Assembly: GCF_900104795.1 (NCBI RefSeq)
Contig: NZ_FNTG01000002.1
Span: 2,418,001 to 2,482,000, forward strand
Length of the DNA: 64,000 bases
DNA from: Burkholderia sp. WP9
GTDB taxonomy: Bacteria > Pseudomonadota > Gammaproteobacteria > Burkholderiales > Burkholderiaceae
Direction: 5' to 3'
The notes under the pieces were generated by a model. The model did not search any database and was not told the DNA's origin. It worked only from the letters and a program-made list of their open reading frames with translations. Below, one piece after another: positions 1-64,000 of the stretch. Position 1 is the stretch's first letter. Each line of letters begins with the position of its first letter. The position numbers and the translations under genes are program-made.

Positions 1-1
1 T

Positions 2-610
2 GCAGCGAGCGTGTTCGTCACCGGCAACACGGTCATCGACGCGTTGCTGGACGTGGCCGCGCGCTGCGATGGTGCAACGCCTTTCAAGGGCGATAGCCGG
101 CTGATTCTAGTGACCTCGCACCGTCGCGAGAATTTTGGCGAGGCGTTTCAGAACATTCTTCGAGCAATCAAATCGATCGCCGATAACAATCCTAACGTTC
201 ATGTGCTCTATCCGGTTCACCCCAATCCGAACGTGCGTGAAACGGCGTACGCCCATCTCGACAACCATCCACGGATCACGCTGTGCGAACCCCTGGATTA
301 CCTACCGTTCGTTGCGGCGATGAAGCGGGCCTATCTGATCCTGACCGACTCCGGTGGCGTGCAGGAGGAGGCGCCCGCGCTCGGCAAACCGGTGCTCGTG
401 CTGCGGCGCGAGACAGAGCGCCCGGAGGCGGTCGCGCACGAGGTCGTCAAACTCGTGGGCACCGAATACGCCGACATTGTCTCGAACACGCAACGGCTGC
501 TCGACGACCCGGCCGAATACAAGCGTATGGCGCGAGGCGTGTCGCCTTATGGTGACGGCCACGCGTGCGGACGAATCGTAAGCGTATTGAGAGATCACTT
601 TGAGGTGTAG
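2..610 (+). CDS. wecB: UDP-N-acetylglucosamine 2-epimerase, C-terminal part (start lies before the window)
   Basis: The reading frame is open from base 2, so the gene enters from the left and only about 202 of the usual ~375 residues are present. WecB-family enzymes interconvert UDP-GlcNAc and UDP-ManNAc in the cytoplasm for surface polysaccharide synthesis. Family signatures seen are GNTVIDAL near the left edge, the SHRRENFG stretch, and DSGGVQEEAPALGKPVLVLR with the following ETERPE, which form the nucleotide-sugar binding C-terminal Rossmann domain. The frame stops with TAG. A GTG at base 11 is not the true start because homology continues upstream. The following TetR gene is convergent, so wecB belongs to a locus left of the window. 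Confidence 0.93.
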   Translation, partial: AASVFVTGNTVIDALLDVAARCDGATPFKGDSRLILVTSHRRENFGEAFQNILRAIKSIADNNPNVHVLYPVHPNPNVRETAYAHLDNHPRITLCEPLDYLPFVAAMKRAYLILTDSGGVQEEAPALGKPVLVLRRETERPEAVAHEVVKLVGTEYADIVSNTQRLLDDPAEYKRMARGVSPYGDGHACGRIVSVLRDHFEV

Positions 611-631
611 CGCCGTCTTGCGGCGGAGCGG

Positions 632-1360
632 TTATGCCTCGCTATTCTGGCTTGCCTCGTTCACCGCGACCGCGAGCGCCACCGAATCCGGCGGCACCGG
701 CAAACTCAACCGCACCGCGCGCAGCACCGTGTCCTTGATCACCTCGCACCAATGCTCGAGCGCCGCCTTCTCCATGAGCGGCTCACCCAGAAACGCGCCC
801 AACGTGTACTGATTGGCGTTATAAAAATACCCGAGCGAGGCGATCATCAAATACACATCGCGCGCTTTGACATCGGCACGGAACACCTGCTGCGCCTGAC
901 CCGCGTCCAATAACTTCTGCACCACCGAAATTGCATAGCCGGAAATCTCCTTCAGCTTCAGGGATTTCTTCGCGTGCTTGCCTTGATGCAGATTTTCGCT
1001 GGAGAGCAGCGTGACGAACTCGGGATGATCGAGGTAGTACTGCCAGACGAACTCGACCATCTGTTCGAGCCCATGCACCGGGTTGGCCAGATCGAGATCG
1101 AGCTTGCTTTCCGCCTCGTTGAACTGCGTGTAGATCGTTTCCAGAACCTCGACGAACAACTGCTCCTTGCTGCCGAAGTAGTAATAAATCATGCGGTCGT
1201 GCGAGCGTGCCGCCTTCGAAATACTCTCCACGCGGCCACTCGCATAGCCCTGCTTGGCAAAGACCTTGATGGCCGCTTTCAGAATCTTGGCGCGAGTGTC
1301 CTGCGCCTGTTTCGCACGGATGCCGGTAGCGCCCGGTTTGCGGGCGGCGGTGGGACTCAT
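632..1360 (-). CDS. TetR/AcrR-family transcriptional regulator, likely regulator of the nicotinate-type operon
   Basis: A 242-residue protein with a TetR helix-turn-helix at about residues 20-66 (DTRAKILKAAIKVFAKQGY, then SHDRMIYYYFGSKEQLF) and a helical ligand-binding C-terminal domain. The ATG at 1360 is preferred over the upstream in-frame start at 1543. The extra 61 residues lack family similarity, and the first recognisable residues are just before the HTH. The gene diverges from the catabolic operon beginning at 1710, and an inverted repeat lies between them, so it is probably the local repressor. The effector is not visible from sequence; nicotinate or 6-hydroxynicotinate is a guess from context. 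Confidence 0.88.
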   Translation of the reverse strand: MSPTAARKPGATGIRAKQAQDTRAKILKAAIKVFAKQGYASGRVESISKAARSHDRMIYYYFGSKEQLFVEVLETIYTQFNEAESKLDLDLANPVHGLEQMVEFVWQYYLDHPEFVTLLSSENLHQGKHAKKSLKLKEISGYAISVVQKLLDAGQAQQVFRADVKARDVYLMIASLGYFYNANQYTLGAFLGEPLMEKAALEHWCEVIKDTVLRAVRLSLPVPPDSVALAVAVNEASQNSEA

Positions 1361-1595
1361 GGCGGTCTCGGATCTCTTGTTAGCGTAGGTTGAATGGCAC
1401 GCGCCGCAGCCGGCCAGGCAGGGGCGCGCCTTCATCATACAGCCCGCATGGACGGTTGCGGGATGCGCTGCGCGATCATTCACTTCGGCGTAGATTGAAG
1501 CGTCATTCACACGGTGATGTGGCGTTGCACCAATCACGCGCATGCCAGTAAATACGTTGCGCAGACTAAATTGATCGAGTAGATTTCTAACGAGT

Positions 1596-1619
1596 TTGGT
1601 GTAGCGGATACTACACGAA
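1596..1619. promoter_or_regulatory. Inverted repeat, candidate TetR operator
   Basis: Arms TTGGTGTAG and CTACACGAA are separated by six bases. Six central positions of each arm pair perfectly (GTGTAG/CTACAC), and TT/AA at the outer edges also match. The site lies about 90 bp before the reductase gene and 236 bp before the regulator start, inside the only divergent intergenic region of the cluster. Size and symmetry suit a TetR dimer. The rest of 1361-1709 shows no gene. Confidence 0.5.
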
Positions 1620-1709
1620 CGGTGAGTGACCGCAACATGGAAATGAGCGGATCACGCGAAAGTGCCTTCAAACAAGGACTATTCGTGAGCCGGAGCGGGA
1701 CCGATTGTA

Positions 1710-3341
1710 ATGTCGTCGTATGGGAACCCCACCATGACAGAACATACGAAGGTCGATTTCGGAGCGGAGAGCGTCGACGGTGAAACCGCCTCGACGCCGG
1801 GTCCGACCGTGCTCGAGAAGGCGGCGCCGCGCAGCGAGCGGATGGCGTCGAACAAGATTGAATGCAACGCGTGCCCGGTGCTGTGTCAAATATCAGCAGG
1901 ACGCACCGGCGCATGCGACCGTTATGCGAACGCCGACGGCAGGCTCATTCGTGTCGATCCGGTGGTGTTCCTGTCGCGCGCGCCTTTAACAGCCGAAGCG
2001 GGCGCAGGCAGTGCGAACGCCACGATCGAATTTGGTGCGGCTTCCGAAGTGCGGGACCCCGCGGCCGAACAGGCGTTGTTCGTGACCGGCGTCGGCGCAT
2101 CCTCCACGTATCCCGACTACAAGCCGGCGCCCTTTATCGTCGCTTCGAAACTCGACGACGTCGACATGATCACGGTCGTCACCGAAGGCATTTTCAGCTA
2201 TTGCAGCTTCAAGGTGAAGATCGACACCGACCGCTTCCTCGGGCCGGAGCAGTCGAACGTGCGTTGCCAGGGCGAGATCGTCGGCCATGTGACGACGGCC
2301 GAATACGGTTCGCAGATGCTGAGCCTCGGCGGCGTGCATCATCTTACCGGCGGCAGCAAGAAAGAAGGCCGCGTGACGTGCGACATGATGCTCGCGCTCG
2401 GCAACAAGGAGGCGGTGGAACTGAGCATCGACGGCGGCGCGAGTCTGGTGATTCGCGCGGGCGCTGCGCCGATTGTCGACGGTGTCGAGGAGCAGCGCAT
2501 GCGCGTGGGCTGCGGGTCGGCCACGATCGGCATCTTCGCGAAGCAATGGTTCGGTCATGCCGACGAAGTGGTGGTCGTCGACGATCACATTACCGGCGTG
2601 CTGACCGAGCATCAGGCGGGTCGCTGTCTCGGCATGACGCGCTCAGGTCTGAAGATTCGCGGACGCAAGTCGACGCCGGGCCGTTATTTTCAGGTGGCCA
2701 ATCCCGGCACGGGTTGGGGCGGCACCGACATTCAGGACCCGCTCGCGATTGTCGAAGGCTTCGACCCTGCCGTCGCCAGGCCGGGTATGCGCTTGCTAAT
2801 GGTATCGACCACCGGCGAGCACGCGCAGTGGTACGAACTCGATCAGGATCTCGTGCCGCGCATCGCGGCGATGCCGGAGGCGGTGCGCCGCACGGTCGAA
2901 CGGATCGGCGAGAACTGCGAGCCGTCGCTGGCCACCGTGCTGTTTCTCGGCGGCGCGGGCGGCAGCCTGCGGGCGGGTGCCACGGAAAACCCGGTGCTGC
3001 TCACGCGCGCGATCAAACAGAAACTGGTCAACGTGACCTGCGGCGGCGCACCGGCTTACGTGTGGCCGGGCGGCGGCATCACGGTGATGGTGGATGTCTC
3101 GCGCATGCCCGACCGTTCGTTCGGCACGGTGCCGACACCCGCCATTGTCGCGCCGATCGAATTCACCATGACCTATGACGCGTATCGCGATCTCGGTGGT
3201 CATCTCGAAGCGGTGCGCTCACTAGAGAGCATATTGGCCAACGGGCCGGAGCATACGGAAGGCGCGCCGCTCGCGCGCCGAACCCTCGCGCGCAATCCTG
3301 ACAATCCGTGGCCGCCCGCCATGCCGCCGATGCTCGGCTAA
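1710..3341 (+). CDS. hnr: 6-hydroxynicotinate reductase-like iron-sulfur flavoprotein
   Basis: A 543-residue protein resembling the Eubacterium barkeri-type 6-hydroxynicotinate reductase, which reduces 6-hydroxynicotinate to 1,4,5,6-tetrahydro-6-oxonicotinate. An N-terminal cysteine cluster is visible: C52, C55, C59 in ECNACPVLC and C69 in GACDRY, suitable for an Fe-S cluster. A Gly-rich segment LGGAGGSLRAGATENP contains an AGAT motif (T425) like the Thr flavinylated by ApbE in other proteins. The start is uncertain. ATG 1710 has a GGAGCGGGA-like RBS about 10 bp upstream; ATG 1734 and 1842 are alternatives. It is the first gene of the operon and is followed by the ApbE-superfamily gene. The name rests on recalled family sequence plus the enamidase and NicAB neighbours. 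No ferredoxin gene is nearby. Confidence 0.75.
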   Translation: MSSYGNPTMTEHTKVDFGAESVDGETASTPGPTVLEKAAPRSERMASNKIECNACPVLCQISAGRTGACDRYANADGRLIRVDPVVFLSRAPLTAEAGAGSANATIEFGAASEVRDPAAEQALFVTGVGASSTYPDYKPAPFIVASKLDDVDMITVVTEGIFSYCSFKVKIDTDRFLGPEQSNVRCQGEIVGHVTTAEYGSQMLSLGGVHHLTGGSKKEGRVTCDMMLALGNKEAVELSIDGGASLVIRAGAAPIVDGVEEQRMRVGCGSATIGIFAKQWFGHADEVVVVDDHITGVLTEHQAGRCLGMTRSGLKIRGRKSTPGRYFQVANPGTGWGGTDIQDPLAIVEGFDPAVARPGMRLLMVSTTGEHAQWYELDQDLVPRIAAMPEAVRRTVERIGENCEPSLATVLFLGGAGGSLRAGATENPVLLTRAIKQKLVNVTCGGAPAYVWPGGGITVMVDVSRMPDRSFGTVPTPAIVAPIEFTMTYDAYRDLGGHLEAVRSLESILANGPEHTEGAPLARRTLARNPDNPWPPAMPPMLG

Positions 3342-3408
3342 CGGTGCCGCCCGCGCCGATCTAAACAACCCAACGCACCTAAAAGACGCAACGCACGTAA
3401 CGGACACG

Positions 3409-4347
3409 ATGAACCCAACCCGCACCCGACTCGATGCGACCCGCTGGCACTGGCAGCATGGGCCGATCGATCTGATCCTCAGCGCGGAAGGCACGCCTTC
3501 GGCGGTGCAGGCCGCGTATGAGGCGTGCTGGGCGCGTTTTGTCGACGTGTTGCCGGAGCTGGTGGGCGAGTTGCCGCGGCTTCGGCAGCCTGTGCCGGCC
3601 GACTCGACGTTGAACGGCACAGCGTTGCAAGGCGCGGTTGCCCGTCGCATGTGGTCGGCCTGTCATCCTCACCGGGCGCGCTACATCACGCCGATGGCGG
3701 CGGTGGCGGGCAGCGTCGCCGATGAATTGATCACGGCGTTTGCGCGCGAAGACATCTCGCGCGCATTCATCAACAATGGCGGCGACATTGCGCTTTATCT
3801 GACCGAGGGACAGCAATACCGCGTCGGCGTGTTCGCCGACCTCGCATCGTTCTCGCCCGTGCGGCTGTCACGCGATCAGACGCTCGACGCCAACCTGACG
3901 CTCGACGCGAACCTGCCGGTACGCGGCATTGCGACGAGCGGCTGGCGCGGCCGCAGCTTCAGCCTCGGCATTGCCGACAGCGTCACCGTGCTCGCGCGCA
4001 ACGCCGCCGCCGCGGACGCCGCCGCGACGATGATCGCCAATGCCGTCGATCTGGATCACGCGGGGATCTTGCGGCGTCCGGCTTCGTCGTTGAAGGACGA
4101 CAGCGACCTCGGCGACATGCTCGTCACAGTCGACGTGCCGTCCTTACCGCAGCCGCTGATCGATTTCGCGCTGGCGCGTGGCGTCGAAGCCGCCCAGCAC
4201 TTGCTCGCACAAGGCTTGATTGAAGGCGCCGCGCTATTCCTGCAAGGGCGGGTGCGCGTGGTTGGCATTCAGGACACAGGCGGGTTGCTCACGCAGCGCG
4301 CACAGATAAAAACGGAGGCTCCGTGTTCGAAATACGCCGCGTGCTGA
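3409..4347 (+). CDS. UPF0280 family protein (ApbE superfamily)
   Basis: A 312-residue protein of the UPF0280/COG2122 family, an uncharacterised branch of the ApbE flavin-transferase superfamily. ApbE-like marks seen are AFINNGGDIALYL (about residues 121-133, the GGDI motif) and the later SVTVLARNAAAADAAATMIAN (an ADA-type segment). It has no signal peptide, unlike periplasmic ApbE, so it should be cytoplasmic. It sits between the 6-hydroxynicotinate reductase-like gene and two DUF1185 genes and overlaps the next gene by 25 bp, which implies translational coupling. Because the E. barkeri reductase has a covalently bound flavin, a role in flavinylating the upstream protein is an attractive inference. 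No direct evidence exists here. Confidence 0.85.
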   Translation: MNPTRTRLDATRWHWQHGPIDLILSAEGTPSAVQAAYEACWARFVDVLPELVGELPRLRQPVPADSTLNGTALQGAVARRMWSACHPHRARYITPMAAVAGSVADELITAFAREDISRAFINNGGDIALYLTEGQQYRVGVFADLASFSPVRLSRDQTLDANLTLDANLPVRGIATSGWRGRSFSLGIADSVTVLARNAAAADAAATMIANAVDLDHAGILRRPASSLKDDSDLGDMLVTVDVPSLPQPLIDFALARGVEAAQHLLAQGLIEGAALFLQGRVRVVGIQDTGGLLTQRAQIKTEAPCSKYAAC

Positions 4348-4913
4348 CGCACGTCGAAGACATCTTCCACGAGTTCGTCCCCGCGCCCGCGCAGCCGCTC
4401 AGACGCGGTGCGATCGCCGCGGTGATGACGAACCCGTTCGCCGGGCGCTACGAAGCGAAAATCGAGCACGCAATGGAAGCGCTCAAGCCGATCGGCTTCG
4501 ATATGGCGCAACGGTTGCTGGCGGCGATGGCGGTGCCGCATGCGTCGATTGAAAGTTACGGCAAGGGCGCGATTGTCGGCTCGCGTGGCGAACTGGAGCA
4601 CGGCGCGTTGTGGCATGTGCCGGGAGGCTATGCGATGCGTGAGTTGCTGGAGAAGAACGGCGTGCCGACCAACGCCATCGTGCCGTCGACCAAGAAGGTC
4701 GGCGCGCCGTCCACCGCGCTCGACGTGCCGCTCACGCATGTCAATGCAAGCTACGTGCGCAGCCATTTCGACGCGATCGAAGTGCGCGTGCCCGGCGCGC
4801 CCGCAGCGGACGAGCTGGTGTATATCCTCGTGATGAGCACGGGGCAGCGCGTGCACGCGCGGGTGGGCGGCCTCGCGAAAGAGGCGATCGTGGGCAAGGA
4901 CGGTTTGCGCTGA
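4323..4913 (+). CDS. DUF1185 (amino acid synthesis, PF06684) family protein, copy 1
   Basis: A 196-residue protein starting at GTG 4323, with a GGAGGC ribosome site just upstream inside the end of the UPF0280 gene. Family marks are NPFAGRYEAK, SYGKGAIVG with GELEH, VPSTKK and DVPLTHVNASYVRSHFDAIE. All of these recur in the next gene. Published structures of this family show a chorismate-mutase-like fold and were interpreted as suggesting an amino-acid metabolic role; no reaction is established. In this operon it may act on a product of ring opening, but that is inference only. Confidence 0.85.
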   Translation: MFEIRRVLTHVEDIFHEFVPAPAQPLRRGAIAAVMTNPFAGRYEAKIEHAMEALKPIGFDMAQRLLAAMAVPHASIESYGKGAIVGSRGELEHGALWHVPGGYAMRELLEKNGVPTNAIVPSTKKVGAPSTALDVPLTHVNASYVRSHFDAIEVRVPGAPAADELVYILVMSTGQRVHARVGGLAKEAIVGKDGLR

Positions 4914-4973
4914 GCGCGCCTCGCTGGCGCACGGAAAATAACGCAGAGCAGGCATCGGAACTCGGAGAGCGAA

Positions 4974-5558
4974 ATGGCAATCAAGCTTCGCAAGCTGGTC
5001 GTGCAAGTGGATGAAACACGCATTGAAATGGGCCAGGCCGTCGAGCCGCCGGCGCGTCGAGCCGTTGCAATTGCGGTGATCGATAACCCTTATGCCGGCC
5101 GCTACGAAGCCAAACTCGACGCGCTGATCGAAGCGGGCGAGGAGTTGGGCGCGTTGCTCGGCAACAAGTGTGTCGAAGCGCTCGGCATCGCGCCGGGCGA
5201 CGCGCAAAGCTATGGCAAGGCTGCTATCGTCGGCGAGGCGGGTGAACTGGAGCATGCCGCCGCGATTCTGCATCCGAAGCTCGGCGCGCCGCTGCGCGCG
5301 GCGGTGGAGAAAGGCGCGGCACTGGTGCCGTCGGCAAAGAAGATGGGCACGCTCGGCACCGCGATCGACGTGCCGCTCGGCCACAAAGACGCCGCCTTCG
5401 TGCGCAGTCATTTCGATGCGATCGAAGCGCGCGTGTCGGACGCGCCGCGTGCGAACGAAATTGTCGTCGCTGTCGCGGTAACGGCGTCAGGCCGGCCGCT
5501 GCCGCGCATCGGCGGGTTGCAGGTGAGCGAGATCAAAGGCGAAGACGGTCTGCGCTGA
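4974..5558 (+). CDS. DUF1185 (amino acid synthesis, PF06684) family protein, copy 2
   Basis: A 194-residue paralog of the preceding gene, starting at ATG 4974 after a GGAGAGCG ribosome site. It keeps the same marks: NPYAGRYEAK, SYGKAAIVG, GELEH, VPSAKKMG and DVPLGHKDAAFVRSHFDAIE. The two copies differ most in the first 30 residues and in the middle. Tandem duplication within one operon suggests either a heteromeric complex or two related reactions. The reaction is unknown. Confidence 0.85.
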   Translation: MAIKLRKLVVQVDETRIEMGQAVEPPARRAVAIAVIDNPYAGRYEAKLDALIEAGEELGALLGNKCVEALGIAPGDAQSYGKAAIVGEAGELEHAAAILHPKLGAPLRAAVEKGAALVPSAKKMGTLGTAIDVPLGHKDAAFVRSHFDAIEARVSDAPRANEIVVAVAVTASGRPLPRIGGLQVSEIKGEDGLR

Positions 5559-5699
5559 GTTTGCATCCGTTTATTTCGCTGTTACTGTCCTGCCGTTGAC
5601 GCGTGCGTGCATGGTGCCGCACGCGCTGCAACGATCTGCTGATCGTATCGAATGCGCGAGGCCGCGCACTCGCCGTTCAGCAAGCTGCCGAGGGTCGCG

Positions 5700-7640
5700 A
5701 TGTTTTCGAATTTGCTGGTACAGCTGGTCAACGGACTCGCCGACGCGTCGACGCTGTTTCTCGTCGCCGCCGGTTTGTCGCTGATCTTCGGCGTGACACG
5801 TATCGTTAACTTCGCGCACGGCTCGTTCTATATGTTCGGCATCTATGTCGCGTATAGCATCGCGAGCCGTTTCGGGCACACGGCGGGCGGCTTCTGGCTG
5901 TCGGTGCTGGCTGCGGCGCTGGTGGTCGCGGTGCTGGGCGCGCTGGTTGAGATGATCGTTCTGCGCCGTATCTACCAGGCGCCCGAGCTGTTTCATCTGC
6001 TCGCCACGTTCGCGCTGGTGCTGATCTTTCGCGATGCCGCGCTGTGGCTGTGGGGCCCGGAAGATCTGTTCGGCCCACGTGCGCCGCATCTGGCGGGCGC
6101 GGTCGATTTCCTCGGCCATCCGCTGCCTACCTACGACATTGCCTTGATCGTGATCGGTCCCGTGGTGTTGCTGCTGCTCTGGTACGCGTTGACACGCACG
6201 CGCTGGGGCACGCTGGTGCGCGCCGCCACGCAGGATCGCGAGATGCTTGGCGCGCTCGGCATCAATCAGGCGTGGCTGTTTACCGGTGTGTTTTTCGTCG
6301 GCGCGTTTCTCGCCGGGTTGGGCGGTGCGCTGCAAGGGCCGCGCATGTCGGCGAATCTGTCACTGGATCTGGAGACGATCGGCAACGCGTTCGTGGTGGT
6401 GGTGGTCGGCGGCATGGGTTCGATTCCGGGGGCGTTCATTGCCGCGCTGATCATCGCGGAGATCAAGGCGCTGTGCATCGGTATCGGCCACGTGACGATC
6501 TTCGGCGTCGGTCTGTCGTTGAGCCGCTTCACGCTGGTGGCTGAATTCGTCGTGATGGCGGTCGTGCTGGTGGTGCGTCCGTGGGGTCTGCTCGGCCGCG
6601 CGAGCGCCGCGGTTCGTGGCATGGCGGCGCCGGAAACGCCTTTGCGTCCGGCGGGCAAACGGCTCAAATGGCTGGCCGCCATCGCGTTGCTGGTTCTCGT
6701 GCTTGCGCCGCTCGCGGCCAACGCATTTCCGTACATGCCCGTATTGCTGGTCGAGATCCTGATCGCCGTGCTGTTCGCGACCAGTCTGCATTTCATCATG
6801 GGACCGGGCGGCATGCATTCGTTCGGCCACGCCGCCTACTTCGGACTGGGCGCATACGGCGCCGCGCTATTCCTCAAAGTGTTGAATTTGCCGATGGAAG
6901 CCGCGTTGCTGCTCGGCCCGCTATTGGCGGTGGCCGGCGCGCTGGTGTTCGGCTGGTTCTGCGTGCGCCTCTCCGGCGTCTATCTCGCGATGCTGACGCT
7001 CGCGTTCGCGCAGATCGTCTGGTCGGTGGTGTTCCAGTGGGACGACGTGACGGGCGGCAGCAACGGCATTCTCGGTTTGTGGCCGTCGAACTGGTTGTCG
7101 TCGCCGGTGGCCTTTTACTACGTGACGCTCGCCTGCGCCGTGGTCGGCGTGTGGCTGTTGCGCAAGATGTTGTTCTCGCCGCTGGGTTACGCCATGCGGG
7201 CCTCGCGTGACTCCGTGCTGCGCGCCGAGGCGATCGGCATCGACGTGAAACGCGTGCAATGGGCCGCGTTCGTGATCGCGTCGCTGTTCTGCGGACTCGC
7301 CGGATCGCTCTATGCCTTCTCGAAGGGCACGATTTCGCCGGAAGTGATCAGCGTGAGCCGTTCGGTGGACGGCCTCGTGATGGTGCTTCTCGGCGGCTTG
7401 CAGACACTCACCGGGCCGATTGTGGGCGCGGCCGTGTTCACGTGGCTGCAGGACACCGTCGCGCGGCAAACCGACTATTGGCAGGCGCTGCTGGGCTTCG
7501 CGATCCTGCTGTTGGTGATCGCGTTTCCGCAGGGGATCGTGGGCTTCATTTGTGAGCGTTTCGGCGACGATACCGCCGACCCGGCTGAGAAAAGCACCGT
7601 CCCGCCTGCTCAGCGCGCGGCGATCAAGGAGGGGCTATGA
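5700..7640 (+). CDS. Branched-chain-type ABC transporter permease, LivH-LivM fusion
   Basis: A 646-residue inner-membrane protein combining both permease subunits of a HAAT/Liv-type importer. Residues about 1-290 are LivH-like (LSLIFGVTRIVNFAHGSFYM, later GMGSIPGAFIAALIIAE) and about 320-620 are LivM-like (FGHAAYFGLGAYGAALF, SNGILGLWP, GLAGSLYAFSKG). ATG 5700 is preferred to the upstream 5652 start because it has GAGGG six bases before it and begins directly with the first membrane segment. The stop overlaps livG as ATGA. Its operon position suggests import of the heterocycle substrate, but ligand specificity cannot be read from the permease. Confidence 0.93.
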   Translation: MFSNLLVQLVNGLADASTLFLVAAGLSLIFGVTRIVNFAHGSFYMFGIYVAYSIASRFGHTAGGFWLSVLAAALVVAVLGALVEMIVLRRIYQAPELFHLLATFALVLIFRDAALWLWGPEDLFGPRAPHLAGAVDFLGHPLPTYDIALIVIGPVVLLLLWYALTRTRWGTLVRAATQDREMLGALGINQAWLFTGVFFVGAFLAGLGGALQGPRMSANLSLDLETIGNAFVVVVVGGMGSIPGAFIAALIIAEIKALCIGIGHVTIFGVGLSLSRFTLVAEFVVMAVVLVVRPWGLLGRASAAVRGMAAPETPLRPAGKRLKWLAAIALLVLVLAPLAANAFPYMPVLLVEILIAVLFATSLHFIMGPGGMHSFGHAAYFGLGAYGAALFLKVLNLPMEAALLLGPLLAVAGALVFGWFCVRLSGVYLAMLTLAFAQIVWSVVFQWDDVTGGSNGILGLWPSNWLSSPVAFYYVTLACAVVGVWLLRKMLFSPLGYAMRASRDSVLRAEAIGIDVKRVQWAAFVIASLFCGLAGSLYAFSKGTISPEVISVSRSVDGLVMVLLGGLQTLTGPIVGAAVFTWLQDTVARQTDYWQALLGFAILLLVIAFPQGIVGFICERFGDDTADPAEKSTVPPAQRAAIKEGL

Positions 7641-8446
7641 GCTTGCTGCGCGTCAGCGGTCTCTCCAAATCGTTCGGCGGCCTCAAGGCGGTCGACAATG
7701 TTTCCTTCGATCTCGAAGCGGGTCAATTGCTGGCACTGCTCGGGCCGAACGGTGCGGGCAAGTCCACCTGTTTCAATATGGTCAACGGGCAGTTGACGCC
7801 TTCGTCCGGGTCGATTCGTCTCGACGGTCATGAACTGGTCGGCATGCGTCCGCGCGACATCTGGCGGCTGGGCGTGGGGCGTACGTTTCAGATTGCCGCG
7901 ACCTTCAACTCCATGACGGTGATCGAGAATGTGCAGATGGCGCTGGTCTCGCGCGAACGCCAGACCTTCGGGCTATGGAAGCCCGCCCGTTCGCGCTACG
8001 CCGACGAAGCCCTCGCGCTGCTCGACCAGGTCGGCATGGCCGCGGACGCGAACCGCGCGTGCGGCGTGCTCGCTTATGGCGATGTGAAGCGTGTGGAACT
8101 CGCGATTGCGCTGGCCAATCGCCCCAAGCTGCTGCTAATGGATGAACCCACCGCCGGCATGGCGCCGAAGGAGCGCAACGAGCTGATGGCGCTGACCAAA
8201 CGTCTGGTCACCGAACACCAGATCGGCGTGCTGTTCACCGAGCACAGCATGGACGTCGTATTCGCCTACGCCGATCGCATGATCGTGCTCGCGCGCGGCA
8301 AGCTGATTGCCGAAGGCGACGCCGAGACGATCCGCAACGACCCGCGCGTGCAGGAAGTCTATTTCGGCACTGGCAAGACCTTCCAGCCGCACGCACCGCT
8401 GCACGACGCAGCCGGCGGCCATCAAGGCCAGGGAGCATTGCAATGA
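7637..8446 (+). CDS. livG: ABC transporter ATP-binding protein, LivG type
   Basis: A 269-residue cytoplasmic ATPase of the branched-chain/HAAT importer family. The Walker A GPNGAGKST is at residues 36-44. The LivG-type signature LAYGDVKRVELA replaces a standard LSGGQ, and Walker B is LLLMDEPTAG. A GGAGGGGCT ribosome site lies in the end of the permease gene; start and stop overlap neighbours by 4 bp on both sides. It pairs with LivF and the fused permease. It energises uptake of the ligand bound by the periplasmic protein encoded at 14703. Confidence 0.93.
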   Translation: MSLLRVSGLSKSFGGLKAVDNVSFDLEAGQLLALLGPNGAGKSTCFNMVNGQLTPSSGSIRLDGHELVGMRPRDIWRLGVGRTFQIAATFNSMTVIENVQMALVSRERQTFGLWKPARSRYADEALALLDQVGMAADANRACGVLAYGDVKRVELAIALANRPKLLLMDEPTAGMAPKERNELMALTKRLVTEHQIGVLFTEHSMDVVFAYADRMIVLARGKLIAEGDAETIRNDPRVQEVYFGTGKTFQPHAPLHDAAGGHQGQGALQ

Positions 8447-9156
8447 GCGAGCCGATGCTGAAAGTCTCCGGCCTCAACGCGTTCTATGGCCGCGCACATA
8501 TTCTGTTCGACGTCGGCCTCGAAGTCGGCCGCGGCGAAGTCGTGGCGCTGATGGGCCGCAACGGCGCGGGCAAATCGACCACGATGAAAGCCGTGATGGG
8601 CCTGCTGCCGCGCCGTCACGGCGAAGTCAGTTTTCGCGGCCAGAACATCACGGCGTTGCCGCCGTACAAGATCGCGCGCATGGGCATGGGCTTCGTGCCC
8701 GAGGATCGTCGCGTGTTCGCGGATCTGACCGTGATGGAGAACCTCGACACCGGCCGTCAGCCGCCGCGCGAAGGCGCACCGCAATGGACGCCGGAAAAAC
8801 TGTTCCGCCTCTTTCCCAATCTCGGCGAAATGCCGCAACGTCCGGGCGGCCAGATGAGCGGCGGCGAGCAGCAGATGCTCACCGTGTCGCGCACCCTGAT
8901 GGGCAATCCGTATCTGGTGCTGCTCGACGAACCGTCCGAAGGCGTGGCACCGGTGATCGTCGAACAGATGGCGAACATGATTCTCGAACTCAAGCGCGAA
9001 GGGCTGTCGATCCTGTTGTCCGAACAGAACCTGCACTTCGCCGAGCTCGTCAGCGACCGTGCGTACGTGCTCGAAAAAGGGCAGATCCGCTTTAGCGGCA
9101 CGATCGGCGAACTCGCACAGAACGAAACAGTGAGGCGCGCTTATCTGAGCGTGTGA
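8443..9156 (+). CDS. livF: ABC transporter ATP-binding protein, LivF type
   Basis: A 237-residue second ATPase of the importer, with Walker A GRNGAGKST at residues 38-46, signature MSGGEQQML and Walker B VLLDEPSEGVAP, all typical of LivF. The start overlaps the livG stop as ATGA. Length matches the family. Together with LivG and the LivHM fusion it forms a complete importer once the distal binding protein is added. Confidence 0.93.
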   Translation: MSEPMLKVSGLNAFYGRAHILFDVGLEVGRGEVVALMGRNGAGKSTTMKAVMGLLPRRHGEVSFRGQNITALPPYKIARMGMGFVPEDRRVFADLTVMENLDTGRQPPREGAPQWTPEKLFRLFPNLGEMPQRPGGQMSGGEQQMLTVSRTLMGNPYLVLLDEPSEGVAPVIVEQMANMILELKREGLSILLSEQNLHFAELVSDRAYVLEKGQIRFSGTIGELAQNETVRRAYLSV

Positions 9157-9230
9157 TTCCATCGGCGCGTGCGAATCACTCGCGGTCGCACTTCGCGGGC
9201 GCCCAACAGTCGTTGCGAAAGGAGAAGTAG

Positions 9231-10430
9231 ATGGCAGCAGAGACGTTGACAGGCTTGTCGGGCAAGGTCGCGGTAACGAACATCGGGCTGCTGTTATCCG
9301 GCGATATCGATCAGCCGATTCTCGACGCGAACACGCTGGTGATCGACGACGGCGTGATCGTCGCGGTCGGCCGCGAAAAGGACTGCGATCTCGAAGGCGC
9401 GCGTACGACGGTCGATTGCAAAGGCACGACGGTTGCGCCAGGTCTGATCGACTCGCATGTGCATCCCGTTTTCGGCGACTGGACACCGCGCCAGAATCAG
9501 ATGGGCTGGATCGAATCGAATCTGAACGGCGGCGTGACCACGATGATTTCCGCCGGCGAAGTGCATTTGCCCGGCCGCCCGAAAGACGTGCTCGGCGTGA
9601 AGGCGCTCGCCATTACCGCGCAACGTTCGTTCGAGGGCATGCGCGGCGCGGGTGTCGGCGGCGGCGTCAAGGTGATGGCGGGCGCTCCGGTGATCGAGAG
9701 GGGTATGGTCGAGGAGGACTTCAAGGAGCTTTCGGAAGCGGGCGTCAAGCTGCTCGGCGAAGTCGGCTTGGGCAGTGTGAAGGGCGGCGAAGAGGCCGCA
9801 CAGATGGTGGCGTGGGCGCGCAAGTACGGCATTCAGAGCACGATTCACACGGGCGGTCCGTCGATTCCCGGCTCGGGCCTGATCGATCGCGACGTGGTGC
9901 TCGTCGCCGACGCGGACGTGATCGGCCACATCAACGGCGGGCATACGTCGCTGTCTTACCGGCATGTCTGCGATCTTTGCGAGCAGTCGAGCCGCGCGCT
10001 GGAAATCGTCCACAACGGTAATGAACGGATCGCCTTGCTGACCGCGCGCCATGCGATCGAATTGAAGTGTCCACACCGGATCATTCTCGGCACGGATAGT
10101 CCCGCCGGTTCCGGCGTGCAACCGCTCGGCATTTTGCGGATGATCGCGCTGATCGCGAGCCTCGCCGACGTGCCCGCGGAAATCGCCTTCTGCTTCGCGA
10201 CGGGCAACACCGCGCGTCAACGTAATCTGCGCCAGGGGCTAATCGAAGTGGGCCGTCCCGCCGACCTCGTGTTCATGGACCGCGCGCAACACACGGCCGC
10301 CGATACGCTGCTCGAAAGCGTGCAGCTCGGCGATATTCCGGGCGTGGGCATGGTGATGATCGACGGGCTGATTCGCTGCCGGCGGAGCCGCAATACGCCA
10401 CCGGCCACCGAAGTGCCGGTGGTGCTGTGA
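9231..10430 (+). CDS. ena: Enamidase-like amidohydrolase
   Basis: A 399-residue amidohydrolase-superfamily enzyme closely resembling E. barkeri enamidase, which hydrolyses 1,4,5,6-tetrahydro-6-oxonicotinate to ammonia and 2-formylglutarate. Metal-ligand motifs seen are DSHVHP (H76, H78), the later IHTGG and GHINGG histidines, and GTDSPAG with the catalytic-type Asp. Enamidase-like strings include GGVTTMISAGEVHLPGRPKD and the C-terminal SRNTPPA. The start ATG is preceded by AAGGAGAAG. In the operon it would act immediately after the reductase encoded at 1710. Dihydroorotase or imidazolonepropionase activity is less likely given these strings. Confidence 0.85.
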   Translation: MAAETLTGLSGKVAVTNIGLLLSGDIDQPILDANTLVIDDGVIVAVGREKDCDLEGARTTVDCKGTTVAPGLIDSHVHPVFGDWTPRQNQMGWIESNLNGGVTTMISAGEVHLPGRPKDVLGVKALAITAQRSFEGMRGAGVGGGVKVMAGAPVIERGMVEEDFKELSEAGVKLLGEVGLGSVKGGEEAAQMVAWARKYGIQSTIHTGGPSIPGSGLIDRDVVLVADADVIGHINGGHTSLSYRHVCDLCEQSSRALEIVHNGNERIALLTARHAIELKCPHRIILGTDSPAGSGVQPLGILRMIALIASLADVPAEIAFCFATGNTARQRNLRQGLIEVGRPADLVFMDRAQHTAADTLLESVQLGDIPGVGMVMIDGLIRCRRSRNTPPATEVPVVL

Positions 10431-10470
10431 GCGCCTACCGTACGGCTCGCACAGCCAGGCCGGCACGCCC

Positions 10471-10989
10471 ATGAACCGCCCGGCGCCTCTTACGCTGAAG
10501 GTGAACGGCGCGACGCATCTCGTCAGCGCCGCAGCCGATACGCCGCTGCTCTACCTGCTGCGTAACGACCTCGCGCTGAACGGTCCGAAATTCGGCTGCG
10601 GTCTCGGCGAATGCGGCGCGTGCACGGTCCTGCTCGACGGCATGCCGACGCGCGCGTGCGTCACCACGGCAAAGGTCGCGTTGGGCCGCGAAATCACCAC
10701 GCTCGAAGGACTCGGTACGCGCGCCGCGCTGCATCCGGTGCAGCAGGCGTTTATCGAAGAGCAGGCCGCGCAGTGCGGCTATTGCCTGAACGGCATGATC
10801 ATGACGGCCAAGGCGCTGCTCGATCGCGATCCGCATCCGAGCGTCGAGACGATCCGGCGCGAGTTGTCGCGCAATCTGTGCCGTTGCGGCACGCATGTCG
10901 AGATCGTGCGCGCGGTGCAGCGCGCCGCTGAATTGCTCGCGGCGCAAGCGGCGGCGCAACCCGCCGTGCATGAAGGAGCGCGTGCATGA
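10471..10989 (+). CDS. nicA: Nicotinate dehydrogenase-like (2Fe-2S) subunit, NicA type
   Basis: A 172-residue two-cluster ferredoxin-like subunit of a xanthine oxidase-family hydroxylase. The plant-type cluster ligands are C43, C48, C51 and C63 (FGCGLGECGACTV). The second cluster uses C102, C105, C137 and C139 (CGYC, LCRC). It passes electrons from the molybdenum centre to the hemes of the partner subunit. Its stop overlaps the next gene by 4 bp. The two-subunit layout with a cytochrome-fused large subunit matches Pseudomonas putida NicAB, hence the name. Isoquinoline- or aldehyde-oxidising relatives share the layout and remain possible. Confidence 0.82.
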   Translation: MNRPAPLTLKVNGATHLVSAAADTPLLYLLRNDLALNGPKFGCGLGECGACTVLLDGMPTRACVTTAKVALGREITTLEGLGTRAALHPVQQAFIEEQAAQCGYCLNGMIMTAKALLDRDPHPSVETIRRELSRNLCRCGTHVEIVRAVQRAAELLAAQAAAQPAVHEGARA

Positions 10990-13900
10990 CCGGCCCGGAC
11001 TTCAGCGTCGATCGACGCGCCGCGCCACCTTCGCGACAACAGCTCTATGACGCGCAGAGCGTGCTGATCGTCACGCGGCCGCCGCAGGCGCCGGTCAAGC
11101 CGGCAATCGGTCAGCCGGGTTCGCGTTCGTCGTTCGTGCCGACCGAGGCGGACCTGTTCCTCGTGGTGCGCGACGACGGCAGCGTGGTCGCGTTCAACGG
11201 TCACGTCGATCTCGGCACCGGCATCGGCACCGCGCTCGCGCAGATCGTCGCGGAAGAACTGGATGTGCCGTTGACACGCGTGTCGATCGTGCTCGGCCAT
11301 ACGCGTGAAGCGCCGAATCAGGGGCCGACGATCGCCAGCGCGACGATCCAGATATCGGCGGTGCCATTGAGACACGCCGCGGCGCAGGCGCGGCAATTTC
11401 TGCTGGCTGAGGCGGCGGCGCGGTTCAGCGTGAGCGTCGAGCAACTCGACGTACGTGACGGTGTGGTTTTTCAGCGCGACGGCGATACTGCCGCGAAAGG
11501 CATCAGCTACGGCGATCTGGTGAGCGGGAAGCGTGTCGAACTGAAGCTCGATACGAACGCGCCGCTAAAGTCGCCGGACACCTACAGAATCGTCGGCAAG
11601 AGTGCGCCGCGCGTCGATATTCCCGCGAAGGCCACCGGCGAATTGAGTTTCGTGCATGACGTACGCGTGCCGGGCATGTTGCACGGTCGAGTGGTGCGTC
11701 CGCCCTATGCCGGTGTCGCGCAGGGCGACTTCATGGGCAACAGCCTGCTGCGCGTGGATGAAGATTCCGTTAGCGATTTGCCCGGTATCGTGAAGGTCGT
11801 CGTGATTCGCGACTTCGTCGGTATCGTGGCAGAGCGTGAGGAAATCGCGCAGCAGGCCGTGAAGCGGCTGCGCGTGCAATGGAAAGCGGTTGAAGGCCTG
11901 CCAGCGCTCGAAACCAGCGAGGACGTGGAAGCGGCCTTGCGCGCGAATCCGGCCAAACGGCGCGATCTGGTGATCGAGGGCGACGTCGATGCAGCGCTGG
12001 CGCAAGAGTCCGATCGCAAGCTGGAACGCACTTACGTGTGGCCGTTTCAGATGCACGCATCGATCGGACCTTCGTGCGCGGTGGCCGACTATCGCGAGGG
12101 CGCGTTGAAGGTCTGGTCGGGCACGCAGAATCCGCATTCGCTGCGCGCCGATCTCGCATTGCTGATGAGCATGGACGAAGCGCACATCGAGATCGTGCGG
12201 ATGGATGCGGCCGGCTGCTACGGCCGCAATTGCGCGGACGATGTCGCCGCCGACGCCGCGCTGCTCTCGCGCGCCGCCGGCAGTCCGGTGCGCGTGCAAC
12301 TTTCGCGCGAGGACGAGCATGCGTGGGAGCCGAAAGGCGCCGCGCAATTGATGGACGTGCGCGGCGCGTCGAATGCCGGGGGCGAACTGGCCGCATACGA
12401 CTTTGCGACGCGCTATCCGTCCAACGATGCGCCGACGCTGGCGCTGCTCCTGACCGGCACGATCGCCGCGCAGCCGCAGGTGTTCGAAATGGGCGACCGC
12501 ACGGCCGTGCCGCCGTACGATTACCGCACCATGCGTATCGTTTGCGACGACACGCCGCCGATCGTGCGCGCGTCGTGGTTGCGCGGCGTGTCCGCGTTGC
12601 CGAACACGTTCGCGCACGAGTCGTTCATCGACGAACTGGCGGCGCAGGCGGGTGTCGATCCGGTCGAGTTTCGTCTGAAGCACCTGCGCGATCCACGCGC
12701 GATCGAGCTGGTCAAAGCCGTCGCGGAGAAAGCCGGGTGGGAGCCGCATAGCGCCGAACTCAAAGAGGATGAAGGCGACATCGCACGCGGGCGGGGTTTC
12801 GCTTATGCCCGCTACGTGCATAGCAAATTTCCCGGCTTCGGCGCGGCGTGGTCTGCGTGGGTGGCCGATGTCGAAGTCAATCGCAAGAGCGGCGAGCTGG
12901 CGGTGACGCGCGTGGTGGTCGGCCAGGATACCGGCACGATGGTGAATCCCGACGGCGTGCGTCATCAGATACACGGCAACGTGATTCAGGCGACGAGCCG
13001 CGCGCTGAAAGAACGTGTGACGTTCGGCGAGAATGCGGTGACGAGCCAGGAGTGGGGCGCGTATCCGATTCTGACCTTCCGCGAAGTGCCCGTGATCGAT
13101 GTGGTGATGATGCCGCGCCACGGCGAGCCGCCGATGGGCGCGGGCGAATCCGCGTCGCTGCCCGGCGCGGCTGCGATCGCCAATGCGCTCTTCGATGCCA
13201 CGGGCGTGCGTTTTCGCCGGCCGCCTTTCACACCGGAGACGATCCGCGCCGCGCTTGCCGATGCGCAAGCCGAAGACAAGGCGGCGCGCAGGAAGAAGCG
13301 CTGGCGATTGGGTTTTTTAGGCACTTTCGCGGCGGGCGCAGTGGGATGGCTCGGCGCATTCTCGCTCGCGCCGCACGCGATCGCACCGATCACGCCGCCG
13401 CTGGCGAGTGCGTTTCCGGCCGATCTCGTGGCGCGCGGCAAAGTGCTGGCGTCGCTCGGCAATTGCGCGGTCTGCCATACCGCGCACAACGGCGTGCCGA
13501 ACGCCGGCGGCAAACCGCTCGATACGCCCTTCGGCACCGTGTACAGCACCAACATCACCCCGGACGGCCTGACCGGCATCGGCAACTGGTCGCTCGAAGC
13601 GTTCATGCGGGCGATGCGGCAAGGCATCAGCCGCGATGGACATCGTCTCTATCCGGTCTTCCCGTACACCTCGTTCCAGAACACTTCCGACGACGATCTG
13701 AAAGCGCTCTACGCCTACCTGATGGCGCAAACGCCAGCGCGCTCGCGCCCGCCGGAAACGAAGCTGGCGTATCCGTTCAGCGTGCGACCGCTCATGGCCG
13801 CATGGAACGGACTCTTTCTCGGACGCACGGCTTTCACCGCCAGCGCGACGCAAAGCGCGCAATGGAATCGCGGCGCGTATCTGGTGAATGGGCTCGGCCA

Positions 13901-14594
13901 TTGCAGCGCGTGTCATACGCCGCGCAATGCATTCGGCGCCGAGAAAGCCGGCGCGGCATTCATGGGCGGCGGTGTCGCCGAAGGCTGGGAAGCGCCCGCG
14001 TTGTCGACGCTTTCGAACGCGCCCGTGCCCTGGAGCGAGGACGAACTGTTCAGCTATTTGCGCTCCGGCCACGCACCGATGCACGGCGTCGCGGCGGGGC
14101 CGATGGCGCCCGTGGTCGGCGATCTGGTGGCGCTGCCCGACAGCGATATTCGCGCAATGGCCACCTATCTCAGTTCGCTCAGCCCGTTGGAACCGAACGC
14201 CGATCCGATCGCGGTCGCACGCCAGGTTGAACAGGCGAGCGCGATCTCAGGCGCGCCGGCCGGCCTCGGCGCGCGACTCTTCGACGGCGCGTGCGCCGCC
14301 TGTCATCACACGGGGAGCGGGCCGCAACTGTTCGGCGCGCATCCATCGCTCGCGCTCAACACGAATCTGCACAGCACGACGCCTGATAACCTGATTCGCG
14401 TGATTCTCGACGGCATCGGCTCGCCTGCGCGTCCCGAACTCGGTACGATGCCGGCTTACCGCGACAGTTTCAACGACACCCAGGTGGCCGAGCTCGTGTC
14501 GTACCTGCGTCAGCAATTCGCCGGTGGCAAGCCGGCCTGGCAGAACGTCACGGCGAGCGTCGCCCGGATTCGCGCGACGGCGCGCGTCGATTGA
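10986..14594 (+). CDS. nicB: Nicotinate dehydrogenase-like molybdopterin subunit fused to tri-heme cytochrome c, NicB type
   Basis: A 1202-residue protein, close to the 1187 residues of P. putida NicB. Residues about 40-755 are the molybdopterin-binding hydroxylase part (FNGHVDLGTGIGTALAQIV, later GAGESASLPGAAAIANA). A basic stretch at 770 leads into a membrane helix at about 774-795. The C-terminal domain then carries three CxxCH heme sites at 827, 973 and 1103. The family hydroxylates nicotinate at C6 with water and sends electrons through cytochrome c to the respiratory chain. The membrane helix places the hemes in the periplasm and the hydroxylase in the cytoplasm. The substrate is inferred from the hnr and ena neighbours. 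Confidence 0.85.
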   Translation: MTGPDFSVDRRAAPPSRQQLYDAQSVLIVTRPPQAPVKPAIGQPGSRSSFVPTEADLFLVVRDDGSVVAFNGHVDLGTGIGTALAQIVAEELDVPLTRVSIVLGHTREAPNQGPTIASATIQISAVPLRHAAAQARQFLLAEAAARFSVSVEQLDVRDGVVFQRDGDTAAKGISYGDLVSGKRVELKLDTNAPLKSPDTYRIVGKSAPRVDIPAKATGELSFVHDVRVPGMLHGRVVRPPYAGVAQGDFMGNSLLRVDEDSVSDLPGIVKVVVIRDFVGIVAEREEIAQQAVKRLRVQWKAVEGLPALETSEDVEAALRANPAKRRDLVIEGDVDAALAQESDRKLERTYVWPFQMHASIGPSCAVADYREGALKVWSGTQNPHSLRADLALLMSMDEAHIEIVRMDAAGCYGRNCADDVAADAALLSRAAGSPVRVQLSREDEHAWEPKGAAQLMDVRGASNAGGELAAYDFATRYPSNDAPTLALLLTGTIAAQPQVFEMGDRTAVPPYDYRTMRIVCDDTPPIVRASWLRGVSALPNTFAHESFIDELAAQAGVDPVEFRLKHLRDPRAIELVKAVAEKAGWEPHSAELKEDEGDIARGRGFAYARYVHSKFPGFGAAWSAWVADVEVNRKSGELAVTRVVVGQDTGTMVNPDGVRHQIHGNVIQATSRALKERVTFGENAVTSQEWGAYPILTFREVPVIDVVMMPRHGEPPMGAGESASLPGAAAIANALFDATGVRFRRPPFTPETIRAALADAQAEDKAARRKKRWRLGFLGTFAAGAVGWLGAFSLAPHAIAPITPPLASAFPADLVARGKVLASLGNCAVCHTAHNGVPNAGGKPLDTPFGTVYSTNITPDGLTGIGNWSLEAFMRAMRQGISRDGHRLYPVFPYTSFQNTSDDDLKALYAYLMAQTPARSRPPETKLAYPFSVRPLMAAWNGLFLGRTAFTASATQSAQWNRGAYLVNGLGHCSACHTPRNAFGAEKAGAAFMGGGVAEGWEAPALSTLSNAPVPWSEDELFSYLRSGHAPMHGVAAGPMAPVVGDLVALPDSDIRAMATYLSSLSPLEPNADPIAVARQVEQASAISGAPAGLGARLFDGACAACHHTGSGPQLFGAHPSLALNTNLHSTTPDNLIRVILDGIGSPARPELGTMPAYRDSFNDTQVAELVSYLRQQFAGGKPAWQNVTASVARIRATARVD

Positions 14595-14702
14595 GTCGAT
14601 GAGCCGATTCGGTCGAGATGGATCGAGATAAATCGCAAGCCGCTCGAACACCTGATAACAACGACCAGCATTCCCGCAATCCTTTTGATAACGGAGAAAC
14701 GC

Positions 14703-15911
14703 ATGACCACGCGCGCAGGATGGATTTCTCGCCTCATGGTGCCGACCGTACTGTCGTTCGCCGCTTTGAGCGCGAGCGCACAGCAGACCATCAAGATCGG
14801 CGAGATCAATAGTTACAAGGCGCAGCCCGCCTTTCTCGGGCCTTACAAGAACGGCTGGAATCTCGCGCTCGACCAGGTGAATGCCGCAGGCGGCGTACTC
14901 GGCAAACAACTCGAAGTGGTATCGCGCGACGACAACGGCAATCCCGGCGACACGATTCGCGTCGCGCAGGAACTGATCGCGCGCGAGCAGGTGCAATTGC
15001 TGTTCGGCGGCTTCCTCTCGAACACCGGCCTCGCACTGGCCGACTTCTCGAAGCAGAAGAAGATTTTCTTCCTTGCCGCTGAACCGCTGACCGACAAGAT
15101 CGTGTGGGCCGACGGCAACAAATACACCTACCGTCTGCGACCTTCCACGTATATGCAGGTGGCGATGCTCGTGCCGGAAGCGGCCAAGCTGAAGAAGAAG
15201 CGCTGGGCGCTGGTGTATCCGAACTACGAGTACGGGCAGTCGGCGGTGGCGACTTTCAAGAAACTGCTGACGGCGGCGCAGCCCGATGTACAGTTCGTCG
15301 CAGAACAGGCCACGCCGCTCGGCAACGTCGATGCGGGCGCGGTGACGCAGGCGATCGCCGATGCCAAGCCGGACGCGATTTTCAACGTGCTGTTCGGCGC
15401 GGACCTCGGCAAGTTCGTGCGTGAGGGCAATACGCGCGGACTCTTCAAGGATCGCAGCGTAGTGTCGCTGCTGACGGGTGAGCCGGATTATCTCGACCCG
15501 CTGGGCGCGGAAGCGCCGACCGGCTGGATCGTCACGGGCTACCCGTGGTATTCGATCGATACGGCCGCCAACAAGAAGTTCGTCGACGCCTATCAGGCCA
15601 AGTACCACGACTATCCGCGGCTCGGCTCGGTGGTGGGGTATTCGGCGTTGATGTCGATTGCCGCGGGGATCAAGAAGGCCGGGTCGGTCGATCCGGATAA
15701 GCTCGCCGCCGCGTTCAAGGGCCTCGGCGTGGAGACGCCCTTCGGGCCGATCACCTATCGGGCCCAGGACAATCAGTCCACCATGGGCGCGTACGTCGGC
15801 GTGACGGGGTTGAAAGACGGCAAGGGCGTGATGACGTCCTACCGGTATATCGATGGCGCGAGCGTTCAGCCGTCGGATGCCGAGGTCAAGAAGCTGCGGC
15901 CCGCCGAGTGA
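14703..15911 (+). CDS. ABC transporter periplasmic substrate-binding protein (Liv/HAAT type)
   Basis: A 402-residue periplasmic binding protein of the branched-chain amino acid/amide type. A signal peptide ends at about ASA-QQ (residue 24), and the mature protein opens with TIKIGEINSY. ATG 14703 is chosen for its ACGGAGAAAC ribosome site; a TTG at 14685 is upstream. It closes the operon 108 bp after the nicB-like gene and should serve the LivHM/LivG/LivF importer encoded at 5700-9156. The ligand is unknown; nicotinate or a related carboxylate is inferred from context only. Confidence 0.9.
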   Translation: MTTRAGWISRLMVPTVLSFAALSASAQQTIKIGEINSYKAQPAFLGPYKNGWNLALDQVNAAGGVLGKQLEVVSRDDNGNPGDTIRVAQELIAREQVQLLFGGFLSNTGLALADFSKQKKIFFLAAEPLTDKIVWADGNKYTYRLRPSTYMQVAMLVPEAAKLKKKRWALVYPNYEYGQSAVATFKKLLTAAQPDVQFVAEQATPLGNVDAGAVTQAIADAKPDAIFNVLFGADLGKFVREGNTRGLFKDRSVVSLLTGEPDYLDPLGAEAPTGWIVTGYPWYSIDTAANKKFVDAYQAKYHDYPRLGSVVGYSALMSIAAGIKKAGSVDPDKLAAAFKGLGVETPFGPITYRAQDNQSTMGAYVGVTGLKDGKGVMTSYRYIDGASVQPSDAEVKKLRPAE

Positions 15912-15920
15912 GGTCGTGAC

Positions 15921-15945
15921 GCCTGCGGCGCGCGGCGCCGCAGGC
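15921..15945 (+). terminator. GC-rich hairpin at operon end
   Basis: A perfect 10-bp stem (GCCTGCGGCG / CGCCGCAGGC) with a 5-base loop begins 9 bp after the stop of the binding-protein gene. There is no T-run, so it may be a Rho-assisted end or RNA 3' stabiliser rather than a classical intrinsic terminator. Confidence 0.55.
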
Positions 15946-16087
15946 GGTAGCGCGATGCACGACGTTCGAACTCGCGGCCACTTGCGGGTCGAGGCGGCCG
16001 GCGACCGCAGGTCTATGCGGCCACCCACGCGCGCGTCAACGCGGCCCCCAAGAGGCAACGCGCGGCGACAAGCGGAGAATCGGAGGA

Positions 16088-16339
16088 TTACTCCTCCGCG
16101 TCGTGCTCGATCACGAATCGCTTCAGATAAGCCAGCACGGCGGCTTCGACCGCGCGATGATCCGCGGTGCTCTTGGAGCCCGCATTTTCTTCGTCGCCGA
16201 ACAGGGTGGAGGGCGCGTTGTGCACGTCCACTTCCTGGCCTTCGCGAAAGACGCGAATCTCATGGACGTCTTCGGCGTATTCGGCGATCCAGTGCACGCC
16301 TTCAATATGCGCGCCTGCGCGAACGGTAGGGATTTTCAT
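16088..16339 (-). CDS. Small hypothetical acidic protein
   Basis: An 83-residue acidic protein starting MKIPTVRAG at ATG 16339, with GGGAGAC just upstream. A longer frame reaching 16579 exists, but its upstream part is low-complexity shadow sequence. No motif, signal peptide or membrane segment is visible. The composition (many Glu, His and Ala, with an FGDEENAG stretch) suggests a small soluble protein. It stands alone between the nicotinate-type operon and the DUF6496 gene. Function is not recognised. Confidence 0.6.
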   Translation of the reverse strand: MKIPTVRAGAHIEGVHWIAEYAEDVHEIRVFREGQEVDVHNAPSTLFGDEENAGSKSTADHRAVEAAVLAYLKRFVIEHDAEE

Positions 16340-16623
16340 GGACGTCTCCCGTCGGGCCGGACCACGCGCCAACCCTTGCCAATACCATACGCTGTCCAAC
16401 TGACCGGCGCGAGTTCTGTCCGCCGGTTTCTTGATGTTTCGCCGCGATTCCGCGCATTCCTCGAATTTTTGCCACCGTTCGAGCTCCGCTTCGCAATTCC
16501 TTGCGCCGGGCGCGATGGCGCCGACTTCATCGCATGAGGGCGCTTTGGTGGGATTGCCCGGCGCGCCGCGCTGCGGCACACCCGTTGCTGCATGACATGG
16601 GCCACAACCAACCGGAGAATGTC

Positions 16624-17142
16624 ATGCCCGAACAGAAAACCCTCAAGCGTGCCCACGCCGACAAGCGCGCGGGCAAGTCGTCGAGCACCCAGGCCGGCGA
16701 ATTCGTCAAGCAACAGGTCGACAAGGTGCGTGCCGGCAAGCACGGCGTCAGGTCGGCCAAGCAGGCGATTGCGATTGGGCTCTCGGAAGCGCGGCGCGCG
16801 GGCGTCGCCGTAAAGTCGCCCAAGAAGGGCGCTGCGAGCGAGTCCACGCGCAAGAAAGCCGCGACTGATAAAGCCGCGGGTCAGCACAAGAGCACCACGA
16901 AGAAGAGCGCGGAGTCGACGGCGAAACGCTCGCGCGCCGCCACCAATGCATTGAAGCGTGAGGGAAGCGCCGGCGCATCGCGCACGGCGCTGTCGAAGCA
17001 GACAAAGACGGCCGCGGCCAAACGTCCGGCGGCCAGCCGTTCCGCTGCGGCGAAGAAGGCCGCAGCGACGAAGGGTGCTGCGGGCCGCTCTGCGGCGGCC
17101 AAGAAGGCGGCCCATACGAGGGCTTCGCGCGCGCACCATTGA
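16624..17142 (+). CDS. DUF6496-type Lys/Ala-rich histone H1-like protein
   Basis: A 172-residue, strongly basic protein. Residues about 1-60 match the DUF6496 pattern (KSSSTQAGEFVKQQVDKVR, then SAKQAIAIGLSEARRAG). The rest is a low-complexity tail of Lys, Ala, Ser and Thr with repeated AAKKAA and RSAAAKKA units, like bacterial H1-type nucleoid proteins. ATG 16624 has CCGGAG upstream; an in-frame start at 16501 is not supported. DNA or RNA binding through the basic tail is likely. Its cellular role is unknown. Confidence 0.8.
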   Translation: MPEQKTLKRAHADKRAGKSSSTQAGEFVKQQVDKVRAGKHGVRSAKQAIAIGLSEARRAGVAVKSPKKGAASESTRKKAATDKAAGQHKSTTKKSAESTAKRSRAATNALKREGSAGASRTALSKQTKTAAAKRPAASRSAAAKKAAATKGAAGRSAAAKKAAHTRASRAHH

Positions 17143-17189
17143 TAGCGCGCATTCGGGGCGCATCTGGCGCGCGTTTGCCAGGCATTTGC

Positions 17190-17226
17190 CGATCAGGCGG
17201 CGCACACGATGCGCGCCGCCTGATCG
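17190..17226. terminator. Bidirectional hairpin terminator between convergent genes
   Basis: A perfect 14-bp stem is formed by 17190-17203 (CGATCAGGCGGCGC) and 17213-17226, with a 9-base loop. It lies exactly between the convergent DUF6496 and aminotransferase genes, 10 bp from the aminotransferase stop, so it can end both transcripts. No strong T-run is present. Confidence 0.7.
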
Positions 17227-17235
17227 AGTGCTGGA

Positions 17236-18564
17236 TTACTGCACCGTAGCCAGCACGTCGCCCACGGTCTTGAAGATGTGCGCAATCTGCTCTTCGTTGA
17301 TGATGAGCGGCGGCGAGAACGCGAGGATATCGCCCGTAAAGCGCACCAGCACGCCCGCTTCGAAGCATTTGACGAACGCCTCGTAAGCGCGCGCGCCCGG
17401 TGCGCCGTCGCGCGATTCGAGTTCCACGCCGGCGATCAGGCCGAGGTTGCGCACGTCCTTCACATGCTTCGCGCCGCGCAGCGAGTGGGCGGCGGCTTCG
17501 AACGTCGGCGCGAGCGTCGCGGCGCGTTCGAACAGACTCTCGCTGCGATACAGGTCGAGCGTGGCAATCGCGGCTGCCGTGGCGGCCGGGTGAGCCGAAT
17601 ACGTATAGCCGTGGAACAGTTCGATCGCGCCTTGCGCGCCGCTGTTCACGATCGTGTCGTGGATCGTGCGGCTTGCGGCCACCGCGCCCATCGGGATCGC
17701 AGCATTGTTGATCGCCTTCGCCATCGTGATCAGGTCTGGCGTGACGCCGAAGTATTCGCTCGCCGTGGCCTTGCCGACGCGGCCGAAACCGGTAATCACT
17801 TCGTCGAAAATCAGCAGGATGCCGTGCTTCGTGCAGATCTCGCGCAGCTTTTGCAGATAGCCTTGCGGGGGAATCAGCACGCCCGTCGAGCCGGCCACCG
17901 GTTCGACGATCACGGCGGCGATCGTGGATGCATCGTGCAGCGTGACGATGCGCTCCAGTTCTTCGGCGAGATGCGCGCCCCAGGCCGGCTGGCCTTTCGA
18001 GAACGCGTTCTGTTCGAGGTTATGCGTGTGCGGCAGGTGATCGACTGCGGGCAGCAGCGCGCCCGAGAAGGTCTTGCGGTTCGTGGCGATGCCGCCGACC
18101 GAGATGCCGCCAAAGCCCACGCCGTGATAACCGCGCTCGCGACCGATCAGGCGGGTACGCTGGCCTTCGCCGCGCGACCGGTGGTAAGCCAGCGCGATTT
18201 TCAGCGCGGTGTCGACCGATTCCGAACCCGAGTTCGTGAAGAAGATGCGATCCAGACCTTCCGGCATCAGTTCGGCAACTTTCGTGGCCGCTTCGAAGGC
18301 GAGCGGGTGGCCCATCTGGAAAGTCGGCGCGAAATCCAGTTTGGAGAGCTGCTGGGTAATCGCAGCGATGATTTCCTCGCGGCCGTGGCCGGCATTCACG
18401 CACCACAGACCCGCGCAACCGTCGAGCACTTCACGCCCATCCGAGCTGCGGTAATACATGCCCTTGGCCGATTCCAGCAGGCGCGGCGCGGCCTTGAACT
18501 GGCGGTTGGCGGTAAAGGGCATCCAGAAAGACGACAGATCGTCGATGACGGGGCGCGAAGTCAT
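17236..18564 (-). CDS. Class III omega-aminotransferase, beta-alanine--pyruvate transaminase type
   Basis: A 442-residue PLP enzyme of aminotransferase class III. The PLP-lysine is K283 (LITMAKAINN), the pyridine-nitrogen aspartate is D254 (LIFDEVITGFGR), and FTNSGSESVDTALKIA forms the phosphate-binding turn. The SSFWMPFTANRQFK opening and VNAGHGREEI are typical of beta-alanine:pyruvate transaminases. ATG 18564 follows an AGGAAACAC ribosome site; the longer frame to 18648 enters the promoter region. The divergent MocR regulator probably controls it. Substrate may also be another omega-amino acid or a polyamine. Confidence 0.85.
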   Translation of the reverse strand: MTSRPVIDDLSSFWMPFTANRQFKAAPRLLESAKGMYYRSSDGREVLDGCAGLWCVNAGHGREEIIAAITQQLSKLDFAPTFQMGHPLAFEAATKVAELMPEGLDRIFFTNSGSESVDTALKIALAYHRSRGEGQRTRLIGRERGYHGVGFGGISVGGIATNRKTFSGALLPAVDHLPHTHNLEQNAFSKGQPAWGAHLAEELERIVTLHDASTIAAVIVEPVAGSTGVLIPPQGYLQKLREICTKHGILLIFDEVITGFGRVGKATASEYFGVTPDLITMAKAINNAAIPMGAVAASRTIHDTIVNSGAQGAIELFHGYTYSAHPAATAAAIATLDLYRSESLFERAATLAPTFEAAAHSLRGAKHVKDVRNLGLIAGVELESRDGAPGARAYEAFVKCFEAGVLVRFTGDILAFSPPLIINEEQIAHIFKTVGDVLATVQ

Positions 18565-18670
18565 GTGTGTTTCCTCGAAAGTGGATCCCCAGGGAGACTT
18601 CCTTTGGGGCGTAGCAAAACTGTAGCGTTCGCGGTTTAATGGCGGCATAAACAGTTGACGCAGTGTGGCG

Positions 18671-18703
18671 CTAACTGTGTTGGTGGATTCGCACTAACTG
18701 TGT
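18671..18703. promoter_or_regulatory. Direct repeats, candidate MocR operator
   Basis: The 10-mer CTAACTGTGT occurs at 18671-18680 and again at 18694-18703, a 23-bp period. A related inverted form, ACAGTTG, lies at 18651. The site is in the divergent region between the aminotransferase and the MocR gene. MocR proteins commonly bind direct repeats about two helical turns apart, which fits. Confidence 0.55.
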
Positions 18704-18782
18704 CGATGCGCGCCGGACCGGGGGTCGGGCTCCGTCATTCGCCCGTTCAGCCGCCCGCCGCGGCCCGTTTTTCGTCCTGACC

Positions 18783-20198
18783 ATGATCGAACTAGAACTC
18801 GAGCGCGACCGGCGCGCCGCTCCCACGCTCGTCGAGCAGGTGGTGCAAGGCTTCGCGCGCGCCATCGAGGCGCAGTCGCTGCGCGCCGGCGCGCTGCTGC
18901 CGTCGGTGCGCCAACTGGCGCAAAGCCACGACCTGAGCACCTTCACGGTCACGGAGGCGTACAACCGGCTCGTTTCGATGGGGCTCGTGGTCGCGCGCCG
19001 CGGTTCTGGCTATCGCGTGGCGGCGCGCTCTCAATCCACGCGGGTTGCCGCCACCGACTGGCAGCCGCCGAGCCTCACCGCAACCTGGCTCCTGTCCGAC
19101 GTGTTCGCCGACCATTCCGTGCCGATCAAGGCGGGTGGCGGCTGGCTGCCGAACGAGTGGATCAACGAAACCGGTTTGCAGCACGCGCTGCGGGCGGTGA
19201 GCCGGGTGCCGGCGGCGCGCCTTGGCGACTACGGGCATCCGTATGGATTCGCGCCGTTGCGCGAACGGATCGCCGAGCAACTCGACCGGCGCGGCTTGCC
19301 CGTGGATGTCGCCAATGTCCTGCTTACGCAAGGCGCGACCCAGGCGCTGGATCTGATCGTACGCACCTTGCTGCGCGCGGGCGACGCCGTGATCGTCGAA
19401 GATCCCGGCTATTGCAATCTGCTGCAGATTCTCAAGCTGGCGGGCCTCGAAGTGCATGGCGTGCCGCGCACGCCGGCGGGCGTCGATACGGACGTGCTCG
19501 AAGCGCTGGTCGCGCAGCACAAGCCGAAGGCGATCTTCGTCAATACCACGCTGCAGAATCCGACCGGCGCGACCTTCGGCATGTCGGCTGCGTTCCGCTT
19601 GCTGCAGATTGCCGAGCGTCAGCGCATGTGGGTGATCGAAGACGACGTGAGCCGCGAACTCGCGCCATCCGGCGCGCCGCTTTTCGCGGCCATGGAAGGC
19701 TTGCAGCGCGTGCTGTACGTTGGCGGCTTTTCGAAGACCGTGACGCCGGGGCTGCGCTGCGGCTATGTGGTCGCCGAACGCGCCGTACTGCGTGAACTGG
19801 CGCGTACGAAGATGGCGGTGGGTTTGACGTCGTCGGAGGCGATCGAGCGGATCGTCGACAAGGTGTTGCTGGAGGGGCGCTACGCGCGTCACGTGGAAGC
19901 CGTCAACGAGCGTCTCAAGCTCGCGCATGCGACCGTTGAGGAGCGGCTCGATTCGCTCGGTCTGGAGCTGTTTCACCGGCCGCGCGCGGGGCTGTTCCTG
20001 TGGGCGCGCTTGCCGGTCGACGCGGAGCGGGCCGGCGAAGTGGCGACGGCCGCGCTTTCACACGGCATCTGGCTTGCGCCGGGCTCCTACTTTCGTCCCG
20101 ACGATGCCCCGAGCGCCTGGTTCCGCTTCAACGCGCCATATTCAACTGACGACGCGTTGTGGCGCTTCATCGAGCGGGTCGGGCAGGGCGCGTTATAG
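18783..20198 (+). CDS. MocR-type regulator (GntR winged helix fused to aminotransferase fold)
   Basis: A 471-residue protein with an N-terminal GntR winged helix at about residues 10-75 (LLPSVRQLAQSHDLSTFTVTEAYNRL). A class I aminotransferase-like domain follows, with the PLP-lysine at about K318 (GGFSKTVTPGLRCGY). MocR members bind PLP and an amine or amino-acid effector rather than catalysing turnover. Divergence from the omega-aminotransferase and the direct repeats between them indicate local control, as in TauR and GabR systems. It ends 9 bp before the convergent LysE gene. Confidence 0.9.
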   Translation: MIELELERDRRAAPTLVEQVVQGFARAIEAQSLRAGALLPSVRQLAQSHDLSTFTVTEAYNRLVSMGLVVARRGSGYRVAARSQSTRVAATDWQPPSLTATWLLSDVFADHSVPIKAGGGWLPNEWINETGLQHALRAVSRVPAARLGDYGHPYGFAPLRERIAEQLDRRGLPVDVANVLLTQGATQALDLIVRTLLRAGDAVIVEDPGYCNLLQILKLAGLEVHGVPRTPAGVDTDVLEALVAQHKPKAIFVNTTLQNPTGATFGMSAAFRLLQIAERQRMWVIEDDVSRELAPSGAPLFAAMEGLQRVLYVGGFSKTVTPGLRCGYVVAERAVLRELARTKMAVGLTSSEAIERIVDKVLLEGRYARHVEAVNERLKLAHATVEERLDSLGLELFHRPRAGLFLWARLPVDAERAGEVATAALSHGIWLAPGSYFRPDDAPSAWFRFNAPYSTDDALWRFIERVGQGAL

Positions 20199-20207
20199 CG
20201 GTCGGGT

Positions 20208-20831
20208 TCACGCGCTCTGGCCGAGCAGCTTCAGCGCGATCGGATACAGCGACAGCACCAGCAGCAGCGCCATGGCCACATTGAAGATACGCAGCCGCTT
20301 CGGGTCCGATAGCACCTGCCGCATGGCGGTGCCGAAACCTGCCCACAGGCAGATGCACGGAAAGCCGATCACGTAGAAGATCACCGCCATGGCGATGGCG
20401 TTCATGCTGTAGCTCTCGCTGAGGTGGATCGTCGTGGCGGCGGTCAGCACCATCATCCATGCCTTCGGATTGACCCACTGGAAGGCGATGGCTTCGTAGA
20501 ACTTCATGGGCCGGCGCTCGCCTTTCTTCACCTTCAACTCACCCGAGGTGCCGATCTTCCACGCGAGGTAGAGCAGGTAAGCGACACTCGCAACTTCGAG
20601 CACGGTGTACAGCACGGGAAAGTGGACGAAGGCTTCGCCCAGACCGATGCCGACCGACAGCATCAACAGCACGACGCCGGCGCTGATGCCGGACAGATGC
20701 GGCAGCGTGCGGCGAAACCCGAAGTTGACTCCGGAGGCCAGCAACATGGTGTTGTTCGGACCGGGCGTGATCGTGGTGACGAGCGCGAACAGGATGCCGG
20801 CGGGCAGCGCACTGAGACTGAGATAAGACAT
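20208..20831 (-). CDS. LysE-family amino acid exporter
   Basis: A 207-residue inner-membrane protein with about six hydrophobic segments and the LysE/RhtB mark TPGPNNTMLLASGVNFG at residues 22-38. The family exports amino acids or homoserine lactones; the substrate cannot be set here. The gene stands alone and is convergent with the MocR gene. Its promoter region holds a pair of TGTCCGGTAC repeats. Confidence 0.9.
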   Translation of the reverse strand: MSYLSLSALPAGILFALVTTITPGPNNTMLLASGVNFGFRRTLPHLSGISAGVVLLMLSVGIGLGEAFVHFPVLYTVLEVASVAYLLYLAWKIGTSGELKVKKGERRPMKFYEAIAFQWVNPKAWMMVLTAATTIHLSESYSMNAIAMAVIFYVIGFPCICLWAGFGTAMRQVLSDPKRLRIFNVAMALLLVLSLYPIALKLLGQSA

Positions 20832-20875
20832 GAAATGCTCCGCTGTCGGACGAAAGGAGATGGGAGCATTCTAGC

Positions 20876-20925
20876 GATGGTGTCCGGTACAGTACCTGTA
20901 CGGTTTTTGAGATGGTGTCCGGTAC
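20876..20925. promoter_or_regulatory. Paired 15-bp direct repeats plus palindrome upstream of lysE-type gene
   Basis: GATGGTGTCCGGTAC occurs twice, at 20876-20890 and 20911-20925, a 35-bp period. Between them is a perfect palindrome, GTACAG-TAC-CTGTAC. The site is 45-95 bp upstream of the exporter start. It looks like a regulator binding region, perhaps for a MocR or GntR protein, but no unassigned regulator of that type adjoins it. Confidence 0.55.
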
Positions 20926-20995
20926 GGGCGGCGGCGATGATGGAGTTTGGGCGATCGCCGTTGTTCAAATGCAATGATAAGTCGTCGCTTATTCG

Positions 20996-21922
20996 TCAAG
21001 TTGATTGCTTAGGCCATCGCCACGTTGGATCGGAAAGATGCTCGGCAAAGTAATCGGACAGCGCCGCCACCTTCGCGGGCCGCGCACGCGCCGACGGCGT
21101 GACGAAGTAAAGGCCGCCTCTGGTCAGCGACCAGTCGGTGAGGATCGCTTCGAGTCGGCCATCGGCCAGATACTCGCCGGCGATGAATTCAGGCAGTTCG
21201 GCAATCGCCAGGCCGTCGAGCAGCGTGGGCAACAACGCATCGGAATTCGTCACGCGCAGCGGGCCGACGGGCATCACCGGCTCCTCCTCGCCCGCGTCGT
21301 TCGTGAAGCGCCAGACATCGCTGCGCGCGCGATACGCGTACGAGAGACATGGCCGATCCACCAGCTCGCGCGGATGCGCGGGCCGTCCTTCGCGCGCCAG
21401 ATATTCGGGCGACGCCACCACGTATTGCGTCACCGCGCACAGCCGCCGCGCCACCAGCGACGAATCGGGCAACGCGGCAATACGCAACGCGGCGTCGAAG
21501 CCATCGGCGACCAGATCGACCGATGCATCCGATAGATGCAGGTCGATCGACACTTCCGGGTACGCGCGGAAGAAGCCCGGCAGCAGCGGCGCGACCCAGC
21601 GCAGCCCGAACGACATCGGCACGGCCAGGCGCACCAACCCGCGCGGCTGCACCGACATCTCACGCGCCGCGCTTTCCGCCTCCTCGGCCTGACGATAGAT
21701 ATCGCCAGCCTTCTCGCAGATCGTCCTGCCGAACTCGGTCAGCGACAGCTGCCGCGACGTGCGGTTAAAGAGCCGCGCGCCCAGACGATCTTCGAGGCGG
21801 GCCACGCCGCGCGAAACCGTCGCCACCGACACCCCCACCGCGCGGGCCGCAGCCGCGAACGATCCCTCCTCAGCGACCTTCGCGAACATCGCGAGTCCCT
21901 CGAAATCCGGCAGCCTCGCCAT
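20996..21922 (-). CDS. LysR-family transcriptional regulator
   Basis: A 308-residue LysR protein: HTH at about residues 10-65 ([36 protein letters not shown] is its core, shown here in abridged form as [13 protein letters not shown]), then a substrate-binding domain ([24 protein letters not shown] region). It diverges from the SDR gene at 22073 with about 150 bp between, the usual LysR layout, and likely controls that gene. The inducer is unknown. Confidence 0.9.
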
Positions 21923-22072
21923 TTCCCCTCATCTTTGCATTTATGCAACGTTAGATTGCAATCAATTCTATTTCGAAAATACCCGACCGTCGATATTCTC
22001 CTCACGTCGCAGCACGCAACACCGAACCAGCCAACACCCACTTCCACTGAACGAACCGAAAGGAGCAAGACC

Positions 22073-22837
22073 ATGGCACGCAAACTCGACCACAAGATCG
22101 CACTCGTCACCGGCGCAACCAGCGGCATCGGCCTCGCCACCGCGCAGCGCTTCGCCGCCGAAGGCGCGCACGTCTACCTCACGGGCCGCCGTCAGGCCGA
22201 ACTCGACGCCGCCGTGAAAAGCATCCGCGAAGCGGGCGGCCAGGCGAGCGGCGTGCGTGTCGACTCCACGAAACTGAACGAACTCGACGCGCTGTACGCG
22301 CAGATCAAGGAAGAACAGGGCCGACTGGACGTGCTGTTCGCCAACGCCGGTGGCGGCTCGATGCTGCCGTTCGGCAACATCACCGAAGAACACTTCGACG
22401 ACACCTTCAACCGCAACGTGAAGGGCGTGCTGTTCACGGTGCAAAAGGCGCTGCCGCTGCTGGCCAAGGGCGCGTCGGTGATTCTCACGGGTTCGACGGC
22501 GGGTAGCGCGGGCACGGCGGCGTTCAGCGTGTACTCGGCTTCGAAGGCTGCGGTGCGCTCGTTCGCACGCAACTGGATCCTCGACCTCAAGGACCGCCAG
22601 ATCCGCGTGAACACGATCAGCCCGGGCGCGACCCGCACGCCGGGCCTGCTCGACCTGGCCGGCGACGACGCCGCCCAGCGCCAGGGTCTCGCCGATTACC
22701 TGGCGGCGCAGATCCCGATGGGACGTCTGGGCGAACCGAACGAAATCGCAAGCGCCGCACTGTTCCTCGCCTCGGATGACGCGAGCTTCGTCAACGGCAT
22801 CGAACTGTTCGTCGATGGCGGTCAGCAGCAGATCTAA
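22073..22837 (+). CDS. Short-chain dehydrogenase/reductase
   Basis: A 254-residue classical SDR. The cofactor motif TGATSGIG is at residues 13-20, NAGGG follows near residue 90, a Ser lies in ILTGSTAGS, and YSASKAA carries the catalytic Tyr/Lys. ATG 22073 follows AAAGGAG, and the longer frame from 21536 is antisense shadow of the LysR gene. The C-terminal GIELFVDGG is standard. Substrate is unknown. It probably forms a unit with the pirin gene 60 bp downstream and is under the divergent LysR. Confidence 0.92.
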
Positions 22838-22897
22838 GCGTGGCCCGGCGCATGGATGCGGTTCTACGCGCCCCATGCGCCCGAACGGAGGTTGATC

Positions 22898-23605
22898 ATG
22901 ATCGAACATCGTCCTTTTCATTCGCTCGGCGCGATCAGGCGCGACTGGCTCGACGCGCGGCTGCATTTCGGCGTGGGCGTGAGCGGGCGCGCCGATCATC
23001 CGCCACTGGGTCCGCTTTACCTGTGGAACGACGATGAATTCGCACCGCGCTCGGGTTTCGGCCTGCATGTGCACCGGGACGTCGAGATCGTGACCTGGGT
23101 GCGCTCGGGCGCCATCACGCAAGAAGACGACGCGGGCAATTGCGCCCGGCTGGTCGCCGATTCTGTGCAGGTCATAAGCGCGGGCGCGGCGATCCATCAC
23201 GCCGAGCGCAATGAGGAACATGTGTCCGCGCGGCTACTCCAGATCTGGCTGCGTCCGCGCACGACGGGCGGTACGCCGCGTTGGGCGACGCGCGTCTGTT
23301 CGCGCGAATGTCGTGAAGGCTGCTTTATCACGCTGGCAAGCGGCAATGAGGATGATGTCCGCGCGGGCGCGCTGCCCATCAATGCCGACGCACGCGTGCG
23401 TATGGCGACGCTGCGCGAAGGCATGACAATAAAGCACGAGTTGCCGATGCCCGGCTCAGCGTATCTTGTTGCGGATCACGGGCGGCTCGATGTGGGATCT
23501 ATCCAGCTCGCTGCGCGCGACGGCGCAGCCGTCCGGGATGAGACGAAGCTAGATCTGATAGCGCATGACGATACGGATGTGATGATCGTCGAACTTTTGG
23601 GCTAA
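22898..23605 (+). CDS. Pirin family bicupin protein (YhaK-like)
   Basis: A 235-residue pirin-like protein. The N-terminal cupin shows FGLHVHRDVEIVTWVRSG and later IHHAERNEE, whose His/Glu residues resemble pirin metal ligands. ATG 22898 has CGGAGG eight bases upstream, so it is preferred over 22856. Pirin relatives include quercetin-2,3-dioxygenases and redox sensors. The role here is unknown; the SDR neighbour suggests a stress or quinone-related context. Confidence 0.85.
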   Translation: MIEHRPFHSLGAIRRDWLDARLHFGVGVSGRADHPPLGPLYLWNDDEFAPRSGFGLHVHRDVEIVTWVRSGAITQEDDAGNCARLVADSVQVISAGAAIHHAERNEEHVSARLLQIWLRPRTTGGTPRWATRVCSRECREGCFITLASGNEDDVRAGALPINADARVRMATLREGMTIKHELPMPGSAYLVADHGRLDVGSIQLAARDGAAVRDETKLDLIAHDDTDVMIVELLG

Positions 23606-24123
23606 GGCGAATGAGCCTTGTTGTTGTGTGCGACTGTCACCGACCATATCTCGGCCGTTCGAGCCTCCGACCAAAATCGTCAACAATCGAGAACCGAAAC
23701 CAAAGACAAAAACGAAAACAGAAACGGGCCATGAGTGCCGGGCGGCAGTCCTATGGGATATTCATGTGCGGTCGAGACAAGATGGAAAACGAGCGCCGCT
23801 GAGTGGTGGAAATACGTTTGCCTTCGTGAAGCGGGAGATGTCATGCGTAATCTTCAGCGTACCAAATGCGCCAGATCCTTTCGCATGCACGCGCCGCTCC
23901 GGGATATTGGTAAAGCAATGATCGATCAGCTCGCCAAACCTATACCTAAGTATCGGTCAGTGAGGCGACACTGACGATTTTTTCAGCGAGGCATCAGTGC
24001 CTCTTGAAAGTGTTTCATCGGAAATCGTATAGAGCCCGGCGCCAACCTTCTCTATGCTAAATCGCGGGTAATTGCTCTGTTGCAATTCAATCCGCGAAAC
24101 AGTCAACACAATTGGAGTCTGGA
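23606..24123. other. Intergenic stretch without a supported gene
   Basis: About 520 bp follow the pirin gene. They contain only short, unconvincing frames and one degenerate copy of the 48-bp intergenic repeat (23641-23688). The right end carries a purine-rich GGAGTCTGGA ribosome site for the small secreted ORF at 24124. Confidence 0.6.
23641..23688 (+). repeat. 48-bp intergenic repeat, degenerate copy
   Basis: This shares with the five better copies at 32-39 kb the GG at positions 13-14, TCGA at 19-22 and the 3' end ATCGTCAACAATC at the same distances. The GCCA box is lost. It lies 35 bp after the pirin stop. Confidence 0.45.
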
Positions 24124-24273
24124 ATGAAGAAGACGATCGCATCGGTCCTTTGTATCGGCTATTTCGCTTTCGGCGTCGCGGCACATGCTGCCGATTCCGG
24201 CTACACGCCTCCTGGGCGGATTAGTCGAAAGGACGCGTCGTCGAGAGTCATTGGTCATTCCTTGCGGGAATAG
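24124..24273 (+). CDS. Small secreted protein, probably truncated
   Basis: A 49-residue ORF starting MKKTIASVL with a good signal peptide ending at about AHA-ADSG (residue 23), preceded by GGAGTCTGGA. The mature part is only about 26 residues (SGYTPPGRISRKD then a basic tail) and ends 35 bp before the decayed OYE gene. This is consistent with a small DUF4148-like secreted Burkholderia protein cut by the same deletion. Family assignment is tentative. Confidence 0.5.
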   Translation: MKKTIASVLCIGYFAFGVAAHAADSGYTPPGRISRKDASSRVIGHSLRE

Positions 24274-24307
24274 CGGTTAGCACTCCGGCCGCACTTCACC
24301 GGATGTC

Positions 24308-24920
24308 AAATGCCGCGCAAAGTTCGTTCCGCGCGCTCTCACGCTCGAAGAAATTCCCGGCGTGATCGAAGAATTGCGTCGCATTGCGGCGCTTGCGAAA
24401 CCGCGCGGGCTTCCTGTTCGAGGTGCTCGATGCCATCGGTTCGGTTTGGGACGCTGGCCACATCGCGGTGCGTCTTTCGCCCGGAAGCTCGTACGGCACG
24501 ATGTCCGATAGCGATCCGCATGCCACGTTCGGCTATGTCGCGCGTCGTCTGGATGCCTATGGGCTCGCGTATCCGCATGCGGTCGAGCCGAGAGTGCGCG
24601 GTAACGATGACGTCGCCGCGTCGGCCTCGGCTAGAGACTTGCGTCGCGTCTTCAAAGGCACACTCATCGCGGCGGGTGGCTTTACTGCGGATAGCGCGCA
24701 GCGCATCATTGAAGCAGGCGACGCCGATCTCGTCGCGTTCGGGCGCCTGTTTATCTCCAATCCGGATCTGCCGGAGCGACTGCGCGTCGGGGCGCCATTG
24801 AACCATTACGACCGCTCGACGTTCTATGGCGGCGATGCGCGCGGTTACACCGATTATTCCTTCCATAGTGCAGCGCCGGTTATCCAAGGCGGGAGCGAGC
24901 ATCGTAACCGGCCCCGCCCC
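24308..24920 (+). pseudogene. Old Yellow Enzyme (NADH:flavin oxidoreductase) remnant
   Basis: Pieces of an OYE-family gene occur in two frames. The first piece, from about 24308, reads FVPRALTLEEIPGVIEELRR and AALAK. It then jumps, with loss of about 60 residues and a frame change near 24400, to RAGFLFEVLDAIG. The second piece reads VRLSPGSSYGTMSDSDP, IAAGGFTADSAQ, DLVAFGRLFISNPDLPERL and HYDRSTFYGG. The N-terminal half, including the FMN-binding start, is missing. The gene cannot make a working enzyme. The adjacent LysR and SDR genes were probably its original partners. Confidence 0.8.
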
Positions 24921-25082
24921 AGGATCGCCCTGCCGCGGGGCCGAGTTGTTCCTGCGGATTGCGTTGACAGAGACCGATCGGCAACGGCAATTTCATCGAC
25001 CGGGTTTGGCGCGATAGACTTCCGACTGAAAACATCTTAGCCACTATACGGACTTCACGATCCTTCAAGGAAAAGCAGCCAC

Positions 25083-26003
25083 ATGGACCGGATGGCAGCA
25101 ATGGAAACTTATGTCAGTGTCGTGGAGGCAGGTTCATTCTCGGCGGCCGCAAAACGGCTTAGGCTTGGGCAGCCGGCCGTCTCCAAGTCGATCGCGCAAC
25201 TCGAAGAGCGGCTCGGCGTGCGACTCCTGCTGCGCTCCACACGCGGCCTGACACCCACCGATGCCGGTCAGCGGTTCTACGAGCACGCGCGGCGCGCAAT
25301 CGAAGAAGTGGATCTTGCTGAACAGGTGGTGCGCGACACGTCTACCGGACTGTCGGGCGTGCTACGCATCAGCGCCGCGGTGACCTTTGCACGCCTGCAC
25401 ATCCTGCCGGCGCTCAAGACCTTTATGAACCGCCACCCGAATCTGCAGATTGATATCGTGCTGGACGACCGCACCATCGACCTGCTCGAAAAAGGCGTGG
25501 ACGTTGCATTGCGCATGGGCTCGCTCGACGATTCGGCCATGACCGCGCGTCGCATTGGGCGGAGCCGGAGGCTGGTCGTCGGCACGCCCGGCTACTTCGC
25601 CGAAGCAGGCGTGCCGAAATCGCCCGCGGATTTGAGCCAGCACCAAGCCGTGGTTTATTCGTTGCGCGGCGGGGGCGAATCCTGGGCGTTCAGCCAGCAC
25701 GGCAAGGAAGTAGCAGTGGTCGTGTCAGGACGCGTCAGTGTCAGCGCCGCCGAGGGCATCCGCACGACGGTGCTCGGCGGCATGGGTCTCGCAATCGCAT
25801 CGGAATGGATGTTTTCTCCGGAACTTGCCGATGGTACGGTCAAAGCGGTGCTGACCGACTGGGAATTGCCCCTGATCGACCTTTGGGCGGTATTCCCTGC
25901 CGGACGCCTGGTGAGTGCGAAGGCGCGCGCCTTCGTCGCTTTCGTGGAGGAGGTACTGGGCGTCGCGTCTGCCGGCAATGCCGGTACGCCCTCAGAACCC
26001 TAG
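25083..26003 (+). CDS. LysR-family transcriptional regulator
   Basis: A 306-residue LysR protein with the HTH at about residues 1-60 (MAAMETYVSVVEAGSFSAAA opening, QPAVSKSIAQLEERLG). The effector domain follows (RISAAVTFARLHILPAL). ATG 25083 follows AAGGAAAAGCAGCC. It overlaps the convergent SDR gene by 12 bp. It may once have regulated the decayed OYE gene just upstream, or it may control the minus-strand operon; the sequence does not decide. Confidence 0.9.
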   Translation: MDRMAAMETYVSVVEAGSFSAAAKRLRLGQPAVSKSIAQLEERLGVRLLLRSTRGLTPTDAGQRFYEHARRAIEEVDLAEQVVRDTSTGLSGVLRISAAVTFARLHILPALKTFMNRHPNLQIDIVLDDRTIDLLEKGVDVALRMGSLDDSAMTARRIGRSRRLVVGTPGYFAEAGVPKSPADLSQHQAVVYSLRGGGESWAFSQHGKEVAVVVSGRVSVSAAEGIRTTVLGGMGLAIASEWMFSPELADGTVKAVLTDWELPLIDLWAVFPAGRLVSAKARAFVAFVEEVLGVASAGNAGTPSEP

Positions 26004-26708
26004 CTTGCCAATCGACGCGCCGCCGTCGACGTACAGCGTCTGACCGGTCATGAAGGCGGCTACGTCAGAGAGCAGAAACGCGATCGTCCCGGCAATTTCA
26101 CCGGGCTTGCCGAAGCGGCCCATGGGCACTGCCGACAGATAGCGCTGCTCGCCCTCGCTTCCCGGTGGGTTGTTCGCGCGGAACAGCTCGGTCTCGGTCG
26201 GACCGGGCGCGACGGCATTCACCGTAATGCCCGTGTCGGCTAGTTCCAGCGCCCAGGAACGTGCAAAACTCACCAGCGCCGCTTTCGCCGCTGCATAGGC
26301 AGTGCGCTGCGTCATGCCGAGAATCGTCAGGCTGGAAATGTTCACGACCCGTCCCCAGCCCCGGGCCCGCATACCGGGAAGCAACGCCTGAACGGTCTGG
26401 ACCGCCGGATGGAGGTTCAGCGCGAGGACGTCGTCGAGATCGTCGAGCGCGACTTCACCCAGACGTTGTGGCCTGACCAGCGCAACATTGTTCACCACGC
26501 CGTCAAACGAATGCCGGCGCACCAGATCCTGGAGCACGGCGGCGGTTGCGTCACGATCGGCGAGATCGACACGGACCAGTTCACCCGGAAAATCGCTTGC
26601 TTCACGCGCGAGACCAACGACACGGTGGCCGTCGCCAATCAGGCGCTCTGTCAGCGCGAGACCGATGCCTTTGGTCGCGCCGGTAATGAGAAAAGTACGC
26701 TGTGTCAT
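25992..26708 (-). CDS. Short-chain dehydrogenase/reductase, FabG-like
   Basis: A 238-residue SDR with TGATKGIG at residues 9-16, an NNVALV segment in place of NNAG, SSLTILG, and YAAAKAALVSFAR with the catalytic Tyr/Lys. The C-terminal TLYVDGG is typical. ATG 26708 follows AAAGGACAT; the frame continuing to 26921 is not supported. It is the last gene of a four-gene minus-strand run with peroxiredoxin-, hydratase- and carboxymuconolactone decarboxylase-like genes. Substrate is unknown. Confidence 0.9.
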   Translation of the reverse strand: MTQRTFLITGATKGIGLALTERLIGDGHRVVGLAREASDFPGELVRVDLADRDATAAVLQDLVRRHSFDGVVNNVALVRPQRLGEVALDDLDDVLALNLHPAVQTVQALLPGMRARGWGRVVNISSLTILGMTQRTAYAAAKAALVSFARSWALELADTGITVNAVAPGPTETELFRANNPPGSEGEQRYLSAVPMGRFGKPGEIAGTIAFLLSDVAAFMTGQTLYVDGGASIGKLGF

Positions 26709-26805
26709 CAAATGTCCTTTAAGAACAGGAAGGAATCGAAAAGCCGCGGCGGGTTCTCCGGCGCGGCGTAGTGACCGTTTAGCCTTTAGCGCTGAGCGGT
26801 AAGGC

Positions 26806-27477
26806 TCAGGCGTTGGCGGTTGCTTTTTCCAGAACCGGGAACATATGCGATGGGTCGGGACGACGCGTGTAGTTCGGATTGACCTCGGAATACAGCACGA
26901 TGCCGTCCTGTCCGATGACATAGCGCGCCGGCATCGGCAAGGTCCAACTGGGATCGTTGTTGAACGTCGGCAGATCGTTCTTCAGGTTCCTGTAAAGCTC
27001 GACCAGATAGTCGGGCAGCGTGAAACGCAGCCCGAAGTCGGCTCCCGTCTGACCGTTCACGTCGCTCAGCACCGGAAAACCCAGTTCGTTGGTGCGCACC
27101 GACTTGCGGCTATTGACCGGCGTCTGCGGTGAGATCGCCACGACGTTCGCGCCATATGTCTGAATCTGCGGCAGCACTTCGTTGATCGCCTGCAATTCGA
27201 TATTGCAGTACGGGCACCAGACGCCGCGATAGAACGTCACGACCAGTGGCCCCTTCACGAGCAGCGCTGCGGAAGACACGTCGTTGCCATCCTGATCTTT
27301 CAGGTTGAAATGCGGAGCGCGGTCGCCGGCCTTAATGGCTCGGGCAGCCTGCCCGCTCGCAATCAGTTCTGCCGTGGCGCGTTCCATCACCGGATGAATC
27401 GCCGGCGGTGCGTTGAACGGCGGCTTGCCCGCCTTGAAGTCGGCCCTGAATGCGTCGAGTTTGTCCTGCAGTGACAT
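26806..27477 (-). CDS. AhpC/TSA-type peroxiredoxin-like protein
   Basis: A 223-residue thioredoxin-fold protein with an N-terminal helical extension and the active-site segment FYRGVWCPYCNIEL (C88, C91), as in the AhpC/TSA redoxin group. ATG 27477 follows CGGAGAACACTC. It probably reduces peroxides or acts as a thiol oxidoreductase in the cytoplasm. It sits between an enoyl-CoA hydratase-like and an SDR gene, with an AhpD-like protein two genes upstream that could be its redox partner. Confidence 0.88.
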   Translation of the reverse strand: MSLQDKLDAFRADFKAGKPPFNAPPAIHPVMERATAELIASGQAARAIKAGDRAPHFNLKDQDGNDVSSAALLVKGPLVVTFYRGVWCPYCNIELQAINEVLPQIQTYGANVVAISPQTPVNSRKSVRTNELGFPVLSDVNGQTGADFGLRFTLPDYLVELYRNLKNDLPTFNNDPSWTLPMPARYVIGQDGIVLYSEVNPNYTRRPDPSHMFPVLEKATANA

Positions 27478-27532
27478 GAGTGTTCTCCGTCGAGAGAAAT
27501 AGAGGAATTGAGGAACCAACGAGCCGGTGGCT

Positions 27533-28309
27533 TCAGGCTACGTTCTGCGCTGCCGCAATGCGCGCCACTTCGGCCGCAGTGATACCTTCGAGCGCCAGGC
27601 CGTAGCCGATGCCTTCGTCGATCACGCGACGCAGCCGCTGGGTCAGGCCGATGCGGGTGTATTTGGTGGTGAGCGGGGGCTGCTTTGCGATAGTCGCGGC
27701 GATGGCATGCGCGCGATCCAGCAGTTGATCCGCAGGCACGATCTCGTTGACTACGCCCAGCGACTTCGCTTCCGCAGCAGCGAGTTTTTGCTGCGTGAGC
27801 ACGAAGTACCGGCCGCGAATGCTGCCGATCATTTCCGGCCAGAGTAGATGGATACCATCGTTGGGAGCGATGCCAAAGGCGGCATGAGGCATGTCCTGGA
27901 ACACCGTCTCGGGTGTCGCCACCACGATATCGCACAACAGGACGTATTCCGAATGCAGCAGGACCGGGCCGTTCAGCGCGGCGATCATCGGGACTTCGAT
28001 GTCCAGGATATTCATCAGGATCTTGCGACCTTCGCGGAAGATCTTGTCATAGCCACGCGGCGTAAAGAAATCAAAACCTTCCGGCGAGATCGCGTCCATA
28101 AATGCGTCGCCGCTACCTGTCAGGATGACCACGCGGTTATCCGGGTCTTCGCCGACCTGGTGGAACATGTCGGTGAACTGTTCATGCGTATGGCCATTGA
28201 AGACGAGCTTCGCGCCGTCGGTATGGAAACGCACTTCGAGCACGCCGTCCGGCGTACGGGTCAGTTTGGCGTTGGGGTAAGCGTCTTTATAGCGGTCGAA
28301 CGTGGACAT
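27533..28309 (-). CDS. Enoyl-CoA hydratase/isomerase family protein
   Basis: A 258-residue crotonase-fold protein. Seen are the oxyanion-hole segments (VVILTGSGDAFMDAIS and MIAALNGPVLLHSEYVLLCDI) and FGIAPNDGIHLLWPEMIG. The usual catalytic Glu of hydratases is not obvious in the second segment, so another crotonase-type reaction such as isomerisation or C-C hydrolysis is possible. An AGGAGCAGCC ribosome site precedes ATG 28309. It is the second gene of the minus-strand operon. Confidence 0.85.
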   Translation of the reverse strand: MSTFDRYKDAYPNAKLTRTPDGVLEVRFHTDGAKLVFNGHTHEQFTDMFHQVGEDPDNRVVILTGSGDAFMDAISPEGFDFFTPRGYDKIFREGRKILMNILDIEVPMIAALNGPVLLHSEYVLLCDIVVATPETVFQDMPHAAFGIAPNDGIHLLWPEMIGSIRGRYFVLTQQKLAAAEAKSLGVVNEIVPADQLLDRAHAIAATIAKQPPLTTKYTRIGLTQRLRRVIDEGIGYGLALEGITAAEVARIAAAQNVA

Positions 28310-28374
28310 GGCTGCTCCTGGGTGAACTTCGGTATGGCGCTAGACGGGGGCCGCGAGGGGCTCCCCGAGACGGC

Positions 28375-28935
28375 TTAGGCAGCGACCGGTTTGGTCCACT
28401 CGTTACCGGCCATGAAGCCGTCGAGTTCGGTGTGGACGATGTGGTTCGTGTAGTTGCTCATCACTTTGGTTGCCACGCCGAGAATGACTTCAAGGACGTT
28501 TTGACGGGTGTAGCCGGCGGCCAGGAATGCGTCGACATCTGCGTCAGGGACGAAGCCGCGCTCACGCACTACAAGCGTCGTGAAGCGATGCAGCGCTTCG
28601 AGCTTTGCATCCGGCAGCGGCGTTCCGGCGCGCAGCGCTGCGATCACGCCCGCGTCCATCTTGATCATCTTCGCCAGCGTGCTGTGACCGGCCATGCAGT
28701 AGTGGCAGTTGTTCTCGAAGTTCGATGTGAGGTAGACGACCTGCTGTTCGTGCGGCGTCAGCGTGCTTTTCGAGAACAGGTCCCACAGCGCCGAGTAACC
28801 GGCCAGCAGCGCGGGCGCTTCCGCCATATGCGCCTGAAGGTTGGGGACGAAGCCAAAGGCGCGCTTCGTGTCTTCGAGGCTGGCCTTCGAAGCGGCCGGT
28901 GCGTTATCGATCGTGTAGGTTTGGAAGTTGCTCAT
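28375..28935 (-). CDS. Carboxymuconolactone decarboxylase (AhpD-like) family protein
   Basis: A 186-residue protein with the AhpD-like motif ENNCHYCMAGHS (E74, C77, C80, H84), indicating a redox-active CxxC rather than a true decarboxylase. ATG 28935 follows CAGGAGCAAAACG; the frame extending to 29004 is unsupported. It is the first gene of a four-gene operon reading leftward. It could recycle the peroxiredoxin-like protein encoded two genes later. Confidence 0.88.
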   Translation of the reverse strand: MSNFQTYTIDNAPAASKASLEDTKRAFGFVPNLQAHMAEAPALLAGYSALWDLFSKSTLTPHEQQVVYLTSNFENNCHYCMAGHSTLAKMIKMDAGVIAALRAGTPLPDAKLEALHRFTTLVVRERGFVPDADVDAFLAAGYTRQNVLEVILGVATKVMSNYTNHIVHTELDGFMAGNEWTKPVAA

Positions 28936-29346
28936 CGTTTTGCTCCTGCTGGTTGACGGTGAGCAAATGATGAAGGTCAGCGTTTTTTCGAAGAAGGCAG
29001 GCACCGTCGATAACAGTCATTCCTGGCAGGCATATAGCAATGGTTGAAGTGCTCACGCCTTAGAGGACAGATGGTCTAACGCAACGGGATGGATCGTTTG
29101 AATCTGGTCGACGGGTTTTGATCAATCAACTTTGAGGTGGGACCGACCGCTCCAGCTTCAAAGGCGGCCACACAGGTCGCGTGGGAGCAATTGAACGCTC
29201 GGGGTCGATGACGGCCGGCCACGACACGGTGTCCGGCAAGCGGTTGTTATGCTCCGCGCACCAAGCCGACGATGCCAGTCTCAACGCTCTCGAAACACTA
29301 TGCGAAGTGTGTCAAAGTACCAACTCTTACTCGTGAGCGACCCCGC
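28936..29346. other. Divergent intergenic region
   Basis: About 410 bp separate the leftward AhpD-like operon from the rightward MBL gene. It must contain both promoters. No convincing operator symmetry, small gene or RNA structure was found by eye. Confidence 0.5.
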
Positions 29347-30120
29347 ATGACTACATTACCGATTGCCGATCGATGGTTTGAACTCAAGCGCGTCAGTGAC
29401 GAAATCACGCTACTTTGGGAACCGCACGTCGTGCCGCTGATGCGCTGCAATATCTGGCATGTGCGCGGGCGCGACCGGGACCTGATGATCGACACAGGGA
29501 TGGGTATCGTCAGTCTGCAGGATGCCGCCAGGCACCTGCTGCAGAAGGACGTAACCGCCGTTGCGACGCATACGCATTCGGATCATGTCGGCGGGCATCA
29601 CGAGTTTGAACACACGCTGGTTCACGAATTGGAGGCAGAGAACCTGCGCTCGCCGCGCGAGCCAGGCACTCTTCTGGCATCGGTATTGGGCGACGAAGCA
29701 ATTCGCCGGTATCGCAAAGCAGGTTATCCGTTCGACGGTGATCTGATCACGGCCCTTCCGAGCGCTGATTATTCGATGTCCGATTATCGCGTGCGGGCGG
29801 CAACGGTCACGGAAATCGTCAAGGAAGGGAGCATTGTCGATCTCGGCAACCGGCATTTTGAAGTCCTTCATCTGCCCGGTCACTCACCGGGCAGTATCGG
29901 CCTATGGGAAGCGGCATCCGGCACTCTGTTCTCGGGCGATGCGATCTACGATGGCCCGCTGCTGGATGAGATAGGTGGCGCTGATATTCCGACTTACGTG
30001 CGCACGATGAAGCGCTTGCGTGAATTGCCCGTGCAAGTGGTCCACGCTGGACACGACGGGAGCTTTGGGCGAAAACGACTGGTCGAGTTAGTCGATGCCT
30101 ATCTGGCTAAACGTACCTGA
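29347..30120 (+). CDS. MBL-fold metallo-hydrolase
   Basis: A 257-residue metallo-beta-lactamase-fold protein. THTHSDHVGGH at residues 74-84 supplies the first metal ligands, LPGHSPGSIGLWE the next His, and SGDAIYDG the bridging Asp. A late VHAGHDGSFG gives the last His. ATG 29347 is chosen because MTTLPIADRW aligns with the fold start; 29272 is also in frame. No signal peptide is present. The natural substrate is unknown (glyoxalase II-like, lactonase or similar). Confidence 0.88.
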   Translation: MTTLPIADRWFELKRVSDEITLLWEPHVVPLMRCNIWHVRGRDRDLMIDTGMGIVSLQDAARHLLQKDVTAVATHTHSDHVGGHHEFEHTLVHELEAENLRSPREPGTLLASVLGDEAIRRYRKAGYPFDGDLITALPSADYSMSDYRVRAATVTEIVKEGSIVDLGNRHFEVLHLPGHSPGSIGLWEAASGTLFSGDAIYDGPLLDEIGGADIPTYVRTMKRLRELPVQVVHAGHDGSFGRKRLVELVDAYLAKRT

Positions 30121-30296
30121 GCGCTCGCGAATGCGGTCTGCAATGGTGCGGTGCAATCGACAGCCGCGCGGAGGGGATGGCGGGCGCGTTGTCCGTGATT
30201 TTTTCGATGCCGCCTGTCCGTCGGCATGCGGCCCGCGCGTCATTGTGATGGCGGCTCGATGTAATTCATCCGCCTAACCCCATGACGGAGGCTCAT

Positions 30297-30668
30297 ATGC
30301 AATACCTATTGATGATCTATTCGGAAGAAAACCGCTGGAACCAGATGACCGACAGCGAGCGGCAGCAAGGGGTTGCCGCCTATCAGGCGTACACCGAATC
30401 GTTGAAAAAAGCGGAGGTGCTGGTGGGCGCCAACCGGCTGCAGCACACGAGGACGGCCACCACGGTGCGGTTCGTCGACGGCAAGCCGCAGGTGCTTGAC
30501 GGACCGTATTCCGATTCGAAGGAGCAGCTCGCCGGCTACTATCTGATCGACGTGCCCAACCTGGACGCGGCGATCGCGTGGGCATCGCGTTGTCCCGGCG
30601 CGGCGCACGGCCTCATGGAAGTGCGCCCGGTCTGGACTGCCCCGTACGACGCGCCATCTGCTGCATGA
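30297..30668 (+). CDS. YCII-related (DGPF) protein
   Basis: A 123-residue ferredoxin-like-fold protein starting MQYLLMIYSEE, with the hallmark VLDGPYSDSKEQLAGYYLID. ATG 30297 follows a strong ACGGAGGCTC site. The stop overlaps the sigma factor gene as ATGA. DGPF proteins are the constant partners of ECF42-group sigma factors and are thought to be part of that regulon. Biochemical role is unknown. Confidence 0.92.
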   Translation: MQYLLMIYSEENRWNQMTDSERQQGVAAYQAYTESLKKAEVLVGANRLQHTRTATTVRFVDGKPQVLDGPYSDSKEQLAGYYLIDVPNLDAAIAWASRCPGAAHGLMEVRPVWTAPYDAPSAA

Positions 30669-31933
30669 GTCCGTCCGGCGGCGGCCCTGATGCTGGCGCC
30701 GCCGCGCGTGCGATTGCCGAGGCGGTCGCCCGCCGCAGTTACGGCAAGCTGGTCGCGCTGTTGGCGATGCGCACGCGCGACGTCGCGGCGGCCGAGGACG
30801 CGCTGGCCGACGCGTTCGCGACCGCGCTCGCGGGCTGGCCGGAGCGCGGCTGCCCAGCGAATCCCGAAGCGTGGTTGATGACGGTTGCGCGCCGCCGGGC
30901 GCTCGATGGCGCGCGTCATCGCCGTGTCGGCGACGAAGTGGTGAATCAGCTCGCGATCCTCGCCGACGAGATCGACGAGCGTGAAGCAGGCATGTTGCCC
31001 GACCGGCGGCTTGCGCTGCTGTTCGCGTGCACGCACCCTGCGCTCGAGGCCGCGATTCGCACGCCGCTAATGTTGCAGGTGGTGCTGGGGCTCGAAGCAA
31101 AGACGATTGCGTCCGCGTTCCTGATGTCGCCCGCCGCGATGAGCAAGCGCCTCGTGCGGGCGAAGAACAAGATCCGCGACGCGGGCATTCCGTTCAGCGT
31201 ACCCGAGCGCGAGGAGTTGCCCGGCCGGGTCGCTGCGGTGCTCGAAGCGGTCTATGCGGCGTATGCGCAAGGGTGGACCGATCCCGTCGGCGTCGATACC
31301 GAGCGGCGCGACCTCGCCGGCGAGGCGCTGTTTCTCGCACACCTGCTCGTCGAACTGCTGCCCGAGGAGCCAGAGACACTCGGTCTGCTCTCGCTGATGC
31401 TTTATGCGCAGGCGCGGCGCGATGCGCGACGCGATGCGGCCGGCGACTACGTACCACTGTCGGCCCAGGATCCGGCGACATGGGATGCGCCGATGATCGA
31501 CGCAGCCAACGCACTGCTGCGGCGCGCGAGCGCATTCAACGCGATCGGACGCTTTCAACTCGAGGCCGCTCTGCAGTCGGCGCACGTCTACCGCTGCCGG
31601 ACGCATCGCCCGAACTGGGACGAAATCGTGCAGCTCTACGATGCGCTGCTCGCGATTGCACCGTCGCCCGTGGTCGCGGTGAACCGCGCGCTCGCGCTGG
31701 CGGAACGGGACGGCCCGCAGGCGGCGCTCGACGCGCTCGCCCCGTATGCGGACGATCCGCGGCTGGCCGACTACCAGCCGTACTGGGCCGCGCGTGCGGA
31801 TCTGCTCGCGCGTGCCGGCGCGACGGCCGAAGCGCTCGACGCGTACGATCTCGCGATCGGACTCGAGCGCGATCCGGCCGTGCGCCGGTTCCTGCAGCGC
31901 AAGCGCATCGAGCTGTTATCGGCGAGACGTTAG
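30665..31933 (+). CDS. ECF42-type RNA polymerase sigma factor with C-terminal TPR-like extension
   Basis: A 422-residue protein. Residues about 1-170 are sigma-2/sigma-4-like (DVAAAEDALADAFATALAGW, later SPAAMSKRLVRAKNKIRDAG). A DUF6596 and helical TPR-like C-terminal domain follows (EAVYAAYAQGWTDP, HRPNWDEIVQLYDALLAI, VNRALALAERDGPQAALDAL). The long extension and coupled DGPF gene define the ECF42 group, where the extension is needed for activity and no anti-sigma factor is used. None is visible here. ATG 30665 overlaps the DGPF stop; the longer frame from 30578 runs inside that gene. Confidence 0.9.
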   Translation: MSPSGGGPDAGAAARAIAEAVARRSYGKLVALLAMRTRDVAAAEDALADAFATALAGWPERGCPANPEAWLMTVARRRALDGARHRRVGDEVVNQLAILADEIDEREAGMLPDRRLALLFACTHPALEAAIRTPLMLQVVLGLEAKTIASAFLMSPAAMSKRLVRAKNKIRDAGIPFSVPEREELPGRVAAVLEAVYAAYAQGWTDPVGVDTERRDLAGEALFLAHLLVELLPEEPETLGLLSLMLYAQARRDARRDAAGDYVPLSAQDPATWDAPMIDAANALLRRASAFNAIGRFQLEAALQSAHVYRCRTHRPNWDEIVQLYDALLAIAPSPVVAVNRALALAERDGPQAALDALAPYADDPRLADYQPYWAARADLLARAGATAEALDAYDLAIGLERDPAVRRFLQRKRIELLSARR

Positions 31934-32062
31934 ATTAGACGTCGCGTTTGCCGTGCGAGGTTGCAAGCCGCTGCTCGGTCTGGACCGTTCGCATCGGAAT
32001 TGAGTTGAGTCGATATGAATCCAACGTCCGATTTGTAGAACGGTCGTCGACCGGTTGAATCT

Positions 32063-32110
32063 GCCGCCAATAACGGTCAGTCGACACCTCCGCCTGAATC
32101 GTCGACAATC
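32063..32110 (+). repeat. 48-bp intergenic repeat, copy A
   Basis: The conserved positions are GCCA at 4-7, GG at 13-14, TCGAC at 19-23, AT(C/T)G at 36-39 and C(G/A)ACAATC at 41-48. The copy ends 28 bp before the methyltransferase start. Confidence 0.7.
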
Positions 32111-32138
32111 GGCCGATCTGACCATCCAATATTCATCG

Positions 32139-32750
32139 ATGTCGATCGACGTTCCGGGAACCGAAGGTTATGCCGAGTATGCTGGGGCCTTGGCTAACGA
32201 TTGGCGCAAGATTTCGTTCCGAGACCTCCACCAACCGGTTCTGCACCTGATACCGACGGCACCTTCGCGCATCCTCGACGTGGGGGCCGGCATGGGCCGC
32301 GACGCTGCCGCATTGGCATCGATGGGGCACTCGGTGGTAGCGGTTGAGCCCGTCGACGAACTGCGGGCTGCTGCGATCAACTTCTATCCGGCTTCCAGCG
32401 TCGTCTGGCTCGACGACAGCCTTCCAGAACTCCGCCTTGTCCGGGAGCGGGCGCACACGTTCACTGTTGTCATGGTTACTGCAGTATGGATGCACCTCGA
32501 CGAAGCCCAGCGTCGCCGAGGGATGGACACCCTCTCTGATCTGTTGGACGAAGGCGGCCTCGTCATCATGTCGTTGCGCCACGGGCCGGTCTCTACGGGG
32601 CGGCGCATGTTTGACGTCTCCGCTGCGGACACGATCAGGCTTGCCGAAGCCCATACCCTGCAACTTCTGCTCAATGTTTGCAGTGACTCAGTCCAGCAAA
32701 CAAACAGGAGCATGGGAGTCTCCTGGACGCGGCTTGTTTTCCGGAAGTGA
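32139..32750 (+). CDS. SAM-dependent methyltransferase
   Basis: A 203-residue class I methyltransferase with motif I ILDVGAGMGRDAAALA and the following VVAVEPVDELRAAA acidic loop, then VVMVTAVWMHL and a LLDEGGLVIMSLRHGP strand. ATG 32139 keeps the gene clear of repeat copy A; an upstream TTG at 32055 would read through the repeat. No clear ribosome site is seen at either. The gene stands alone between repeat copies A and B. Substrate is unknown. Confidence 0.82.
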   Translation: MSIDVPGTEGYAEYAGALANDWRKISFRDLHQPVLHLIPTAPSRILDVGAGMGRDAAALASMGHSVVAVEPVDELRAAAINFYPASSVVWLDDSLPELRLVRERAHTFTVVMVTAVWMHLDEAQRRRGMDTLSDLLDEGGLVIMSLRHGPVSTGRRMFDVSAADTIRLAEAHTLQLLLNVCSDSVQQTNRSMGVSWTRLVFRK

Positions 32751-32784
32751 GGATCGATGTGGCGGCGACCGCGCGCGGAGATTG

Positions 32785-32832
32785 TCGGCCATGAAGGGAC
32801 ACTCGACGAGACCGCGTCCATTGTCGACAATC
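32785..32832 (+). repeat. 48-bp intergenic repeat, copy B
   Basis: It has the same conserved boxes as copy A. It is also flanked on the left by GATTGTCG, the exact reverse complement of its right end CGACAATC, so this copy has short terminal inverted repeats. It lies 34 bp after the methyltransferase stop. Confidence 0.75.
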
Positions 32833-32892
32833 TTCGGAGCTGCGCTTAGCCGCGGGAATTGGCGATCCGGCTTCCACCGTCGGCCAACCTTC

Positions 32893-33210
32893 TTAAAGCC
32901 CCCCTCGCCGCGTGCATACCGCATTGATCCTCATAATCGCGAACTGCTCTCTCGCTCCAGGCATATTTTGAAGGATGCATTCGTGATATGCCCGCTCACG
33001 CGGGAGCAGCATCTTGCTATTTCTATACAGCGCGTAGCATGACCGTTGAATGTAGTTCGAGGCAACTTGACTACGGGCGTCGCGCAACCCGACAAGCAAA
33101 CACTCGTCGTATGAGGAGCCGCTATCGGCCAATGTAGGTTGCATTGTTACCAAACCCGAAAGGCATATTGCCGCTCGGGCGGCATACATCCGTAAAACGC
33201 TTATGGGCAT
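32893..33210 (-). CDS. Small secreted Cys-containing repeat protein
   Basis: A 105-residue protein with a signal peptide ending at about LA-DSGS (residue 29). Two similar units follow: YDECLLVGLRDAR...IQRSC and YHECILQNMPGAR...INAVC, each with a leading EC and a closing Cys. This suggests one disulfide per unit. ATG 33210 has GAGAGC upstream. The stop is 60 bp right of repeat copy B. The family was not named; similar EC-x(n)-C small periplasmic proteins are common in proteobacteria. Confidence 0.6.
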   Translation of the reverse strand: MPISVLRMYAARAAICLSGLVTMQPTLADSGSSYDECLLVGLRDARSQVASNYIQRSCYALYRNSKMLLPRERAYHECILQNMPGAREQFAIMRINAVCTRRGGL

Positions 33211-33372
33211 TGCTAAGCTCTCAATCTGTAATTTGCTTGGGATGGTTTCACCCAGGATTTGAAAAAAGTTTATCAAAGCAAGGCCCATCCCACCCCCGGC
33301 ATACTGAAACAACTTTCCGGCTGCATGCAATCACCAGCGCACGGATCGCACATTAGCTAGGCTTCCGGGATC

Positions 33373-35024
33373 GGCCGAGGCCGTGTCAAAACCCGGCCAA
33401 TCACCTACACTGAATCAACCTTTTAGCGCGAGAGGCGGAGATGGGTCGATTCGTCGAAGGTGCGAACCGCAATCAGGCAACGCTGCTGCCGGAATGTCTC
33501 GAAGACTTCATCGCCGAAGACAATCCCGTCCGGATAGTCGACGCATTTGTAGACGAACTCCAACTGACCTCCTTGGGATTTGACGGGGCCACGCCCGCGA
33601 TCACAGGCCGACCGTCTTACCATCCGGCCGTGCTGCTCAAAATCTACATCTACGGCTATCTCAATCGCGTGCAATCGAGCCGACGTCTGGAGCGGGAGTG
33701 TCAACGCAATGTCGAACTGATGTGGCTGACTGGTCGCCTCGCGCCAGACTTCAAGACGATTGCCGAGTTCAGGCGCAGCAATGGTCCGGGGATTCGCAAT
33801 GTATGCCGGCGCTTCGTGGTGATATGCCGTGACCTGAAACTCTTCACGCAAGCAGTCGTGGCCATCGACGGCAGCAAGTTCAAGGCAGTCAACAGCCGCG
33901 ATAACAACTTCACACCCAACAAGATTGCGAAGCGTCAGGAACAAATCGAGCAAAGCATTCAGCGCTATCTGGATGCACTGGAGACCGCCGACCGCACACA
34001 ACCGGCCGAGGTAGAAGCAAAAACCGAACGGCTACGGGAAAAGATTGAAACGCTGCGCGAACAGATGCGCGATCTGGATCATGCCGCAGAACTGTTGAAT
34101 GATTTACCGGGAAAGCAGGTCTCGCTCACTGATCCCGACTCACGCTCGATGATGTCGCAAGCCAAGGGCACAGGTGTGGTCGGCTACAACGTTCAGGTGG
34201 CTGTCGACACGAAGCATCACCTCATCGTGGCCCATGAAGTGACGAACATCGGTAACGACCGGACGCAGTTGAGCCCGATGGCCAAGGCCGCCCGCGATGC
34301 CATGGGCAAGAAGACGATCAAGGCGCTAGCCGATCGTGGGTACTTCAGTGCCCCGGAGATCAAGGCGTGCGATGACGCCGGTATCGCGGCGCTGGTGCCG
34401 AAAATGCAAACCTCCAGTGCAAAGGCTGATGGACGATTCGACCGGGCCGACTTCATCTACATCGCCAGAGACGACCAGTACCTGTGTCCGGCGGGCCAAC
34501 GGGCGATTTACCGATTCAGTTCGGTCGAGCGCGAAAATCCGATGACCCTGCGTACCTACTGGAGTAGCGCTTGCCCGAAGTGCCCGATGAAAAGCCAGTG
34601 CACACCAGCTGATTACCGGCGTATCCGACGATGGGAGCACGAAGCGGTACTTGAGAAAATGCAGTCAAGGCTGGATCGCCAGCTCGACGCCATGACGATA
34701 CGACGCCGAACGGTCGAACATGTGTTCGGCACGCTCAAGCACTGGATGGGTTCGACCCACTTCCAGACACGCCGTTTGGGCCATGTCGCGGCCGAAATGA
34801 GTTTGCATGTGCTGGCATACAACCTCAAGCGAGTCATCAGGATTCTCGGGTTCGCAAAGACGATGCGCGCAATGAAGCTGGCAGGCGCGTGAACTCGCGC
34901 GCCAACGTTGTTCATTGAGCAAAGCTCGATCACGTCATCCGCTTGCGTCTCGGTCCAACGCAATCGTGATCCCGACAGGACTTCACCAACCGGGCGTTCT
35001 GCACGTTTTTACACGGCCTCGGCC
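33373..35024 (+). mobile_element. IS1182-family insertion sequence, copy 1
   Basis: A 1652-bp element bounded by terminal inverted repeats GGCCGAGGCCGTGTCAAAAC and, on the right, its complement with one mismatch (19 of 20). It carries one transposase gene. The palindromic GGCC at each edge may instead be a 4-bp target duplication, in which case the element starts at GAGGCC and is 8 bp shorter. The right end runs directly into intergenic repeat copy C, and the joined flanks (CCGGGAT-CGGCC-ACGAAGG) resemble copy B, so it inserted inside a repeat. Confidence 0.9.
33441..34892 (+). CDS. IS1182 family transposase (copy 1)
   Basis: A 483-residue DDE transposase. The N-terminal DUF772-like part spans about 1-110 (YHPAVLLKIYIYGYLNRVQSS abridged as YHPAVLLKIYIYGYL). 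The catalytic core starts at VVAIDGSKFKAVNS and continues through VGYNVQVAVDTKHH and ALADRGYFS. A CPKCPMKSQC zinc-like cluster and a C-terminal RRTVEHVFGTLKHWMG segment with the final acidic residue follow. Length is full for the family and the frame is intact, so it should be active. It is identical in protein sequence to the copy at 35982. Confidence 0.93.
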   Translation: MGRFVEGANRNQATLLPECLEDFIAEDNPVRIVDAFVDELQLTSLGFDGATPAITGRPSYHPAVLLKIYIYGYLNRVQSSRRLERECQRNVELMWLTGRLAPDFKTIAEFRRSNGPGIRNVCRRFVVICRDLKLFTQAVVAIDGSKFKAVNSRDNNFTPNKIAKRQEQIEQSIQRYLDALETADRTQPAEVEAKTERLREKIETLREQMRDLDHAAELLNDLPGKQVSLTDPDSRSMMSQAKGTGVVGYNVQVAVDTKHHLIVAHEVTNIGNDRTQLSPMAKAARDAMGKKTIKALADRGYFSAPEIKACDDAGIAALVPKMQTSSAKADGRFDRADFIYIARDDQYLCPAGQRAIYRFSSVERENPMTLRTYWSSACPKCPMKSQCTPADYRRIRRWEHEAVLEKMQSRLDRQLDAMTIRRRTVEHVFGTLKHWMGSTHFQTRRLGHVAAEMSLHVLAYNLKRVIRILGFAKTMRAMKLAGA

Positions 35025-35066
35025 ACGAAGGGACATTGGACGTCGCAAGCTCGATTGGCGACAATC
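35019..35066 (+). repeat. 48-bp intergenic repeat, copy C, entered by IS copy 1
   Basis: All conserved boxes are present (GCCA, GG, AT(T)G, CGACAATC) except TGGAC in place of TCGAC. Its first six bases coincide with the right end of IS copy 1. It closely matches copy B over the whole 48 positions. Confidence 0.7.
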
Positions 35067-35213
35067 CGTTATGCCTAAGAACATCGAGAGATATCCGTTT
35101 TTTGGTTGACTCGAGTATTCAAATTTTCCTTCTGCTACTATCGTCGCCCGACGTTGTCTGACGCTAGGCACGGCGCTTAACAACGTATGACTCACGTGCC
35201 GGAGGTCTTTGCA

Positions 35214-35728
35214 ATGGAGAACATCCGTACGCCGAGAATAATTCTGCGTCGGCCAATCGGCCTTGATATAGACGCGCTGTACCGCATCTATGGCGATCCG
35301 CGCACAAACGCGTTCAATCCAGCTGGACCGATACCTTCGCGTGCTGACGCCGAGGCAACAATGGCTCGTTGGCTAAATCATTGGCTCGATAGCGGCTTCG
35401 GTATGTGGGCGATTAGCATATTGAACTGCCCGAACGAGGTTGTCGGCTTCGGCGGACTTACATATAGATCGTTCGGTCAGGAAAAAAAGTGAATCTGGGC
35501 TATCGACTTGCGGTCGAAGCGTGGGGTCAGGGGCTTGCGACTGAGCTGGCAACTACGGCAATAAACTTCGGGTTTCAAGCTTTGGGTCTGCAGGAGATCT
35601 TCGCCCTGGTCCGAAGCAACCATGTCGCTTCTCGGAACGTTTTGGAGAAGGCTGGGTTAACGCAATTCGGAAGTCTTGACGATGTGCCGGGAGATGCACC
35701 GAGCATCGTTTATCGAATCTCGCACTGA
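35214..35728 (+). pseudogene. GNAT (RimJ/RimL-type) acetyltransferase with a frameshift
   Basis: The gene starts at ATG 35214 with GGAGG eight bases upstream (MENIRTPRIILRRP). The first frame ends at a TGA at 35490 directly after a run of seven A. The second frame, from about 35489, continues the same protein (NLGYRLAVEAWGQGLATELA, NHVASRNVLEKAGL), which holds the acetyl-CoA pyrophosphate loop. One extra A would restore a 172-residue acetyltransferase. It could be a true mutation, slippage expression at the A-run, or a sequencing error. It lies between the two IS copies. Confidence 0.85.
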
Positions 35729-35913
35729 TGATCGTGAACGAAATGAGTGGGTGCCTGTATCGGACGGAAGCCGTTTTCGAGTGAGATTGCGCCCGCATCA
35801 TTGCCGACCGACACGATTGCTCGAGGAAAGTCGAATTACCGGTCATGGTTGGGTTAAGCCTTTCAAATAACAGCTGCGATCCGCGATTGAGTGGGCTATG
35901 TCAAACCGGCCTC

Positions 35914-37565
35914 GGCCGAGGCCGTGTCAAAACCCGGCCAATCACCTACACTGAATCAACCTTTTAGCGCGAGAGGCGGAGATGGGTCGATTCGTCGAAG
36001 GTGCGAACCGCAATCAGGCAACGCTGCTGCCGGAATGTCTCGAAGACTTCATCGCCGAAGACAATCCCGTCCGGATAGTCGACGCATTTGTAGACGAACT
36101 CCAACTGACCTCCTTGGGATTTGACGGGGCCACGCCCGCGATCACAGGCCGACCGTCTTACCATCCGGCCGTGCTGCTCAAAATCTACATCTACGGCTAT
36201 CTCAATCGCGTGCAATCGAGCCGACGTCTGGAGCGGGAGTGTCAACGCAATGTCGAACTGATGTGGCTGACTGGTCGCCTCGCGCCAGACTTCAAGACGA
36301 TTGCCGAGTTCAGGCGCAGCAATGGTCCGGGGATTCGCAATGTATGCCGGCGCTTCGTGGTGATATGCCGTGACCTGAAACTCTTCACGCAAGCAGTCGT
36401 GGCCATCGACGGCAGCAAGTTCAAGGCAGTCAACAGCCGCGATAACAACTTCACACCCAACAAGATTGCGAAGCGTCAGGAACAAATCGAGCAAAGCATT
36501 CAGCGCTATCTGGATGCACTGGAGACCGCCGACCGCACACAACCGGCCGAGGTAGAAGCAAAAACCGAACGGCTACGGGAAAAGATTGAAACGCTGCGCG
36601 AACAGATGCGCGATCTGGATCATGCCGCAGAACTGTTGAATGATTTACCGGGAAAGCAGGTCTCGCTCACTGATCCCGACTCACGCTCGATGATGTCGCA
36701 AGCCAAGGGCACAGGTGTGGTCGGCTACAACGTTCAGGTGGCTGTCGACACGAAGCATCACCTCATCGTGGCCCATGAAGTGACGAACATCGGTAACGAC
36801 CGGACGCAGTTGAGCCCGATGGCCAAGGCCGCCCGCGATGCCATGGGCAAGAAGACGATCAAGGCGCTAGCCGATCGTGGGTACTTCAGTGCCCCGGAGA
36901 TCAAGGCGTGCGATGACGCCGGTATCGCGGCGCTGGTGCCGAAAATGCAAACCTCCAGTGCAAAGGCTGATGGACGATTCGACCGGGCCGACTTCATCTA
37001 CATCGCCAGAGACGACCAGTACCTGTGTCCGGCGGGCCAACGGGCGATTTACCGATTCAGTTCGGTCGAGCGCGAAAATCCGATGACCCTGCGTACCTAC
37101 TGGAGTAGCGCTTGCCCGAAGTGCCCGATGAAAAGCCAGTGCACACCAGCTGATTACCGGCGTATCCGACGATGGGAGCACGAAGCGGTACTTGAGAAAA
37201 TGCAGTCAAGGCTGGATCGCCAGCTCGACGCCATGACGATACGACGCCGAACGGTCGAACATGTGTTCGGCACGCTCAAGCACTGGATGGGTTCGACCCA
37301 CTTCCAGACACGCCGTTTGGGCCATGTCGCGGCCGAAATGAGTTTGCATGTGCTGGCATACAACCTCAAGCGAGTCATCAGGATTCTCGGGTTCGCAAAG
37401 ACGATGCGCGCAATGAAGCTGGCAGGCGCGTGAACTCGCGCGCCAACGTTGTTCATTGAGCAAAGCTCGATCACGTCATCCGCTTGCGTCTCGGTCCAAC
37501 GCAATCGTGATCCCGACAGGACTTCACCAACCGGGCGTTCTGCACGTTTTTACACGGCCTCGGCC
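35914..37565 (+). mobile_element. IS1182-family insertion sequence, copy 2
   Basis: A second 1652-bp element in the same orientation as copy 1, with the same terminal repeats, and identical to it wherever compared by eye. The right flank AGGAAGAGACGGTCG resembles the start of the 48-bp repeat after its TCGGCC, so this insertion also hit a repeat-like target. With copy 1 it brackets 889 bp carrying the frameshifted GNAT gene, a composite-transposon-like layout. No shared target duplication flanks the pair. Confidence 0.9.
35982..37433 (+). CDS. IS1182 family transposase (copy 2)
   Basis: A 483-residue protein identical to the transposase encoded at 33441, with the same IDGSKFKAVNS, CPKCPMKSQC and RRTVEHVFGTLKHW segments. 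It starts 68 bp inside the left end of the element. The identity of the two copies indicates recent duplication or gene conversion. Confidence 0.93.
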   Translation: MGRFVEGANRNQATLLPECLEDFIAEDNPVRIVDAFVDELQLTSLGFDGATPAITGRPSYHPAVLLKIYIYGYLNRVQSSRRLERECQRNVELMWLTGRLAPDFKTIAEFRRSNGPGIRNVCRRFVVICRDLKLFTQAVVAIDGSKFKAVNSRDNNFTPNKIAKRQEQIEQSIQRYLDALETADRTQPAEVEAKTERLREKIETLREQMRDLDHAAELLNDLPGKQVSLTDPDSRSMMSQAKGTGVVGYNVQVAVDTKHHLIVAHEVTNIGNDRTQLSPMAKAARDAMGKKTIKALADRGYFSAPEIKACDDAGIAALVPKMQTSSAKADGRFDRADFIYIARDDQYLCPAGQRAIYRFSSVERENPMTLRTYWSSACPKCPMKSQCTPADYRRIRRWEHEAVLEKMQSRLDRQLDAMTIRRRTVEHVFGTLKHWMGSTHFQTRRLGHVAAEMSLHVLAYNLKRVIRILGFAKTMRAMKLAGA

Positions 37566-37621
37566 AGGAAGAGACGGTCGCCATACCGCCATAAGGGCCG
37601 TATTGAAGAAGCGCGCGGGAC

Positions 37622-38020
37622 TTACTGTGGTGCGGGATCGTGACAGCAGACGCAAATCTTATTTCCCTCTGGATCCCGGAAGTACGCGCCGTAATAGTCG
37701 GGGTGGTAGTGAGCTCTCAATCCGGGTCGGCCTTCGCAAGAACCCTCGTTCGCGAGCGCGCTACCGTATGTGTTGTCGACTGATCGGCGATCAGGTGCGA
37801 GCAACGCTACCATTTGACCATTTCCGCGTCCTGCAGCGTTGCCGTCGTATGGCCTGCCAATAAGGAAAAGCGGACGAGGCATTCCTTCAGCCATCCAGCC
37901 GGCCCATGCTTTATCAGCCTCACAAAACTTCAGTTTATGCCCCAGCTCATTCATGATGGTCGAATAGAATTTAAACGCACGGTCAAAGTTGCTAACGCCG
38001 ACAAAAACATGCGAAATCAT
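37622..38020 (-). CDS. VOC (glyoxalase/bleomycin-resistance) family protein
   Basis: A 132-residue single VOC module. The N-terminal half is MISHVFVGVSNFDRAFKFYST with a His in the first strand, and the C-terminal half is HYHPDYYGAYFRDPEGNKICVCCH with the terminal Glu. The start at 38020 follows GGAAGAGCACA. The substrate is unknown; the family includes lyases, dioxygenases and drug-binding proteins. It is the only leftward gene among the small modules of 32-39.7 kb apart from the secreted protein at 32893. Its stop is 57 bp from IS copy 2. Confidence 0.85.
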   Translation of the reverse strand: MISHVFVGVSNFDRAFKFYSTIMNELGHKLKFCEADKAWAGWMAEGMPRPLFLIGRPYDGNAAGRGNGQMVALLAPDRRSVDNTYGSALANEGSCEGRPGLRAHYHPDYYGAYFRDPEGNKICVCCHDPAPQ

Positions 38021-38175
38021 TGTGCTCTTCCCTTGGGCAAACGGTGACGTTTATCCACGTTACCATGACGGAAGTAGATTGAAAATTCGTTGCAGTCTCA
38101 GTGCTGAATGGCTGCTATCGGAAACCGCGAATGTCCCTTCAGGGGCGCGTGCCGCCGATCGCTGTCAGGCAGGGC

Positions 38176-38223
38176 GCGGCCACAGCCGGACGGTCGACAA
38201 GGTGCTGGAGATCGTCAACAATC
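38176..38223 (+). repeat. 48-bp intergenic repeat, copy E
   Basis: All conserved boxes are present (GCCA, GG, TCGAC, ATCG, CAACAATC). Its left neighbour GTCAGGCAGGG matches the left neighbour of copy F, so the repeat unit may be longer than 48 bp. It ends 37 bp before the glutathione transferase start. Confidence 0.7.
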
Positions 38224-38260
38224 ACCAAGGTTGGCCAACATAACCCCCGGGGAGAGCACT

Positions 38261-38893
38261 TTGCCTGAAGGAAATCTTCGGCTCTACGCCGATACTCAGT
38301 ATGCGAGCCCGTACGCCATGTCCGTTTTTGTGGCTCTTCACGAAAAGAGGTTGCCGTTCGACCTTGCGACTGTGGATCTCGGAAGAGGAGCGAATCATGA
38401 CGCGAGCTATGCCGCAAAGTCGTTGACGCAGCGCGTGCCGACGCTGGTGCACGAAGACTTCACCTTGTCCGAGTCGTCGGCAATTACCGAATACCTTGAC
38501 GAAGCATTTCCCGAAACATTTGTATACCCGCAAGACAAATATCTGCGCGCGAGAGCGCGCCAGGTACAAGCCTGGCTTCGTAGCGATCTGATGCCCATCA
38601 GGCGGGAACGTTCCACGGAGGTAGTCTTCTACGGGGTGCTAGGCGCACCGCTTACGCCCTCGGCTCAGGTAGCGGTCCAGAAATTGTTCTCTGCAGCCGA
38701 AACCTTGCTCTCCGGAAACGCGACCAATCTCTTTGGAAAGTGGTGCATTGCCGACACCGATCTGTCGTTGATGCTAAATCGCCTCATCCTGAATGGCGAT
38801 CAGGTACCGGCAAAACTAGTGGACTACGCAGCGTATCAATGGGAGAGACCTTCCGTGCGACGATGGATAGAGTTAGACCGTCCTCCCCTTTGA
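38261..38893 (+). CDS. Glutathione S-transferase family protein, YfcF-like
   Basis: A 210-residue GST. TTG 38261 is chosen as start because of a GGGGAGAG site a few bases before it; no ATG fits. The N-terminal thioredoxin fold shows YADTQYASPYAMSVFVALHE, RVPTLVHEDFTLSESSAITE and YLDEAFP. The C-terminal helical domain shows QAWLRSDLMPIRRERSTEVV and WCIADTDLSLMLNRLI. These strings closely follow E. coli YfcF, which has GST and peroxidase activity. It is a single-gene unit between repeat copies E and F. Confidence 0.88.
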   Translation: MPEGNLRLYADTQYASPYAMSVFVALHEKRLPFDLATVDLGRGANHDASYAAKSLTQRVPTLVHEDFTLSESSAITEYLDEAFPETFVYPQDKYLRARARQVQAWLRSDLMPIRRERSTEVVFYGVLGAPLTPSAQVAVQKLFSAAETLLSGNATNLFGKWCIADTDLSLMLNRLILNGDQVPAKLVDYAAYQWERPSVRRWIELDRPPL

Positions 38894-38964
38894 ACATGCT
38901 AAATGCTCTTCCAGGATCACTCAGCACGTGATTTTTACGTCGATCCCACCGCGTCAGGCAAAGG

Positions 38965-39012
38965 TCGGCCACCGACGGCTGCTCGACGGCACGCTTCCGA
39001 TCGCCGACAATC
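38965..39012 (+). repeat. 48-bp intergenic repeat, copy F
   Basis: All conserved boxes are present (GCCA, GG, TCGAC, ATCG, CGACAATC), preceded by GTCAGGCAAAGG. It lies 71 bp after the glutathione transferase stop and 90 bp before the next GNAT gene. Confidence 0.7.
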
Positions 39013-39102
39013 TTGTTTCTCGCCGCTGCTCCATCACAAACTTGCATTTTGACATCGTCGAGCAGGCAGCAGATTGCAGCGGATAGTCAATTCACTTCAC
39101 TC

Positions 39103-39723
39103 ATGGTTATGAACAACGCACCTCGGCTGACTTTCGTTGGTAAGACCATTGATCTTCGCGTCCTTCAACTCCAAGACGCGCCTCGGCTTATCGACGCTGC
39201 GGCAGACGGCGAGTTATGGAATTTGAAAGTGACTGTGGTGCCGGGACCGTCGACTATCGATTCATACATCGCTACAGCGTTGCGGGGGCTTAACGAAGGG
39301 CACGTCATCCCGTTCGTTATTATCGCTCGTGACAGCGGCCGCATCGTTGGCAGCACGCGCTTTTGGAAGATCGACAGGGGCAATAGGAAGCTCGAAATCG
39401 GCCATACTTGGCTGAGCAAGTCTGTCCAACGAACGGCGGCAAACACTGAGGCAAAATACCTCTTATTGAAATATGCGTTTGAGGTAATGCAATGCGTGCG
39501 TGTGCAGTTCACAACCGATGAGCTCAACGAGAAGTCGAGAGCGGCGATATTGCGCATCGGCGCAAAGCAAGAAGGTATCGTTCGCTATGAGCGGATCATG
39601 CCTGACGGTCGCAAGCGGAATTCGGTGCGGTTTAGCATGATTGATACCGAATGGTCTGACGTGAAAGCAACGCTGGAAGCTAAGCTAACGCGCTCAACAG
39701 AAGCGCCGAATACGGTTATCTAA
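39103..39723 (+). CDS. GNAT (RimJ/RimL-type) acetyltransferase
   Basis: A 206-residue acetyltransferase. Seen are VIIARDSGRIVGSTRFWKID, the strand-4 segment KLEIGHTWLSKSVQRTAANT leading into EAKYLLLKYAFEVMQ, and CVRVQFTTDELNEKSRAAILRIG, the usual RimJ/RimL order. ATG 39103 or 39109 are possible starts; the frame from 39013 would begin inside copy F's edge. It may acetylate a small amine or protein N-terminus. It is a single-gene unit after repeat copy F. Confidence 0.85.
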   Translation: MVMNNAPRLTFVGKTIDLRVLQLQDAPRLIDAAADGELWNLKVTVVPGPSTIDSYIATALRGLNEGHVIPFVIIARDSGRIVGSTRFWKIDRGNRKLEIGHTWLSKSVQRTAANTEAKYLLLKYAFEVMQCVRVQFTTDELNEKSRAAILRIGAKQEGIVRYERIMPDGRKRNSVRFSMIDTEWSDVKATLEAKLTRSTEAPNTVI

Positions 39724-40211
39724 TTCTCCGAGCGGGCGCGCGCCGTGGTGTGAACCGCCGCGATCGCGATCGATTAGTTAGACGACCAGCGTGACCACCG
39801 ACCGCACATGCGTTGTGTCATTGTTGCTTTGGGAATCCGGCTAGCGTTTCGCTAGCGAACCCGGGACGTCCTGTTTGAACGGCTGCTTTGGAGATCGGGC
39901 ACTGTCCCTTGTGGGTCGCTTTCTGCCCGACGCTATTCGATCGATGTGGCTTGCGTGCCCGGTTCGACATGGGATTGGATTTGACAGCGTGCAGAGCGAG
40001 AAGCTGTCATCCATCTGTCGAGCGCAAACGAAACCTTGGGTCAAAGCGCGAGGCTTCTACTGTAAGTTGGAAATGCCGTAGAGTCGGATCCAGAACAGAT
40101 GTGCCTGCGCGCTCCCGCATCATGAATCCGCAAACCGTTCGCATTCTCCAGCCTGCTGATCAAAAAAGATGCAAGCCACGGCGAATTGATTGTCGAAACA
40201 ACACCCGCCAC
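39724..40211. other. Intergenic stretch with a second, related repeat motif
   Basis: No supported gene. Around 39895-39936 it carries TGTCCCTTGTGGGTCGC followed by TTTCTGCCCGACGC. A diverged copy occurs near 44425-44457 (CCCCTGTGGGTCGCCTGCTGCC) and a weaker one just left of repeat copy E. These look like decayed parts of the same intergenic element family. Confidence 0.5.
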
Positions 40212-40931
40212 TCATCGAGCGGGGGCTTCGCCTGTATTTATAACGCTCGCGGCGCCTACAATCGCATCGTCGTCGGCCTCGAGGAGTACGACCTGATGTT
40301 CGCCGGCGACGGCATCGGCACGCAACGTTACCGCCGCGCCGGACCACTGACCTATGTCCACGATGCTGCGCACGACGTTCGATTCAGTGAGCGTACGGCC
40401 CGCGTTCTCGCCGCGGCCGATCGCCGTGACGTGACGAGCGTCGTAGCCAATCAGCAGCACATGCGCGCGTCCGAGGCCACGGCCAATGGATACCGAAACG
40501 CCACCGTTGGAACGTGTGGCGCGGACAGTCGCGGCCGTCACCCCATCGGACTTGGCGTGCTCGATAGCCGTGCCGGCTGCACTGCGATCGGATCCGACTA
40601 ACTCGGCTTTGCCATCGACAACCATTTCGGGCGTGTACTCGAAGCCACGAAACCGTTGGGCGTACCGGGCCTGGCGCGCATCGGCGCCGTCGAATGAAAA
40701 CGGGTCTTTCCAGCCGAGCCGATTCCAGTATGTGACATGAAACGCCAGAGGCAGAACGTCGGTGCGCGTGTCGCTCAACTCGGAAAGCAACCGATCCGCC
40801 GGTGGGCAGGAGGAGCAGCCCTCGGAGGTGAATAGTTCAACGACGACCGGACGCAGTGCGTCGGCGAGCGCATGCGAGGGGAGCAGCGCCGCAGCGCTCG
40901 CAATAATGGCAGTGAGAAGGCGGGGCAGCAT
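40212..40931 (-). CDS. Secreted DUF1223 thioredoxin-like protein
   Basis: A 239-residue protein with a signal peptide ending at about ALA-DAL (residue 23). The DUF1223 hallmark is VVVELFTSEGCSSCPPADRLL, with a CSSC pair at residues 39-42. Further family strings are LAFHVTYWNRLGWKDPFS and YTPEMVVDGKAELVGSD. The family has a thioredoxin-like fold and is presumed periplasmic; activity is unproven. ATG 40931 is followed directly by the signal peptide. It stands alone. Confidence 0.88.
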   Translation of the reverse strand: MLPRLLTAIIASAAALLPSHALADALRPVVVELFTSEGCSSCPPADRLLSELSDTRTDVLPLAFHVTYWNRLGWKDPFSFDGADARQARYAQRFRGFEYTPEMVVDGKAELVGSDRSAAGTAIEHAKSDGVTAATVRATRSNGGVSVSIGRGLGRAHVLLIGYDARHVTAIGRGENAGRTLTESNVVRSIVDIGQWSGAAVTLRADAVAGEHQVVLLEADDDAIVGAASVINTGEAPAR

Positions 40932-41024
40932 ATTCTGACTCCAGAAAGCGACCGTTATGGTAATCCGCTCTCAAGCACGAGCAGGTTAGTGTTGGAGCGG
41001 GCCGGACGAGTGCGATGAATTCTG

Positions 41025-41831
41025 TCAGTCGCTATCGCTAACGTCCTCGTTAAAGAAACCCAGATATGTCGGTGCGTCTGCCGCGCGAAATCGATTTTCA
41101 GCCTGTCGAGCGTTGGCGCCGATCGATTGCAACGTCGCGAGTGACGTCGAGCGATTCGTGATGATGTGCCAGGGGTGCGACGAACGCGGCTGGAGATCTT
41201 CGATCTGCGCACCTGAATCTCGCGCCGCTCGCAGCGCCGCTCCGAGGCGATCGCGTGACGGCGCGTAGACCGCGAAACCTTCGTTTGCGAGAGCGGCGGT
41301 ATCGTACCCGAGCAGCGCACACAGATGCGTCTTGGCGACACGGTCGCGCTCGTCGGCTTCATGCGACTGCGCGATGAGGGCTGCCGTGTCAGCACTTGCG
41401 ATCTGACCCGCGTGCATGAGCACGGGACCCGCGACAGACCAGGCGTCGGCAGGACAGGCCTTCGCGGCCGGGTCGAGTTTCACGAACGGGTTGACCTCGG
41501 CAGGATAGATGCGGCACACACGCGGGCGCCGATCGTAGGCGCCGCAAGACATATCTGGGCGGAGATTTGGGCACGGTCCGGCGAACGCGGCCACCAGTGT
41601 CACCGATACACGTACTGGCAGCGTTCCGCTATGCGCGGCAAATGAGCGGCGTTTTCGGTGTTGGGCGAGCAGGTCGGTTTGTTGCGGCTCCTGAGGCCAG
41701 ACGATCGCGTCGCAGAACAGTTGCACCTCACCACCGCGCGCAATCCAGTCGAGCGCCTCGTGGACGGCGAGAGGCAGCCGCAGATCATGGCAGCAACGGC
41801 CACACATGGTGCACGAAAAGTGGGTTGGCAT
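41025..41831 (-). CDS. YkgJ-family cysteine cluster protein
   Basis: A 268-residue protein with the N-terminal cluster CTMCGRCC (C7, C10, C13, C14) and further cysteines C87, C96 and C106 (GPCPNL, CGAYDRRPRVCRIYP). This is the Zn/Fe-chelating pattern of the YkgJ/UPF0153 family. The C-terminal 150 residues have no recognised motif. The start ATG 41831 begins directly with the cluster. Role unknown. It is co-directional with the DUF1223 gene 93 bp downstream. Confidence 0.85.
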   Translation of the reverse strand: MPTHFSCTMCGRCCHDLRLPLAVHEALDWIARGGEVQLFCDAIVWPQEPQQTDLLAQHRKRRSFAAHSGTLPVRVSVTLVAAFAGPCPNLRPDMSCGAYDRRPRVCRIYPAEVNPFVKLDPAAKACPADAWSVAGPVLMHAGQIASADTAALIAQSHEADERDRVAKTHLCALLGYDTAALANEGFAVYAPSRDRLGAALRAARDSGAQIEDLQPRSSHPWHIITNRSTSLATLQSIGANARQAENRFRAADAPTYLGFFNEDVSDSD

Positions 41832-42640
41832 AGGCAGTATCGACGAACATTAGTTGGCGGGTAAAGCTAGTTCGTTCGGTAGGCGGCGCCGGTTACAGGT
41901 AGGGAGCCTCGTGTTGAAAAAATCATTGATTCGGCGGGACGGAATTGGCTGCTTTTTGTGGACTACAGTCGCAGACTTAATGCGCGCTACATCGACGAAG
42001 CTAAGACCCGCTGGACTAACTGCAATTCCGGTGAATTCAGCGGCTGCGACCGCTTGATCGCTTCATGTCCATTCCGTCTCGGGCAGTTGCTGCCGCTCGC
42101 TCATCCAACGAAGCCCGCACGCGAGCGGCAGGTCTGCTTCGTTATCCGCCAGACAATGGTCAAGCAGGCCAACGTCGACAATGGGTCGACAGCGGGCGGA
42201 CAGGAAATTGATGGGCGCAGGCCGTCGCGAGAATGCTTATCTGACGCGGGGGAGGTACTGCCGTATCGCGGGCGAATCGGTAGCAGATGATCCGGCGGCT
42301 GGCGTGATAGTAGGATCAGGCATGTTGGGATACAAAGTTGCTTTGCCGCACGATTTTATCAGTGCGCTGCTTCTTCGGGCTGCCCGATCTTTCGTTGCCG
42401 GCCATCAAGCGTCATTCGATGGCTCCGGAGTTCGGACATTGACGCATCCGGTCCCCTGCTGGAAGCGGTCTTACCCAGAACGGCACACGGGAGCTGACCG
42501 CGCCGAGCAGCTACCGCGGGCGCCAGTGCAGAAAATCTTTCGGTTCCCAAAAATGCCAATTTCCTCCTACGATACGCACTGTTAGTGATCGCAGACATAT
42601 CGGGATCATTGCACCGGTCGATCAAGGGAGGGGCAAGGAA
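41832..42640. other. 809-bp intergenic stretch without a supported gene
   Basis: Only short frames without family marks or ribosome sites are present. Around 42170 a GTCGACAATGGGTCGAC stretch recalls the right end of the 48-bp repeat but lacks the other boxes. Base composition is lower in GC than the flanks, consistent with decayed DNA. The last 20 bp hold the GGGAGGGGCAAGG site of the next gene. Confidence 0.55.
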
Positions 42641-44320
42641 GTGGAAAGTTTTCAGATACTCGATCACATCACGGACGGCGTCATGGCGCTCGACCGGGAG
42701 TGGAAGTTTCGGAACATCAACCGGACCGCTGCGCGGCTGCTGAAGCGTCGGTCCGAGGACCTGCTGGATCGCGAGATCTGGGCCGAATACCCCGACCTCA
42801 TCGGGTCGAGCTACGAAGCAGCCTATCGGCAGGCGGCCGAGACCGGTATGCCCAGCACCGCGACCGACTTCTACGCGCCGCTAGGTACCTGGTTTGAAGT
42901 GCGGGCGTTCCCATGCGACGAAGGTATCGTCGTGCTGGTTCGCGATGTCACCGAAGCGCGCGCAATCTCCGAACGTTTGTCGCGCCAGGCCACGCATGAT
43001 GAACTGACCGGCCTCATCAACCGCCGGGAACTGCTGCTGCGCCTGAACAGGCTCGTCGACGAAGGCGCGGCCGCTTCCGTCGATCTGCTCTTCATCGACC
43101 TTGACCGCTTCAAGGATATCAACGACTCGTTTGGCCACGCGGCGGGCGATGAAGTGCTGCGTGCCATCGGCGAGAGTCTTTCCGACATGTTTACCCATGG
43201 CGCCCATGTCTCGCGCATCGGCGGTGACGAATTCGTAATTTTCCTCGTCGACGCCCCCGAGGGCGAGGCCGCGCGCGTCGCGCGCGACGTCACAGTACGC
43301 ATGCGCGAGCCAATTCAAACGCCGTGGGTGCGGGCCTCGGTGGGCGCGAGCATCGGCGTGGCGCGCTACCCCGTCTCGGCCTCAAGTGCGGGCGAGCTGC
43401 TGCGTAATGCGGACATCGCGATGTATCACGCGAAGCGCGCGGGCGGTTCGCATGTGTGGTCGTTTGGCAAGGAGGATGCGCAGCGCCTCTCGCATCGCCG
43501 GCGGCTACGCGCGGATCTGCAGAGCGCGAGCGCCACGCGTCAGTTCGAACTGCACTACCAGCCACAACTGGACCTGCATACTGGCCGCGTCTACGGAGCC
43601 GAGGCGCTTCTGCGATGGAACCATCCGCAACTGGGGCTGCTCACGCCGGCCGACTTCCTCGACGTGCTGCTTGAATCGCCGGCCTACGAGGCGACGGGCG
43701 ACTGGCTGATTCGCCTTGCGTACCGCCAGGCGGCAAAATGGCAGGCGGCGAACCGCGTGCCGTTCAAGGTCGCAGTCAATCTCTCGGCCACGACGATCCA
43801 GAACTGCGATCTCGCCGCACTGGTTTCGGAGGCGGCCAAGGCAGCCGGTGTATGCACTTCCGCACTCGACATCGAGGTGACAGAGACTGTCGTCATGAGC
43901 GACTTCGCCGCCGCCTCGCGCGCGCTTTCAGCTGTACGAAGGCTCGGCGTGACTGTCTCGCTCGACGATTTTGGCACCGGCTACTCCAGCCTCGCATACC
44001 TCACACGGCTGCCTGTCGATCGCATCAAGATCGACAAGTCGTTCGTGCAAGAGCTCACTGTTAAGGAGACCAGTCACCAGGCACGCGCGATGGTCGAAGC
44101 GATGGTGGCGCTCGCGCGCGCGCTGGGCATGAGAACGGTCGCGGAAGGCATCGAGACCGAAACGCAATTCGCCCTCGTCAAAGAGCTCGGTTGCGATGCC
44201 GTGCAGGGATATTTCATTGGCAAGCCGGTATCGGCAGCGCGCATCGAACCTTACGCCGAGACACGGTTCGGGGCGGCTGGAGCTTCGTCGTTGCACGACG
44301 CAGGAAGCGGATCACGCTAG
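42641..44320 (+). CDS. PAS-GGDEF-EAL cyclic-di-GMP signalling protein
   Basis: A 559-residue cytoplasmic protein starting at GTG 42641 after GGGAGGGGCAAGGAA. PAS domain is about 1-105, GGDEF domain about 115-280 with an intact GGDEF at 194-198, and EAL domain about 300-550 with EAL at 321-323 and DDFGTGYSSLAYL later. Both catalytic motifs look intact, so it could make and degrade c-di-GMP. No RxxD inhibitory site precedes GGDEF. No membrane segment is seen; the PAS domain would sense a cytoplasmic cue. It is an orphan gene. Confidence 0.92.
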   Translation: MESFQILDHITDGVMALDREWKFRNINRTAARLLKRRSEDLLDREIWAEYPDLIGSSYEAAYRQAAETGMPSTATDFYAPLGTWFEVRAFPCDEGIVVLVRDVTEARAISERLSRQATHDELTGLINRRELLLRLNRLVDEGAAASVDLLFIDLDRFKDINDSFGHAAGDEVLRAIGESLSDMFTHGAHVSRIGGDEFVIFLVDAPEGEAARVARDVTVRMREPIQTPWVRASVGASIGVARYPVSASSAGELLRNADIAMYHAKRAGGSHVWSFGKEDAQRLSHRRRLRADLQSASATRQFELHYQPQLDLHTGRVYGAEALLRWNHPQLGLLTPADFLDVLLESPAYEATGDWLIRLAYRQAAKWQAANRVPFKVAVNLSATTIQNCDLAALVSEAAKAAGVCTSALDIEVTETVVMSDFAAASRALSAVRRLGVTVSLDDFGTGYSSLAYLTRLPVDRIKIDKSFVQELTVKETSHQARAMVEAMVALARALGMRTVAEGIETETQFALVKELGCDAVQGYFIGKPVSAARIEPYAETRFGAAGASSLHDAGSGSR

Positions 44321-44688
44321 CGGTCAACACGCACCCCTCGGCGGCTTCGTTAGCGTGTCATCAGTGCGGTCGTGAAAGACCGTTTGTGAACCTGGATGCG
44401 CGCTCCGGAGCAACATAGGACGGTCGGCCCCTGTGGGTCGCCTGCTGCCAATCGCGGCCTTACGCGCAATACGAATGAATGCCCCATGCATGAGACAGCA
44501 AGCGGCCAACAGGAAGGAAGCCCAGCTTCGTTCAAGATAGCAATTCGTCTCCCTATGCAAAGTCCCGGTATGGCTTGCAAAGGCGCAAAGAGTTGCATAT
44601 GTTCATACGTAAGCCACCGATCACGAATCTGGAATCTCGCTGGCCGACCATTCACGTGAATGATCACTACCTCTGGAGAGCATCGGTC
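44321..44688. other. Intergenic stretch before the first beta-propeller gene
   Basis: About 370 bp with no supported gene. It contains a copy of the GTGGGTCGC-type repeat motif at about 44425-44457. The right end has a TCTGGAGAG ribosome site for ATG 44689; the frame itself is open back to 44575. Confidence 0.5.
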
Positions 44689-46620
44689 ATGGTCGAGCAA
44701 AGGCGGATTCATGCTGTGATCCTCGCCGCAGTGATCGCCTCGGTTGCGCCGACCTGTCAGTCGGAAAACACCACGGACTGGCTGGCGAACACCTATGGCA
44801 CCCTCGCCGCCCACGTGGGTAACACCGCGCGTTCCATGTGGGTCGCGCCCGAAGGCGTCATCTACACGGCTTCAATGTGGGACGAGTACGAGGGTGGCGT
44901 CGCTGTCTACCAGGCCGGCAAGAGCCTCGGCTCGATTGGAGCGCACGGAGAGTTTCAGGGCGGCGCGATCACGGGCAGCGCGACGTCGATCTTCGTGGCA
45001 CTGCAGCCCGGCGGGACATACGGAAGTGGAGCGGTGGGCCGGTACAACCGCACCACCAGGACTCGCGATCTCCTGATTCAGGTCAGCGCATTTAACAACC
45101 TGCCCCGGGTCGACGTCGTCACTGGATTGGCCACGGCGGCCTCGCTCCTTTATGCGAGCGACTTCTATGGCAATCGCGTGCGGATATTCACCACCGACGG
45201 TGTCTGGAAGCGGGACATCAACGTCACGGGCCCGGGCGCCCTCGCGGTAGATGGCGCGGGCAACGTCTGGGTCGCACAGAAAGGCGAGGGCTCGGTCGTC
45301 GGGTTCAGTCCAACCGGCGCGCTGTTGAACACGATCCAGATGCCGGGTGGGGCGCGGCCATCGGCACTTTATTTCGATGCGTCATCGGGGCAACTCATGG
45401 TTGGGGACGAAGGCCCCGATATGAACATCAAGCGCTACAAGCTTTTGGGCACGCCAGCGCTGGCCGGTACATTCGGTATTCAGGGTGGTTATCTCGATTC
45501 CACGACGGGAATCAAAGGGCAGGTTGGCGACAAGCGCTTTACCCGCGTCACTGGCATCGGCAAGGACACCGCAGGCAACCTCTATGTGCTCAACAATCCG
45601 TGGGGTGGAAGCTGGGATCTCGGCCGCGACGGCGGCACTGACATTCACTCTTACAACAGTTCTGGTCGGCTGCAATGGAAGCTTCAGTCTCTCAACTTTG
45701 AGGGGATCGCCGCTGCGGACCCGGGTACTGACGGCGTCTACTTCTATGGCGGCACCGACATCTACACCGGCACCGCAGGGGGAACCTTCGTAGCGAACAC
45801 TGTCGATCCGTTCGAGTATCCATCCGACCCGCGAATCAACATCAACGATCGCTCGCGGGACGAGCATTTCGGTCAGCTTGCCACCGTCGGCGCAAACCGC
45901 ATCCTTGTTGCATCCGGCCAGAATCCCGATACCTATTACTTCTTTCACTTCAATGCTGCGAATGGCTACATCGCAATACCGGACGCCACGCTTCCTGGTG
46001 CGGCGTTCAAGACGACCGCAGCGGTCAGGGCCGGCTTTTGCATTGACAGCAAAGGAGGCGTGTGGGCTGGACTGGACAAGACCGGTTACATCTACCACTA
46101 TCCGCTGATCGGCTTCGACGCCAGCGGCAAGCCAGCATGGGGGCCCGGCATCCCCATTCGCATTCCCGAGAGCATCAAGCCGTTGACGCGCATCGTCTAC
46201 CTCCCGGATAGCGACACCATGATTCTCGGGCAGGGGATTGTTGGGAGTACGGACTGGACGTCGATAGGTACGCGGATTGAGGTGTATCACGGCTGGAGCG
46301 CGGGCAACACCACGACACCCAATCCGGTGATCAACCTCTCCCACGCTGGCGCCAAGTCGATTGACGCGGCCGGCAGCTATCTGTTTGTCGGCTACTGGTT
46401 CGGTAGCGGACAAGCTTTGCCGAACATCGACGCCATCAATCTCGCTACTGGCAACCTCGACACCACACTGGTCAACACCAGTACCGGTACTGTTGACGCC
46501 AGCAGTGCCATCGATTCGATGTACGGCGTCAGGGCATACCGTCGGTCGACGGGCGAGTACGTTGTCACGAAGAACAACGTCAAAGGTTCCAGCATTACCG
46601 TTTATCGCTGGACGCCGTGA
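44689..46620 (+). CDS. Secreted beta-propeller-like protein, paralog 1
   Basis: A 643-residue exported protein. A signal peptide (HAVILAAVIASVAP) ends at about residue 24. The remainder is made of NHL/SMP-30-like blades, such as ARSMWVAPEGVIYTASMWDE, GPGALAVDGAGNVWVAQKG, YFDASSGQLMVGDEGPDMNI and TGIGKDTAGNLYVLNNPWGG. The DxxGNxWV/DxxGNLYV pattern is typical of such blades. A paralog is encoded at 53611. Location is periplasmic or extracellular. Catalytic function is not recognised; sugar- or lactone-binding propellers are the nearest analogues. Confidence 0.75.
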   Translation: MVEQRRIHAVILAAVIASVAPTCQSENTTDWLANTYGTLAAHVGNTARSMWVAPEGVIYTASMWDEYEGGVAVYQAGKSLGSIGAHGEFQGGAITGSATSIFVALQPGGTYGSGAVGRYNRTTRTRDLLIQVSAFNNLPRVDVVTGLATAASLLYASDFYGNRVRIFTTDGVWKRDINVTGPGALAVDGAGNVWVAQKGEGSVVGFSPTGALLNTIQMPGGARPSALYFDASSGQLMVGDEGPDMNIKRYKLLGTPALAGTFGIQGGYLDSTTGIKGQVGDKRFTRVTGIGKDTAGNLYVLNNPWGGSWDLGRDGGTDIHSYNSSGRLQWKLQSLNFEGIAAADPGTDGVYFYGGTDIYTGTAGGTFVANTVDPFEYPSDPRININDRSRDEHFGQLATVGANRILVASGQNPDTYYFFHFNAANGYIAIPDATLPGAAFKTTAAVRAGFCIDSKGGVWAGLDKTGYIYHYPLIGFDASGKPAWGPGIPIRIPESIKPLTRIVYLPDSDTMILGQGIVGSTDWTSIGTRIEVYHGWSAGNTTTPNPVINLSHAGAKSIDAAGSYLFVGYWFGSGQALPNIDAINLATGNLDTTLVNTSTGTVDASSAIDSMYGVRAYRRSTGEYVVTKNNVKGSSITVYRWTP

Positions 46621-46662
46621 TCCTGCGTTTCGTTGGTGAGAGTGCGGCTTGTTATGACCGTT

Positions 46663-46680
46663 TCTGCTCTGCAGAGCAGA
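46663..46680. repeat. Perfect 18-bp palindrome
   Basis: TCTGCTCTGCAGAGCAGA is a perfect palindrome 43 bp after the propeller gene. Without a loop or T-run it is a weak terminator candidate. It could be a protein-binding site for the gene at 46870. Confidence 0.4.
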
Positions 46681-46869
46681 CTCACGGGTGAATGGCTACG
46701 GCGGTGAGAATCAAACGGCCGCTGGGGTCGACCTGCGGTGTTCATCATCTAGCTGAGTGCGGCCAGCTTGAATCATTCACTAGTGTCCGCTTTGGGTGTC
46801 TCTGATGAGAGAGGATAACCATCTATTCCGGACTGTTAAACTGGCAGGCGCTGGCTGAATTCTCACACC

Positions 46870-47250
46870 ATGGATACTCACGAACAAAACCGCCCATTGT
46901 CTGCATCCGAGATGTCGCTCGCTCGTTGGATGCTTGAGCACGGCGAGCCGAAAGCGCGAGAGTTTTTCGAACAACTCGCAGCGGCCGAGGTCACGCCATG
47001 GCGCTGTCCGTGCGGCTGTGGGTCCATCAATTTCCAGATCAAGGACCGCGGACCTGCATCACCGGGCGTACATATCCTCGGGGACTTTATTTTCGGCCCA
47101 GACGATGAACCAGCCGGGATATTCATATTCGAGAGCGGCGGTTTGTTGAGTGGCATCGAGGTCTACGGGCTCGCGGGCGATGCTCCTGCAGAACTGCCCC
47201 GAGAAGACGCGCTTCGGCCTTTCTCTCCCGGCGACGGCGAGTCATCGTAG
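46870..47250 (+). CDS. Hypothetical protein with CxCxC motif
   Basis: A 126-residue acidic, soluble protein. A central TPWRCPCGCGSINFQIK motif (three Cys alternating) may bind a metal, and it is followed by a hydrophobic GDFIFGPDDEPAGIFIFESGGLLSGIEVYGL strand region (abridged: AGIFIFESGGLLSGIEVYGL). No signal peptide. The start ATG 46870 lacks a strong ribosome site. Family not recognised; the strand-rich end resembles small immunity-type proteins, but that is only an impression. Confidence 0.55.
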   Translation: MDTHEQNRPLSASEMSLARWMLEHGEPKAREFFEQLAAAEVTPWRCPCGCGSINFQIKDRGPASPGVHILGDFIFGPDDEPAGIFIFESGGLLSGIEVYGLAGDAPAELPREDALRPFSPGDGESS

Positions 47251-47666
47251 GTTCTGGCCCGTAGCAAAACCACACAAATGGCGCGGGCAATTCGACGGAC
47301 CGCTTTACGGCTGCGAGTCTCGTATCCGATACTTCCCCTCCGGGGCATTCACGGACCTCCGTTGGCGCAGGTCACATCTTGCGGTGCAGAGAACAACAAT
47401 TTCGGACATCAGGCGCAGCGCAACGCGTGGACTCTGAAGAGTATCATGTCACCCGTTGGGCGCACCCTTGAGCCAAAGCGTCGTACCATCTCGACACGTC
47501 GCTACTCGCGCTCGAACCGCACGGCTACGATCTGGGGCACCGTGGCCCATTCAAACACACCGTGCCACGCGTCAAATTTGCGAAGTTTGTCTTTGCCGCA
47601 TTGTCGGCGATGGTTGAAGAAAAGCGCTTTTTGTAAGTCCTGGAAACCAGAACAAAGGGGAATGCC
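47251..47666. other. Intergenic stretch with a possible C-terminal gene fragment
   Basis: No intact gene. At 47472-47636 a start-less 54-codon frame (SYHLDTSLLALEPHGYDLG, then RVKFAKFVFAALSAMVEEK) ends in TAA and has protein-like composition. It may be the tail of a deleted gene. Its family was not identified. Confidence 0.4.
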
Positions 47667-49535
47667 ATGGCCAAGTGCGATCGCAATCACGAGGTTCTCT
47701 TCAACGAAGGCCGTCGGCAGTTTCTCGGCTACACCGGCGCCGGGGTGCTCGCGGCGGTGCTGCCCGGCTGCGGTAACAACGACATCCATTCGGCGCCTTA
47801 TCAGCAGACCATTGCGCTCGGCCAACAGATGATCCAGCAGGCCGTCAGTGATCCAACGAATCCCATTGCGGCAATCTCGGTCGCGATGGTCAAGGGCAGC
47901 ACGGTGGTCTGGCAGCAGGCGTTCGGGTTGGCGTCGGTGCCAGGGCAGATCAAGGCAACGCCGCAAACGCGTTTTAACATCGGTTCGGTCAGCAAGTTGT
48001 TTCCGGCGCTGGCGGCGGCGATCCTCGTCGATCGCGGGCTGATCACGCTCGACACACCGATCGTCAAATATCTGCCGACCTTCACGATGTTGTCGCCGGA
48101 ATACGCGCAGATCACCACGCGTCATTTGCTTTCGCATGCGTCCGGTCTGCCTGGCACGAATGGGCGCAATCTCTTCACGTTTCAGCCGGTCGCCGGCTAC
48201 GCGGCCGACACGCAAGCCGAACTCGCCAACACGCACCTGAAGCATCTCCCTGGTGAGCTGGCCGTCTATTGCAACGACGGCTTCACGATGGTCGAGCAGA
48301 TCGTGCTTGCCATGACGGGGCAGAGCTTCGCGGACTTCGTCCAGTCGGCGATTCTCGCGCCGCTGAAGATGACCCAATCCAGCTATCTGACGAGCGTGCC
48401 GTCCAGCGGATCGTTCTCGCTGCCGTACGTGAACGGCACGCAGCATCAGGAATTCGTCAATGCGTACGCGACCGGCGGGCTGAGCTCGACGCCCACCGAC
48501 ATGATGAATCTCGCACAGATGATCTACGGCGGCGGCGTGTTCCAGGGACAGCGCATCGTGTCTGCGGCGGGCATCGCGCAGATGGGTATGGATCAGACAA
48601 AAAGCCTGACGATCAACCCGTCGCCGGAATGGCGCTGGGGTCTCGGCTGGGACACGGTCGTGCAGCCGGCGCTCAACGCCGCAGGCGTACTGGGCTGGGA
48701 AAAGGACGGCGGCACCGCGTTCTACTCGACCGAATTTTTCGTCGTGCCCAACTCGCAGTTCGCGCTACTGGTAACCGGCAATGCGGGCTACAACGCCCGC
48801 GCGATTGCCGAAACGCTGGTGCTGTCGGCGTTGAAGGAAGATGGCACGATTCCGTCGCTGCCAGCGAAGCTCGGTACGACGGCGCCGCCGGTCGCATCGG
48901 GGCCGGGCATTGCGAGCGGAGCGGGCATCTACGGCAATTCCGATTCGCCGTACCAGGTGCTCGCCAACGCGGACGGTAGTCTGCAGATCAACCAGTGGGA
49001 CGCCGATACGCGAGGCTGGGCGCAGATCGGCGCATACCGGTATCGCAGCGACGGCTGGTGGTGGAGCGATACCGATACGGCGTCGTATCGCTTCGCCGTC
49101 GTGTCGGGCAACGACAGTGAAGGAAGTGCGTTCAGCTTTCGCTATCTGATGAAGCGGGTCGTGCCGGGCGCGGGCTATGCGTATCTGACGCTGCCGGTCG
49201 GTCAGCAACTCGCACCGCTAGCGGCGCTCGACAGCGCGTGGCAGCAACGCGTCGGTACGAAATGGACATTGACCAACGATTCGCCGAGCGCGGTGCCGAT
49301 TGCCGTTCTTGGCAATCCGCCGGCGTTTTTCGCGACACTCGCCGAGCTTCCGGGCTACGTGCTGTACGGCAACGAAGATCTTCGCTATCAACTGTTCGTG
49401 CCGGTGAGCGATACGCTCGGCGGCATGTCGATTAAAGTGCCGGGCAATTTTGGACGCGACCTTTACGAAATCCGTTTCGCGTCGACCACCGCGACGACGC
49501 TGACGATCGGCAGTTCGATCTACGCGCGGATCTGA
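47667..49535 (+). CDS. Serine hydrolase (class C beta-lactamase-like), Tat-exported lipoprotein
   Basis: A 622-residue protein. The N-terminus has a twin-arginine RRQFLG (R16, R17), a hydrophobic stretch and a lipobox LPGC with C35, so it should be exported by Tat and lipidated. The catalytic domain (about 45-400) shows SVSK (S107, K110), YCN (Y201-N203) and a late Gly-rich segment. These are the serine/lysine and tyrosine motifs of penicillin-binding-protein-like beta-lactamases and esterases. The C-terminal ~220 residues form an extra strand-rich domain. Substrate is more likely a peptide or ester than an antibiotic. Confidence 0.88.
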   Translation: MAKCDRNHEVLFNEGRRQFLGYTGAGVLAAVLPGCGNNDIHSAPYQQTIALGQQMIQQAVSDPTNPIAAISVAMVKGSTVVWQQAFGLASVPGQIKATPQTRFNIGSVSKLFPALAAAILVDRGLITLDTPIVKYLPTFTMLSPEYAQITTRHLLSHASGLPGTNGRNLFTFQPVAGYAADTQAELANTHLKHLPGELAVYCNDGFTMVEQIVLAMTGQSFADFVQSAILAPLKMTQSSYLTSVPSSGSFSLPYVNGTQHQEFVNAYATGGLSSTPTDMMNLAQMIYGGGVFQGQRIVSAAGIAQMGMDQTKSLTINPSPEWRWGLGWDTVVQPALNAAGVLGWEKDGGTAFYSTEFFVVPNSQFALLVTGNAGYNARAIAETLVLSALKEDGTIPSLPAKLGTTAPPVASGPGIASGAGIYGNSDSPYQVLANADGSLQINQWDADTRGWAQIGAYRYRSDGWWWSDTDTASYRFAVVSGNDSEGSAFSFRYLMKRVVPGAGYAYLTLPVGQQLAPLAALDSAWQQRVGTKWTLTNDSPSAVPIAVLGNPPAFFATLAELPGYVLYGNEDLRYQLFVPVSDTLGGMSIKVPGNFGRDLYEIRFASTTATTLTIGSSIYARI

Positions 49536-49896
49536 TGGGGAGACGTGAAGCGACCGGGAATGGTTGTCTGGACGACGATTTATCAGCCCCGGCGGTGCTG
49601 TCACGTTGCTGGGTTGGTCGAGTCAGTGTCCGCCCTCGGGAAATTTGTTTGATGCTGATATTCTTCGAGCTACTGATTAATCAGTGAAAGTTTTTTTCGA
49701 GTCAACGGATTTGTCCGGCTTCGGTTTGATACAACGTTGATCGAATTGCGTCGGGTTCTTGCAAGGGTGATTTGGTTCCGGCTTTGTCCTGCAATGTGGT
49801 TGAATGGCGACGACCGCTTCGGCTCGCCGTCGACTAGCGGCACTTACCAGGGCATCTCATACTTAACGCACAAGCGCGACCGGCCACGGCCCGGAC
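49536..49896. other. Intergenic stretch
   Basis: About 360 bp between the serine hydrolase and a convergent small gene. A T-rich stretch GTTTTTTTCGAG at about 49688 could aid termination, but no clear stem precedes it. No gene seen. Confidence 0.45.
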
Positions 49897-50298
49897 TCAC
49901 GGCATCTCGGAGGCTCGCGCCAATGCTTGCGTGTCGACATATTCCCGAATGATCGTCAGCTTGCCATTTTGAACAGTAATGGCGAAGACCCAATGATCTT
50001 CCCATGTCCTCTTGGTGGCCTTAACCCTTCCCTTAGCAAACCCGATCACGAGCACCCGGTCTCCCTGCGCGACGAATTCACGTGTCTCCACGAATGAAGT
50101 CTCCATTGGTTCGGATTCTTTCTGGAGAAGATCTTCCAACCCGTCGTGCCCGCGGCGCGCGCCTGCCAGCGGCCAGTCTTCGCCGGGAATGATCCATTCA
50201 ACATCCCCGGCACACAAGGCCAGCAGACTTTGCATATCACCGCGGCCGACTGCCGCAAAGAAGTCCTTTACGATCTGGACATTCTGATCGACGCTCAT
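49897..50298 (-). CDS. NTF2-like (SnoaL/ketosteroid isomerase-like) protein
   Basis: A 133-residue alpha+beta barrel protein. The opening VQIVKDFFAAVGRGDMQSLLALCAGDVEWIIPG and the ending EDHWVFAITVQNGKLTIIREYVDT (both abridged: DFFAAVGRGDMQSL; EDHWVFAITVQNGKL) follow the NTF2-like pattern with a central hydrophobic pocket. The start ATG 50298 follows GGGAGACATCGGG. Members range from isomerases to ligand-binding stress proteins, so no reaction is assigned. It follows the reductase gene in the same direction with an 88-bp gap. Confidence 0.85.
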   Translation of the reverse strand: MSVDQNVQIVKDFFAAVGRGDMQSLLALCAGDVEWIIPGEDWPLAGARRGHDGLEDLLQKESEPMETSFVETREFVAQGDRVLVIGFAKGRVKATKRTWEDHWVFAITVQNGKLTIIREYVDTQALARASEMP

Positions 50299-50386
50299 CC
50301 CGATGTCTCCCTTCTTTTATCTCCGGCCGTGTCCGCTCTGACTGGACACGCTATCGGCCCGCCGATGAGAACGTGACGTCGCTGAT

Positions 50387-51007
50387 TCAGCCGATATCGA
50401 CCTTCAAGGCGATGTCCCAGGTGCCAGCGCCGTTTTTGGCCACGCCGATCATCATCAGGCCGAGCGCCTCAAGCGTCTGGGCCATCTGCAGGCCGCCGAC
50501 ATCGAGCGGACGCAGCCCGATAGTTTCGAGGAAGGTCGAGACACGCGCCTTGGCTTTTGTGTCGTCGGCTGCGATAAACGCGTCGAGGCGTCCACCCTTG
50601 GCGAGTACGTGACCGAAGATGGTATTGAAGGCCTTCACGACATGGGCGCCGGCGGGAAGGCCCTTGGCGGTCTCCTGCGCACCGGAACTGCCGTGCGGAG
50701 TCACGAGGCCCGAAAGGTCGGGCGCAACCGGGTTGGTGATGTCGACGATGACTTTGCCGTCGAGCGCCTTTCCGAAGTCGGCCACCACCGCCGCCGCGCT
50801 GGGATATGGCACGGCGAGAATGACGATGTCGCCCGCCGGCGCGGCGCCGTACTTCCCTGTGATCGCTCCGGACGCGAGCTGGTCGGCCAGTGCCTGCGCC
50901 TTTGCGTTATCGCGGCTGATCACCTCGACAGTCTGTCCAGCCTTGGCGACGCGGCCAGCGATCGCAGTGGCCATCGCTCCTGTTCCGATAATGCTGATAG
51001 TGCTCAT
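50387..51007 (-). CDS. NAD(P)-binding oxidoreductase, F420-dependent NADP reductase-like
   Basis: A 206-residue Rossmann protein with ISIIGTGAMATAIAGRVAKA at the start, ILAVPYPSAAAVV, and VVKAFNTIFGHVL, as in the NADPH-dependent F420 reductase/NADP oxidoreductase coenzyme F420-dependent family. Burkholderia lack the usual F420 enzymes, so the physiological electron partner is unclear. The start at 51007 follows AGGAAACTGCAC. A truncated paralog lies 1.1 kb upstream at 52055-52525. It is in one leftward run with the SDR gene. Confidence 0.87.
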   Translation of the reverse strand: MSTISIIGTGAMATAIAGRVAKAGQTVEVISRDNAKAQALADQLASGAITGKYGAAPAGDIVILAVPYPSAAAVVADFGKALDGKVIVDITNPVAPDLSGLVTPHGSSGAQETAKGLPAGAHVVKAFNTIFGHVLAKGGRLDAFIAADDTKAKARVSTFLETIGLRPLDVGGLQMAQTLEALGLMMIGVAKNGAGTWDIALKVDIG

Positions 51008-51082
51008 GTGCAGTTTCCTCGTTAGTTGGGGTATTGCTGTCTGCGGGCTCGTTCCGACCCGGCTCCCTGCCGTCGGCCCAGT

Positions 51083-52054
51083 TCAGCCGGCGGGGAAATA
51101 ATGACCGTTGCCCATGTCCTCGAGCAGGCCTGGCTGAGCAGGCTCCCAGCCGAGAGCCTTGCGCGTGATGGCGTTGGACGCCGGGAAGTCGCCCGTGACC
51201 ACAGCCGAGAGGAACCCGAAGTAGCCGGGCACCATCAGTTCGTCAGCGGGAATGCTCACGGCGGGCACGCTCAGGCGAGCGGCGATGGCCTCAGCAATCT
51301 CGCGGAACCGGATACCCTCGTCGGCAACAGCGTGCCAGGTCTTGCCGGCGGCACCTTTCTCCAATGCCAGTCGGAACAAAGAGGCCAGATCGCGGATGTG
51401 CACGGCAGGCCACCGGTTCTCGCCGTCTCCGGGGTAGCCAATGACGCCTTTCTCCTTCGCAAGCCCGATCAGGATCTGGAGGAAGCCGACGCGATCGGCC
51501 GTGCTGTGTGCGATGAGGGGAATCCGCACGACCGAAGACCGCACGCCTTGCTCGGCAAGGCCGACGACAGCGGTCTCCACGACGTTGCGAGCCCGCAGGG
51601 TGCCTGCGTCCAGGGGCCTGCTGGGAAGGGCGGGGTCATCCTCTGTCGCCGGTCGGCCCAGGCTGACCGGCGCGACAATAGGGGCCTCCCGACCCACGTT
51701 CGTGGGCGCGCCGATGCTGCCTGCGACGACCAGCGGTTTACCCGTCCCCGCCAGCGCCTCGCCGAAAGCGAGCACGATTGAGAGCTCCGAATCGCCCAAG
51801 GCGGCGATCCCACCGGCTTGAAGCAGGTCAGCCCGGTATCCGACGTGGATGACGCCGTCGGACTCGGCCGCTGCCGCTTTGAGCCCATCGAGGTCGCTAA
51901 GATCTCCGCGACGCGCCTTGGCGCCGAGAGCGGACACCGCAGCAGCCGACTCGTCCGTTCGCGCCAAGGCGGTGACCTCGTGGCCAGCCGAGACGAGGTC
52001 GGGGATGATGTGCGAACCGGCGTGGCCGGTCCCGCCAGTGATGAAAACGTGCAT
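51083..52054 (-). CDS. NAD-dependent epimerase/SDR (extended, atypical) family protein
   Basis: A 323-residue extended SDR with TGGTGHAGSH at residues 6-15 and GDLSDLDGLKAAAAESDGVIHV. Its own start, ATG 52054, has a strong AAGGGGGAG site six bases upstream. The reading frame is also open to 52600 through a truncated reductase, but the ribosome site and SDR homology support the internal start. Members act on sugar nucleotides or as NmrA-like sensors. The role is likely redox- or stress-related under the divergent HxlR regulator. Confidence 0.88.
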   Translation of the reverse strand: MHVFITGGTGHAGSHIIPDLVSAGHEVTALARTDESAAAVSALGAKARRGDLSDLDGLKAAAAESDGVIHVGYRADLLQAGGIAALGDSELSIVLAFGEALAGTGKPLVVAGSIGAPTNVGREAPIVAPVSLGRPATEDDPALPSRPLDAGTLRARNVVETAVVGLAEQGVRSSVVRIPLIAHSTADRVGFLQILIGLAKEKGVIGYPGDGENRWPAVHIRDLASLFRLALEKGAAGKTWHAVADEGIRFREIAEAIAARLSVPAVSIPADELMVPGYFGFLSAVVTGDFPASNAITRKALGWEPAQPGLLEDMGNGHYFPAG

Positions 52055-52525
52055 AAAACTCCCCCTTGTGGGTGATGTGATGAGATGAAGTGGCGACCTT
52101 TGAACTGGAGCGGTAGCCAGGACAACATGAGAGAACTGGGTGTTGAACGCCTTAAAAACATCTGCATAGGCAGGCGCCGCCTTAACGATCTCCCTCGCGC
52201 CGAAACTGCCCTCTGGAGTCACAAATCCCCTGAAGTCCGAGTCGATGGGATTACTGATGTCAATGACGAGCTTGCCTGCTAGCGTTTTGCGGTACTGCTT
52301 CACTACTTCGAGAACGGCGGCGTAGCGACCCGCCAGGACAACGAGGTCGCCCGCCGGTGCGGCGCCGAACGTGCTGGTCGTCGCACCAGCACCGACCTCG
52401 CGGGTCAGGGCCTGTGCCTTCGCCTTATCGCGACTCATCACCTCAATAGTGTGTCCAGCCTTGACGGCAAGGCGACCGACCGCTGCGGCCATACTGCCCG
52501 CGCCGATGATGCTGATCGTGCTCAT
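52055..52525 (-). pseudogene. Truncated F420-dependent NADP reductase-like gene joined in frame to the SDR
   Basis: The first 134 residues (ISIIGAGSMAAAVGRLAVKA to VFKAFNTQFSHV) match the paralog at 50387 throughout. Similarity then stops, about 75 residues of the family C-terminus are gone, and 23 unrelated residues lead without a stop into the SDR start. Either a deletion truncated the gene, or a chimeric 480-residue protein is made from ATG 52525. The strong ribosome site of the SDR favours truncation. Confidence 0.78.
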
Positions 52526-52585
52526 GTGCAGTCTCCTGGTGAGTTGACTGGTGCCTGCACCGCTGCAGACCATGCTAAACACATC

Positions 52586-52634
52586 ACTTGCAAAAAACAA
52601 GTAAATGATTGAAATTCACTTGTCATATGCAAGC
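52586..52634. promoter_or_regulatory. Two matching inverted repeats, candidate HxlR operators
   Basis: ACTTG-N7-CAAGT at 52586-52602 and ACTTG-N7-CAAGC at 52618-52634 have the same half-sites and spacing. They are 32 bp apart centre to centre, three helical turns. They occupy the divergent region between the truncated reductase and the HxlR gene, the second one 17 bp before the regulator start. This suits a dimeric winged-helix regulator controlling both directions. Confidence 0.72.
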
Positions 52635-52651
52635 GATGTTAAGATGTAGCC

Positions 52652-53104
52652 ATGAAGACAGCACGTAAAGACGATGTTCGATCCCACTGCGCGGTGAACT
52701 ACGGCGTGGAGATCTTTGGCGACCGCTGGTCGCTCCTGATCATTCGCGACATCGTTTTCAACGGTAAAAAGACATATGGCGAATTCCTGAAATCGGAAGA
52801 GGGAATCGCGACCAATGTCCTCGCGTCCCGCCTTGCCTTTCTTGAGGAGCAAGGCATTCTCTCGAGGGCGCCCAATCCCGACGACAGGCGTAAGGACTTC
52901 TACACGCTGACAGAGAAAGGTCTGGACCTTATTCCGGTTGTAGTCAGTGTAGTGATATGGAGTGCGAAATATGATCGGAAATCGTACGTGCTGCGCGATA
53001 AGGAGTTCAGTGCTCGGTTAGCTGCGAATCCCGCCCAAGTGGGCGAAGAGCTGAAGGCGCTGGTCCGCGATGGCGGATGTCTGTTTCCTGAGAGCAAGGG
53101 CTGA
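52652..53104 (+). CDS. HxlR-family transcriptional regulator
   Basis: A 150-residue winged-helix protein with the HxlR opening HCAVNYGVEIFGDRWSLLIIRD and the YGEFLKSEEGIATNVLASRL wing region (quoted in abridged form: FGDRWSLLIIRDI; IATNVLASRL). A single Cys (C13) near the N-terminus could sense oxidants, electrophiles or aldehydes, as in several HxlR members. It diverges from the SDR/reductase run and probably represses it and itself through the ACTTG-N7-CAAG repeats. Confidence 0.9.
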   Translation: MKTARKDDVRSHCAVNYGVEIFGDRWSLLIIRDIVFNGKKTYGEFLKSEEGIATNVLASRLAFLEEQGILSRAPNPDDRRKDFYTLTEKGLDLIPVVVSVVIWSAKYDRKSYVLRDKEFSARLAANPAQVGEELKALVRDGGCLFPESKG

Positions 53105-53610
53105 GCAGGATCGCAAATGCGCTTCGTCACGTCAAAGGAGTAACTCGACAGTCCGCGGACTGAAAGGTGCATCGAATAGTGTGACCGACGTCCGAAATGG
53201 GTCCGTCATCCGCCATTGATGATTGCCCAACGCCTGCGGCCGCTCAGGGTCGAGCCAGGTCAATGACCTTCCGGAGCAGTTCGGCCCGGACGAACCTTTC
53301 GACGTCACGCCAGCCTTCGCCAGCCATCCAGCGCACGTGTAACGCACAAAATGGTCGAGCGTCCGGCCGACCGAATCAGCACGATGCACTTGGGGCGCCG
53401 TCATCAAGGCCCATTCGAAAATTCGCTCAACTCGTGCCGCGCACCGCCGTTAACCTAGACGACATCCCACACCAATTCGACGAGACACGTCGCCTGCTAC
53501 GCGAGTCACTCTTTCGAATCGTCAGGGTCCGGACTGCAAGCTTGCCAGTGTTGGCAACACCGCACTATGCGCGCCTGTGTTGCACGGCGTGCGATCCACA
53601 AAACAACCTC
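53105..53610. other. Intergenic stretch before the second beta-propeller gene
   Basis: About 500 bp. A frame in the propeller reading frame is open back to 53197 but has no family features, so it is treated as non-coding leader. No repeat or RNA structure was recognised. Confidence 0.5.
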
Positions 53611-55596
53611 ATGTTTTTTCAAAGACTCTGTACCGCATTCGTAGGGGCAATGCTGAGCGCAGCGGCAGTGTCGGTTTGCGATGCTCAATATTCGACCGGC
53701 TGGATCGCCAACACCCATGGCACGGGCACTACGCGAGTGGGCAACGTGGCCCGCTCGATGTGGGTCGCACCCGAAGGAGTGATCTACACATCGTCGATGT
53801 GGGATGAAAACGAAGGCGGCATTGCGATCTATCAGAACGCCCGGAACATCGGTTCGATCGGGGCACACGGCGAGTTTCAGGGCGGCGCGATCACCGGCAA
53901 CTCGACCTCGCTATTCGCTGCGCTGCAGTTCAGCGCCACCTACGGTAGCGGCAAGGTTGGCCGATACAACCGGACCAGCCGTACGCGCGACCTGCTCATC
54001 ACCGTCAGCGCGACGACCACCGAACGCCTTGCGGATGTCGTCACCGGACTCGCGACGTCTGGCTCGCTGCTATATGCGAGCGATTTCCCCGGCAATCGCG
54101 TGCGCGTATTTACGACGTCCGGAGTCTGGCTGCGCGATATCAGCGTGGCAGGGCCGGGCGCATTGGCGGTAGACGCAGCTGGAAACGTCTGGGTCGCACA
54201 ACAGAGCCTGGGCACCGTGATCCAGTTCAGTCCAGGCGGGGAGCGCCGGAACACTATCCAGTTGCCGGCCAATGCGCGGCCCGCTTCGCTGTACTTCGAT
54301 GCGACGAGCGACCAGCTATGGATCGGCGACGAAGGGCCGGATATGAACATCAAGATCTATGACCTGTCCGGCACGCCGTATTCCGCCGGGACGTTCGGTG
54401 TTCAAGGCGGCTTTCTCAGTACGGTGAATGGCATAAAAGGGCAGGTGGGCGACAAGCGCTTTACGCGCGTCACCGGCATTGGCAGGGATTCCGCGCGCAA
54501 TCTCTACGTCCTGAACAATCCATGGGGAGGGTCATGGGACCTCGGCCGTAACGGCGGCACCGATATCCATGCATACGACGGGACCGGAGTTCTGCGCTGG
54601 CAGCTCCAATCGGTGAACTTCGAGGGCAACGCGGCTCCGGATCCGGCCACCGACGGGGCGATCTTCTACGGCGGAATGAATATCTATTCGGGTACCGTGG
54701 GTGGCACCTTGGTTGCCAACACAATCGACCCGATCACCTATCCGGCCGACCCCCGGATCAATCTTGCCGACCACGAACGTGGCGAACATTTCGCGCAGAT
54801 CGCCAGCGTGAGAGGGCACCGGATACTCGTCGCCGCGAGTCAGAACCCCGATACCTTCTACTTTTTCCACTTCAACCCGGCGAGCGGCTACATTGCGATT
54901 CCTGATGGCGCGTTGCCGGGAACGGCCTTCGCTACGACGGCACGCGTGCGCAATGGCTTCTGTCTGGATAGCAAGGGCGATATCTGGGCGGGTCTCGACA
55001 AGACCAATGTCATTTCACACTACCCACTGACAGGTTTCGATTCGAGTGGCAAACCGGTCTGGGGCGCCGCGATCACGATGCCGATCCCGCGCACCATCTC
55101 GCAACTGACCCGGATCATCTTCCTGCCTGAAAGCGACACGATGATTCTCACGCAAGGGGCAACCGGCAGCACGGACTGGACTGCGGTGGGGCAGCGCGTC
55201 GAGGTGTATCACGGCTGGCTGGCCGGCAACAGGACCACGCCGAACCCGGTGATCAACATTACTGGCGCGAATCCGAAGTCGATTGTGGCCACCGGCAATT
55301 ATCTGTTTATCGGCTACGTACATACCGTGCCTAACGTGGATGCGTTTAACCTCACGACCGGACAGCTCGACGTCACGCTCGTCAATAGCAATCCAAACAT
55401 GGTCGACGTCGGCAACGACGCGGACTCGATGTATGGACTTCGTGCGTATCGGCGGTCGACGGGCGAATATGAAGTCACGAAGGACAACTACAACGACTCA
55501 AGCATCGTGGTGTATCGCTGGGTGCCGCCTGCTTCGACCGGGCCTGCGGCAAGCGCGGTGAGAACGGCGGTGGTGTCCCCATTCAGCGTCAATTGA
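53611..55596 (+). CDS. Secreted beta-propeller-like protein, paralog 2
   Basis: A 661-residue exported protein with a signal peptide ending at about CDA-QYS (residue 25). Most blade strings match paralog 1 at 44689, including ARSMWVAPEGVIYTSSMWDE, GPGALAVDAAGNVWVAQQS, GDEGPDMNIK and LYVLNNPWGGSWDLGR. The C-terminus carries about 17 extra residues. ATG 53611 is chosen because it starts the signal peptide. Function is unknown; the two paralogs, 7 kb apart, probably arose by duplication. Confidence 0.75.
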   Translation: MFFQRLCTAFVGAMLSAAAVSVCDAQYSTGWIANTHGTGTTRVGNVARSMWVAPEGVIYTSSMWDENEGGIAIYQNARNIGSIGAHGEFQGGAITGNSTSLFAALQFSATYGSGKVGRYNRTSRTRDLLITVSATTTERLADVVTGLATSGSLLYASDFPGNRVRVFTTSGVWLRDISVAGPGALAVDAAGNVWVAQQSLGTVIQFSPGGERRNTIQLPANARPASLYFDATSDQLWIGDEGPDMNIKIYDLSGTPYSAGTFGVQGGFLSTVNGIKGQVGDKRFTRVTGIGRDSARNLYVLNNPWGGSWDLGRNGGTDIHAYDGTGVLRWQLQSVNFEGNAAPDPATDGAIFYGGMNIYSGTVGGTLVANTIDPITYPADPRINLADHERGEHFAQIASVRGHRILVAASQNPDTFYFFHFNPASGYIAIPDGALPGTAFATTARVRNGFCLDSKGDIWAGLDKTNVISHYPLTGFDSSGKPVWGAAITMPIPRTISQLTRIIFLPESDTMILTQGATGSTDWTAVGQRVEVYHGWLAGNRTTPNPVINITGANPKSIVATGNYLFIGYVHTVPNVDAFNLTTGQLDVTLVNSNPNMVDVGNDADSMYGLRAYRRSTGEYEVTKDNYNDSSIVVYRWVPPASTGPAASAVRTAVVSPFSVN

Positions 55597-56043
55597 CGAT
55601 GCACCCGAGTCGCCGCAACAGGGGCGATGGCTCAGCGCCCGGCGACGCCCGAGGTGATGATCTGGGGCGTGCTGACGGGCAATCCCGTCTAGCGGTTTCG
55701 GTTGCCCGCATTGGGGTCTGGATTGTTACACCATAGGAAATCCTGCAAAGAATTTAACTTGCGTCCCATGAACGGGTTGGGCGCCGCTGGCGGTCGGCGT
55801 GAAGCATCTATGGCGCCAAGATCATAATTGATAAAAATGTCAAATAAAGCGTGCCAAAACATCCGGAGTGCGCCACACGGGAGAAGCCGCCCAGCGACCT
55901 TCAGTGTAATTCGTTACAAATGTCAGTGATGATCAATCACGCAATAGTGATAATATCGTCACCAATGGAGTGAGCCTGTCCGCCCGTTTCAGGCGACATC
56001 CCGATACTGGCACACCCGATTTATTCACCAACACGTTGCCCTT
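55597..56043. other. Intergenic stretch before the AI-2E-family gene
   Basis: About 450 bp without a gene. The AT-richer part at 55900-55965 (GTGATGATCAATCAC and AGTGATAATATCGTCACC) contains short symmetric pieces that may be promoter or operator elements. Nothing stronger is visible. Confidence 0.45.
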
Positions 56044-57099
56044 ATGACTCTGCATCAACGCCACGCCTTGCTATGGGGCGCGGTCGCCTTGATGGCTGGC
56101 GTCCTGCTTTGGATCTTGCGTCCGGTCCTCACGCCGTTCCTGCTTGGCGGGCTCATCGCATATGTCCTTCAACCGGGAGTGGAATGGCTGGTGCGCCATC
56201 GCACGCCACGCGGACTCGCCGCGCTCGTGATGATGCTCCTGTTTGGTTTGATGGCCACGTTGCTCGTTCTGCTCGTGTTTGCCGTGATCCATAAAGAGGG
56301 GCCCGAACTGATCGTGCGGATTCCTTCTCTGGCAGCCACACTCAACGCGTGGTTACAACCCAAACTGGCCCTGCTGGGCCTGAGCTATTCATTGGATTTG
56401 AGCCATGTCCACGAGATGTTAAGGACGCACCTCAAGGCGAGCGAACAAACCATCGCAGTGGCTGCGTGGCAGTCACTGCGCACGAGCGGCAACATGATGA
56501 TTACTGTCGTGGGCAACATCGTGTTGGTGCCGCTCGTTCTGTTCTATCTGCTTTATGACAGGCACGAGGCATTTGCTCGCCTTGAAAGCTTCGTGCCGCG
56601 ACCGTGGCTGGGCAAAATGCGCAGGTTCCTGACAGACATGGACCAGATGCTGTCGCAATACCTGCGCGGCCAACTGCTCGTAATGGGGGCGCTCGCTACG
56701 TTTTATCCAATCGCTTTGACGGTCGCAGGCTTCGAGATCGCGCTGCCCATTGGTCTCTTTACCGGGCTCGCCGTGTGCATTCCGTACATCGGATTCGCGA
56801 CCGGACTGGCGCTCGCGCTTCTTGCCGCGCTGCTGCAATTCGGCAGTTGGTATGGCGTTGCCGCGGTGGTGGTCGTGTACGGCATTGGCCAGATTCTCGA
56901 AAGTTTCATCCTTACGCCACGCCTCGTCGGCGAACGCATTGGCCTGCATCCGCTCGCGGTGATTTTCGCCTTGCTCGCATTCGACCAGCTTTTCGGTTTC
57001 TTTGGGGTTCTGCTCGCGCTTCCAGCCAGCGCAATTCTGGCCGTAGGCCTGCGCGAACTCCGCGGCCGTTATCTGGCGAGCGCGTTTTACGGGGGATAG
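56044..57099 (+). CDS. AI-2E family (PerM-like) membrane transporter
   Basis: A 351-residue inner-membrane protein with about seven to eight hydrophobic segments. Strings typical of the AI-2E/PerM family (PF01594) are RPVLTPFLLGGLIAYVLQPG near the N-terminus, then VLFYLLYDRHEA and LTPRLVGERIGLHPLAVIFAL. Members export AI-2 or act as ion antiporters; the actual substrate is not readable. The gene is convergent with the TetR gene, 10 bp apart. It appears to be monocistronic. Confidence 0.9.
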   Translation: MTLHQRHALLWGAVALMAGVLLWILRPVLTPFLLGGLIAYVLQPGVEWLVRHRTPRGLAALVMMLLFGLMATLLVLLVFAVIHKEGPELIVRIPSLAATLNAWLQPKLALLGLSYSLDLSHVHEMLRTHLKASEQTIAVAAWQSLRTSGNMMITVVGNIVLVPLVLFYLLYDRHEAFARLESFVPRPWLGKMRRFLTDMDQMLSQYLRGQLLVMGALATFYPIALTVAGFEIALPIGLFTGLAVCIPYIGFATGLALALLAALLQFGSWYGVAAVVVVYGIGQILESFILTPRLVGERIGLHPLAVIFALLAFDQLFGFFGVLLALPASAILAVGLRELRGRYLASAFYGG

Positions 57100-57109
57100 C
57101 AGGGCTTGA

Positions 57110-57883
57110 TCAGCGGACGCGCGATTTTGCTCTGCCACGCTTGGTATCCGGCCTGCCCGTGGGTAACGGCAGGCGCGCAACTCTTTCCGCCTCCGCGCGC
57201 TTGAGTCCAAGCACCTGCAACACGACCGCCGCTACCCGTTCCGCGAAGTTCTGCTCGCCGAATCCAGACGCTTTTTGCCGCCGGGCCGCCGGCGTAACCA
57301 ATGCGGCAAAGTGCAACTCGGCGGCGATCGCCGCGAAGATGATGCCCGTGACCGACACAACGCACACCAAATGGTCAGGGACGACAAAGCGCTCCGCGGA
57401 AATGCCTCTTTGGCTATCGCGCAGCAATCGTTGGCCGAGGCCCCAGCCCAGCGCATGCACAGACAATCCCTCGCGGATCAGCAGCCGCCCCCATACCGGC
57501 TCACGGCGTGCGCGCATCAATGTGTGCCGCACTGAGACGGCGACTATTTCGGCCGGGTCGGACAGGTCGCAGGCCAATTGGTCCAGTGTATCGGCGAATT
57601 CCTCGAACACCCATTCGACGAGTGCAGTGAAGATCCCTTCCTTCGACCCGAAGTGGTTGTAGAACGAGCCGAAACCGACGTCGGCGGCCTCGGTAATGTC
57701 GTTGATAGCCACCGAATCCATTCCTCTTTCCGCCATCAGCCTCAGTGCGGCGTCGAGCAAGCGGGTGCGGGTTTCGCGCTTGCGGCGGGTACTGCGCGGT
57801 TGGCGCCCTTCGACCGCTTGAGCCGGACCGCTCAAGGTCTGCACGCGCTGCCGGTTTCCACAGGGGTTCGCGATATCAGGCAT
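57110..57883 (-). CDS. TetR/AcrR-family regulator of the RND efflux operon
   Basis: A 257-residue TetR protein with the HTH at about residues 32-80 (TRTRLLDAALRLMAERGMDS, INDITEAADVGFGSFYNHFG). The C-terminal ligand domain ends in a basic Arg/Lys tail. ATG 57883 has GGAG five bases upstream, whereas the longer start at 57910 sits within the promoter with no ribosome site. It diverges from the RND operon with overlapping promoters, the standard arrangement of an efflux repressor. Inducers are unknown. Confidence 0.9.
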   Translation of the reverse strand: MPDIANPCGNRQRVQTLSGPAQAVEGRQPRSTRRKRETRTRLLDAALRLMAERGMDSVAINDITEAADVGFGSFYNHFGSKEGIFTALVEWVFEEFADTLDQLACDLSDPAEIVAVSVRHTLMRARREPVWGRLLIREGLSVHALGWGLGQRLLRDSQRGISAERFVVPDHLVCVVSVTGIIFAAIAAELHFAALVTPAARRQKASGFGEQNFAERVAAVVLQVLGLKRAEAERVARLPLPTGRPDTKRGRAKSRVR

Positions 57884-57910
57884 CTCGACTCCAGGTCTTG
57901 GTATCGTCAT

Positions 57911-57961
57911 ATTTTAGAATTATACGTCATGATTGACAATATAATCAGTTATGGGTCTAAT
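57911..57961. promoter_or_regulatory. Overlapping divergent sigma-70 promoters
   Basis: Rightward: TTGACA at 57933-57938, a 17-bp spacer, then TCTAAT at 57956-57961, driving the RND operon. Leftward on the other strand: TTGTCA at 57939-57934, 17 bp, then TAAAAT at 57916-57911, driving the TetR gene. The -35 boxes overlap by five bases. An ATTATA/TATAAT inverted repeat spans 57919-57945 and could be the TetR operator. Confidence 0.75.
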
Positions 57962-58149
57962 GTCACCTTAGCCAGAGAATCGGCAGCCGCGCAGACGAAA
58001 TGAGAAGCGACGGTATCCACCCGCGTGCGATGACGAAGTATGAAGAGTTGCAAGCGGCTCGTATCAGAATGGGCGGATAGGAATGCCAAGTTAATGGCGT
58101 ATGGAATCGTCCTTGACACATAGAGCAAAAGCATGTCGCCGGACGCGCC

Positions 58150-59379
58150 GTGTCTCCCTATGCCTCGCCTATTTTTCATTGCTGGACTATCACCTGCCTT
58201 GTGAACATCGTGAAACTATCCGGTCTTAACGCGCGGAATTTCGTGCGTCCCATCCTGTCTTCCATCGCCAGGCCACCGTTCAGAGAGCGTCTGCTCGTTG
58301 CGGCTTGTGGTGCAATTCTGCTCTCGGCTTGCCACCGCGGTGAAGTGGCGCCGCCGGAGCCCAAACCGGTTGTCGCGCTCGCAGTTCATCCCGACGCAAG
58401 CATTCCGACTGCCTCATTGCCGGCTCAAGTAGAGGCGCGCTACTCCACGCCACTGTCGTTCAGAGTTGGGGGCAAGGTTATCGAACGAAAGGTTCATCTC
58501 GGCGATACCGTCACGGCGGGGCAAATCGTTGCGCTGCTCGACCCCACCGATCTGCGCAATAACCTCGTCAATGCCCGCGCGCAACTGGACGCCGCCGAAC
58601 ATCGTCTCGTGTACGCCAGGCAGCAGCGCGATCGCGATCAGGCTCAGATCCAGGCACACCTGATTGCACCGGCGCAGATGGAACAGACCGAAGACGCGTA
58701 CGCTACCGCGCTTGCGCAGCGCGATTCGGCCCTCGCGCAAATGGCGCTCGCCTCCGACCACCTGCGCTACGCCACGCTCACCGCGGATCACGACGGCGTC
58801 ATTAAGTCGGAGGATGCGGACACCGGCCAGAACGTCCAGGCGGATCAGGCGGTTTATCACATCGACTGGACGGGCAGCATGGACATCGTCTGCGACGCAC
58901 CGGAGCGGGCGCTTGGCGCGATAGCCGTCGGCAGCAAGGCGCGCGTGAGCCTGTCCGCGCTGCCCGGCAAAAGCTTCGAGGCGACCGTGCGCGAGGTATC
59001 GCCCGCCGCCGACCTGCAAAGCCGCACGTGGCGCGTGAAACTCACGCTAGCCGCGCCGAGCGCGGAAGTCCGCGTCGGCATGACGGCCAATGTCACATTC
59101 GATGCCGCCAGCGGCGTGCCGGAGGCGGCGCCGTTCGCACTGCCTGTGACGGCGCTTTTCCACAAAGGCGAGAACCCCGCTGTATGGGTGGTGCGCGCCG
59201 GCAGCGACACTCTCGAACTGCGCGTCGTCAGCCTCGTGCGCTACGACGCGCGGACCGTCTCCGTCAGTGGCGGCCTTCACGAAGGCGACCGCGTCGTGAT
59301 GCAAGGCGTTCATGCGGTGAGCGCGAACCAGCACGTGCAGGTCGTGGCTCCGCTCCATCCGGAGGATTTTTCGTCATGA
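58150..59379 (+). CDS. RND efflux membrane fusion protein (periplasmic adaptor lipoprotein)
   Basis: Up to 409 residues. A hydrophobic stretch ends in lipobox LSAC (C60 counted from 58150), giving an inner-membrane-anchored periplasmic lipoprotein. The lipoyl/coiled-coil/barrel order is visible: SFRVGGKVIERKVHLGDTVTAGQ, the LDAAEHRLVYARQQRDR coiled coil and GMTANVTFD. The true start may be the GTG at 58243, which gives a 29-residue signal peptide of normal length; no start has a strong ribosome site. Stop overlaps the pump gene as ATGA. Confidence 0.9.
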   Translation: MSPYASPIFHCWTITCLVNIVKLSGLNARNFVRPILSSIARPPFRERLLVAACGAILLSACHRGEVAPPEPKPVVALAVHPDASIPTASLPAQVEARYSTPLSFRVGGKVIERKVHLGDTVTAGQIVALLDPTDLRNNLVNARAQLDAAEHRLVYARQQRDRDQAQIQAHLIAPAQMEQTEDAYATALAQRDSALAQMALASDHLRYATLTADHDGVIKSEDADTGQNVQADQAVYHIDWTGSMDIVCDAPERALGAIAVGSKARVSLSALPGKSFEATVREVSPAADLQSRTWRVKLTLAAPSAEVRVGMTANVTFDAASGVPEAAPFALPVTALFHKGENPAVWVVRAGSDTLELRVVSLVRYDARTVSVSGGLHEGDRVVMQGVHAVSANQHVQVVAPLHPEDFSS

Positions 59380-62300
59380 ACGCCCGCGACCGTGAAGCCG
59401 CGCGCGACAGCGCGCCCGTCATCCCGCCTGACGCCGAGGCACGCAGCGAAGGCGGTTTCAATCTGTCCGCGTGGGCGTTGCGCCATCAGCAGCTCGTGAT
59501 ATTTCTGATCGGGCTTGCGACGCTGTTCGGCGTGATCGGCTACACGAAGCTTGCCCAGTCGGAAGACCCGCCGTTCACGTTCCGCACCATGGTGGTCAAG
59601 ACCTACTGGCCGGGTGCGACTGCCCGCGAGGTGCAGGAACAGATCACGGACCGGATCGGCCGGCAGTTGCAGGCCGCGCCGTACGTCGACAACATCAAGA
59701 GCTACTCGCGGCCCGGCGAGTCGATGATTTTCTTCGCAATGAAGGATTCGGCGCCGGTCAAGGAAGTGCCCGAAACCTGGTACCAGGTGCGCAAGAAAGT
59801 GGGCGACATTGCCGCGACCCTGCCCAAGGGAACGGTTGGACCGTTTTTCAACGACGAGTTCGGCGACGTCTACACGAACATTTATGCGCTCGAAGGCGAC
59901 GGCTATACGCCCGCGCAACTGCACGGCTACGCGGATCAGTTGCGCGCGGTCCTTCTGCGTGTGCCTGGTGTCGCCAAGGTCGACTACTTTGGCGATCCTG
60001 ACCAGCACATCTTCGTCGAAATATCGAATGCGCAACTGACTCGGCTCTCAATCACGCCGCAGCAGCTCGCGCAGGCCATCGACGCACAGAACACGGTGAC
60101 GCCGGTCGGCACCATCACGACGGCGGACGACCGGGTGTTCGTGCGCCCGAGCGGTGCGTTCAAGGACGTGCAGGCGCTTGCGGACACGCTCCTCACCGTG
60201 AACAAACGCGAGTTCCGGCTGGGCGACATCGCAAAGATCACGCGTGGCTACGACGATCCGCGCGTCACCGAGATGCGTGTTGGTGGGCAGGCGGTGCTCG
60301 GCATTGGCGTGACGATGCAAAAGGGCGGCGACGTGGTCAGCCTCGGCAAAGCGCTTGACGCGACAACCGCCGAACTGCAAGCCGCCATGCCGGCGGGACT
60401 CAAGCTGGCTCCCGTCTCGAGCATGCCTCACGCGGTTAAGCACTCAGTGGACGAGTTCGTCAGGTCGGTCGCCGAAGCGGTAGCGATCGTGCTGGTCGTG
60501 AGCCTGGTTTCGCTCGGCCTGCGCACCGGCATGGTCGTCGTGATCTCGATTCCGATCGTGCTCGCCGTGACGGCGCTGTGCATGCATGTGTTCAACATCG
60601 GGCTGGACCAGGTATCCCTTGGCACACTCGTGCTCGCGCTGGGGCTGCTCGTCGACGACGCGATCATTGCCGTCGAAACGATGGCCGTGAAGCTGGAGCA
60701 GGGGTGGACTCGCACGCGCGCGGCGGCCTTTGCGTACACGAGTACGGCATTTCCCATGCTGACCGGCACGCTCGTGACGGTATCGGGCTTCCTGCCGATC
60801 GCACTCGCGAAATCGAGCACGGGAGAATACACGCGGTCGATTTTCGAAGTGTCCGCCATTGCGCTGATCGTGTCCTGGTTCGCGGCTGTCGTGCTGGTCC
60901 CATTGCTGGGCTTTCACATGCTGCCCGAGCGCAAGGGCCAAGGCGGCGGCCAGCATCACGAGCACGACGTTTACAACACCGGCTTCTACCAGCGCCTTTC
61001 AGGCTGGGTATCGTGGTGTATCGACCGTCGTTGGGCCGTGCTTGGCGTTACCGGGGTGCTTTTTGTGATCGCGATGGCAGCGTTCACGCGCGTGCCGCAA
61101 CAGTTCTTTCCGAACTCGGAACGCCCCGAGCTGCTCGTCGACCTGCGGCTGCCGGAAGGCGCTTCGTTCGAGGCGACGCTGCGTGAAACGAAGCGCCTCG
61201 AATCGGCGCTCAACGGCAAGCGCGAGATCGACCACTTCGTCGACTTCGTGGGCACCGGCGCGCCGCGCTTTTATTTGCCGCTCGATCAGCAGCTCCAGCA
61301 GCCCAACTTCGCGCAATTCGTGGTCACCGCGAAGAGCGTCGAAGATCGCGACGAGTTGATGCGCTGGCTCGATGCAAAACTCGAGAAGGATTTCTCCGGC
61401 GTGCGTGCGCGTGTGGCGCGGCTCGAGAATGGTCCGCCGGTGGGTTTCCCGATCAAGTTCCGGGTGAGCGGCAGCGATATCGCGACCGTGCGCTCCATTG
61501 CCGAAACGGTAGCCGACAAGGCCCGTGCCGATTTCCGCACGCGCAACGTCCAGTTCGATTGGGACGAGCCGGCAGAACGGTCGATCTCGTTCGAAGTCGA
61601 TCAGATCCGGGCGCGCCAGCTCGGTGTGACGTCGGAGGACGTATCGAACTTCCTGGCCATGACGCTCTCGGGCTACACGGTCACGCAATTTCGCGAGCGG
61701 GACAAGCTGATCAACGTCGATCTGCGTGCGCCCAAGGGCGAGCGCGTCGATCCCTCGAAGCTCACCAGCCTCGCGGTGCCGACTCCGAACGGTCCGGTTC
61801 CGCTGGGTTCCCTCGGACACATCAAGGACACGCTCGAATACGGTGTGATCTGGCAGCGCGACCGGCAGCCGACGATCACGGTGCAGGCCGACATTCGGGG
61901 CGACGCGCAGGGTATCGACGTGACCCGCGATATCGAGCACGCACTTGCCGGCGAGCAAGCCAGATTGCCGGTGGGTTATCGCATCGAAGTGGGCGGCGCG
62001 GTTGAAGAAAGCGTGAAAGGCCAGACCTCGATCAACGCCGAGATGCCGCTCATGATCATCGCCGTTCTGACCTTGTTGATGATCCAGCTAAAGAGCTTCT
62101 CGCGGACCTTTATCGTCGTGTTGACCGCACCGCTCGGGCTGATCGGCGTCGTGGCTGCGCTGCTGCTGTTCGGCAAGCCCTTCGGCTTTGTCGCGTTGCT
62201 CGGCGTGATCGCCATGTTCGGCATCATCATGCGCAACTCCGTGATCCTGGTCGATCAGATCGATCAGGACATCGCGGCGGGGCATGGGCGCTTCGACGCG

Positions 62301-62546
62301 ATTGTCGGTGCGACCGTGCGGCGCTTCCGCCCGATCATGCTGACGGCCGCCGCCGCCGTGCTCGCCTTGATTCCGCTGCTGCGCTCGGCGTTTTTCGGGC
62401 CCATGGCGACCGCGTTGATGGGCGGGATCACGATCGCCACCTTACTGACGGTGTTCTTCCTGCCGGCTCTCTACGCGACGTGCTTCAGGGTCCAGCGCGA
62501 CGAACGCGGGATGCAGCCGGTCGTCGTCGAGCACACGGAGATTTGA
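59376..62546 (+). CDS. RND family efflux transporter, permease subunit
   Basis: A 1056-residue HAE/AcrB-like inner-membrane pump with 12 expected helices. The TM4 proton-relay segment reads LGLLVDDAIIAVETMAVK and the late TM segment LLGVIAMFGIIMRNSVILVD. Large periplasmic loops carry PGATAREVQEQITDRIGRQL. A frame extending left to 59028 is not used; the ATG at 59376 overlaps the adaptor stop and has GGAGG upstream. The AcrB-like WPGATA/QITD strings suggest a multidrug or solvent pump rather than a metal pump. Substrates are unknown. Confidence 0.93.
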   Translation: MNARDREAARDSAPVIPPDAEARSEGGFNLSAWALRHQQLVIFLIGLATLFGVIGYTKLAQSEDPPFTFRTMVVKTYWPGATAREVQEQITDRIGRQLQAAPYVDNIKSYSRPGESMIFFAMKDSAPVKEVPETWYQVRKKVGDIAATLPKGTVGPFFNDEFGDVYTNIYALEGDGYTPAQLHGYADQLRAVLLRVPGVAKVDYFGDPDQHIFVEISNAQLTRLSITPQQLAQAIDAQNTVTPVGTITTADDRVFVRPSGAFKDVQALADTLLTVNKREFRLGDIAKITRGYDDPRVTEMRVGGQAVLGIGVTMQKGGDVVSLGKALDATTAELQAAMPAGLKLAPVSSMPHAVKHSVDEFVRSVAEAVAIVLVVSLVSLGLRTGMVVVISIPIVLAVTALCMHVFNIGLDQVSLGTLVLALGLLVDDAIIAVETMAVKLEQGWTRTRAAAFAYTSTAFPMLTGTLVTVSGFLPIALAKSSTGEYTRSIFEVSAIALIVSWFAAVVLVPLLGFHMLPERKGQGGGQHHEHDVYNTGFYQRLSGWVSWCIDRRWAVLGVTGVLFVIAMAAFTRVPQQFFPNSERPELLVDLRLPEGASFEATLRETKRLESALNGKREIDHFVDFVGTGAPRFYLPLDQQLQQPNFAQFVVTAKSVEDRDELMRWLDAKLEKDFSGVRARVARLENGPPVGFPIKFRVSGSDIATVRSIAETVADKARADFRTRNVQFDWDEPAERSISFEVDQIRARQLGVTSEDVSNFLAMTLSGYTVTQFRERDKLINVDLRAPKGERVDPSKLTSLAVPTPNGPVPLGSLGHIKDTLEYGVIWQRDRQPTITVQADIRGDAQGIDVTRDIEHALAGEQARLPVGYRIEVGGAVEESVKGQTSINAEMPLMIIAVLTLLMIQLKSFSRTFIVVLTAPLGLIGVVAALLLFGKPFGFVALLGVIAMFGIIMRNSVILVDQIDQDIAAGHGRFDAIVGATVRRFRPIMLTAAAAVLALIPLLRSAFFGPMATALMGGITIATLLTVFFLPALYATCFRVQRDERGMQPVVVEHTEI

Positions 62547-62548
62547 AG

Positions 62549-64000
62549 ATGAAGTTTGCCCATAAGACATCCGTTGTCGCCGTCGCTATGGCGCTCGCGC
62601 TAACGGCTTGCTCGTTCGGCCCCGGCGGCGAACCCCCAGTGATGCCTTCGCCAACGCATTACGGCGCGCAGGCGCAGGCGTCCGGGACGGTCGTGGCAAA
62701 TGGCGTCGCGCAGCAGTTCGATATCGGTTCGACGGCAGTGCCGCAATGGTGGCGGCTGTACCGGTCGGACGCGCTCGATGCGCTGGTCGAGGAAGGTCTG
62801 CGCAACAGCCCGACGCTTGCGGCGACGCAGCGCACGCTTTCGGCCGCACAAGAGGAATTGCGCGCGCAGGTCGGTTCGTCCACGCTGCCTTCGATCGACG
62901 CCGCCGCGCAGATCGAGCGGGCGCGTTCACCGGTCGTGCCCGGCATTGGTCCAACCGAGGTCCGGTACAACTTTTTCGCCGGGCAGATTCAGGCGCATTA
63001 CACCTTCGACCTTTTCGGTGCGACGCGCTACGCCAACGCGGCGGCTGCCGCCCGTGTGAACGTGCAGGGCTATGAACTCGAAGCGGCCCGGCGTGCGCTC
63101 GCCGCGAACATCGTCGGCACGGCGATCGATGTGGCGGCGCTCGATCGTCAGATCGCTCTCACCGAACGGCTCATTGCCGTGGCGAGCGAAACGGCGAATG
63201 AGGACCAGCAACGCTACACGCTCGGATCGCTCACGCACGTGCAGGCGCTGAACTCGAAGGACGACGCGGAGTCGATCGCGGCCAGTCTGCCGCCCTTGCG
63301 GCAGCAGTGCGCCACAGCCGTCCACGCGCTGGCGGTGCTGATGGGGCGTACGCCGGACGACGCACCGGCCGTTCCCGACCTCGACAGCCTGTCTTTGCCC
63401 GACCACGTGCCGGTCGCCGTGCCATCGGATCTTTTGCGTTCGCGCCCTGACATTCTGGCGGCCGACGCCGCAGTGAAAGCGGCTGCGGCCGACGTCGGCG
63501 CCGCGACCGCGCAGCTCTTTCCGAGCCTGTCATTGACAGCCGCGATGGGCCGCGGTGGCTTTAGCTGGCCGATGCTGCTCTCAGGCGCGGGCGGACTGTG
63601 GGCGATCGGGGCGGGTCTGTCGCAACCGATCTTTCATGGTGGGGCGTTGTTGGCGCAGCGCAGGGCCTCGATCGAGTCATACGACGCCGCGGTTCTCCAT
63701 TACAAGTCGACGGTTCTGTCGGCATTCAAGGATGTCGCGGATTCGCTTGCCGCGCTGGAGAACGACGCGCAGGCGCTGGCGTCTACCGAACGAGCGGCGC
63801 AGGCAGCCCGTGCGGCCTTCGACGAAACCGCGTCGCGCGCCCGCCTCGGTTCCCTGCCGTCCACGGCGCAGCATGCCAGCGAGCAGCGATTTCTCACTGC
63901 GCAGCTGGGCGCCGTGCGCGCCGGAAGCCAGCGCATGACCGATACCGTCACACTGTTCCAGGCGATGGGCGAATTGCCGTCTGCTCAGCAGCACGTGACG
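62549..64000 (+). CDS. RND efflux outer-membrane factor, NodT-type lipoprotein (C-terminal end beyond the window)
   Basis: An open frame of 484 codons to the right edge of the window, just 2 bp after the pump gene. A signal peptide leads to lipobox LTAC (C21), so it is an outer-membrane lipoprotein. NodT/OprM marks are QWWRLYRSDALDALVEEGLRNSPTLAA, FDLFGATRYANAAA and RPDILAADAAVKAAAADVGAATAQLFPSLSLT. They form the two OEP repeats (quoted strings are abridged: QWWRLYRSDALDAL; RPDILAADAAVKAAAADVG). It completes the tripartite pump. A stop codon is not reached. Confidence 0.92.
   Translation, partial: MKFAHKTSVVAVAMALALTACSFGPGGEPPVMPSPTHYGAQAQASGTVVANGVAQQFDIGSTAVPQWWRLYRSDALDALVEEGLRNSPTLAATQRTLSAAQEELRAQVGSSTLPSIDAAAQIERARSPVVPGIGPTEVRYNFFAGQIQAHYTFDLFGATRYANAAAAARVNVQGYELEAARRALAANIVGTAIDVAALDRQIALTERLIAVASETANEDQQRYTLGSLTHVQALNSKDDAESIAASLPPLRQQCATAVHALAVLMGRTPDDAPAVPDLDSLSLPDHVPVAVPSDLLRSRPDILAADAAVKAAAADVGAATAQLFPSLSLTAAMGRGGFSWPMLLSGAGGLWAIGAGLSQPIFHGGALLAQRRASIESYDAAVLHYKSTVLSAFKDVADSLAALENDAQALASTERAAQAARAAFDETASRARLGSLPSTAQHASEQRFLTAQLGAVRAGSQRMTDTVTLFQAMGELPSAQQHVT

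Follow-up and report, generated by a model that had tools for sequence, protein, structure and literature searches.

The locus analysed here raises the question of why a gene for a UPF0280/COG2122 protein should directly follow one for a 6-hydroxynicotinate reductase (Hnr)-type enzyme. Both genes lie on the + strand of a 64,000-nt stretch of DNA from Burkholderia sp. WP9 (hereafter the window), the reductase gene at 1710..3341 (543 aa) and the UPF0280 gene at 3409..4347 (312 aa), separated by 67 nt as measured from the window ORFs. The original prediction was that the second protein is a cytoplasmic flavin transferase dedicated to the first. Hnr of Eubacterium barkeri reportedly contains a covalently bound flavin in addition to Fe-S. 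As described below, the gene pair is genuine, and the evidence for it is stronger than a note made from the sequence alone could know.

The nicotinate gene cluster

The pair belongs to a cluster for the THON route of nicotinate breakdown. A gene for a TetR-type regulator (632..1543, − strand; profile matches) is divergent from it. Downstream of the UPF0280 gene, and like it on the + strand, are two AA_synth genes (PF06684/DUF1185), of which copy 1 (4323..4913; profile match) is of the type that commonly adjoins UPF0280 and copy 2 (4974..5558) is 2qtp-like (E 4.4e-85). They are followed by a branched-chain-amino-acid-type ABC transporter (5652..9156; profile matches), comprising a fused permease at 5652-7640 and ATPases at 7637-8446 and 8443-9156, an amidohydrolase identified as an enamidase (9231..10430), a nicotinate-dehydrogenase-like Mo hydroxylase (10471..14594; profile matches) with a [2Fe-2S] subunit (10471-10989) and a MoCo subunit that carries a cytochrome c fusion (10986-14594), and a probable further transporter component, the periplasmic binding protein at 14685..15911 (Peripla_BP_6). 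The nicotinate pathway assignment holds because the amidohydrolase matches 2vun, the enamidase of E. barkeri, at E 1.1e-109. The window has Hnr, enamidase, Mo hydroxylase and transporter in common with the nicotinate fermentation/THON clusters of E. barkeri, Azorhizobium and strain SG-6C, but differs from these known clusters by the cytochrome c fusion of its MoCo subunit.

The window reductase had no Pfam or NCBIfam match at 1e-3, and a search for a known fold gave none. Its identity as Hnr is given by homology and pathway context: 6-hydroxynicotinate reductase is the source-given name of some of its closest database relatives (Paraburkholderia names), and the 2vun-like enamidase and the Mo hydroxylase are encoded in the same cluster. 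The protein has an N-terminal CxxCxxxCx9C set (C52, C55, C59 and C69) and further conserved cysteines at C165, C268 and C403. Firmicutes-type Hnr proteins, which are 39-42% identical to it, differ in that an extra N-terminal domain, with eight Cys in ferredoxin-like spacing, precedes the CxxC... set in 5/5 rows; the domain is absent from the window Hnr and from the other non-Firmicutes-type rows of the cross-phylum alignment. E. barkeri Hnr reportedly has two [4Fe-4S] clusters and one [2Fe-2S] cluster, a content that the eight-Cys domain together with the CxxC... set would fit. The window Hnr is without the ferredoxin-like domain, and therefore its cofactor content may differ.

Family and published roles of the UPF0280 protein

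Assignment of the second gene to UPF0280/COG2122 is certain, the protein scoring 419.7 bits against NCBIfam NF003322 (PRK04334; cut-off 290). Its kinship with the ApbE superfamily also stands, although at a low score. The match to PF02424 (24.8 bits, E 1.9e-5) is just below the gathering score of 25.6, the newer precomputed Pfam PF02424.21 marks many close relatives of the window protein, and the solved structure 2o34 ('Hypothetical protein'; presumably DVU1097) is matched at E 1.5e-7. The relationship to ApbE is real but weak, and membership of PF02424 is not claimed. The GGDI motif that had been noted is present (as NNGGDI), and a signal peptide is not evident from reading the N terminus (MNPTRTRLDATRW).

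The family had been called uncharacterised, which did not hold: according to work on Desulfovibrio vulgaris, COG2122 is needed there for homocysteine synthesis, methionine rescues the mutants, and COG2122 fitness tracks that of DUF39 across 170 experiments with r 0.98 (PMC5764234). In two other papers, MA1715 of Methanosarcina acetivorans is termed a sulfur-trafficking protein (PMC12068725), and the abundance of a COG2122 protein of Methanococcus voltae increases with sulfide, its C-terminal Cys cluster being proposed as an Fe-S ligand (PMC9431491). The portions of this literature that were found treat homocysteine and sulfide phenotypes; they do not give the chemistry of COG2122 and do not mention Hnr. 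The COG2122 proteins of homocysteine synthesis (MA1715, DvMF_0044; structure 2o34) belong to the same family as the window protein and share its invariant pocket, and in both settings the operon partner is a reductive, Fe-S-linked enzyme.

Co-occurrence of Hnr and UPF0280

The association expected from the original prediction was borne out by genome surveys. Among 398 Pseudomonadota genomes, the Hnr search returned 33 rows, with substantial matches in 32 genomes (Hnr is in two frames in G016; G392, with a 77-residue fragment and a 36% match, was left out), and the NF003322 search returned 34 rows, 32 of them over the cut-off (G293 and G373, at 20-22 bits, were left out). The two sets are the identical 32 of the 398 genomes. 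They represent 15 genera as counted from the rows, the automatic tallies of 16 each taking in one weak genus. In all 60 loci, which overlap and cover all 32 genomes, Hnr and UPF0280 share a strand and are separated by −4 to 488 nt, an adjacency far beyond chance.

When the genome collection was searched with a low-GC DNA pattern built from Hnr, 25 stretches matched. Of these, 24 were Hnr; the remaining one (L074) was a chance match and was set aside. This is a chosen sample, because it was found by an Hnr-derived pattern. UPF0280 lies inside the stretch for 19 of the 24 Hnr loci, and the other five genomes (L061, L062, L068, L075 and L081) also hold it, in three cases at 227-242 bits, below the NF003322 cut-off. 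An Acidobacteriaceae genome likewise has UPF0280 accompanying Hnr.

AA_synth adjoins UPF0280 in 28 of 29 loci and is thus nearly as faithful a neighbour, so that adjacency alone cannot name the target. UPF0280 could instead serve another nicotinate step (AA_synth, Mo hydroxylase or enamidase) and adjoin Hnr by operon order alone. Some arrangements would agree with such a role. In L062 (Granulosicoccus), the UPF0280 gene of the cluster is located upstream, away from Hnr and flanked by two AA_synth genes, as read from the stretch L087, the last 142 bases of which overlap L062 with no mismatch; and in two genomes of another phylum (G620 and G621) UPF0280 is found with AA_synth while Hnr is on a different contig. 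Against this, seven SAR116 loci pair Hnr with UPF0280, and AA_synth was not found in them at 1e-3 in the available stretch. Together with the HcyA loci described in the next section, this makes service to another step improbable.

Outside the Pseudomonadota, the phylum to which G403 belongs was surveyed in 52 genomes: 16 have Hnr (E 1e-10 or better), 16 have UPF0280 and one has DUF39. Hnr and UPF0280 occur together in 14 of these genomes: side by side in ten, with some 2.4-2.6 kb between them in G617 and G619, and on different contigs in G620 and G621. In G624 and G640 Hnr is truncated by the contig end and UPF0280 was not found; in G641 it is UPF0280 that is truncated by the contig end, and G644 is the DUF39 genome. 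With this phylum and that of the Syntrophomonadaceae (see below) pooled, UPF0280 is present in 19 of 21 Hnr genomes, Hnr being cut by a contig end in the other two.

A second partner, HcyA/DUF39

A chance match to the DNA pattern, in the Syntrophomonadaceae genome G402, has DUF39, NIL/ferredoxin and UPF0280 genes in a row. DUF39 (PF01837) is the family of HcyA, an enzyme of homocysteine synthesis quite different from Hnr. In the 199 genomes of its phylum, DUF39 was found in 67, UPF0280 in 76 and a strong Hnr match in five. Hnr matches of any strength occurred in 67 genomes, but 62 of these were set aside, their weak matches spanning the N-terminal Cys region only. The 76 UPF0280 genomes include all 67 with DUF39 and all five with Hnr, and DUF39 and Hnr never occur together. 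The order DUF39-NIL/ferredoxin-UPF0280 was seen in 29 of the 30 DUF39 loci examined (out of 69 places); the exception is G416, which carries UPF0280 on a separate contig. Nine genomes have UPF0280 without DUF39. Five of them (G446, G451, G456, G499 and G515) carry Hnr and UPF0280 in one cluster; G515 has two Hnr copies, and UPF0280 is clustered with Hnr in all six copies of the phylum, including L124, in which a 2.9-kb Mo-hydroxylase-like frame separates the two. In G478, NIL/ferredoxin adjoins UPF0280 at a contig end, and G497, G512 and G519 have partial UPF0280 genes only.

Both AA_synth proteins, the permease, the enamidase, the [2Fe-2S] and MoCo subunits and the TetR regulator had no match at 1e-3 in 31 HcyA loci (about 1.5 kb on each side). 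HcyA loci thus share UPF0280 but not the other cluster genes sought, a pattern that favours the reductase over another nicotinate step as the target of UPF0280. At the same time, as 67 of the 76 UPF0280 genomes carry HcyA/DUF39, the proposal that UPF0280 proteins are Hnr-type transferases holds for one clade at most.

A quick maximum-likelihood tree, computed without bootstrap from 61 UPF0280 proteins (35 Hnr-linked and 26 HcyA-linked), placed the Hnr-linked rows all on one side with an SH-aLRT of 100, including six from the Firmicutes-type phylum. Three rows were labelled Hnr-linked by genome (L087, L089 and L091), and two were labelled HcyA-linked, L129 via its NIL/ferredoxin neighbour (DUF39 was not found in this genome) and L133 via DUF39 on another contig; L150 is a long branch. 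The partner label switches once across the tree, which is explained by partner and not by host. UPF0280 is therefore one family of two clades split by partner. The homocysteine-type clade is also set apart by Cys at position 175, where Hnr-linked proteins have Ala, and by lacking, in the HcyA-linked rows aligned, a segment present in Hnr-linked proteins (residues 216-251 of the window protein).

An ApbE-like pocket without the histidine

The ApbE catalytic triad is Asp285-Ser241-His257, with His257 as the general base, and the enzyme is Mg-dependent, as given in a review in JBC (PMC12052999). UPF0280 resembles the ApbE FAD:protein FMN transferases (PF02424) in its weak profile match and in the GGD, TSG and ADxxAT positions; as with those enzymes, its gene adjoins that of its proposed target, and a signal peptide is not evident. 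ApbE FMN transferases include a cytosolic Klebsiella enzyme that serves a soluble fumarate reductase. In the window genome, the single PF02424 match at 1e-3 is a canonical ApbE; it carries HVVDPRTG, and 41 residues separate its ATSG from its ADAYAT. In UPF0280, by contrast, the Ser-to-Asp segment is about 18 residues shorter (23-24 residues in 60 of 61 proteins; L150 was not matched by the expression), HxxDPxTG is missing, and much of the ApbE N-terminal part appears by eye to be lacking. DPxTG occurs in 0/61 UPF0280 proteins, and the Ser-to-Asp segment has no conserved His, any His at all being found in 6 of 35 Hnr-linked and 10 of 25 HcyA-linked proteins.

Mapped onto ApbE by motif and not by structure, the Ser and Asp of UPF0280 correspond to two of the three triad residues. 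GGD (124-126), G181, G187, D203, A206 and N211 are invariant in all 61 proteins (D203 in 35/35 of the Hnr-linked), and T176 is found in 60. S177 is present in 35/35 Hnr-linked and 21/26 HcyA-linked proteins, and T207 in 34/35 and 22/26, respectively (overall 56 T and 5 S). D203 and T207 are positions of the ApbE metal site. With the ApbE pocket positions kept and HxxDPxTG absent, the pocket is retained and the general base is gone.

One explanation of this pattern is that UPF0280 is non-catalytic, and serves both Hnr and HcyA as a scaffold, a chaperone or a permanent subunit, perhaps with a non-covalent nucleotide or flavin. Loss of the histidine segment while pocket positions are retained, and the near one-to-one presence with the partner enzyme, would agree with such a role, but D203 and T207 are conserved beyond what a scaffold needs, and we regard it as unlikely.

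Alternatively, UPF0280/COG2122 may handle sulfur trafficking, persulfide or Fe-S, as proposed for MA1715 and HcyA, and in the nicotinate cluster supply an Fe-S or Mo enzyme with sulfur. The homocysteine, cofitness and sulfide results cited above favour such a function, Fe-S is required by both Hnr and the Mo hydroxylase, and HcyA-linked proteins have Cys at position 175 in 25 of 26 cases. However, Ala replaces this Cys in 33 of 35 Hnr-linked proteins, which speaks against a cysteine relay at 175 for Hnr; no Cys is invariant in a 32-sequence Proteobacterial UPF0280 set; and the invariant positions common to both clades are those of the ApbE-like pocket and not Cys. A role in sulfur delivery therefore seems doubtful here.

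The reading that we tentatively prefer is that the Hnr-linked UPF0280 protein would be a cytoplasmic maturation partner dedicated to Hnr, which would provide the reductase with a cofactor by means of the ApbE-fold nucleotide/Mg pocket, albeit one that lacks the general-base histidine. The likeliest cofactor would be flavin, reported as covalently bound for the Hnr of E. barkeri only. Near-obligate co-occurrence, usual adjacency, a partner-specific clade and conservation of the ApbE Ser and Asp support this preference; we infer that the target of UPF0280 is Hnr and no other cluster enzyme, that something is transferred, and that the cargo is flavin. As to the predicted transferase for Hnr, near-obligate companionship and the retained Ser, Asp and ADxxAT are in its favour, while the missing DPxTG and the second client, HcyA, weaken it. 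UPF0280 is thus possibly a flavin transferase, and flavinylation is conceivable, if somewhat short of probable, in a modified form with a histidine-less ApbE relative, a non-canonical target site and two client families.

Hnr is a second and equally faithful partner of COG2122, and one for which a covalent flavin is reported. The HcyA-linked clade would have an equivalent role towards HcyA (DUF39). That the two enzymes, which look unrelated and are both cytoplasmic reductases, receive one and the same covalent cofactor, probably flavin, from this histidine-less ApbE branch is a more speculative and rather unlikely extension; if it were true, HcyA would be a covalent flavoenzyme, COG2122 mutants would owe their sulfide phenotype to unflavinylated HcyA, and the finding would bear on homocysteine synthesis in methanogens and sulfate reducers. 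In profile-profile comparison, Hnr and DUF39 gave E 0.19-0.59 for the main regions in local mode and E 0.049 for one 31-column sub-region in global mode, against 0.27 and 0.49 for reversed controls. A sequence search for a solved structure of DUF39 gave no clear match (best E 0.11).

The candidate attachment site in Hnr

T425, within RAGATENP of the window Hnr (codons G423-A424-T425 at 2976..2984, + strand, counted from the ORF start), had been proposed as the flavin attachment site. The residue itself is well conserved: one Hnr set has T in 50 of its 51 rows, and an overlapping cross-phylum set has T in 23 of 25 (with S in L128 and V in L017), but its context is not that of a canonical site. 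ApbE targets bear the motif D-x-x-[ST]-G-A-[ST], as given in the review (PMC12052999), whereas Hnr, the proposed target of UPF0280, has it in none of three sets (0/120, 0/25 and 0/51, the last two overlapping), and it is equally absent from DUF39 (0/30). In the window Hnr, S419 stands where the Asp of the motif (−6) is expected, and A422 where Ser/Thr (−3) is expected. AT is present at the site in 88 of the 120 closest proteins, whereas GAT reads G-V-T in 45/51 and 21/25 rows of the two diverse sets, i.e. mostly GVT outside the lineage of the window. If Hnr were indeed modified by UPF0280, protein flavinylation would also involve transferases without HxxDPxTG and targets without the D-x-x-[ST]-G-A-[ST] motif. 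Ser or Thr is invariant in 25/25 Hnr rows at T155, S163, T173, S201, T322, T339, T367, T368 and S419.

Genes adjoining UPF0280

The UPF0280 gene, a member of the ApbE superfamily, was adjoined by an AA_synth (DUF1185) gene in 28 of the 29 loci. In seven SAR116 loci (L064, L065, L073, L078, L082, L084 and L085) UPF0280 adjoins the gene of the 6-hydroxynicotinate reductase-type protein Hnr, and no AA_synth could be found at 1e-3 within the stretch examined. In the window itself, UPF0280 is followed by two AA_synth genes (4323-5558). The Firmicutes-type nicotinate cluster L126 carries a 427-aa ORF (7286-8569) between UPF0280 and AA_synth, which reads as a putative transposase, IS110-like by eye.

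Other features of the nicotinate cluster and the window

Residues 52-81 of Hnr (gene at 1710-3341) form a CxxCxxxCx9C..R..N..G region. This region weakly matched the starts of other proteins in 62 of the 199 genomes of the Syntrophomonadaceae phylum; their open frames are mostly of ~265-420 residues, and they may represent a radical-SAM-type family.

At 10986-14594, Pfam places cytochrome c domains in fusion with the Mo-hydroxylase large subunit, an arrangement that suits electron transfer under aerobic conditions.

Further downstream, two 483-aa DDE transposase ORFs (DDE_Tnp_1, DUF772; 33441-34892 and 35982-37433) gave identical Pfam scores and lie at a spacing of 2541 nt. Copies of a direct repeat of 300 nt, 99% identical to each other, are located at 33365 and 35906.
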